Source: Fulvivirga sp.
Lineage (GTDB): Bacteria > Bacteroidota > Bacteroidia > Cytophagales > Cyclobacteriaceae
Assembly: GCA_028280565.1 (NCBI GenBank)
Contig: JANQLQ010000096.1
Coordinates: forward strand, 1 to 37,362
Direction: 5' to 3'
DNA length: 37,362 nucleotides
The position numbers and the translations under genes were made by a program. A model generated the notes under the pieces. It was not told the DNA's origin. It saw only the letters and a list, made by a program, of their open reading frames with translations, and did no database searches. Below are positions 1 to 37,362 of this stretch, one piece after another; the first letter of the stretch is position 1; each line of letters opens with the position of its first letter.

Positions 1-525
1 TCTTTCTTGAATCCTAATTCATAATAATCCAGGAATTCATTCGCACTCGTAAACCACTGGTCAAAATACTCCTGTGCCTTTTGCCGGGCTTCTTCCGGGG
101 CGAGCTTTTTAGGCTCTTGCAAATGTACCTTGCCGGTATCGTGCAGTACAATGCCTTCTTTTTTAATGTCTTTGAAGAAGTAGTTGCCACGTTTTAGGGC
201 TTGGTTCAGATTCTTGCCGGAGTGGAAGATCAGGCTGATGGGAGTTTTCACCAGGCCGGTGTCCCGTAGCGTTTTATTTACCTTGCTTTCTATTTTGAAG
301 TTGACGTGCAAGTCGTCATGGCGGGTCACTACCAGCAGGTCGTAGTCGCTTTTGTATTCGTAGAGAGTGCCTTTTTCTACGTAGGAGTCTTCCACGAACT
401 CGCCGCGGGCGTAGCTGCCGAAGAGGATCACCATTTCCACTTCTTTACGGGCGCTAAGCACGTCGGTAAGGCGCTGTAGTTCTTCTTGCTTGGTACGGGG
501 TAGTTGTTGTAAAGCCTCGTTCACG
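1..525 (-). CDS. Nucleotidyltransferase with HEPN-like C-terminus (partial, 3' end outside window)
   Basis: A minus-strand reading frame open from about 525 to the window edge gives roughly 175 residues. It carries the minimal nucleotidyltransferase signature: GSYARG at residues 36-41 of this reading, then SDYDLLVV with the metal-binding Asp pair at about 60 and 62. The stretch after residue 145 is helical and looks like the start of a HEPN-type domain, as in Bacteroidota proteins that fuse both. The start is a GTG: it gives the N-terminus VNEALQQLPRTKQEE, which matches the usual beginning of this family, and no in-frame ATG lies upstream nearby. Such proteins often belong to MNT/HEPN toxin-antitoxin or nucleotide-modifying systems; the actual substrate cannot be read here. 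A relic of a close homologue lies at about 2094-2225. The C-terminus is not in the window. Confidence 0.75.
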
Positions 526-646
526 GGTGTAAAGTAATAGGTTATAAGCGTTGGAGGATGGAAAATAGGAAAAAATATGGAACCTGGGGAACGGATGGGG
601 CATAAATGCTATAGATATGGATTCTTTGCACCTCGTTATTAGGTTT

Positions 647-935
647 CCCTAGTACGCATTTAGCGTAGCGCAATGCGTACTTATCGTGGCAATAGGATTT
701 GTAATCCGGGCGTAGTCGTTTATGGCTAATGACCAAAGTATGCTCTAGCTAACCCCCGTGGAGTCCTTAAGGAAAGCAGAAAACATCCAACGAGTAGTAT
801 CCGGGTGCGCTTGGCTGTTTAAGTAAATGTTCCAAGGCGCATTACAAATGCGCAGGGTAGAAAAAGCGATTGACGAAGGAATTTGTTGAAAATTGGCGAG
901 CTTTTGTAAAGCGCACCAGGTGAGAATGTTTCGAG
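647..935. repeat. Dispersed palindrome-rich repeat, copy A
   Basis: This non-coding stretch of about 290 bases is clearly similar, in the same orientation, to 36931-37204, and part of it recurs at 2036-2093. It contains three palindromes: TACGCATT (653-660) with AATGCGTA (672-679); GGATT-TGT-AATCC (695-707); and GCGCATT-ACA-AATGCGC (836-852). The last two share the core ATTTGTAAT in opposite orientations, an arrangement like REP/BIME elements. The short minus-strand open frames at 542-736 and 745-939 overlap it and look accidental. No transposase is present, so a non-autonomous or REP-type element is the most likely reading. Confidence 0.7.
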
Positions 936-955
936 ACACACCGTGGGCTTATAGC

Positions 956-1141
956 TCACGGCCGTCTACTCGACTGTGTTCTGTTTTTCTTTTTTGCTTG
1001 TGAGGTTCGTGCGCTTTTCCTTCCTGCCTTATTCGCTTTGTAATTAGCGATGAATTGGCTTATTTCTTTGCGGTCCTTATCTGTCAAGGGTTGGCTATCG
1101 ATAATGAAATCAACGCCCTCTGGTTCTTTTATATATCCCAT
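956..1141 (-). CDS. Small hypothetical protein (61 aa)
   Basis: The frame encodes a small, highly charged 61-residue protein. It opens with MGYIKEPEGVDFIID, then a segment PLTDKDRKEISQFIANYK that should form a helix, and ends in a Lys/Arg-rich tail. The N-terminal pattern (KEPEGVDF followed by PLT and a charged helix) resembles a small Bacteroidota protein I have seen before, but I cannot name a function. It starts 6 bases after the stop of the acetyltransferase-like fragment at 1148-1351, so the two probably formed an operon. With its partner broken it may itself be a leftover. The basic tail could bind nucleic acid, but that is speculation. Confidence 0.45.
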   Translation of the reverse strand: MGYIKEPEGVDFIIDSQPLTDKDRKEISQFIANYKANKAGRKSARTSQAKKKNRTQSSRRP

Positions 1142-1147
1142 AATTCT

Positions 1148-1351
1148 TTATTCTTTAAAATATCTTTCCACTAATTTTCTAGATGCATCAGTCGGTATGA
1201 TCATCTTATGTCCACCAAAATGATATGCACCAAGTGTTTTTTCGTAGTGTTCAATCAACTTCGTCTTAGCTGAAAATGATACGAACCCTTCGAACCCATT
1301 CATGAAAGAGAGTTTACAAGCATGGGCAACCAAGTTGATCGTCGGTAGTTC
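1148..1351 (-). pseudogene. 3' fragment of an acetyltransferase-like gene
   Basis: The translation, beginning ELPTINLVAHACKLSF and ending LVERYFKE, looks like only the C-terminal part of a GNAT-like or related protein: the pattern NLVAHACKLSF, GFEGFVSFSAKTKLIEHYEKTLGA, then a HFGG segment. No ATG opens this frame. Going upstream it runs straight into the TAA stop (1352-1354) of the lipoprotein gene, in the same frame. The N-terminal half is therefore missing, most simply through a deletion or insertion that joined the lipoprotein gene to this remnant. A TTG at 1331-1333 could in theory start a 61-residue product, but I read it as a pseudogene. The family assignment rests on motif memory only. 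Confidence 0.5.
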
Positions 1352-1942
1352 TTACTTAGCACTTGTATACCCAATCAATTCACTTGTATATAAAAATCCA
1401 TTACCACCCTGTTGGACATGTTTTACATTAGTTTTTAATTCGGGACAATACCAAAACACATCCGTAACTTTGCCTTTTCCACCTGCTTTGTAATTTTCTA
1501 TAAATCCATCATATTTTATCTTGTAGGCCATAAACGTTCCAGCTACTACCTGTAATTCTTGAAATGAAATGATTTCAACGTCTTGGCTGGTTATTCCTTT
1601 TTCCCCGGATTCATTGGTCCATTCAGATTCATACTTCCATTTTTTCCCTACTTCTAAAGGCCAATCCCGAAAAGGGGAACTACTTTTCTCTTTGTTTAAG
1701 ACCTGGGATATTTGAAGAGTATCGAAACCATTCCAAAGCCCTAAAACCCCATTATAATCCACTACTTCCCGTATATCTTCTCCTTCACCCCGAACTTCAC
1801 CGTCAACAGAGCTTTCCCATTTCCAAGTCCATTTCTCACCAATTTTATAGTCATTTAAAGTGGGTTGGTTTGTTGGTGAAGGGTTACAACTAGCGAGGAA
1901 TAATAAGATGGTTAGTACCTGGAATATTGCTTTTTTCTTCAT
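1352..1942 (-). CDS. Hypothetical lipoprotein
   Basis: This is a predicted 196-residue SPII lipoprotein: MKKKAIFQVLTILLFLASC, with lipobox LASC. I place the start at the ATG at 1942; an ATG 36 bases upstream would add MLNFNPYLKQTN, which makes a poorer signal peptide. The mature part is rich in Trp, Gly and charged residues (GEKWTWKWE, VGKKWKYESEW, WYCPELKTNVKHV) and probably forms a beta-rich outer-membrane-attached fold. The WY-PELKTNVK segment resembles hypothetical Bacteroidota lipoproteins with no known function. The gene is visibly more AT-rich than the PUL genes. It ends with a TAA directly in frame with an acetyltransferase-like remnant, which points to a rearranged region. Confidence 0.7.
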   Translation of the reverse strand: MKKKAIFQVLTILLFLASCNPSPTNQPTLNDYKIGEKWTWKWESSVDGEVRGEGEDIREVVDYNGVLGLWNGFDTLQISQVLNKEKSSSPFRDWPLEVGKKWKYESEWTNESGEKGITSQDVEIISFQELQVVAGTFMAYKIKYDGFIENYKAGGKGKVTDVFWYCPELKTNVKHVQQGGNGFLYTSELIGYTSAK

Positions 1943-2035
1943 GTTTGTTTGCTTGAGATATGGATTAAAATTAAGCATGACAAATTAGTGTTTTAAGACT
2001 CGTTTATCCAAATACACCTTTCAATTTAATGAATA

Positions 2036-2093
2036 CCCCCTAGTGCGCTTGGCTGTTTAGTAAATGCTTCAAGGCACATTACAAATGCGCCAG
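2036..2093. repeat. Dispersed repeat, internally deleted copy C
   Basis: This stretch starts with the same CCCCCTAGTGCGC edge as copy B (36931) but continues directly with the internal segment CTTGGCTGTTT found at about 808-819 of copy A, followed by the palindrome arm region GCACATTACAAATGCGCC. The intervening 160 or so bases are missing. The join lies at GTGCGC, which occurs both at the element edge and just before the internal segment, so a deletion between short direct repeats is the simple explanation. The copy directly abuts the nucleotidyltransferase relic. Confidence 0.65.
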
Positions 2094-2225
2094 GGGGGAG
2101 CCAACTTCCTGGGCTGGACCGATCACTGCCAGGATCTTGTTTACCGTGGTTTCTATTTTAAAATTGACGTGCAAGTCGTCATTACGGGTTACTACCATCA
2201 GGTCGTAGTCGGTTTTGTATTCGTA
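2094..2225 (-). pseudogene. Relic of a nucleotidyltransferase gene
   Basis: Read on the minus strand, this gives YEYKTDYDLMVVTRNDDLHV followed by NFKIETTVNKIL. It matches nearly residue for residue the stretch around residues 55-90 of the nucleotidyltransferase at 1-525 (YEYKSDYDLLVVTRHDDLHV, then NFKIESKVNKTL). The DNA is also similar, for example the shared GACGTGCAAGTCGTCAT. Neither the GSYARG start of the domain nor the C-terminal half can be found next to it, so it is a fragment of about 130 bases. It was probably left by a second copy of such a gene, with one side cut exactly at the repeat copy 2036-2093. The differences from the intact gene show it is a diverged homologue, not a fresh duplication. 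Confidence 0.7.
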
Positions 2226-2371
2226 AGCTGTTTTCGATACAAGTGAGAACTGGTTTTAGGGTTTTATAATTTGGGAGCACAATGAGGTGTAAACGATTTT
2301 CTTCGGGTCAACTTTGACGTATCTTTACCCAATACTATATTTTATCAAAAAATCAGGCGCAGTGATAACGT

Positions 2372-4162
2372 ATGAAAAAGTTCCTCTTTCCAGCCCTCTT
2401 AGGTCTATTCATAACCGGCGCCTGCACTAAATCCACTACCACACCCCAAGGAAAAGCTGACCGCGAGGCTTTCCAGGAAATACTGGCCGATTATCACGAG
2501 GAACGCCTTCGGTTTTACCCTATGGACGCTACCTACGCCGGGGACGACCGGTACAACGATACCTTAGTCATTGATATCTCGGGGACTTACCGCGATGCAC
2601 TAGCGGCTTTTTACACGCAATACCTCGACAAGCTTGCTTCTATCAAAAGAGCTGCACTGGATGAAAATGATCAAGTTAGCTTTGACGTGTTGCAATGGGA
2701 ATGTGATATTAATTTAGAAGGCTTGCAATTCCCCACCCACCTCATGCCTATCGATCAGTTTTGGTCGTTGCACCTTACCATCGGCCAATGGGCAAGCGGA
2801 GTTTCAGCACAGCCCTTTAAAACCACCAAGGACTATGACAATTGGCTCCATCGATTGGACGATTTTATGGTGTGGTGCGATACGGCTATCGTCAATATGA
2901 AAAGGGGAATGGAGCCAGGCTATGTGCTCCCCAAATCCTTGGCGTTAAAGGTTATTTCACAGTTTGATGCGTTGGACCATGGCCCTGCGGAGGAGCATCT
3001 TTACTACGGCCCAATAAAAGTACTGCCAGCGGAAATTCCGGCAGCGGACAAACTACGTTTGACTTCCGAGTATGCAATGATGATCGAAGATAAGATCATT
3101 CCCAAATTCTTAGCGTTGCGTAATTTTTTCCAGCATGAATATTTGCCTGCCTGCCGGGAAAGCGCCGGTATTTGGGATATACCGAATGGAGAAGAGTACT
3201 ACCGGTACCAGGTAAAACGCTTTACCACGACCAACATGACCCCGGGGGAGATTTTTGAATTGGGTAAAAGCGAAGTAACCAGGCTATTGGCAGAAATGGA
3301 AAAAGTGAAGCTTGAAGTTGGTTTCGAAGGAGATATCCAATCATTTTTTGAACATGTGAGGACGAGCTCGAGCCTCATGCCTTACCAAGACCCTTCCGAG
3401 GTGATCGATCACTTCAATGAGATCCATGGACGCATGAAGCCCCAACTTTCCCAGTGGTTTGATCTCGTGCCTAAAACAGCTTTCGAGGTCCGCAGGACGG
3501 AAGCTTTTCGTGAGGCTTCGGCTAGCGCTGAGTATCAGCCCGGCTCACAGGACGGTAGCCGGGCCGGTATTTTTTACGTGCCCATACCCGACGTTACGAG
3601 CTACAATAATTATGCTGATGAATCTCTCTTTTTACATGAAGCCATCCCGGGGCATCATTATCAAATCTCACTTCAACAGGAGAATACGAACCTCCCGGAA
3701 TTCAGGAGGTTTCTATGGTATAGCGCCTACGGAGAAGGTTGGGCGCTCTACAGCGAGTCACTAGGCAAGGAGCTGGGCCTTTATAAAGATCCCTATCAAT
3801 ATTTCGGTATGCTAGGGGCTGAAATGCACCGGGCCATCCGCTTGGTGGTGGATGCCGGCATCCATGCCAAAAAATGGACGCGGGAGGAAGCGATCCAATA
3901 TTCGCTGGACAATGAAGCCGAATCGGAAGCTAGCGTCATTGCAGAGATCGAGCGGTACATGGCTATGCCGGGCCAGGCGCTTTCGTACAAAGTAGGTCAA
4001 TTGAAAATCCGCCAGTTGAGAAAAAAGGCTTCGGAGCAGCTTCAAGAACGATTTGATGTTAAAGCGTTCCACAACAACGTATTAGCTCCCGGCTGTGTTC
4101 CTCTCAAATTACTAGAGGATAAAATAGATGCATGGATCGATGAACAGCGTACCGGGAGTTGA
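2372..4162 (+). CDS. DUF885 family lipoprotein, probable metallopeptidase
   Basis: This 596-residue protein belongs to the DUF885 family. It has a zinc-protease-like motif HEAIPGHHYQ at residues 422-431 (His422, Glu423, His427, His428) and downstream AYGEGWALYSE, which supplies the likely third ligand Glu. The N-terminus is a signal with Cys18 in ITGAC, a fair Bacteroidota lipobox, so it should be membrane-anchored in the periplasm or outer membrane. Length and motif order fit the full family. DUF885 proteins are thought to be peptidases or hydrolases; the substrate is unknown. It stands alone: repeats and relics lie to the left and the convergent toxin-antitoxin operon to the right. Nothing ties it to the PUL. 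The start is the ATG at 2372, directly before the signal sequence. Confidence 0.88.
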   Translation: MKKFLFPALLGLFITGACTKSTTTPQGKADREAFQEILADYHEERLRFYPMDATYAGDDRYNDTLVIDISGTYRDALAAFYTQYLDKLASIKRAALDENDQVSFDVLQWECDINLEGLQFPTHLMPIDQFWSLHLTIGQWASGVSAQPFKTTKDYDNWLHRLDDFMVWCDTAIVNMKRGMEPGYVLPKSLALKVISQFDALDHGPAEEHLYYGPIKVLPAEIPAADKLRLTSEYAMMIEDKIIPKFLALRNFFQHEYLPACRESAGIWDIPNGEEYYRYQVKRFTTTNMTPGEIFELGKSEVTRLLAEMEKVKLEVGFEGDIQSFFEHVRTSSSLMPYQDPSEVIDHFNEIHGRMKPQLSQWFDLVPKTAFEVRRTEAFREASASAEYQPGSQDGSRAGIFYVPIPDVTSYNNYADESLFLHEAIPGHHYQISLQQENTNLPEFRRFLWYSAYGEGWALYSESLGKELGLYKDPYQYFGMLGAEMHRAIRLVVDAGIHAKKWTREEAIQYSLDNEAESEASVIAEIERYMAMPGQALSYKVGQLKIRQLRKKASEQLQERFDVKAFHNNVLAPGCVPLKLLEDKIDAWIDEQRTGS

Positions 4163-4268
4163 CCCTACACTGAGCCTTTCATTTCTTAGGAGGTCAGCCG
4201 GATCAGCCCTAGTGTTAAGTTAAGTGTAATTGGACGGTTAGCAATTTTTACCAATCTTGTTTTTAAAG

Positions 4269-4325
4269 TCGGCAGTAAACAATCGGCAACCCCCTATTTT
4301 TGCCTACTGCCCTTTGCCTACTGCC
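4269..4325. repeat. Short tandem and inverted repeat in convergent intergenic region
   Basis: The 12-mer TTGCCTACTGCC occurs twice, at 4300-4311 and 4314-4325. The upstream GGCAGT at 4271-4276 is the reverse complement of the ACTGCC ends, so a hairpin can form. It lies between the convergent ends of the DUF885 and RES genes, where it could act as a bidirectional transcription barrier, but no clear T-tract supports a classic terminator. The rest of 4163-4403 shows nothing coding. Confidence 0.4.
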
Positions 4326-4403
4326 AACTTGTCGAGAACTTCCCAACTTTGCAAATAGAGTTCATGGTTTAATCTTACACGTCAGTTGAAGCTTGACAAG
4401 ACA

Positions 4404-4868
4404 CTAACCAAATAGGCGCTCGTCTATGACAAATGAGTCTAAGCATTCTTCCACCGAGGTCAGGTCATGACCAGGGTGCGATGGGTTCAAAAGATAATTG
4501 AATTCACTGGGTACGATCGCAGAAGGCACTTTGAGCATGTAAGAAGTGTTTTCCCGCAGGAATTGCCCTCCTAACGCTTGGGTTGATTGTGGAGTGTAGG
4601 ATTTTTCCTGCCAATCATGCGGTAATGATCCCTCCTCAAGCGAATCATAAGTAGTATCTGACCGGGTCCGGATTTTAGTAAGACAAACACTTTTCGTCGA
4701 AAGGACATGATAGTTGTGTACCAGGTACTCTAAACAGGCCAATGAAATACTACCAGCCGTGTAAACCATCGGCATTCCTTGGGGATTCCACCGGCCCCCG
4801 TAAAGCGCTGCACCCCTACCGGAAAGATCGAGCGCGTACTTTTGGCTGCTTATCCTGTAAAGCAACAT
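4404..4868 (-). CDS. RES domain toxin (NAD+-degrading type)
   Basis: This 154-residue protein has the RES-domain layout: N-terminal LLYRIS, then GGRWNPQGMPMVY with the conserved Arg, LACLEYLVH with the conserved Glu, and VPSEFNYLLNPSHP with the conserved Ser and NP-HP signature near the C-terminus. Characterised RES toxins (Res, MbcT, ParT) degrade NAD+ or modify a target with it, and are neutralised by an Xre/DUF2384 antitoxin. The start ATG overlaps the antitoxin stop by one base (TGATG), so the two are translationally coupled with the antitoxin first. The length is normal for the family and no key residue is missing. The pair sits convergent to the DUF885 gene and divergent from the PUL. 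Confidence 0.88.
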   Translation of the reverse strand: MLLYRISSQKYALDLSGRGAALYGGRWNPQGMPMVYTAGSISLACLEYLVHNYHVLSTKSVCLTKIRTRSDTTYDSLEEGSLPHDWQEKSYTPQSTQALGGQFLRENTSYMLKVPSAIVPSEFNYLLNPSHPGHDLTSVEECLDSFVIDERLFG

Positions 4869-5290
4869 CAGGCCAATACACCATGCTCTATCCTACCTAT
4901 TTCATCCAGCAGCCTGCGTATGCCAAAGCTGTTTTTTAGGAGGGACTTGGGTACAATACCACCCAAGGCAGGATTACGGGTATCCATCCATTGGTAAAAT
5001 CCATCCCCGAAAGCCCTGAGTCCCTTGTGGTAGACTTCTTCTATTTCCAATATTTTCTCAGTTACGTTGGCGTTAAACTCGGTTTTTCTTTTGTAGCTAT
5101 CAATAGAGATAGGTATGATCTCAATAAGCTCACTAACACTAAGTTTTGATCTCTTTAGCAGGTGTTTAATGTAGTTTTTAGAGATGGAGCGGTTAGCTAA
5201 TGCATAATAATTGATTTGTTCATAAGCTGCGGCGGGTTCATTTAAAACCGGGGCATCTTGAGGGCGGAGGTTGTATTTTTGCTTTCCCAT
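4868..5290 (-). CDS. Xre/MbcA/ParS-type antitoxin
   Basis: This 140-residue protein is the upstream partner of the RES toxin. It has an N-terminal variable part, a helical Xre-like HTH segment (ISKNYIKHLLKRSKLSVSELIEIIPISIDSYKR) and a C-terminal DUF2384-like toxin-binding part with FQW-type aromatic and GG-P patterns (GDGFYQWMDTRNPALGGIVPKSLL, then RRLLDEIGRIEHGVLA). Antitoxins of this family cover the toxin's NAD+ pocket with their C-terminus and usually repress their own promoter through the HTH. The start ATG at 5290 gives MGKQKYNLRP; the AT-rich upstream 5291-5345 has TAAATTTAC a few bases before the ATG, a poor match to the Bacteroidota -7 box, so no promoter is claimed. Confidence 0.85.
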   Translation of the reverse strand: MGKQKYNLRPQDAPVLNEPAAAYEQINYYALANRSISKNYIKHLLKRSKLSVSELIEIIPISIDSYKRKTEFNANVTEKILEIEEVYHKGLRAFGDGFYQWMDTRNPALGGIVPKSLLKNSFGIRRLLDEIGRIEHGVLA

Positions 5291-5568
5291 GGTGTAAATT
5301 TACTCATTTTTCTGTTTATTTTTACGCATTTTAAATCTTTTTTCACTAGGTACCTTTAATTTTCACCCTCTAAATGTATCCCAATAAGATTAGGGTGTTT
5401 TGGAGCAAGGTGGATAAGGAAAGCCGGAGGTCTACAATGAATTTATCCTATTCGATAGGCTATACTTTATAAAACCATTTGGATTTTCGCTTGTTTTTGG
5501 AAGTTTTCAAGTTTCACCTTGATTTTAAGCCTGGAATTACATAAAGTTAATCATCCATTCAACTGGCT

Positions 5569-6234
5569 ATGACTTTAAACGTTACCCACAGGGCACCGCA
5601 AAAAAGGATAGATCTCAAGAACGATTACCCGTATCTTGCAGATTTTGAGAATCTCCCGGAAAAAACCGTTTGGGATCATTTCAGGAATGGCAGTGAAGAA
5701 GCCTATTCTTTTATCTACATTACATTTTTCCCTGTACTTTATAATTACGGCAGGCAGTTCACCCATGACACAGCGTTGGTAAAAGATGCGCTCCAAGACT
5801 TATTTATACATCTGTGGAAAAGAAAGGAGCACCTATCGCCGACAGATTCTATTAAATTTTACTTGCTAGCGGCTACCAGGCGGCGCATCATCAAACTTAC
5901 CGGTAAACTTAACGTGCTCAGTGGCAATACGGACCCGGAGGTGTTTGGAATCGTGATGCCTATTGAAGCACAGATCATTGCCGATCAAAACGCCAAAGAG
6001 CAGGTTCTACGTGTCCGGGAAGCCGTAAACCGCCTCACACCCAAACAAAGAGAGGTCATCTTCTTAATGTTCTATGAAAACCTGTCCCACGAGCAGATCG
6101 CAAAAATACTATCGTTAGAAACGAAAACGATTTATAACCTTCTTTACAAAGCCATCAAAGGGTTAAAAGAGATTATGGGGTCGCTTCTACTTTTGGCAGC
6201 CGTTGTTTTGAGTTGGGTATATTCCTCTTTTTAG
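5569..6234 (+). CDS. ECF RNA polymerase sigma factor (FecI-like)
   Basis: This 221-residue sigma-70 family protein has a region 2 at about residues 45-115 (GSEEAYSFIYITFFPVLYNYGRQF, then DALQDLFIHLWKRKEHL) and a region 4 HTH at about 150-200 (LTPKQREVIFLMFYENLSHEQIAKIL, then TIYNLLYKAIKGLKE). The C-terminus ends in a hydrophobic tail of about 18 residues (GSLLLLAAVVLSWVYSSF), which Bacteroidota ECF factors of this type often carry and which may touch the membrane. With the FecR-like gene 280 bases downstream and a SusC bearing an STN domain, it is the probable activator of the locus. It is divergent from the toxin-antitoxin operon, leaving 278 bases of non-coding DNA (5291-5568) for two promoters, in which I see no convincing boxes. 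Confidence 0.92.
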   Translation: MTLNVTHRAPQKRIDLKNDYPYLADFENLPEKTVWDHFRNGSEEAYSFIYITFFPVLYNYGRQFTHDTALVKDALQDLFIHLWKRKEHLSPTDSIKFYLLAATRRRIIKLTGKLNVLSGNTDPEVFGIVMPIEAQIIADQNAKEQVLRVREAVNRLTPKQREVIFLMFYENLSHEQIAKILSLETKTIYNLLYKAIKGLKEIMGSLLLLAAVVLSWVYSSF

Positions 6235-6515
6235 TTAAGGCCAGCGCTCACTCCTAAATCTCGAAATGGGAACTAACCGCGCAAGGGAGTGCCTCTCAAG
6301 AGGTGAGGGGTGCGATGGATATGCCAAACTAACGGCATTAATCATGGATTTCCCATTGCACTTTTTTCAAAAAAGCCGCCTAAAAATTTAAAAAATGACA
6401 AAAAAGATAGGCCTTTGCTGACCGTGGCTACAAAAATTCTAAAAAACTCTCGTAGAGCAGGGAAATAGAATAAGCTGCTGGCTTTTATAAGTAAATAGCC
6501 AGGTATGAGCAGCAA

Positions 6516-7559
6516 ATGAATTATTCACAATTTAAAATAGAAGACTTCGTAAGTGACGAGTACTTTCGCCAGTGGGTACTCAAGCCCGATCACAAAAACA
6601 AAAAGTTCTGGACAGAATGGCTGGAGCGAAATCCCTCCAAAAAAAATGAAATTGAGCAAGCCAAAAAGATCGTAAGTCAATTTGAATTTAACACCTACCG
6701 ACCCAGCCAAGAGGACCTGGCATCCGTATGGGACAACATCACAACCGCGATCAACGAACCTACCACACCCACCAAGGTAGTTTCGATCCAGCCGGGAGGC
6801 ACCAAAAGCTCCCAATGGTGGAATAAAAAGACGGTGAAAATTGCTGCCTCATTGGTGATATTATTCATTTCAATCTTCCTGGTCTATCCCGGCCCGGATT
6901 ATTTCTTGTATGAAAAATTCACCACCCAGTACAGCCAGGTGGAGACGCTCCGGCTGGAAGATAATACTGAAGTTACACTGGGTGCTAATTCCGTTCTCAA
7001 GAAAAAAAGAGCATGGTTCAGTACTAATCCCAGGGAGGTTTGGCTCACGGGCAAAGCCTATTTCACCGTTGCAAAACAACAGTCCGTTACGGGCGAAAAG
7101 TTGAATTTCGTAGTGCATACTGACGACCTGCAAGTGGAAGTGCTGGGTACCCAATTCAGTGTGAATACACGCAGGGAAAAAACACGCGTTGTCTTGACGG
7201 AAGGTAAGGTCAAGCTCGACCTGGAAGGCAAAGAAGAGCTCTACATGTCACCGGGAGATATGGTAGAATTTTCCAGCACTGAAGAAAGCTTAAAGATCAA
7301 AAAAGTAGACCCGGCCCCTTATGTATCTTGGAAAGAAAACAAACTCATCTTCGATGGGTCCACCTTACGAGAGATAGCCAACCAGCTAGAAGACCAACAT
7401 GGGCTAAAAATTACTTTTGAAGATGATGCCCTGCAGGAGAAAAAATTCAGGGGTGCGTTTGAGATTGACAAAATAGACGTGTTGTTGGAAGCGATCGGGG
7501 AGTCTTTTGATATAGAGGTCAAAAAAGAAGGAAATGAAATTAGGATGAAAAGAAAATAA
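6516..7559 (+). CDS. FecR family anti-sigma factor
   Basis: This 347-residue inner-membrane regulator has a cytoplasmic N-terminal part (1-105, with DEYFRQWV and FWTEWLERNP as the sigma-binding helices), one transmembrane segment at about 107-125 (VKIAASLVILFISIFLVYP), a periplasmic FecR domain (about 135-240, with RLEDNTEVTLGANSVLKKK and VLGTQFSVNTRREKTRVVLTEG) and a C-terminal DUF4974 domain (about 270-345, with LREIANQLEDQHGLKITFED). This is the complete Bacteroidota layout. It should receive a signal from the STN domain of the SusC at 7628-11146 and release or activate the ECF factor at 5569-6234. The nearby ATG at 6505 is out of frame and closes after four codons, so 6516 is the start. 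The 281 bases before it hold a short CCTCT-CA-AGAGG palindrome but no clear gene. Confidence 0.93.
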   Translation: MNYSQFKIEDFVSDEYFRQWVLKPDHKNKKFWTEWLERNPSKKNEIEQAKKIVSQFEFNTYRPSQEDLASVWDNITTAINEPTTPTKVVSIQPGGTKSSQWWNKKTVKIAASLVILFISIFLVYPGPDYFLYEKFTTQYSQVETLRLEDNTEVTLGANSVLKKKRAWFSTNPREVWLTGKAYFTVAKQQSVTGEKLNFVVHTDDLQVEVLGTQFSVNTRREKTRVVLTEGKVKLDLEGKEELYMSPGDMVEFSSTEESLKIKKVDPAPYVSWKENKLIFDGSTLREIANQLEDQHGLKITFEDDALQEKKFRGAFEIDKIDVLLEAIGESFDIEVKKEGNEIRMKRK

Positions 7560-7563
7560 AAGA

Positions 7564-7600
7564 ATCCCGCCGGAGAAAGTGGCATTTCAATTGGCGGGAT
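7564..7600 (+). promoter_or_regulatory. Stable hairpin between fecR-like and susC-like genes
   Basis: Perfect 8-base arms ATCCCGCC (7564-7571) and GGCGGGAT (7593-7600) enclose 21 bases, within which GAAA and TTTC can pair again around a short loop. It starts 5 bases after the FecR stop and ends 27 bases before the SusC start. No strong T-tract follows, so it may be a weak terminator, a processing or stability element separating regulator from transporter expression, or part of the SusC leader. A promoter after it is plausible but not visible. Confidence 0.55.
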
Positions 7601-7627
7601 ACATGTTTAATTATAATCGTTGCAAAT

Positions 7628-10600
7628 ATGATGAATTATTTACAAGTCGCGCAGAGGCTGTTGCTTTTTGTATGTTGTCATAGTGTAATTCCCGTGTTTG
7701 CCCAGCAGGATACAGACCAACCGATGGCCATGGCCCGGGCAACAAGTTTTACCTTAACACAGGACGCCACTAATGAAAAGCCACTTAAAGAAGCGCTAGA
7801 AGAAATGGAGGTGCGTTACAACATTAACATCTCCTACGACCCCACGCTGATCAAAGGCAAAAAAGTACAGGCTAAAATTGATTTTGGTAACCCTATTGAG
7901 AAAAACCTGGAAAGTCTTTTGGAAAAGCAAGGTCTTCGGTTTAAAAGGCTAGAGCAGGGTTATTACGTAGTGCTCGCCAAAAAAAGCAAAAAGAGTGCCT
8001 TGCAAGAGGCAGGGCCGGGAAAGGATACCTCGCCCACTTCCGGGCTTACATCATTGGATAGGAGTGGCACACAGCTACAGGAACGCCCCATTTTGCAGGA
8101 CCGTGTCATTCGGGGCGTAGTTAATGATGAGTTTGGTAACCCACTTCCCGGGGTGAATATCTTTGTTAAAAGTACAACCATCGGAACCGTCTCGGACATA
8201 AACGGTAGCTTTACCCTGTCCATACCGGATGGTTCCGAGACGCTGGTATTCTCGTTTATCGGGTATATGACCGAAGAGGTAGCCATTGGGGCGCAATCAG
8301 AGATCAATTTACAACTCACACCGGATATTGCTACGCTCCAAGAAATTGTAGTTGTGGGATATGGGGAGCAGAAAAAAGCAAATGTAACCGGGGCAGTCAG
8401 TACGATTTCCACGGAGCTATTAGAAGAAAGACCCGCATCCAATGCTACGAACCTTTTAGCCGGGCTGGCCCCTGGCCTGTCCGCTACACAGACTTCCGGG
8501 GGGATCGCCGGTGGTGACGACCCCGTCATACGCCTTAGGGGAGTCGGCACACTCAATAATTCCGACCCACTGATCCTGGTGGACGGTACGCCATCCTCGA
8601 TGACGGATATCAACCCTTCCGATATCGAGAATATCTCCATTTTGAAGGACGCTTCGGCCGCCGCCATTTATGGATCCAGGGCGGCTAACGGGGTGATATT
8701 GATCACGACTAAAAGAGCGGAAGAAGGCCTTAAATTAGAATATCAAGGTTTTGTAGGCTTCCAAGAGGTGGGTTCCAGTCCGGATTTGATCACAGATCCT
8801 ATTCTGTGGATGGAGCTTAAAAACGAAGGGCTTACCAATGGTGGTGACGCTCCTCTTTTCGGCCAAGACGTTATTGACGATTACAGGGCCAACCTAGGCA
8901 CGGATCCTTTGAGATACCCCGCTACAGATTGGTTTGATGAGCTGGTGGGAGATGAAGCTTTTATGACCTCGCATACCTTTACACTTAATGGCGGCAGCGA
9001 GGCTAGCCGCATACGTACCTCGCTAAACTACTTGCGCCAAGACGGTATTGGTCTTAACAATCAAATGGATCGGTACAGCATCCGCATTAACCAGGAAAAT
9101 AAGCTGGCCGAAAACTTTACCTTCGGTCTAAACCTATTTGGTGCGTGGTCAGACATCACCCCTATTGTAGATGGGCCGGCTAGTTTTAACAACGCTCAAC
9201 GGCAGTTCTTGCATATGGGAATGCAGGAAATGCCTATTGTTCCTACCATACAAGCGCCGGATGGCCGCTGGGGAGATGCACAGGTCGAAGGTGCCGGGTC
9301 CATTAATAATTGGTTTGCCTTGGCCTCGGTAGTGCAAGACGAGCAAATACGCCAGCGCATACAAGGCCAGTTATATGCCGGCTGGGAGATCCTCCCCGGC
9401 TTAAGGTTCGATGCCCGCGTGGCGTTAAACTATGATAATGCACAGAGAGACCAATTTATTGGACTAATTCCTACCGGGTCCCTTTGGAATTTCAACACCG
9501 GTATCGGCGCTCCTAATGATCGCGGGGAAACGGCTTTTTCCAATACCAACACCTCCACGCTTCTTACCAACTTTGAAACGCTGACCTATACCAAATCCAT
9601 TAATGGAGTCCATAACTTTTCCGTAATGGTCGGTCATCAATTGGATCAATTTAGAAGAGAGGAAGTAGAAGCTACCATCCAGGAGTTTCCGAGCAATAGT
9701 ACCCCGTCTTTAAGTGCGGGACAGGAAAACCCCGGGGTAGATCAAGAAATTGTAGAGTGGGCACTCATGTCTTATTTCGGAAGGTTCAGTTATAACTTTA
9801 GGGAGCGTTATCTGCTGGAAGCCAACGTCCGGGTAGACGGATCTTCCAGGTTCAGCGATGGTAATAAGTGGGGGACATTCCCTTCCTTCTCCGCCGGGTG
9901 GCGTGTTTCGGAAGAAGCATTTATGGAAGACCTTACGATTATCGATGAGCTGAAATTTAGAGGTTCTTGGGGAGAGCTAGGGAATCAGCAGATCAACGCT
10001 TATCCTTACCAGGCTACGTATTCCGTAAATGAGAGCTACAGTTTTGGAGGCAATGTAGTTACGGGTATAGCACAAAACGACCTTGCTAACAACGACATCC
10101 AATGGGAAACTACCACGACATGGAACCTTGGCCTTGACCTCACACTGCTCCAAGGGAAGATCAATTTTTCCGCGGATTATTTTAATCGCGAAACAGATGG
10201 CATCCTGGTCCGCCCGATAATACCCCAATATTTAGGAGGTAAGGATGCACCCTTCGAGAATTTGGCAGTAGTAGTCAATGATGGATTTGAATTTGACATA
10301 TTCCATCGCAACGAGATCGGGGATTTTAGGTATTCCGCAGGGTTAAATTTTACGGTGCAGGACAATGAGCTTACCCAGTACCTAAGTGATGTACCGTTTA
10401 TCGAAGCTGACGCTACAGGCTCGTACGTACTACAGGCAGGACAACCGATATGGGCCATTTACGGGTACCAAAACATTGGTATTTTCCAAACAGAGGATGA
10501 GATCGCCAATGCGCCCACCTACCCGGTTACTCCATCGCCCGGGGATTTGATGTTTGCCGATATCAATGGCAGGGATGAAGACGGTAACCTGACGGGAGAA

Positions 10601-11146
10601 CCCGACGGGCAGATCAATGACGATGACAGGACCATCATAGGAAACCAGGTCCCAAGACATCTCTTTGGCGCAAACATGAGCTTTGGATACAAAGGCTTTG
10701 ACCTTTCCGTGATCCTGCAAGGGGTTTTTGATGTGGATACTTGGACAGGGGTATCCTCGGCTTTTTGGCCAAATGATAAGGATGATCGCGGGCAGATCCA
10801 TTCCCTATGGACAGACCGGTGGACACCGGATAACCCAAGCACCGAGCTGCCGAGGATCGTTTCCGCCGGCGCCTACGGGCAAAATGTGCTGCCCTCTTCC
10901 TTTTTCGTAGAAGACAATTCTTTCCTAAGGGTAAGAAACATCACGTTGGGGTATAACTTCTCAGGCGCCCTTTTAGAAAACATCAAAGTCGACAAAATGA
11001 GGGTGTACATCAGTGCGGACAACCTGCTTACTTTCTCTGAATTCCAAGATAAGTGGGGCTGGGACCCTGAGCGTGAACCCAGGCAATTCGATGTAAGGAT
11101 ACCGAACGTAAGGACCGTGGTGTTTGGCGCAAACATCACCTTTTGA
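7628..11146 (+). CDS. SusC-like TonB-dependent transporter with STN domain
   Basis: This 1172-residue outer-membrane transporter imports oligosaccharides together with SusD. In order: signal peptide (1-25, ending VFAQ), STN domain (about 50-115), a linker, a carboxypeptidase-regulatory-like beta domain (about 160-232, VIRGVVNDEFGNPLPGVNIFV), a TonB-box-like LQEIVVVGYG (237-246), a plug (about 247-362, with LILVDG and SAAAIYGSRAANGVILITT) and the beta-barrel to a C-terminal Phe (VVFGANITF). The STN domain marks it as a signal-transducing transporter, matching the FecR and ECF genes directly upstream. The length is at the upper, STN-containing end of the family. SusD follows after 31 bases. The start is the first of two adjacent ATGs; the second, at 7631, would serve equally well. 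Confidence 0.96.
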   Translation: MMNYLQVAQRLLLFVCCHSVIPVFAQQDTDQPMAMARATSFTLTQDATNEKPLKEALEEMEVRYNINISYDPTLIKGKKVQAKIDFGNPIEKNLESLLEKQGLRFKRLEQGYYVVLAKKSKKSALQEAGPGKDTSPTSGLTSLDRSGTQLQERPILQDRVIRGVVNDEFGNPLPGVNIFVKSTTIGTVSDINGSFTLSIPDGSETLVFSFIGYMTEEVAIGAQSEINLQLTPDIATLQEIVVVGYGEQKKANVTGAVSTISTELLEERPASNATNLLAGLAPGLSATQTSGGIAGGDDPVIRLRGVGTLNNSDPLILVDGTPSSMTDINPSDIENISILKDASAAAIYGSRAANGVILITTKRAEEGLKLEYQGFVGFQEVGSSPDLITDPILWMELKNEGLTNGGDAPLFGQDVIDDYRANLGTDPLRYPATDWFDELVGDEAFMTSHTFTLNGGSEASRIRTSLNYLRQDGIGLNNQMDRYSIRINQENKLAENFTFGLNLFGAWSDITPIVDGPASFNNAQRQFLHMGMQEMPIVPTIQAPDGRWGDAQVEGAGSINNWFALASVVQDEQIRQRIQGQLYAGWEILPGLRFDARVALNYDNAQRDQFIGLIPTGSLWNFNTGIGAPNDRGETAFSNTNTSTLLTNFETLTYTKSINGVHNFSVMVGHQLDQFRREEVEATIQEFPSNSTPSLSAGQENPGVDQEIVEWALMSYFGRFSYNFRERYLLEANVRVDGSSRFSDGNKWGTFPSFSAGWRVSEEAFMEDLTIIDELKFRGSWGELGNQQINAYPYQATYSVNESYSFGGNVVTGIAQNDLANNDIQWETTTTWNLGLDLTLLQGKINFSADYFNRETDGILVRPIIPQYLGGKDAPFENLAVVVNDGFEFDIFHRNEIGDFRYSAGLNFTVQDNELTQYLSDVPFIEADATGSYVLQAGQPIWAIYGYQNIGIFQTEDEIANAPTYPVTPSPGDLMFADINGRDEDGNLTGEPDGQINDDDRTIIGNQVPRHLFGANMSFGYKGFDLSVILQGVFDVDTWTGVSSAFWPNDKDDRGQIHSLWTDRWTPDNPSTELPRIVSAGAYGQNVLPSSFFVEDNSFLRVRNITLGYNFSGALLENIKVDKMRVYISADNLLTFSEFQDKWGWDPEREPRQFDVRIPNVRTVVFGANITF

Positions 11147-11177
11147 TCACGAGGTTTAACTATTAAATCGTAGGAAA

Positions 11178-12785
11178 ATGAAAAGATTGAAATACATACT
11201 AACGGTAAGCATCTTAGTTTCAGCCATCTCTTGTGAGGATATACTTGACAAGCAGCCTTTTGATCAAATCGCTGAAACTACGTTCTGGCAGAATTCTGCC
11301 GATGCAGAGGCCGGTCTTGTGGCCTGCTATGATGCCTTGCAAATCACGGAAGACCGTTCTGCATTTTCATGGGAACGCTGGTCGGCCTTCGATATGCTAA
11401 CACAGGTCGGGGTAATTAGAAATTCAGGCCTTAGGGGCATTTCTACCAGTACGGCAAGCCCGGTTTGGAGAGATTTTGAACGTGCCTGGAGGGGACATTA
11501 CCGCGGCTTGATCCGGACCAATGACTTCTTGGTCAACATTGACCCTATTGTTTTTGCCGATGAGGAACGAAAAGAACACGCCATAGGAGAGGCTCGGTTC
11601 CTGCGGGCTATGTATTCCTTTGCACTTACAATGATATGGGGAGATGTACCCTATTTCGATGATGTGCCAAGCATCGAAGACATCGGCACGGAAAAAACCA
11701 GCCGCGAAGAGATCATCGCCATCATAAAGGCAGATTTGGATGAAGCGATAGAAAAGCTGCCGGCTACCCCGGATGATATAGGCCGTGCCGGCAAAGGAGC
11801 GGCTCATATGCTTAGATTGAAACTTGCGCTTTTTGAAGAAGATTGGCCCACGGCCATAGACCAGGCAGAAGCCGTGATGAACCTCGGCATTTATGCCTTG
11901 GAGCCGAACTATGCTGATGTTTTTACCCTTGAAAATGAAAATAATCCCGAGGTGATCTTTGATGTGCAGGCCATAGCCGATAGCGACATAGAACCCGGCA
12001 ATACCTTTGAAGATATGTTTTCAGGCAGGTTTTCCTCTAATAGCGGCCTGTCATGGATCGGTCCCGGGCTATGGTTGGTAGAGAAATACGAAGTCATAGA
12101 CCCAGACCCGGATTATGTCCAGGAAGATCCCCGTATCCCTACGGAAGTGTATGATTACTTTGAAGGTCGCGACCCGAGGATGGATGCCAACATTATTAGG
12201 CCTGGCGCTCGATTCATCGGCGTAGGGGGCACAGATTTTCTTTATCCTTTTGTGAACAACTATACGCATTCCAGGAGCGGGCTGCATGCCCGTAAATATG
12301 TGATCCCGGGAGATGCCAGCCGGAACGGTAGTAATGCATCACCGATGAACTTCATCCTTTTCAGGTATGCAGATGCCATTTTACATTGGGCAGAAGCCAT
12401 GGTACAGCAAAACGGCGGTGCCGCCCTGGGTGATCAAAGCGTCATTGACGCGATCAATAGCATTCGGTCTCGTGCGTCGGACCAGCTACCCCTCTATAAT
12501 GCTACATCCTTTGCAAGTGTAGATGACATGTTGACAGCAATTTACGACGAGCGTGTAAGGGAAATGGCACTGGAGGGGTGGCTTTATTGGGATTTTAAAC
12601 GGTGGGGCTGGATAGAGCAAAGAGACGGGTTCGCTATTATGGGAATGGCCTTGTCTAATGACGAGGTGATCTTCGACCCTAATCCCAAAGTCGTCATGGC
12701 CTGGAACCCGGGAAAAGATGAGCTATTCCCCATTCCACAATCCGAAATTGATCTGACAGGCTTACGTCAGAATCCAAACTGGTAA
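11178..12785 (+). CDS. SusD/RagB-like surface glycan-binding lipoprotein
   Basis: This 535-residue lipoprotein has its lipobox at SAISC (Cys19) followed by the classic EDILDKQPFDQIAETTFW, in which FW is a family hallmark. TPR-like helices follow (EERKEHAIGEARFLRAMYSFALTMIWGDVPYFDDV) and the SusD C-terminal signature LHWAEAMVQQNGG, then YDERVREMALEGWLYWDFKRWG and FPIPQSEIDLTGLRQNPNW. It caps the SusC transporter at the cell surface and captures the glycan. The length is normal for the family. It is co-transcribed with SusC (31-base gap) and followed by a hairpin at 12804-12835 that may lower read-through to the enzyme genes. Confidence 0.96.
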   Translation: MKRLKYILTVSILVSAISCEDILDKQPFDQIAETTFWQNSADAEAGLVACYDALQITEDRSAFSWERWSAFDMLTQVGVIRNSGLRGISTSTASPVWRDFERAWRGHYRGLIRTNDFLVNIDPIVFADEERKEHAIGEARFLRAMYSFALTMIWGDVPYFDDVPSIEDIGTEKTSREEIIAIIKADLDEAIEKLPATPDDIGRAGKGAAHMLRLKLALFEEDWPTAIDQAEAVMNLGIYALEPNYADVFTLENENNPEVIFDVQAIADSDIEPGNTFEDMFSGRFSSNSGLSWIGPGLWLVEKYEVIDPDPDYVQEDPRIPTEVYDYFEGRDPRMDANIIRPGARFIGVGGTDFLYPFVNNYTHSRSGLHARKYVIPGDASRNGSNASPMNFILFRYADAILHWAEAMVQQNGGAALGDQSVIDAINSIRSRASDQLPLYNATSFASVDDMLTAIYDERVREMALEGWLYWDFKRWGWIEQRDGFAIMGMALSNDEVIFDPNPKVVMAWNPGKDELFPIPQSEIDLTGLRQNPNW

Positions 12786-12803
12786 TACTGTTTCTAGATA
12801 GTT

Positions 12804-12835
12804 GTAGGCTGTGCTTTTAACCGGGCGCAGCCTAC
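12804..12835 (+). terminator. Terminator-like hairpin after susD-like gene
   Basis: The arms GTAGGCTGTGC (12804-12814) and GCGCAGCCTAC (12825-12835) pair over 11 bases with a single G-U, around a 10-base loop. Only TTT follows, so termination is probably partial. Its place just after SusC/SusD suits a device that keeps transporter transcripts more abundant than enzyme transcripts, through attenuation or 3'-end stabilisation. Confidence 0.55.
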
Positions 12836-12921
12836 TTTCCAGGTAATAATCACTACGATTTCGAAAATAGGCATACGTGTCATGGGATTGTACTCCCAAT
12901 TATGTAGCGAATAAAACACTC

Positions 12922-14790
12922 ATGGATACCGGCATACCTCGCAAATCACTTGTATTCCTACTGCTGTTTTTCCTTCACAATGCTTGGGGACAAAAAACGA
13001 TCTATTTTTCGGAATATTTGTCTCGCTACAAAGACACAAGCCTTGCATTCTATAAGGCCTTAGAAGCTTGCAAAGCAGAGAAAGCCCATAAGCTGGTCAT
13101 ACCCAGGTCCACCTACCACTGCCATCCCGAAAGGGCTTACCAGCAATACCGGGAGATCAGCAACAACGAGAATGGGATAAAACGAATAGCATTACCCATT
13201 ATTGACCAGGAAAACCTTGAGATCGATGGTCAAGGGTCCAGGATAATTCTGCATGGGGTGATGATGGGGGCTGTTATTGAGAGCTCCAAGAATGTCAAAG
13301 TAACAGGTCTTGAATTCGACTGGGCTAAGCCCTTTTATGCCCAGGGAAAAGTAACTGCGGTCGATACTACCCAAAAAACATTTGACTTGGAATTTGCCAG
13401 CGATGTAGTGTATCGAGTGGTGAAAGACGAGGTCCTTTTTACAAGTCACGGCAGAGAATACGGTATCTCGAAGAATTTTTGGTTTGACCCTGCAAACGGC
13501 TATCCCGTGTATAACTTAACCAAGATTGCGCCGAAACATTGGGATACCCGTAAGGAAAGTCACTACCAAGTAGAAGATTTAGGGGATCAAAACATAAGAA
13601 TAAGAAACGAGCTTGAGCCTCTCCCTAAGGTAGGGTGGCACTTCATAGCGAAGTGGAAGAACTTACAATATCGTGTCAACCGGTCCGCGCCTGGTATCCA
13701 CATGCGCAATGCATTCCGGGTCACTTTGTATGATGTAAAAGTATTTTCTGCTGCCGGTATGGGCATCGTGGGCGAGCGGAGCGGGGACATTACCCTTGAG
13801 AGGGTTCAAGTCGTACCTACACCCGGCACGGATCGTGTCGTTTCAGCTACCGCGGATGCCACCCACTTTGTAAACTGCAAAGGTAAAGTGATTTTAAAGG
13901 ATTGCGTTTTTGAAAATAACCTCGATGATGGGCTGAACATCCATGGTAATTATGCAGAGGTATACGAAGTATTGGACTCCCATACCCTGGGGGTTAAACT
14001 CATGCACCGGCAGCAGGCGGGCTACGAATTTGCCGCAGCAGGGGATACACTTCGCGTGATCGATAAAAAAACGTTGCTGTCCACCGGCCAATACCTGGTA
14101 GTAGAAGATGTAGAATACATAAACGATGAATATTTTGAGATCTTAGTTCAAGACCCTACGGAAGGGATCTCTACGGGGATGGGGCTAGACAATATCTCAT
14201 GGACAGCAGAGCTGGAAATGACCGGCTGCTCTATCGGCAAAAACTGGGCGAGGAGCGTGCTGGTAAAAACACCCGGAAGGTCCGTCGTGACCCATAACCG
14301 GTTCTATTCAGCTATGCAAGGGATAAGGAATTGGGGAGACATGACCTGGTTCTACGAATCCGGAAATGTCACCGACGTCCTGGTCAGTAACAATGAGTTT
14401 ATAGATCTCTGCCGCGTGGGTGCAGGCTTTCCCGTGATTGTCATTTATCCCCAAATAAAAGAACGACAGGCCAACGCCGGGCATTACTATAATCATAACA
14501 TCAGGATCACGGACAACGTGATCCGGGCGTTTGATAGAGGCATCCTTTATGCCTTTTCAGTAGACGGCTTAACCTTTGAGAACAATACCATTATCCGGAC
14601 CGAAACTTTTGAACCATTATTTCCCTCCTTACCGGTCATTGAAATTGAAAACTGTAAAGCGGTAACGATCCACCAGAACCGTTACGAAGGAAAACCCACG
14701 GCCGACATTGTAATTGATAGCATTAGCCAGCCATACAGCCGGGTCAAAAACAACAAAGGATTCACCTATAAAACGGCAAACGATCCATGA
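12922..14790 (+). CDS. GH110-like exo-alpha-galactosidase (right-handed beta-helix)
   Basis: This 622-residue protein begins with a signal peptide (MDTGIPRKSLVFLLLFFLHNAWG) and is then a beta-helix throughout, with recurring NVKVTGLEF, DITLERVQV, KVILKDCVF and DVLVSNNEF coils. The motifs ADATHFVNCKGK and FENNLDDGLNIHG, with adjacent Asp335-Asp336, match the active-site region of GH110, a family of retained-sequence beta-helix enzymes that remove terminal alpha-1,3-linked galactose. Assignment is from motif recognition, so another beta-helix hydrolase family remains possible. The start is the ATG at 12922; an upstream in-frame ATG at 12877 would add 15 residues that spoil the signal peptide. 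The stop overlaps the next gene by 4 bases (ATGA), so the two are coupled. It should act in the periplasm on galactose-containing ends released by the upstream machinery. Confidence 0.78.
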   Translation: MDTGIPRKSLVFLLLFFLHNAWGQKTIYFSEYLSRYKDTSLAFYKALEACKAEKAHKLVIPRSTYHCHPERAYQQYREISNNENGIKRIALPIIDQENLEIDGQGSRIILHGVMMGAVIESSKNVKVTGLEFDWAKPFYAQGKVTAVDTTQKTFDLEFASDVVYRVVKDEVLFTSHGREYGISKNFWFDPANGYPVYNLTKIAPKHWDTRKESHYQVEDLGDQNIRIRNELEPLPKVGWHFIAKWKNLQYRVNRSAPGIHMRNAFRVTLYDVKVFSAAGMGIVGERSGDITLERVQVVPTPGTDRVVSATADATHFVNCKGKVILKDCVFENNLDDGLNIHGNYAEVYEVLDSHTLGVKLMHRQQAGYEFAAAGDTLRVIDKKTLLSTGQYLVVEDVEYINDEYFEILVQDPTEGISTGMGLDNISWTAELEMTGCSIGKNWARSVLVKTPGRSVVTHNRFYSAMQGIRNWGDMTWFYESGNVTDVLVSNNEFIDLCRVGAGFPVIVIYPQIKERQANAGHYYNHNIRITDNVIRAFDRGILYAFSVDGLTFENNTIIRTETFEPLFPSLPVIEIENCKAVTIHQNRYEGKPTADIVIDSISQPYSRVKNNKGFTYKTANDP

Positions 14791-17054
14791 TGAGCAAGAT
14801 AGCAAGTACTTTAAAAACTACGAACCTACGGCAGTACTGCTTCTTTAACAGTATTATTCCCTGTATTCTATTGGTTTTTGGTTGTAATACAGGTCCTAAA
14901 GAGGAAAAGCTAGTGAATACTGTACCCTTCAAACACGGCTTAGCCCAAAAGCTGGGGGGAGGCTCTACCAACAATGCCGTTTTTGGCAACCCGACCAGCA
15001 TCAATATTTACGAAGCTGCCAATATCCTAGGCTACGGCGCAGCGCGGGGGAATTTAAATCACCATGAATATTGGCAGAACGGGGCCCCTGTTACGGGCAA
15101 ACTGGACAGGATCATCGGCTGGTATAAGTATGGGATTAAACCCTTATTTCTACTGAACCATTACCCCGACTCAGCGAATCCCATAGGAAGTTATGAAAAA
15201 TGGTTCGCCATAGGGGCTGCCTTTGCCGGGCGTTTCCGTCCCAACAGCGATTTCCTGCTCTCCAAAGGCATAAAAGACTGGGGCATTACAGAATATATGG
15301 CTTTTAACGAGCCCCAGTGGCATGAAATACGGCACCCCGGCACTATGCCAGCCGCTGCTTACAAGGAAGCGCTCCGGGGATTGGCCGATGGTGTTCACTC
15401 CGTCGATCCTAAACTGAAAGTGAGCCCCGGGGGCTTTACCTTCCCCCTTTGGCAGAGTGTACTGGCCGACCCACCGGACCTGGAGGCTATCAACTTGATC
15501 CGCGAAATTGTCCCGTTATACAATGACGGCACCCTGCACGCATTATACTTACATCCCTATGTAAACCGCCGGGATTTTAAAAAAGGCAGGTCAGCCCAGC
15601 GGATATTCGATCGCGTAAAAGAGACCTTGGGAATTAAAAGGGACATTCATTTTGCCGTGCTGGAGTTTTGTTTCGCAGGGTCTTTCACGTTGGACGATCA
15701 AAAAGATGATGCCAAGGGATTAGATCAAGGTGCTAACGTGGCAGAACACTTTGGAAAAGAATCCGAGGAGGGCAAAGCCTACGGGATGATGGCAGCGCTC
15801 TGGGACAACCTCACCGTGACCGGCAATAAGGGACAGCCCATTACCGACTATGTACTGGCCTGGGAACCCCTCACCACTTATTTGGGGAACCGCAACTGGG
15901 GCCTGGCCAAAAGTAAAGCGCCTTATGAAGGTCGCTTAGCGGCTAACATGCTCCAACTGAATAGCTATTTAACCACGGGCATGTCCTTCACCCGTATAGA
16001 CCATGACCGCGAGGTCTTTGAATTAGAAGGCAATGGTAACCGGCTGATAGCCTGGCAAAACTGGAAAGGCTGGTCCTCCATTGCCGCGGATACCTTCACC
16101 GTAGCAGGCATTCCAAAAGAAGCGAAGCAACTGGAAGTGTTTGATGCCCTTTCCTGGGAGAGTGGCCCGGGTTTTAGTGGTGTGCCAAAGCCGGTGCAGG
16201 CCCATTCCCTCCAAGGAGAAAATTCCTTTACTGTGAAAGGTCTAAAAACGGATCGGACCTATCTTTTTATGCTATGGAACAACAAGCAGGAGCGAACGCC
16301 CCCAAGCGTTAGCCTGGAACCATTGGCCGCTTATGAGCATGGAAGCATGATCATCCCGGCGGAAGTAAATGCCGCCAATGGGAAGGTCCTTGTAAGCCGG
16401 GTGTACAACGGTGCCCACCTACTGGCTGAACTACCTGGCGGAGGCCCTATCCATTACACTTGGAAAAATCCACCACCCGGCTTAAATAAAATCCGGGTTA
16501 CGGCCATGGACGATTCGGGGCTGCTCAATACCGCTCAACAAGAGATTACCATACCGCACGACGAACCACATGTAAAAGTGCAGGAGGATACCTACATCCG
16601 TGGCTTTCATAAACGCTACAGCAGTAAAAACTTTGGAGCCTTAACGGTACTGGAAACCAAAGTCGGGGGAAACAAGGCCATACGGTACAGCTATCTCAAG
16701 TTTGATTTGGCTGCCATTCCAAAAACTTTTGAAAGGTGTGAATTGAGATTGAAAGTGGATCGAAACAGTGATTACCCGGGCAACCAATGCATCTTATACA
16801 CAGTACAGGATAACACTTGGGCGGAAAACGAGATGGCTTGGGATACGGCTCCGCCAAAAGGAGATAGCCTTTCTACGGCAAAAGTGCCTCTTCCCGGTGA
16901 GTGGATCGCCTTTGATATTTCAGCTTACATCAAAGAAAAAAAGCAAAATACTAAGCAGGTCTCATTCCGGCTGGAAAAACCTAACCGCACTCATGTGAGC
17001 TTTTTCAGCAAAGAATCGCACCCCATGAACGCCCCAATTTTAAGCTTTAACTAA
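14787..17054 (+). CDS. Lipoprotein with GH-A-like barrel and C-terminal DNRLRE (CBM96-like) module
   Basis: This 755-residue protein has a lipoprotein signal (LLVFGC, Cys33). Residues 55-400 look like a (beta/alpha)8 glycosidase of clan GH-A: TEYMAFNEP puts the acid/base at Glu175 and FAVLEFCF the nucleophile at Glu293, a spacing typical of strands 4 and 7. A beta domain follows (about 405-497), then an Ig-like segment (about 503-590) and a DNRLRE-type module (about 595-755, VQEDTYIRGF, YLKFDLAAIP, WAENEMAWDTAPP). It is a clear paralogue of the protein at 22639-26562: both have GIxDWG, MAFNEP, DGVHSV-P, TGMxF and EGNGxRLI-WQN. I cannot place the barrel in a numbered family; GH39- or GH86-like enzymes are the nearest in style. 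It probably sits on the outer membrane and cleaves the main chain or large oligosaccharides. Confidence 0.75.
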   Translation: MMSKIASTLKTTNLRQYCFFNSIIPCILLVFGCNTGPKEEKLVNTVPFKHGLAQKLGGGSTNNAVFGNPTSINIYEAANILGYGAARGNLNHHEYWQNGAPVTGKLDRIIGWYKYGIKPLFLLNHYPDSANPIGSYEKWFAIGAAFAGRFRPNSDFLLSKGIKDWGITEYMAFNEPQWHEIRHPGTMPAAAYKEALRGLADGVHSVDPKLKVSPGGFTFPLWQSVLADPPDLEAINLIREIVPLYNDGTLHALYLHPYVNRRDFKKGRSAQRIFDRVKETLGIKRDIHFAVLEFCFAGSFTLDDQKDDAKGLDQGANVAEHFGKESEEGKAYGMMAALWDNLTVTGNKGQPITDYVLAWEPLTTYLGNRNWGLAKSKAPYEGRLAANMLQLNSYLTTGMSFTRIDHDREVFELEGNGNRLIAWQNWKGWSSIAADTFTVAGIPKEAKQLEVFDALSWESGPGFSGVPKPVQAHSLQGENSFTVKGLKTDRTYLFMLWNNKQERTPPSVSLEPLAAYEHGSMIIPAEVNAANGKVLVSRVYNGAHLLAELPGGGPIHYTWKNPPPGLNKIRVTAMDDSGLLNTAQQEITIPHDEPHVKVQEDTYIRGFHKRYSSKNFGALTVLETKVGGNKAIRYSYLKFDLAAIPKTFERCELRLKVDRNSDYPGNQCILYTVQDNTWAENEMAWDTAPPKGDSLSTAKVPLPGEWIAFDISAYIKEKKQNTKQVSFRLEKPNRTHVSFFSKESHPMNAPILSFN

Positions 17055-20315
<3,261 letters not shown>

Positions 20316-20332
20316 TAAAAACAAATACAAAT

Positions 20333-22570
20333 ATGAAATTAAAGATATCATCACTGGGCCTGGTTCTCTTACTCATTTCTACCTTGGGTTTCGCACAAAA
20401 GACGCTCGATCATGTTTCCATGGTAGACCCCTTCATAGGCTCTCAAGGAGGTGGCAATGTTTTCGTAGGGGCGTGCAAGCCTTTCGGCATGGTAAAACTG
20501 GGCCCGGACTACGAAGGTCACTCAAATTCCGGCTTTAGGGAAGAAGGGCGCATAGAAGGATTCAGTCATACCCACACCAGCGGTACCGGGGGCGGTGCCA
20601 AGTATGGCAATGTATTACTTACAGCGCAGTCCGGGACGCTAAACGTAAAAGACTACGCTTCATCGCGGGAAAAGGAAGCCTGTGTTGCAGGGCATTACAG
20701 TGTTTACCTTAAAGATGCGCAGGTCCAAGTAGACCTTACCTCGAGTGACCGCACCGGTTTCCATAAGTACACCTTCCCGGCAGGAGAAGCACATATCCTC
20801 TTGGATGCTGGCCACTTACTTTATACGGGAAGAGAAAATGGCGGCGACCGGTACCGGTTCGGGGAAGCCCAATACCTGGTGGGAAGCGAGGTCAAGATCT
20901 TATCTCCTACTGAAATAGCGGGCTACACCCGTGTTAAAGGAGGGTGGAACCTCGGGCCGGCATATACGGTCTACTTTCACGCCGTTTTTGACACACCGGC
21001 GCAGCAATCCGGAACATGGGACGCCAGCCGAAATGCAAACGCCAATACTACGCTGGCAATGGCTGGTGGAAAGGGCGCTGGCGCATACTTCTCTTTTAAT
21101 ACTACGGCCGATCAGGCCATCCAAGTAAAAGTCGGTATTTCATTTATCAGCATAGAAAAGGCCAAGCTGAACGCCGCAAGGGAAATACCCAGCTGGGATT
21201 TTGAAAAAACCGTATCCGATAGCCAGGCAGTATGGAACCAACTGCTCGGTAAGATCAACGTCAAAGGGGGTACCCGGGCCCAGCAAAAGATCTTGTACAC
21301 GGGCCTGTACCACACCATGCTCATGCCTACGGACCGCAGCGGCGAGAACCCCTTGTGGGACTCAAAAGAACCCTATTACGATGATTTTTATGCCATTTGG
21401 GATACCTATCGTACTACTAATCCCCTTTTTACCATAATTCTCAGGGACCGTCAAAGAGATATGATCCGCTCGCTTGTGGATACCTATAAACACGAAGGAT
21501 ACATGCCCGACGCCCGCTCCGGCAACTTTACAGGACGCACCCAAGGGGGGAGCAACTGTGATATGCTCATCACCGAAGCCTACCTGAAAGGGATAGAGGG
21601 GATCGACTATGACCTGGCTTATGAAGCCATGATCAAAAATGCGGAAGTAGATCCGGGTGACGATCATGAGCAAAAAGGACGAGGAGGCATTGACGATTAC
21701 AACAGCATCGGCTATGTCCCTAGCGAACACTATCGTTCTGCATCGCGCACCGTGGAGTATTGTGCCAATGATCACGCCATAGCCACCCTCGCCCAGGCGC
21801 TGGGCAAAAAGGACGATCACCGGAAATACCTTCAAAGGTCGGCGAACTGGAAAAACCTGTGGCGGCCCCATACGCTGGACGGATTCACAGGATTTATTTG
21901 GCCTCGCTTGCGTAACGGGGAGTGGAAAAAAGACCATGATCCCATGGAATGGGGCTATTGGGATGTGCAAATGTACGAAGGTACAGCCTGGGATTATTCA
22001 TTTTACGTACCCCACGATATTCGCGGCCTCATCCGGCAGTGTGGAGGGGAAGAAGTGTTCGTACGGCGGCTCGATCATTTCTTTGATAAAGAGTATTTCA
22101 ATGTCACCAACGAACCGGATTTTCTGACTCCCTGCCTCTACCTATGGGCCGGCAGGTACGACAAGACCGCGGAAAGGATCAAGAAGATCAGCAACACCGC
22201 CTGGTCCGATAAACCGGGCGGGATACCCGGCAATGATGATTCCGGTGCTATGTCTGCCTGGTGGGTTTTCCATGCCATGGGCTTCTTTCCCCTAGCCGGC
22301 CAAGATGTTTATTTGATCACCACCCCGGTCTTCGAGAAAAGTTCACTGGACATGGGTGACGGGAAGATCTTCACCATAGAATGCAAAAAGCTAAGCGAGA
22401 AAAACATTTACGTGCAAGAAGCCAAGCTGGATGGCAAACCCTTGCAACGGGCGTGGTTCCGGCATAATGAAATACAAGAAGGCGCGACATTGGAATTGAT
22501 CATGGGCTCTTCCCCGTCAAGCTGGGGCTCGGATCCCGCTTCATTCCCACCTTCAGTAACGGATCATTGA
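20333..22570 (+). CDS. GH92 exo-alpha-mannosidase family protein
   Basis: This 745-residue protein has a signal peptide (MKLKISSLGLVLLLISTLGFAQ) and the GH92 architecture: an N-terminal beta-sandwich beginning VDPFIGSQGGGNVFVGACKPFGMVKLGPD, then an (alpha/alpha)6 domain with DRQRDMIRSLVDTYKHEGYMPDA and the family hallmark GNDDSGAMSAW (residues 633-643) with the catalytic-type Asp pair 635-636. GH92 enzymes are calcium-dependent, inverting exo-alpha-mannosidases. The frame is open 21 bases further upstream from a TTG that overlaps the GH2 stop, but the ATG at 20333 gives a proper signal peptide. In a locus otherwise built for galactose, a GH92 suggests mannose side chains or a relative with a changed specificity. 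Confidence 0.93.
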   Translation: MKLKISSLGLVLLLISTLGFAQKTLDHVSMVDPFIGSQGGGNVFVGACKPFGMVKLGPDYEGHSNSGFREEGRIEGFSHTHTSGTGGGAKYGNVLLTAQSGTLNVKDYASSREKEACVAGHYSVYLKDAQVQVDLTSSDRTGFHKYTFPAGEAHILLDAGHLLYTGRENGGDRYRFGEAQYLVGSEVKILSPTEIAGYTRVKGGWNLGPAYTVYFHAVFDTPAQQSGTWDASRNANANTTLAMAGGKGAGAYFSFNTTADQAIQVKVGISFISIEKAKLNAAREIPSWDFEKTVSDSQAVWNQLLGKINVKGGTRAQQKILYTGLYHTMLMPTDRSGENPLWDSKEPYYDDFYAIWDTYRTTNPLFTIILRDRQRDMIRSLVDTYKHEGYMPDARSGNFTGRTQGGSNCDMLITEAYLKGIEGIDYDLAYEAMIKNAEVDPGDDHEQKGRGGIDDYNSIGYVPSEHYRSASRTVEYCANDHAIATLAQALGKKDDHRKYLQRSANWKNLWRPHTLDGFTGFIWPRLRNGEWKKDHDPMEWGYWDVQMYEGTAWDYSFYVPHDIRGLIRQCGGEEVFVRRLDHFFDKEYFNVTNEPDFLTPCLYLWAGRYDKTAERIKKISNTAWSDKPGGIPGNDDSGAMSAWWVFHAMGFFPLAGQDVYLITTPVFEKSSLDMGDGKIFTIECKKLSEKNIYVQEAKLDGKPLQRAWFRHNEIQEGATLELIMGSSPSSWGSDPASFPPSVTDH

Positions 22571-22638
22571 CACCGCCAGAATAAAAAAGTGAAACGAACA
22601 AACCGAATATAACAACCCAATGAAAAAAAACATCTACC

Positions 22639-25600
22639 ATGAAAAATGTAAAACTCACCTTCACCTTGCTGGCAATTACCCTGGGTAGTTGCTTATCCTC
22701 ATTAGCACAGGACATCCCCTCTATGATGGGGGGTGTAGCCGGATCCACCAACAGGAGCAACGAAAGCTTCGTTAATAGTTTTAGCAGCTCAAATGTGAGC
22801 GGTGTGCATAACCCTAGGCTGAGCATCTACCCAAACCGGTATTGGGATACATCGACGAATCAACCCACCCCGGAAGAAGTGGACGAATTAATACTTATGG
22901 CCCATGATCATGGGCAAGACCTGGTCCTCTACTTTATTCACTACCTGGAAGAAAGCGGCGACCCTGGGGACTACAATAAATGGTACGCCATCGGCCAAGC
23001 CTTTGCTACACGCTTTGGAAAAAACAGTGCTTGGCTCGCGTCAAAAGGGATCACCGATTGGGGCTCTACTACCTTTATGGCCTTTAATGAGCCTTGGCAT
23101 AATACCCAAAGCTGGGACCCGCAGGTCTTTAAAGACTGTATGGACGGGCTGGGAGATGGTGTGCACTCCGTAAACCCCGATTTTATAGTCACTCCCGGGG
23201 GTATGCCCACCTATCTGCTCCCGGATAGGAACCCGCTGATCGGGGCCATAACGCCCTTGCTCAATGACGGGACCTTGGACGGGCTGACTTTTCATCTCTA
23301 TAATGACACACGACGTGAAAGGCCTTGGCGCATGGATTATGAATTTAACTCACAAGCCGTTTTCGATACTGTGAAAAGCCACTGGGGCATCACCGCGGAT
23401 ATCTACTACCATGTCACAGAATACATGCCCAAAGCCGATGATGATATTTGGAAAGCCAAATACTTCTTGATGCATACCTGGTCTAACCTAGGTGTGGTAG
23501 GCAACCAAGGCCAGCCCGTTACTAGGCACATTGCGCCCTATCTTTACACCATCACCACCTCTGCGCATGATCAGTTTGGTATGGCGGACGTAGACTGGCT
23601 CTGGCACGGCAACCTAAAAGGCCGGGTGTACCAAATGGTGTCCCGCTTAACCTCGGGAATGCAGTTCGTTTCGCTTGATCCCCGGGGCAGCGGGGAATTC
23701 GTGCTGGAAGGTAATGGTAAACGTCTCATCGTTTGGCAAAATGCAGAAGGGTGGACCAACCATTTAGACTCGAGCTTTACCGTACAAAACATACCGGCTA
23801 CAGCTAGCCACCTGGAAGTATACCGTTACGACTCATGGACCCAACCTTATGGAGGGCACGGAGGTGATCCCGCCCCCTATCAGTCCATAACACTATCCGG
23901 CCAAACTTCTTACACGGTCGATGATCTTCCCCCGGGCGAGTGCTACATGTTTATGCTCTATGATGGCGGCACACTTAACCAACATCCCAGCGTTGCGATC
24001 ACGAACATCACCGAAGACCAGGTGTTTAGCGAAGGAGATAGCATAACCATCGCTGCCAGTGTATCCGATACCGATGGTCAAATCGAAGAAGTACGTTTTT
24101 TCACAGACAGGAGCATGGCGGGAGTGCTAAGAACTTCTCCCTATGAGATCACCCTCAGCGATGTGCCAATTGGACGAACCCAACTCATTGTAACTGCTAA
24201 AGACGAACACGGGGGATTCAACGTATCTACCGTAAACATCATCGTAGAGCCCAAGGGTGAATTTGTAAGGGCTACAGATGACGCCTATGTGAGGGGTGAT
24301 AATAACGCCGGCATTAATTACGGCGTTGATCCCGATGTTATCACTAAATTCCACACCCGCTTAAAAGACCGCTACGATGCTTATTTTAAGTTTGACCTAT
24401 CGGGGATAGGCCAGCAAAGCGTGGATTCCGCCCATTTAAGGTTAAGGGTGAACCGCAAAGGAGCGGTGGACATTAACATGCACCATGTGGCGGATGACTC
24501 GTGGGATCAATCCTCATTGACATGGAATAATAAGCCCCCGGCAAGCGATCCCATTTTATCTTTTGAGCCGGCTTCCAATGGCGAATGGATGAAGATCGAC
24601 ATCACTTCCCTGGTCAATACCGAGCTGGGCGGCGATAAAATGCTTTCCCTGATGCTCGTCCCGGAAAGGCTAGGGCAAGATACGCGGTTTTATGCACAGG
24701 AAAGCAGTATTTACAATGCAGCATTCATCTCCTATAAAAAGGTATACATTAATGTTGACATTACCACACCCTTGGATAGCACGGAGGTTCCTTATATGAC
24801 TCCTGTAACCATATCCGTAGATGCCTCCGACAGCGTGAGCACCATTACCAAAGTAGAGTTCTTCGCGAATGGGAACAAGTTAGGAGAAAGCACCTCGGCC
24901 CCTTATTCTCTTATTTGGACCGGTGCCCCGGCCGGCAATTATTCCATCACGGCTGTAGCGGTCAATGCCCAAGGCGATCAAAAAACTTCGGAAGAAATTT
25001 TCCTCTCGATCGTGGATCCGGACCAAAACTTTTTAACGCCCGAAGCAGACACCTATGTACGGAGTGGTAATTCGAGCGCCCTCAATTTCGGCACGTCGGA
25101 AGAGTTGGAAGTGAAAAAAGGCGGGATACATTTCAAATTTGAGACATTATTAAAATTTGACCTATCGGGGATCAAGCGAGAGGTGGTAGATGCCAAGCTA
25201 CGGCTCAATGTGATCCATGACGATGAAAAATCCGGCGATCCTGACCATACGTTATACTTTGTAAGTGATGACAGCTGGGAAGAAAATGTGGTGACATGGG
25301 ACACGAAACCCACAACCGATTCCGTACTAAGTGTCCAAGTAGCTCCTAACCTAGGTCAATGGATGGAATACGATGTTACATCCATAGTTAAAGCACAAGC
25401 CTTGAGCGATAGTACGATCACCTTCATGATGGGTTCCAGTAACAACACGTCTCTTATCTATGCTTCAAGGGAGAGCAGTTCATTTTTGATATGGCCCCAG
25501 CTTGTAGTGGTTACGCTACCGGAGCCTCCGGCCGCGCCGAGTAATTTAAGTACGGTGGTGATGTCGGATACCCAGGTGAACTTAGCATGGGCTGATAATG

Positions 25601-26562
25601 CCGGGAACGAAGAGGGGTTCATCATAGAGCGAAAAGCCGATACAACAAATGTGTTTAACCCCATTGCCACGGTGGGCGCGGGGGTTACCCAGTACAATGA
25701 TAGCGGCCTGGCCTGCGAAACTACTTACACGTACCGTGTAAAAGCCAACAATGCCGGCGGCCCTTCGGGATATTCCAATGAAAGCACCGGGGTTACACGA
25801 CTATGCCCTAACGGCCAGGCCTCCTTCGGCGGCTCGCCATGGAACATACCCGGCACCATTGAAGCAGAAGATTTCGATGAAGGCGGGCAAGGGCTTTCCT
25901 ATTACGATAAGCACCCTTACAACATCGGCCGGGCGTATCGATCCTCTGAAGGAGTTGATATCGGGCACAGGCGTGGAGGAGGGCACTACGTAGGCTGGAA
26001 TTGGACTGGTGAATGGTTAGAATATACCGTGTATGTCGAAGCCGCAGGAGAATATAACATCGAGGCGGAAGTGGCCAGCTGGTCCAGGCGCGGCAGGTTC
26101 CACATTGAGTTTGAAGGTGTAGACAAGACAGGTGCTATTCCAGTGCCTAGAACGTGGGGCTGGCAAAGATGGAGGACCATAGAAGCAGGTACCGTGAGTC
26201 TGCCGGTAGGGAAGCAGATCATGCGTCTATACCTGGATCGGGGCCTATTCAATCTCAATAGTCTCACGTTTACCCGCAGCGACACAGGATACAATACTCG
26301 TAAAGGGGCCGATAGCGCTATTGACCAAGAGGAAGGGCTGCACCAGGATATTGGTATTTATCCTAACCCCACAAAGGGCATGATTAAGATAGCAGGAGTA
26401 GAAGATCAAGAGGTAATGATTTACAATACGTTGGGCATAAAAGTAATGCAAGCCACGCTGCAAGCCGGTGAATTAGACCTCTCCACCTTGGGCCAGGGGG
26501 TTTACATCCTCATGATCCCGGTAGGGGACGAACACAGGATCAAGCGGATTATTAAAGAATAG
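22639..26562 (+). CDS. Large modular T9SS-exported GH-A-like enzyme with two DNRLRE modules, FN3 and CBM6-like domain
   Basis: This 1307-residue protein contains, in order: signal peptide (1-23); a GH-A-like barrel (about 28-345) with MAFNEP (Glu151, acid/base) and HVTEYMP (Glu261, nucleophile); a beta domain (345-441); an Ig-like domain (447-538); a DNRLRE module (541-705); a second Ig-like domain (707-792); a second DNRLRE module (798-958); FN3 (962-1054); a CBM6-like domain (1068-1212, GTIEAEDFDEGGQG and WTGEWLEYTVYV); and a T9SS type A sorting domain (1238-1307, IGIYPNPTKG to RIIKE). It should be secreted and attached to the outer surface by type IX secretion. The DNRLRE folds resemble alginate-binding CBM96. 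Barrel and beta domain are paralogous to 14787-17054, though the family is not one I can number. It is followed by a terminator-like hairpin. Confidence 0.82.
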   Translation: MKNVKLTFTLLAITLGSCLSSLAQDIPSMMGGVAGSTNRSNESFVNSFSSSNVSGVHNPRLSIYPNRYWDTSTNQPTPEEVDELILMAHDHGQDLVLYFIHYLEESGDPGDYNKWYAIGQAFATRFGKNSAWLASKGITDWGSTTFMAFNEPWHNTQSWDPQVFKDCMDGLGDGVHSVNPDFIVTPGGMPTYLLPDRNPLIGAITPLLNDGTLDGLTFHLYNDTRRERPWRMDYEFNSQAVFDTVKSHWGITADIYYHVTEYMPKADDDIWKAKYFLMHTWSNLGVVGNQGQPVTRHIAPYLYTITTSAHDQFGMADVDWLWHGNLKGRVYQMVSRLTSGMQFVSLDPRGSGEFVLEGNGKRLIVWQNAEGWTNHLDSSFTVQNIPATASHLEVYRYDSWTQPYGGHGGDPAPYQSITLSGQTSYTVDDLPPGECYMFMLYDGGTLNQHPSVAITNITEDQVFSEGDSITIAASVSDTDGQIEEVRFFTDRSMAGVLRTSPYEITLSDVPIGRTQLIVTAKDEHGGFNVSTVNIIVEPKGEFVRATDDAYVRGDNNAGINYGVDPDVITKFHTRLKDRYDAYFKFDLSGIGQQSVDSAHLRLRVNRKGAVDINMHHVADDSWDQSSLTWNNKPPASDPILSFEPASNGEWMKIDITSLVNTELGGDKMLSLMLVPERLGQDTRFYAQESSIYNAAFISYKKVYINVDITTPLDSTEVPYMTPVTISVDASDSVSTITKVEFFANGNKLGESTSAPYSLIWTGAPAGNYSITAVAVNAQGDQKTSEEIFLSIVDPDQNFLTPEADTYVRSGNSSALNFGTSEELEVKKGGIHFKFETLLKFDLSGIKREVVDAKLRLNVIHDDEKSGDPDHTLYFVSDDSWEENVVTWDTKPTTDSVLSVQVAPNLGQWMEYDVTSIVKAQALSDSTITFMMGSSNNTSLIYASRESSSFLIWPQLVVVTLPEPPAAPSNLSTVVMSDTQVNLAWADNAGNEEGFIIERKADTTNVFNPIATVGAGVTQYNDSGLACETTYTYRVKANNAGGPSGYSNESTGVTRLCPNGQASFGGSPWNIPGTIEAEDFDEGGQGLSYYDKHPYNIGRAYRSSEGVDIGHRRGGGHYVGWNWTGEWLEYTVYVEAAGEYNIEAEVASWSRRGRFHIEFEGVDKTGAIPVPRTWGWQRWRTIEAGTVSLPVGKQIMRLYLDRGLFNLNSLTFTRSDTGYNTRKGADSAIDQEEGLHQDIGIYPNPTKGMIKIAGVEDQEVMIYNTLGIKVMQATLQAGELDLSTLGQGVYILMIPVGDEHRIKRIIKE

Positions 26563-26575
26563 GTTGTTAGGTTGA

Positions 26576-26612
26576 GGAAGATTGCCGATGCCATTTGGCG
26601 GTCTTCCTTTAA
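26576..26612 (+). terminator. Probable rho-independent terminator
   Basis: The arms GGAAGATTGCC (26576-26586) and GGCGGTCTTCC (26597-26607) pair over 11 bases with two G-U pairs around a 10-base loop, followed by TTTAAAAT. It begins 14 bases after the stop of the T9SS protein and ends about 25 bases before the TTG start of the next gene, dividing the locus into an uptake/extracellular half and a second half. Confidence 0.65.
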
Positions 26613-26636
26613 AATAAACCCATAAGTTTAGATACA

Positions 26637-27728
26637 TTGAAAGACCTTAGGATAAGGAACATACGTTTATATCGCGCGCAAACGGAGTTAAAGAAACCCA
26701 TCTCCGATGCCACCCATCAGCTTACCGAAATATCATTTGTCATACTTCGGCTACAACTGGAAAATGGCGTAGTCGGGGAATCGTATTTGCTGTCCTTCCA
26801 ATACTCCCCTCATGCCATTATAGGCGCATTCAAAGATGTAAAGGAGATCATCCACGGGTATAAAACCAACGAGACCGGCACGGTTTATACTAAGCTCGAG
26901 TCCTTGGCCGAGTACTTTGGCAACCCAGGGCTGTTACGATGGGCCCAGGCGGCGGTTAATATTGCCATGTGGGACGCCTGGGGGAAGCACTTAGGATTGC
27001 CGGTGCACGAGATCTTAGGGGTCCACCGTGAGAAAGTATCCTTATACGGCAGCGGGGGCTGGATCTCCTACACCTTAGATGAGCTGATCGATGAAGTATC
27101 CGGTTATGCGGCTAGTGGGTTTAAAGCCGTGAAAATAAAGGTAGGCTCTCCCAAAATCAGTACAGACTTAGAAAGGCTAAAAAAAGTAAGGGAGGTACTT
27201 GGGGACGAGATAGACATTATGATGGATGCTAACCAAGGCATGGACCTGCCCATGGCAATAAAACTAGCCAAAGCAGCCCGCAACCTTAACATCCAATGGT
27301 TCGAGGAGCCCGTGCACCATCAAAACTTCCAAGCTTATGAGATCCTGAAAAACCAAACCGGCATCTCTTTGGCGATGGGCGAAAGAGAATTCGACACCTT
27401 GCCCCTCAGGGAGTTGGCCACCCGTAATGCCCTTGACATTTGGCAGCCGGATATTTTAAGGATCGGGGGAGTAGAAGCGTGGCGGGAAAGTGCGGCACTG
27501 GCCAAAAGCTTCCACCTGCCGGTTTTGCCTCATTATTATAAAAATTACGATGTGCCATTGCTGTGTACCATTTCCAACGGCATCGGGGCTGAATCTTTCG
27601 ACTGGATAGACCCGCTGATCGATAACCCGATGAAAGTGGAGAAGGGTTATGCCCGGCCGCACGCGCAGCCCGGCTGGGGATTCAATTTCCTGGATGAGCA
27701 TTTGACCGAGATAAGACTGGATACTTGA
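26637..27728 (+). CDS. Enolase-superfamily sugar-acid dehydratase/cycloisomerase (mandelate racemase/muconate lactonising group)
   Basis: This 363-residue cytoplasmic protein has the N-terminal capping domain and the C-terminal barrel of the enolase superfamily. The barrel shows the KIK pair (Lys166, Lys168 in VKIKVG), metal ligands Asp197 (MMDANQ), Glu223 (WFEEP) and Glu249 (MGEREF), and His299 in LPHYYKNYDV as the probable second base. Such enzymes abstract the proton alpha to a carboxylate, so the substrate is likely an aldonate: galactonate, fuconate or, in agar degraders, 3,6-anhydrogalactonate, whose cycloisomerase belongs to this superfamily. The start is a TTG: it gives MKDLRIRNIRLYRAQ, the expected first strand, and no ATG fits. 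It comes shortly after a terminator-like hairpin and 38 bases before an SDR gene, its likely pathway partner. Confidence 0.85.
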   Translation: MKDLRIRNIRLYRAQTELKKPISDATHQLTEISFVILRLQLENGVVGESYLLSFQYSPHAIIGAFKDVKEIIHGYKTNETGTVYTKLESLAEYFGNPGLLRWAQAAVNIAMWDAWGKHLGLPVHEILGVHREKVSLYGSGGWISYTLDELIDEVSGYAASGFKAVKIKVGSPKISTDLERLKKVREVLGDEIDIMMDANQGMDLPMAIKLAKAARNLNIQWFEEPVHHQNFQAYEILKNQTGISLAMGEREFDTLPLRELATRNALDIWQPDILRIGGVEAWRESAALAKSFHLPVLPHYYKNYDVPLLCTISNGIGAESFDWIDPLIDNPMKVEKGYARPHAQPGWGFNFLDEHLTEIRLDT

Positions 27729-27766
27729 GACGGAACGTGAGTAACTGTTATCAACATCACTAAATC

Positions 27767-28528
27767 ATGGAACACGAAGTATTTTCACTAAAAGACAAGC
27801 TTGCGCTAATCACTGGCGGGGGTACGGGCATTGGCTTTGGCATTTCCCGGGCGTTCGTAAACGCCGGGGCGAGAGTGGTGATCACGGGTAGGAGGCAACA
27901 CGTGTTAGAGGAGGCAGTAGCTTCTTTAGGCGATAACAGCCGCTACATTGTAAATGACATCGTCGAAACGGTGAATCTCCCCACCTTGGTGACGGAAATT
28001 GAAGAGCATATCGGTCCGCTGGATATTTTAGTGAACAACGCAGGCATCCATCATAAAGCATGGGCACAAGATACCACCGATGAAGATTTCGAAAGGGTCT
28101 TACGAACCAACCTTTTGAGTGTTTTTGGTCTTACCCGGGAATGTGCTAACTACATGCTCCAACGCAAAAGCGGTTCCATCCTCATGATCAGCTCCATGGC
28201 GGGGTTGTTCGGCATTGACAGGGTAGCCGCCTACAGCGCGTCAAAAACAGCGCTCACCGGCTTGGTGAATACACTGGTCACAGAATACTCCAAGAGCAAT
28301 GTAAGGGTGAACGCCATAGCCCCCGGGTGGATAGAGTCCGAAATGTTTTTAAATGCGATTGACCAGGACGAAGATCGAAAGCAAAAGATCACAAACAGGA
28401 TTGCCATGGATCACTTTGGCAAGCCTTCTGACATTGGCAACGCGGCCGTTTTTTTAAGCTCCGAGGCGGCCCGCTACATCACGGGGGTGATCTTACCGGT
28501 GGACGGAGGAGCAGCAGTGAATTTTTAG
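27767..28528 (+). CDS. Short-chain dehydrogenase/reductase (SDR)
   Basis: This 253-residue classical SDR has the nucleotide-binding TGGGTGIG (residues 16-23), NNAG (90-93), catalytic Ser142/143, and YSASK with Tyr156 and Lys160. The C-terminal NAIAPGWIESEM and ILPVDGGAAVNF complete the family signature. The sequence TGRR after the second strand suggests NADP(H) preference, but that is only an inference. Together with the enolase-superfamily protein upstream it could oxidise a sugar to an aldonate, or reduce the keto product of the dehydratase, as in gluconate 5-dehydrogenase-type pathways. There is no signal peptide. The next gene starts 4 bases after its stop, so it is part of the operon. 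Confidence 0.92.
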   Translation: MEHEVFSLKDKLALITGGGTGIGFGISRAFVNAGARVVITGRRQHVLEEAVASLGDNSRYIVNDIVETVNLPTLVTEIEEHIGPLDILVNNAGIHHKAWAQDTTDEDFERVLRTNLLSVFGLTRECANYMLQRKSGSILMISSMAGLFGIDRVAAYSASKTALTGLVNTLVTEYSKSNVRVNAIAPGWIESEMFLNAIDQDEDRKQKITNRIAMDHFGKPSDIGNAAVFLSSEAARYITGVILPVDGGAAVNF

Positions 28529-28532
28529 AAAA

Positions 28533-29585
28533 ATGAAGACATTCTTAGTTGTATTTATCATTTCCCTAGTAGGACCCACGCTGTGCGCCCAGGTATTCCC
28601 CGGGACGGAATGGCAAGTAGCAGACGACCCAGCTGATTATGGCTATTCCCTAGCAGGATTAAAAAAAGCAGAAGAATACGCCAATGGCTTAAATACAGCC
28701 GCCACTATTGTAGTGGTGGATGGGGTGATCATTTACGAGTGGGGGCAAGTAAATACAAAATACCTCGCCCATTCCGTGCGTAAGAGCATGGCCAGTATAC
28801 TTTTCGGTAATTACGTAGAAAAAGGGCTCATCGATGTTGATAAAACCTTGGGTGAGATCGGCATAGATGACGTGCCGAAGCTAACGGAACGTGAGAAAAC
28901 GGCTACTATTCGCGACTGCCTGAAGGCCCGCTCGTGTGTTTACCATGATTGTATCCTACGAGAGGGGTCGAAAGCCAAGGGCCCCCCCGACTTAAAGCTG
29001 CCCCCGGGCACCCACTTCCTTTACAACAACTGGGATTTTAACGTGTTAGGCACCATACTGGAACAATCCGCTGGAAAAGACATTTTCCAGGTCTTGGAAG
29101 AGGACATCGCTCAACCCATCCGGATGGAAAGCTTCACGGCCGCAGATGGCTGGAAAATGACCGGCGACGCTTCCATACACGCTTCTTACCCGCTAAAGAT
29201 CACCGCGCGAGACCTTGCCCGCTTTGGCGTACTGATGCTCAACAAGGGCAATTGGAACGGCAAACAAGTAGTACCGGCCGAGTGGGTGGAAGAGTGTACC
29301 ACGTATCATTCCGATGCTACCCGGTCCTTCAACGACGGCTATGGATACATGTGGTGGGTGGCCAAAAAGAATAACAAATACCCGCATTACCCAAATGTGG
29401 AGGTTCCCCTAGGCTCGTACTCCGCCCGTGGTCGTGGGGGGCATCACATGCTGGTAGTGCCGAGCTATGACCTGGTCATCGTTCACAGGGTAGATACTTT
29501 TAAGGAAGGCAATGCCGTATCCAAAGAGGATTTTGGGAGCCTGGTAAAAATGATCTTTGATGCGAAACTTCCAGCGAATGAGTAG
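28533..29585 (+). CDS. Secreted serine hydrolase of the beta-lactamase (class C/esterase) fold
   Basis: This 350-residue protein has a signal peptide (MKTFLVVFIISLVGPTLCAQ) and the beta-lactamase-related layout. The SxxK motif is Ser81-Val-Arg-Lys84 in AHSVRKSMASILFG, a YxN-type motif is LYNNWDFNVLG, and GRGGHHMLVVPSYDLVIVHR supplies the third, His-Gly-like motif. Proteins of this kind in PULs are usually esterases or amidases rather than antibiotic-resistance enzymes, so I expect removal of an acyl group from the glycan or its fragments. The YxN here is followed by another Asn, so the exact catalytic Tyr pairing is uncertain. Its 3' end overlaps the next gene by 8 bases if that gene starts at 29578, so the two are translationally coupled. 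Confidence 0.85.
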   Translation: MKTFLVVFIISLVGPTLCAQVFPGTEWQVADDPADYGYSLAGLKKAEEYANGLNTAATIVVVDGVIIYEWGQVNTKYLAHSVRKSMASILFGNYVEKGLIDVDKTLGEIGIDDVPKLTEREKTATIRDCLKARSCVYHDCILREGSKAKGPPDLKLPPGTHFLYNNWDFNVLGTILEQSAGKDIFQVLEEDIAQPIRMESFTAADGWKMTGDASIHASYPLKITARDLARFGVLMLNKGNWNGKQVVPAEWVEECTTYHSDATRSFNDGYGYMWWVAKKNNKYPHYPNVEVPLGSYSARGRGGHHMLVVPSYDLVIVHRVDTFKEGNAVSKEDFGSLVKMIFDAKLPANE

Positions 29586-30516
29586 ATATCGTGGACATGG
29601 GAAGTCAGCTGTCCAGGCGCAGTGCTTTAAAGGGAGGACAATACAATGGATCATGGCTTTGTTCTTTGTTTTTGCGCACCCGTGTGCATTCTCGCAAAAG
29701 GCACAGGTAAAAGAAAGTTTACATTTCATAAGCGCTGTTCTCAAGGATACCGTGAAGTATTCGGTCCTACTGCCGGCCGGTTATGAGACCCCGGGACGAT
29801 CCTATCCCATCGTATACCTGCTACATGGCTACACCAATGACGAGACCACCTGGCTACGGGCAGGCAGCATCCACAACATCGTGGCGCAGGGGAAAGAGCA
29901 GGGCGACCTCGTCGATTTCATCCTAGTGATGCCCGATGGGTCTGACACTAGGTTTTGTAACGACTATCAAGGGAAACGCCGGTGGCGCGATATGTTTTTG
30001 GAAGAATTCATCCCCTACATAGAAAACCGGTACCGCGTGCAGCAAGGAAAAGCATCCCGTGCTATAGCCGGTCAATCCATGGGAGGGTACGGGGCGCTGA
30101 TGCTGGCCATGAATTATCCCGATGTATTCTCCTCGTGCGTTGCGCTTGGGGCGGCGCTATATGCCGACGAAGACCTGGCGGCAAGACCCAAAGAAAAGTA
30201 TGACAAGTATTGGGGGGCGATCTACGGCCAGCATCTTGAAGGCCGAGCCCGGATCACGGAAAACTGGAAAGCGCATAACCCCCTTGACTTGGCCCAGTCC
30301 GTTCCTGTAGAGCGGTTAAAAACAGTTCGGTTTTATTTGGATTGTGGCGATGACGACCCTCGTACTAAAGGGAATTCGATCTTACACCTCCATATGCTGG
30401 AAAGGGGCATTCTCCATGAATACCGGGTACGGCAAGGGGGGCATGATTGGCAATATTGGCGTTCGGGGATAGCCAAGGGGTTGAAATTCATTTCCCAAGG
30501 CTTTTTAATGAAGTAA
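29578..30516 (+). CDS. Alpha/beta-hydrolase esterase (CE1/esterase D-like)
   Basis: This protein of about 312 residues has the nucleophile elbow GQSMGGYGA (Ser167 from this start), PIVYLLHGYTNDETTW with the oxyanion-hole HG, an acidic segment FYLDCGDDDP and the catalytic His in RQGGHDWQYW. This is the D-like esterase type that includes acetyl xylan and feruloyl esterases of CE1. A signal-like core MALFFVFAHPCAFSQ lies at about residues 26-40, so it should be exported. Three starts are possible: 29557, 29578 (overlapping the previous stop, chosen here) and 29653 (directly at the signal core, but without a positive n-region). Its presence with two beta-lactamase-fold hydrolases points to an acylated substrate. 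Confidence 0.85.
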   Translation: MSRYRGHGKSAVQAQCFKGRTIQWIMALFFVFAHPCAFSQKAQVKESLHFISAVLKDTVKYSVLLPAGYETPGRSYPIVYLLHGYTNDETTWLRAGSIHNIVAQGKEQGDLVDFILVMPDGSDTRFCNDYQGKRRWRDMFLEEFIPYIENRYRVQQGKASRAIAGQSMGGYGALMLAMNYPDVFSSCVALGAALYADEDLAARPKEKYDKYWGAIYGQHLEGRARITENWKAHNPLDLAQSVPVERLKTVRFYLDCGDDDPRTKGNSILHLHMLERGILHEYRVRQGGHDWQYWRSGIAKGLKFISQGFLMK

Positions 30517-30564
30517 GATCCCGGTAAGAACGCCATGGACTTTAAAGATCAAATGATGAATCAA

Positions 30565-32118
30565 ATGAAAAGAACACTCTTAATCACCTTGGTATTTTAC
30601 AGTGTGCAGGTTGCCGGGAAGGATGTGGTGGTGACTGACTATGGCGCCATCCCGGACGGGAAGACGCTCAATACCGAGGCACTTCAAAAAGCCATCGACG
30701 CATGTGTGCAATCAGGAGGAGGCCGGGTGACTGTCCCCGTGGGTACCTACTTGACCGGGACTATCCAACTGTGGGATAACATAGAGTTACACCTGGCACA
30801 AAATGCGATACTCCTGGGGAGTACAAACAACCCGGCGGATTACAGGGACAGTGCCCTGGTGCTCATTAAAGGGGTGCAGAACGTGGCCATCAGCGGGAGC
30901 GGTATCATTGACGGACAGGGCTGGCACCAAAACTTTAACAACCGGGGAAGAAAAGTCAAAGTCAGTCGCCCTTACGAAATATTTGTAAGAGACTCAAAAT
31001 TCATCAAAATAACAGGCATCAAGCTACGAAATGCGCCCATGTGGGTGGTGCGGTTAAAAAAATCCGAGTGGATCACCATTGACAACATCCATATTTACTC
31101 CCACGCCAACACCAATAACGACGGGATAGACATCGACGCAAAAAATGTCGTGATCAGCAATTCCATCATTGATACCGATGACGATGCCATCGTTTTCAAA
31201 AGCTGGACGCCCGGCTTTGTAGTAGAAAATGTGGCCGTTAGCAACTGCCGGATCGCCTCCAACTGCAATGCCATCAAATTCGGTACGTGGAGCGCGATTG
31301 GCTTTCGGAATATTTCCATTGCCAACTGTGTCATTACCCACGCCGCGGAAGATAATGTACGAACCCCGTGGCACGAAAGAATGGAAGGTATCACAAAACA
31401 GCCCACCGTCATATCCGGCATAGCGCTGGAAGTGGTAGATGGTGGGTTTATGGACCAGGTAACGATATCCAATATATCCATGCAAGGCATTCAAACCCCG
31501 ATTTTCATCCGGCTGGGGGACCGTGACGGGATAGGAAGCTTAAAAAATGTGCTCATCAGTAAAATTACAGCCACTAACGAAAGCCGTATCACGAGCTCCA
31601 TCACAGGTATTCCCGGCAGCTACGTGGAAAACGTGACGATCAGGGATGTCATCTTCAACAGCAAAGGGACAGGTACCCTGGAACATACCGATAAAAATGT
31701 GCCGGAAAACAACAAAGGCTATCCCGAAAACCGGATGTACGGGGCTAGCCTTCCTGCCCATGGATTTTACGTAAGGCATGCCAAGGGCATACAATTTGAG
31801 AATTTCAGGTTGCTTTTGAGAAATCCCGACGCGCGGGCAGCCATTGTTTTTGACGACGTAGAAAACTCTTCCTTGAAAAACATCCAAGCCGATACTCCTA
31901 CGGACGATCAACCCCTTTTCAGGATCATCCAGTCAAAAAATATCCGTTTTTCCGGTTATCACAGCACCACCCCAGTAAACACGCTCTTGTCCGTTGAAGG
32001 CGGGAAAACCGAAAAGATCATCGTCGATAACTGCGACTTAACAGGAGTGAAAAGGGTGTATCAAACGATCGATGGTGCCCGCGAAAACGAAATGATCATA
32101 AAAGGAAACATTGAATAG
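30565..32118 (+). CDS. GH28-like right-handed beta-helix glycoside hydrolase
   Basis: This 517-residue protein has a signal peptide (MKRTLLITLVFYSVQVAG) and the polygalacturonase-type N-terminus (VVTDYGAIPDGKTLNTEALQKAID, GGGRVTVPVGTYLTG). The active-site pattern is NTNNDGIDID (residues 182-191) and DTDDDAIVFKS (203-213) with the paired Asp. In place of the GHG and RIK of true polygalacturonases it has SNCNAIKFGT, the form common in Bacteroidota PUL members whose substrates are often not polygalacturonate. Coils such as VVISNSII, FRNISIANCVI and VLISKITA run to the C-terminus. ATGs at 30535, 30553 and 30556 lie in the same frame; the one at 30565 gives the cleanest signal. The sulfatase reading frame begins right after its stop. 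A uronidase, galactosidase or rhamnosidase activity are all possible. Confidence 0.87.
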   Translation: MKRTLLITLVFYSVQVAGKDVVVTDYGAIPDGKTLNTEALQKAIDACVQSGGGRVTVPVGTYLTGTIQLWDNIELHLAQNAILLGSTNNPADYRDSALVLIKGVQNVAISGSGIIDGQGWHQNFNNRGRKVKVSRPYEIFVRDSKFIKITGIKLRNAPMWVVRLKKSEWITIDNIHIYSHANTNNDGIDIDAKNVVISNSIIDTDDDAIVFKSWTPGFVVENVAVSNCRIASNCNAIKFGTWSAIGFRNISIANCVITHAAEDNVRTPWHERMEGITKQPTVISGIALEVVDGGFMDQVTISNISMQGIQTPIFIRLGDRDGIGSLKNVLISKITATNESRITSSITGIPGSYVENVTIRDVIFNSKGTGTLEHTDKNVPENNKGYPENRMYGASLPAHGFYVRHAKGIQFENFRLLLRNPDARAAIVFDDVENSSLKNIQADTPTDDQPLFRIIQSKNIRFSGYHSTTPVNTLLSVEGGKTEKIIVDNCDLTGVKRVYQTIDGARENEMIIKGNIE

Positions 32119-32226
32119 ATGAAACAAATAATCAACTCCTTACACGCTATTTTCTTCTTATGCCCGGGAGCAGTATCCAAGGGCAGTAGCTTGCTAGCCC
32201 GGGAGGTTGCATCCGGGCTCGGATCA

Positions 32227-33738
32227 ATGATACTTCCGAAGGCAAACCACAGGTTAGGCTTTGGAAGTCATTTGAGGGGCCTTTTACTGGTGCTCAGTAC
32301 GTTAATCGTGGGATGTTCCCCATCAAAAACCGGTGACGAACAGGCGACAAAAAAACCTAACCTTTTGGTTATCATGACGGACGAACACAATTTCCGTACC
32401 CTAGGCTGCTACCGCGATATTTTACCAAGAGAACAGGCCTACGTCTGGGGGGACGGACTCGCCGTGGAAACCCCGAACATCGACTTTTTGGCGCAAGAAG
32501 GGGTACTGTTTTCTAAGTTTTATTGTGTTACTCCCAGTTGCTCTCCAGCCAGGGGCTCATTTGTATCGGGGTTGTATCCACAGCACACGGGCGTGCAGCA
32601 GAACGACCTGCCTATGTATGATCATGTAGCCACTTTTGCCAGCGTCTTAAAAGAAAACGGGTATGCCACGGGTTATGCCGGCAAATGGCACCTGGATGGG
32701 GAAGGTAAACCTCAATGGGGACCGGAACGCAAGTTTGGGTTCGAGGACAACCGGTACATGTTCAACCGTGGTCATTGGAAAAAAATGGTAGATACACCGG
32801 GCGGCCCGGAAGTAGCCACAAAAGATAGTACCGGCAATTATAGCTATGCCCTGGACGGCGCGGATGACAAGACCTTTGCTACCGATTTCCTGACGGATAA
32901 AACCATTGAGTTCATCGAAAAAAATAAGGAAGCGCCGTTTTGCTACATGGTAAGCTACCCGGATCCGCACGGCCCAGACACGGTTAGACCTCCCTATGAT
33001 ACGATGTACACGCATATGAATTTTGAACCGCCGGCAACAAGCCAGAAGCCCGATGACGATGTCCCCTCATGGGCCAGCAAGGTGGAGGAAGAAGTGGATC
33101 AATCGCAATATTTCGGCATGGTAAAATGCATTGATGATAACGTAGGAAGGCTGGTCAAAACGCTGGAAGAACACGATCTCTTGGAAAATACCATTATCAT
33201 TTTCACTTCCGACCACGGGGATCTACGGGGAGAGCATTACCGGCGCAATAAAGGGGTGCCGCTAGAAGCCTCGGCCAAAGTTCCTTTTGTCGTGTATGCT
33301 AAGTCTATGGATCATAAAGGCACCAAGGTAAGCCACGTATTTAACTCCGTAGATTTCGCCCCCACGCTATTAAGCTACATGGGCCTTGAAAAACAGGAAT
33401 CCATGGAAGGCATTGACTTTTCTGCACTCCTTCATGATCCCAGTAAGCAAAGCGACCTGGAAGATTTCACGGTAATAAGAAGTTCTAATAAAAACAACCT
33501 GTGGATAGCCGGGGCTACGAGCCGGTATAAATTGGTATTGTCAGAACAAGACCCTTCATGGCTGCTCGATTTGCAAGAAAACCCAGGGGAAACGATCAAT
33601 TACATCGAAGAACCCGGGAAAAGAAAAGTAGTGAAAGACTTGGCCCAGCGCTTAAAAACTTATGCCCGCGAAAGAAAGGACCCTTTCCTGCAAAACACGG
33701 AGATGGAAAAAGAGATGCTAAAGCTTTGCGAAGATTGA
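32227..33738 (+). CDS. S1 family (formylglycine-dependent) sulfatase, lipoprotein
   Basis: This type I sulfatase has PNLLVIMTDEHNFRTLGCY (metal-site Asp), SCSPARGSFVSGLYP with the C-x-P-x-R motif in which Cys105 (from this start) becomes formylglycine, GYAGKWHLDG, and FTSDHGDLRGEH for the second metal-site half. It should release sulfate from the glycan or its fragments in the periplasm. At the ATG at 32227 the N-terminus is MILPKANHRLGFGSH, a hydrophobic core and lipobox IVGC at Cys30. The frame is open back to an ATG at 32119 that follows the GH28 stop with no gap, but that start would put the lipobox at residue 66, too deep for a normal signal. No sulfatase-maturing enzyme is in the window, so it must be elsewhere. 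Confidence 0.92.
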   Translation: MILPKANHRLGFGSHLRGLLLVLSTLIVGCSPSKTGDEQATKKPNLLVIMTDEHNFRTLGCYRDILPREQAYVWGDGLAVETPNIDFLAQEGVLFSKFYCVTPSCSPARGSFVSGLYPQHTGVQQNDLPMYDHVATFASVLKENGYATGYAGKWHLDGEGKPQWGPERKFGFEDNRYMFNRGHWKKMVDTPGGPEVATKDSTGNYSYALDGADDKTFATDFLTDKTIEFIEKNKEAPFCYMVSYPDPHGPDTVRPPYDTMYTHMNFEPPATSQKPDDDVPSWASKVEEEVDQSQYFGMVKCIDDNVGRLVKTLEEHDLLENTIIIFTSDHGDLRGEHYRRNKGVPLEASAKVPFVVYAKSMDHKGTKVSHVFNSVDFAPTLLSYMGLEKQESMEGIDFSALLHDPSKQSDLEDFTVIRSSNKNNLWIAGATSRYKLVLSEQDPSWLLDLQENPGETINYIEEPGKRKVVKDLAQRLKTYARERKDPFLQNTEMEKEMLKLCED

Positions 33739-33749
33739 ACCTTGGTGGC

Positions 33750-35087
33750 ATGGTAAAGTACTTCGCACCCCTGTGGCTTGTGGTGTTATGCTTTGGTGGC
33801 TGTAACCGGGAACTAAACAAACCGGCCAGTTCTGTCACAGCGACTCCCGAAGAGGTGGGAATGTCTTCCTTGAAGTTATCCTACATTGACTCCTTGGTGG
33901 TGCAATACAGGGAAGAACATAAATTCCCTGGCGGAGTTTTCCTCGTGGCCCGCCGGGGGCAGGTTGTGTATTATAAAAGTATGGGCCATCGCTCGTTGGA
34001 AACGAATGAGCCTTATCGAAAAGATGATATCTTCAGGATAGCCTCTATGACTAAAGCAGTGACTGCGGTGGCCATAATGCAGTTGTATGAAAAGGGAAAG
34101 CTAGGTTTGGACGACCCGGTGACAAAATATATCCCTGCTTTCGAGGAGGTAGGTGTTATAGATCGCATTCACCCGGTGGATTCAACGTACCGTACGATCC
34201 CGTCGAATAGAAAGATCACCATCCGCCATTTGCTCACCCACACCTCGGGCCTTGCTTACGCAAAACCACGGTACGGGGATCTATTCACCATCTATTCCAA
34301 ATTAGGCTTTAACAGCAGAATTGGCCTGTCACACCCGTCATGGAGCACAGCCCAAATTGTAGATAGGATCGCCGATTTACCGCTGGCCTTTCACCCGGGA
34401 GAGCAGTACGTATACGGTTACAGCATAGATGTGCTAGGACACGTAGTAGAGGTAGTATCCGGGATAGACCTGGACACCTATTTTCGCCAAAATATCTTCG
34501 AGCCATTGGGCATGGAAGATACCTACTTTTACCTGCCAAAAGAAAAACATGGGCGATTGGTGCCGTTGTACGATTACTTGGAAGGAAAACTCATCATGTA
34601 CCAACGGGAAGAGCCCATATCCGTTGACTATCCTAAATTTGAAAATGCCCAAGCTTACATGGGCGGTGGAGGCCTTTCCTCTACGGCGTATGATTATGCC
34701 CGTTTTCTCCAGTCATTACTTAATGCGAGCCAAGGGCCGGGTACGTACTCTCCTGGCCAGGTCTTACGTGGCACGCCTCCTTTAATCGGCCGCAAGACCT
34801 GGGAATTGATGACTTCCGATCAATTTGAAAAACTGAATGCAGCCGGTAAAGGCAGGGACAATAGGATCGGCCTGTCATATGCGCTAGGTTTTGCGCTGAC
34901 TACACGCACTGGTATAGAAGCGAAAAGCCCGGGGACCTTCGAATGGGGCGGTACGTTCAGTACCAAGTTCTTCGTTGATCCCAAGGAAGAATTAATATTC
35001 GTGGGGATGTCGCAAGCCACCGCCATGTACCACCAAGAGTTTTACAGTAAAATGACCGCGATCATCTATGGATCCATTGAAGATTAA
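33750..35087 (+). CDS. Beta-lactamase-fold serine hydrolase lipoprotein
   Basis: This 445-residue lipoprotein (MVKYFAPLWLVVLCFGGC, Cys18) has the catalytic SxxK at Ser99-Met-Thr-Lys102 (FRIASMTKAVTAVAIMQLYEKGKL), a YGYSIDVLG motif for the conserved Tyr, HLLTHTSGLAY, and GTFEWGGTFSTKFFVDP as the third motif. It belongs to the class C beta-lactamase/esterase (EstB-like) group and is probably an esterase acting on the PUL substrate. It is more complete than the paralogous-fold protein at 28533-29585 and not closely similar to it. The frame is open much further upstream inside the sulfatase gene; the ATG at 33750, 11 bases after the sulfatase stop, is the only start that gives a signal peptide. 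The symporter gene follows after 12 bases. Confidence 0.9.
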   Translation: MVKYFAPLWLVVLCFGGCNRELNKPASSVTATPEEVGMSSLKLSYIDSLVVQYREEHKFPGGVFLVARRGQVVYYKSMGHRSLETNEPYRKDDIFRIASMTKAVTAVAIMQLYEKGKLGLDDPVTKYIPAFEEVGVIDRIHPVDSTYRTIPSNRKITIRHLLTHTSGLAYAKPRYGDLFTIYSKLGFNSRIGLSHPSWSTAQIVDRIADLPLAFHPGEQYVYGYSIDVLGHVVEVVSGIDLDTYFRQNIFEPLGMEDTYFYLPKEKHGRLVPLYDYLEGKLIMYQREEPISVDYPKFENAQAYMGGGGLSSTAYDYARFLQSLLNASQGPGTYSPGQVLRGTPPLIGRKTWELMTSDQFEKLNAAGKGRDNRIGLSYALGFALTTRTGIEAKSPGTFEWGGTFSTKFFVDPKEELIFVGMSQATAMYHQEFYSKMTAIIYGSIED

Positions 35088-35099
35088 GAGGGGAAAACA

Positions 35100-36896
35100 A
35101 TGAGCTGGATCAGCCAACATGGGTTCGAGATGATCTTCGTGGTAGCCTATTTGGGAATATTGGCCCACCACGCTTGGAGCAGTCGCGGCACACGCTTTGA
35201 TTCGGCAAAAATGCCGTATTGGGCGATAGCTATTTCCTTTTTCGCCACGTTTGTCAGCACCAATTCTTTTATTGGCCATGCCGGGAAAAGCTGGGATATC
35301 GGTTTGGTATGGTATTTAAAACTGCTATCCTATGTTCTTTTTATTAGCCTCGCATGGTTTGTGGTGGCCCCGCGTTTTTTTGAAAAGAAAGAACAGTACG
35401 GATCGCGTACAGTAGCGGATTTCTTGGGATATCATTATGATTCTGTCCTCGTCCGCAGGGTGGCCGCTGCCATTATCGTTTTAGCGTCCATTCTCTACCT
35501 CGTGGCAGTTTACAAGGCCGCATCCTTGGGCTTCCAGCAGTTTTTTGGTTTTGACTACACCACCTCCTTGCTGATCATTTTTGGCATCGTTACAGCCTAC
35601 ACGTACTTAGGAGGATTTGGGGCGGTAGTAAAGACCGATGCCTGGCAGGGGATGTTTTTAGCCGTAGGAGGGATCGCCATTTTCATAGCAGTGCTGGTAC
35701 ATGGAGGAGGGATCTCAACCCTCCTATCGGACCTGCGAGCACAGGATCCTGCTCTTGTTTCCTGGCAAGGAAAGATGCCTTTTATCGAAATCGTGGGGCT
35801 GGCAATGGCCGGGGGTGTTAAAATGCTGGTGGACCCTCGCCAGGTCTCTCGTTTTTACGGCTTAAAAAGCCAGCAGGAGATATGGAAGGCCGGGATCATC
35901 GCGTCCTCACTGATCATCATCACCTACATCTGCCTTTTACCCGTTGGGGTCTTTGCCCGTGCCTTGATCCCCGTAGGTGAGATCACCGATTCTGACGAGG
36001 TCATGCCCTACCTGCTCGGACAGGCCGAGATCCTTGGGGTTTTCGGCTCGGTTTTATTACTGGTTTTGATATCTGCTGCCATGTCTACGTTGGACTCAGT
36101 GCTCCTCGTGGTGGCATCCGTAGCAGACCAGGACCTGCTCATCAAGGGAGAACGATTGACAAGAGCATCCCTGATGAGCTGGAAAAAGAAGTATACTATC
36201 CCCGCGTTAATGAAAGACAAGGTAGAAGACCTCCTTCACCGGGAAGACTTGGACCTGGGGCAAGTTCGTGAAGAACTCGATACGCGGCTTGGATTGCTAG
36301 AACCTGGAACGCTCGATCGCAATTCTTCCAACCAATCTTGGCGTTTAAGTCCATGGAACAAGGGGAAATTTTCTAAGACAGCCCACAATAAGCAAGTAGA
36401 ACGCTTATTAAATTTTGTGCCACCTAACGTCATGGTAAAAGTGGACGACCTGGTCGGACGTAAGTTTCAAACCCTCAAACAATTTCAAAAAGCACTAGAA
36501 GAGCGTTTAACGAAAAACGAATGGGAACGATACGGCCCTAGCTTTATGGAAATGATCAATCTTCCAGCCGTACGTCGTCAGCGGCCTTGGCTCATAGGGG
36601 TTTCGCTGGTCAGCATGCTGCTGGCCATAAACCCGTTTGCCGGTATCGTAGAAGTGACCGCCTTTGCCGGCTCGGTATATGCCGCCTGTTTTTTGCCCAC
36701 CATGATCGGCGGGCTATTCTGGCGCGGCACAGCAAGAGCAACTTTAACTTGCATGCTACTAGGAGCCATCTCAGTCACTACCTGGTTCTTTCTAAAAAAG
36801 ATCGGGTGGACCGGCTGGCATGAAGTGTACGTAGGTATAGTAGTGGGCACAGCCAGTTTTATCCTTGTTTCCTGGGTGAAGGCCCGGGACAGGTAG
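35100..36896 (+). CDS. Sodium:solute symporter (SSS family) with large hydrophilic insert
   Basis: This 598-residue inner-membrane protein has about a dozen transmembrane segments. Family features are YWAIAISFFATFVSTNSFIGHAG, AYTYLGGFGAVVKTDAWQGMFL, the GGVKMLVDPRQVSRFYG stretch, and ISAAMSTLDSVLLVVASVADQDL, which corresponds to the conserved end of the SSS core. It probably brings a released sugar or sugar acid into the cytoplasm for the SDR and enolase-superfamily enzymes. Between about residues 345 and 495 it has around 150 charged, helix-prone residues (KDKVEDLLHREDLDLGQVREEL, QFQKALEERLTKNEWERYG) where family members normally have a short loop, before the last membrane segments resume at PWLIGVSLVSMLLAI. 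It is the last gene of the locus; no good terminator follows. Confidence 0.9.
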   Translation: MSWISQHGFEMIFVVAYLGILAHHAWSSRGTRFDSAKMPYWAIAISFFATFVSTNSFIGHAGKSWDIGLVWYLKLLSYVLFISLAWFVVAPRFFEKKEQYGSRTVADFLGYHYDSVLVRRVAAAIIVLASILYLVAVYKAASLGFQQFFGFDYTTSLLIIFGIVTAYTYLGGFGAVVKTDAWQGMFLAVGGIAIFIAVLVHGGGISTLLSDLRAQDPALVSWQGKMPFIEIVGLAMAGGVKMLVDPRQVSRFYGLKSQQEIWKAGIIASSLIIITYICLLPVGVFARALIPVGEITDSDEVMPYLLGQAEILGVFGSVLLLVLISAAMSTLDSVLLVVASVADQDLLIKGERLTRASLMSWKKKYTIPALMKDKVEDLLHREDLDLGQVREELDTRLGLLEPGTLDRNSSNQSWRLSPWNKGKFSKTAHNKQVERLLNFVPPNVMVKVDDLVGRKFQTLKQFQKALEERLTKNEWERYGPSFMEMINLPAVRRQRPWLIGVSLVSMLLAINPFAGIVEVTAFAGSVYAACFLPTMIGGLFWRGTARATLTCMLLGAISVTTWFFLKKIGWTGWHEVYVGIVVGTASFILVSWVKARDR

Positions 36897-36930
36897 TACA
36901 GTTGATCATTGATCTAATCCCCCCTTAGCC

Positions 36931-37204
36931 CCCTAGTGCGCATTTAGCGTAGCGTAATGCGTACTTATCGTAGCCATAGGATTTGTAATCCGGGCGTTGT
37001 CGTTTACGACCAATGCCCAAAATAACGCCAGCCTAACCCTCCCTGCGAGTCTCCAAAACAGGCAGTAAACATCAAAAGAGTACCCTCACTGGTATGCTTG
37101 GCGGTTAACATGAATGTTTCAAAGCACATTACAAATACGCAGGATGGAAAGCGATTTACGACCGAATGTGCTGAAGATGGGCAAGCGTGCCAAGTGGTAA
37201 ATCC
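36931..37204. repeat. Dispersed palindrome-rich repeat, copy B
   Basis: This is a second long copy of the element at 647-935, in the same orientation and similar over nearly its whole length. Shared blocks include CGCATTTAGCGTAGCG, AATGCGTACTTATCGT, AGGATTTGTAATCCGGGCG, and CATTACAAAT with CGCAGG. One arm of the last palindrome has decayed (GCACATT against AATACGC). It begins 35 bases after the symporter stop. The minus-strand open frame at 37004-37207 lies within it and is not credible as a gene. Confidence 0.7.
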
Positions 37205-37255
37205 CAAAGGGACGAAATAATTTTAAAGTGAATTTGGGTTAATCAACTCACTTAG

Positions 37256-37326
37256 AATACTTCACTTCAATGCAAAGTATTGAAAGCCAGCCTTTAACCG
37301 CAGAGGACACGGAGTAATCTCTGTGG
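37256..37326. other. Two small hairpins in right intergenic region
   Basis: AATACTT (37256-37262) can pair with AAGTATT (37275-37281), and CCGCAGAG (37298-37305) with CTCTGTGG (37319-37326, one G-U). The second resembles the CCGCAGAG/CTCTGTGG type of short intergenic repeat seen in many bacterial genomes. No gene is visible from 37205 to the window end. Confidence 0.35.
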
Positions 37327-37362
37327 CTCTCGGCTTGTGCCATGAAGTTAAAGCGAAGTTCT

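Follow-up and report, generated by a model that had tools for sequence, protein, structure and literature searches.

Among described enzymes, the closest in fold to the two proteins treated here is PslG of Pseudomonas aeruginosa, an endoglycosidase of family GH39 (5bx9, 9g17; entry 4zn2 we also take to be PslG). These proteins, GHx1 and GHx2, are encoded in a stretch of 37,362 nucleotides from Fulvivirga sp. (contig JANQLQ010000096.1), which as a whole is called the window below. They share with PslG 13–16% identity in structural alignments, sequence searches giving no match, and they differ from it in being found within a catabolic PUL and in carrying CBM96/CBM6 and a T9SS tail. The GH39 protein of Bacteroides cellulosilyticus (5jvk) stands at a similar distance, with 12–13% identity in structural alignments and no sequence-search match.

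Other described systems resemble the locus in part. The GH173 enzymes, like GHx, consist of a clan GH-A barrel with an appended beta-sandwich and belong to PULs with GH2, but, they are described as beta-galactosidases of gut PULs with GH78, and it is by this description that they are set apart (PMC8810776). The GH167 carrageenan enzymes also belong to clan GH-A, have a predicted lipid anchor and lie in a carrageenan PUL; they are likewise set apart by description, since their report gives them a GH42-like four-domain build, as against the barrel and single beta-sandwich of GHx (PMC6923384). Finally, the lambda-carrageenan cascade of P. distincta U2A, which trims an alpha-1,3/beta-1,4 galactan, combines GH110, a beta-galactosidase and sulfatases, as does the window, and its endo step is performed by GH150 (PMC12549532). 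Nothing in the window was recognised as GH150, although Pfam may have no model for it.

From domain matches and gene spacing, the window holds a Sus-type PUL, with a SusC/SusD pair, a regulator and co-directional hydrolases (Table 1). The gene preceding GHx1 belongs to GH110 by family match and by its three catalytic Asp; its closest PDB sequence is GH110A (9beh, E 2.2e-81), a P. distincta enzyme, with which TADATHF and NLDDG align, Asp344 being placed via the Asn of entry 9bev (taken as the same engineered position) and Asp321 by position. The catalytic roles of GH110 Asp321, Asp344 and Asp345 are given in an earlier study (PMC7939477). The NCBIfam match of the GH2 is named Bga2A, a name that leads to work on the galactosidases of bifidobacteria and on the breakdown of agarose in the gut; this does not settle the substrate.

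Table 1. Features of the PUL and of GHx1 and GHx2, by position in the window.
Feature	Position	Strand	Basis
ECF sigma factor (5569-6234) and FecR anti-sigma (6516-7559)	5569..7559	+	
SusC (7628-11146) and SusD (11178-12785)	7628..12785	+	
GH110 alpha-1,3-galactosidase, catalytic-Asp motifs kept, 4-base overlap with GHx1	12877..14790	+	Pfam, PDB sequence match
GHx1: lipoprotein-like, GH-A catalytic domain and beta-sandwich, then CBM96/DNRLRE	14787..17054	+	ORF, Pfam, NCBIfam, AlphaFold2 model
GHx1 catalytic region for alignment/fold (TIM barrel and beta-sandwich)	14940..16283	+	alignment, model
GHx1 E175 (NEP), predicted acid/base, after strand 4	15309..15311	+	alignment, model
GHx1 E293 (LEF), predicted nucleophile, on strand 7	15663..15665	+	alignment, model
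GHx1 CBM96 (DNRLRE) domain	16572..17042	+	PF24517 E 3.9e-30
GH2 beta-galactosidase, LacZ type	17055..20315	+	Pfam; NF052611 1124.8 bits, cut-off 999
GH92 (nominal alpha-mannosidase)	20312..22570	+	PF07971 E 6.5e-157; TIGR01180
GHx2: secreted GH-A catalytic domain, 2 Big_7, 2 CBM96, fn3, CBM6, T9SS tail	22639..26562	+	ORF, Pfam, NCBIfam, model
GHx2 catalytic region for alignment/fold	22714..23967	+	alignment, model
GHx2 E151 (NEP), predicted acid/base	23089..23091	+	alignment, model
GHx2 E261 (TEY), predicted nucleophile	23419..23421	+	alignment, model
GHx2 best CBM96 stretch (second stretch upstream)	25030..25512	+	PF24517 E 1.2e-71, 2 stretches
GHx2 CBM6 domain	25936..26277	+	PF03422 E 4e-17
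GHx2 T9SS type A sorting tail	26356..26553	+	PF18962, TIGR04183
Enolase-superfamily sugar-acid enzyme, SDR, beta-lactamase-fold protein, esterase	26637..30516	+	
GH28 (30535-32118) and sulfatase with CSPAR motif (32119-33738)	30535..33738	+	
Second beta-lactamase-fold protein and SSF transporter	33558..36896	+	

Both GHx reading frames lie exactly where the preliminary description had placed them, and its view of the two as paralogues is borne out, this likeness not being due to chance because it extends over 681 aligned columns at 32% identity (E 3e-92). The signatures it had listed are present in GHx1/GHx2 as GIKDWG/GITDWG, DGVHSVDP/DGVHSVNP, TTGMSF/TSGMQF and EGNGNRLIAWQN/EGNGKRLIVWQN, and the two export routes that it proposed also agree with the proteins: the N-terminal signal of GHx1 ends in ...LLVFGC, lipobox-like by eye, and the sorting tail of GHx2 exceeds the curated cut-offs of both its models.

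The paired glutamates that had been singled out lie 118 residues apart in GHx1 (E175/E293, LEF) and 110 in GHx2 (E151/E261, TEY), and in both AlphaFold2 models the Glu of NEP comes after strand 4 and the second Glu is on strand 7, which is the pattern of clan GH-A, the strands having been counted manually and a shared cleft being judged from strand positions only. In model numbering these are E124 (after strand 118-121) and E242 (on strand 237-245) for GHx1, and E126 (after the weakly formed strand 120-123) and E236 (on strand 231-237) for GHx2. Both glutamates are conserved in 18/18 aligned rows, a set that leaves aside two further copies from one genome (G073; L007/L019 and L014/L020), whose end motif the script missed, the GHx1 of locus L021, and a second Rhizobium copy that is 98.4% identical. 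The translations of the omitted G073 copies contain NEP and TEY. As modelled, GHx1 and GHx2 each have a catalytic domain of the clan GH-A type; of its two conserved Glu, E175/E151 would be the acid/base and E293/E261 the nucleophile.

The gene cluster recurs in Cytophagales and in Aquimarina. Beside GHx, an alpha-galactosidase (GH110 or GH27) is found in 9/10 Bacteroidota loci, a GH2 in 8/10, and GH92 and a sulfatase in 7/10. In the three loci of the window's own PUL type (the window, a coral black-band MAG and Aquimarina), GHx1 and GHx2 occur together without exception, and therefore a joint role is likely for them; GH28 is also present in all three, and the GHx-bearing loci of the GH27 type gave no match to a GH28 relative. 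Two cultured strains, Aquimarina sp. U1-2 and Fulvivirga sp. M361, possess the GH27-type locus.

The claim that the family could not be named held for Pfam, NCBIfam and PDB sequences, where no recognisable family was found; it did not hold for fold and profile comparison, because GH39 (PslG, 5jvk) was there the nearest known family found, so that the two proteins are not without kin. No Pfam GH family matched the catalytic region, GH30 and Cellulase (GH5) included, GH50 having been looked at only in this way. In profile–profile comparison of GHx with three GH-A families, represented by sets from related genomes, GH39 ranked first, with a probability of 96.3 (77.9 with reduced rows), against 89.3 for GH5 (41.7 with reduced rows; barrel only) and just 3.7 and 5.2 for GH30 (15 sequences), which does not place GHx in that family. 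For GH39, the search gave 20 loci, of which 7 formed the main set and 8 five small groups of weaker Pfam-GH39 matches (L040, L045, L046, L047 and L049 were unused); the GH5 loci numbered 15, with no ORF from L073. The probability against GH86-like proteins was 0.9, from two sequences only, which we judged GH86-like, and BuGH86 occurs among the Foldseek matches of the models. This comparison covers GH-A families with a solved structure or a Pfam model, CAZy/dbCAN models lying outside it. In the titles and abstract openings of the open-access papers searched, nothing was found that describes this enzyme type or locus type. The GHx family appears to be small or rare and to sit beside GH39, and it has no entry in the general libraries searched (Pfam, NCBIfam).

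Computation shows how the domains fold, at which strands the two Glu lie and that both are conserved, that no library entry matches, and that the gene neighbourhood recurs; the mechanism of hydrolysis, the endo mode and the substrate are what we infer. GHx1 and GHx2 are probably backbone-cleaving enzymes for a sulfated polysaccharide that contains galactose; to the fuller reading, that they are retaining beta-glycoside hydrolases of a rare GH-A family beside GH39 which make internal cuts in a sulfated galactose-containing heteropolysaccharide, we give a probability of about 0.6. GHx2, exported by T9SS, would be held to the glycan by its CBM96 and CBM6 domains, and GHx1 would be a lipoprotein, probably at the surface; together they would cleave internal beta-linkages, and the fragments would be imported by SusC/SusD and trimmed by GH110 (alpha-1,3-Gal), GH2 (beta-Gal), GH92, GH28 and the sulfatase.

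It could be instead that they are unrecognised members of GH39, of the PslG subgroup, acting as endo-beta-glycosidases on a bacterial or algal exopolysaccharide, in which case there is no new family. Both models show the GH39-type fold of barrel and beta-sandwich and have PslG and 5jvk among their top structural matches, GH39 gives the best profile match as stated above, and PslG itself was assigned to GH39 by sequence (PMC11912335). However, the same fold alone does not establish a CAZy family, Pfam GH39 (PF01229) matched 0/11 members at E up to 10, though it may not reach PslG, the GHx family profile found no GH39 chain in the PDB at E up to 10, and the match to the five small groups was poor (0.4 to 25.8); we consider this membership rather unlikely.

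A distinctly less probable arrangement is that GHx1 and GHx2 are exo-acting, removing side chains or terminal sugars, with GH28 as the depolymerase. The constancy of GH28 in loci of the window's type would fit this, as would the exo-xylosidases common among the GH39 and GH30 structural neighbours, but among the GH27-type loci no match to a GH28 relative was obtained, the protein nearest in fold is an endo-enzyme, and GHx2, with its T9SS tail and several CBMs, is built as a depolymerase usually is. Somewhat less probable still, in our judgement, is a lambda-like carrageenan as target, with GHx in place of GH150 as endo-beta-1,4-galactanase. The nearest PDB sequence of the GH110 is in its favour, and an alpha-1,3/beta-1,4 D-Gal backbone requires alpha- and beta-galactosidases and sulfatases (PMC12549532); yet lambda-carrageenan offers no evident role for the conserved GH92 and GH28, the window has one sulfatase where the published cascade has five (although the cluster may extend beyond the window), and other Gal-alpha-1,3-Gal structures are also GH110 substrates (PMC7939477).

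Returning to internal cleavage by a rare family beside GH39, a broader proposal, at slightly under even odds, is that GHx1 and GHx2 count among the earliest representatives to be recognised of a GH-A family not yet characterised; its Bacteroidota branch would perform the endo step of a pathway, so far undescribed, that acts on a sulfated alpha/beta-galactose heteropolysaccharide, and its Rhizobium and Paenibacillus branches would be directed to bacterial exopolysaccharide. With a catalytic part that has no Pfam or NCBIfam match, in a cluster that recurs, the two proteins are direct targets for study of the first cut; their activity would reveal which glycan such clusters consume, and would carry PslG-like enzymes beyond the synthesis of exopolysaccharide, to the uptake of glycans.

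GHx1 (lipoprotein-like) and GHx2 (T9SS-tailed), whose reading frames lie where the preliminary description placed them and whose translations contain all the motifs quoted there, share 32% identity over 681 aligned columns (E 3e-92), and in both the Glu of an NEP motif is followed by a second Glu, 118 residues later in GHx1 (E175 and E293) and 110 in GHx2 (E151 and E261). The N-terminus of GHx1 carries a lipobox-like signal (...LLVFGC), the Cys of which is also kept in the GHx1 orthologues of two other loci (L021 and L022), and both Pfam and NCBIfam place a T9SS sorting domain at the C-terminus of GHx2. Besides weaker overlapping matches, Pfam recognizes only CBM96 in GHx1, and two CBM96, two Big_7, CBM6, fn3 and the T9SS tail in GHx2; the NCBIfam matches are to the DNRLRE domain and to the same tail.

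As for the catalytic region, none of 11 family members matched a Pfam GH family at E values up to 10, and a search of PDB sequences with the family profile returned no glycosidase, its seven matches up to E 10 (best 0.12) being judged to be due to chance. In the AlphaFold2 models, built from an 11-row alignment (pLDDT 78.0 and pTM 0.81 for GHx1, 83.7 and 0.87 for GHx2), a barrel is followed by a beta-sandwich, with the first Glu after strand 4 and the second on strand 7, by our own count of the strands. This fold is common to much of clan GH-A, and therefore profiles were also compared (hhalign) with sets taken from related genomes: the probabilities were 96.3 for GH39 (n = 7 sequences), 89.3 for GH5 (n = 14) and 3.7 for GH30 (n = 15), and none of six controls taken from the same gene clusters (GH92, GH2, GH27, SusD, sulfatase, SusC) exceeded 1.0. 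Removing four divergent rows lowered the values to 77.9 (GH39) and 41.7 (GH5), with the order unchanged. The GH39 alignment pairs E175 with the Glu of the GH39 NEP and E293 with that of its NEW motif, and the GH5 alignment likewise pairs both with the corresponding two Glu. Eight weaker Pfam-GH39 sequences, in five small groups, reached only 0.4, 0.4, 0.9, 2.3 and 25.8, which counts against a GH39 reading; profiles built on one or two sequences are poor, but the comparison shows that the family is linked with the main set of GH39 sequences rather than with every protein matched by the Pfam model. The earlier proposal, of GH-A-type enzymes with a signature not recognized from GH39, GH50, GH86 or other families, is right as to the clan and probably as to the families, except that GH39 is the nearest family found and may include them. 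No paper describing this enzyme type or locus type was found in the open-access library searched.

Coordinates of the features discussed (window positions unless a locus is named)
Feature	Position	Strand
Sus-type PUL	5569-36896	plus
GHx1	14787-17054	plus
GHx2	22639-26562	plus
Interval between GH92 and GHx2 (68 bases only)	22571-22638	
Start region of the ORF of second beta-lactamase-fold protein, within sulfatase gene	33558-33750	
RES-domain protein adjoining Xre/MbcA/ParS antitoxin	4404-5290	minus
Extra sulfatase between GH92 and GHx2	L021:8224-9774	
Extra sulfatase between GH92 and GHx2 (Pfam)	L022:8303-9844	
Third GHx copy of own genome (contig C152)	L005:1491-4529	
Rhizobium tumorigenes homologue, overlapping family-4 glycosyltransferase gene (one plasmid examined)	L033:11905-13233	
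Paenibacillus macerans, apiosidase-like protein (PF13204) and PTS EIIC adjoining GHx gene	L023:11300-13983	

Both enzymes belong to a PUL that runs in the order sigma/FecR, SusC, SusD, GH110, GHx1, GH2, GH92, GHx2, enolase-superfamily enzyme, SDR, beta-lactamase-fold protein, esterase, GH28, sulfatase, second beta-lactamase-fold protein and SSF transporter, the genes from GH110 to GH92 overlapping or abutting. The GH110 matches GH110A (E 2.2e-81), with which its TADATHF and NLDDG motifs align. Entry 9bev has Asn in place of the first Asp of DDG, as would be expected of a D344N-type inactive enzyme: in PdGH110B, as one study describes it, Asp344 serves as general acid, water is activated by Asp321 and/or Asp345, and the D344N type is inactive (PMC7939477). 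The GH2 lies above the curated cut-off for LacZ-type beta-galactosidase. Translation of the second beta-lactamase-fold protein probably begins at a Met farther on in its ORF, close to 33750, and the RES-domain protein and its neighbor are likely a toxin-antitoxin pair.

Twelve loci were compared, nine from Bacteroidota (ten with the window). The gene order of the window is kept in a coral black-band MAG and in Aquimarina 2-536A, where the shared hydrolases, SusC/D, beta-lactamase-fold proteins and esterase found there are 59-86% identical; low values belong to FecR (26%), one SSF in Aquimarina (25%) and the extra sulfatase (24-26%). The enolase-superfamily gene has no match in either locus, nor has the SDR, except for a 33% match at one end of the stretch compared from the MAG. 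In a second locus type GHx accompanies GH27, GH2, GH92 and sulfatase, with GH127 where the stretch reaches that far. Beside GHx in the ten Bacteroidota loci stand alpha-galactosidase (9/10), GH2 (8/10), GH92 and sulfatase (7/10 each). The exceptions count against one fixed substrate: the relative G084 has GHx with SusC/SusD, without alpha-galactosidase, GH2, GH92 or sulfatase; a second locus of G010 has GH27 and GH127, with no match to GH2, GH92 or sulfatase on its contig. G073 is without GH92 and sulfatase too, but its locus stops at the contig border. Apart from GHx, no gene of the window was matched in either Paenibacillus locus or in that of Rhizobium.

Three GHx copies, in four matching stretches, are present in the own genome, the third being divergent (30% and 29% identical to the two window copies) and in a separate locus; this copy has a laminin-G-like domain and a T9SS tail, and its neighbors, named by eye, are two nucleoside-hydrolase-like proteins and beta-helix-like proteins. 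GHx matches occur in 5 of 145 relatives, own genome included, which is the sole match among 395 genomes drawn evenly across the phylum and among 291 of an order-level set. A contig scan with two peptide patterns, hence a lower bound, gave at least nine loci: four from three Aquimarina genomes, one each from a Flammeovirgaceae MAG (coral black band disease), Fulvivirga sp. M361 and a Cyclobacteriaceae MAG, and two from Paenibacillus; three (L022, L025, L026) are taken as belonging to G010, G013 and G073, already among those five relatives. The Cyclobacteriaceae MAG (L026, G073:C443) has three GHx proteins in tandem, adjoining GH27 and GH2. A homologue lies on two Rhizobium tumorigenes plasmids, in L033 amid an exopolysaccharide synthesis cluster (O-antigen ligase, flippase, transport protein). 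All 18 aligned rows retain both Glu (16 of them distinct, since two pairs are one and the same protein), and GHx1, GHx2, the GH27-type and Paenibacillus/Rhizobium form separate supported clades in a tree whose branches are long and whose inter-clade order is not fixed.

In clan GH-A generally, the strand-4 Glu is the acid/base and the strand-7 Glu the nucleophile. GHx1 and GHx2 would accordingly be retaining beta-glycosidases, in which the former protonates the leaving group and the latter forms the glycosyl-enzyme. In the endo-beta-glucanase PslG, for which such roles have been shown, these are Glu165 and Glu276, respectively (PMC11912335). Endo action is probable, given that the enzymes have a secreted build of several domains and that no other recognized depolymerase turned up among those ORFs of the GH27-type locus L090/L091 that were scanned. 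CBM96, which has been described as specific for alginate (PMC9971899), does not pin down the substrate. In the target glycan, alpha- and beta-D-galactose are most likely present together with sulfate ester. Mannose and a uronic acid are suggested as further components by GH92 and GH28, which favors a heteropolysaccharide over plain carrageenan. The first cuts in the glycan would be divided between GHx1, acting at the surface of the cell, and GHx2, acting outside it.
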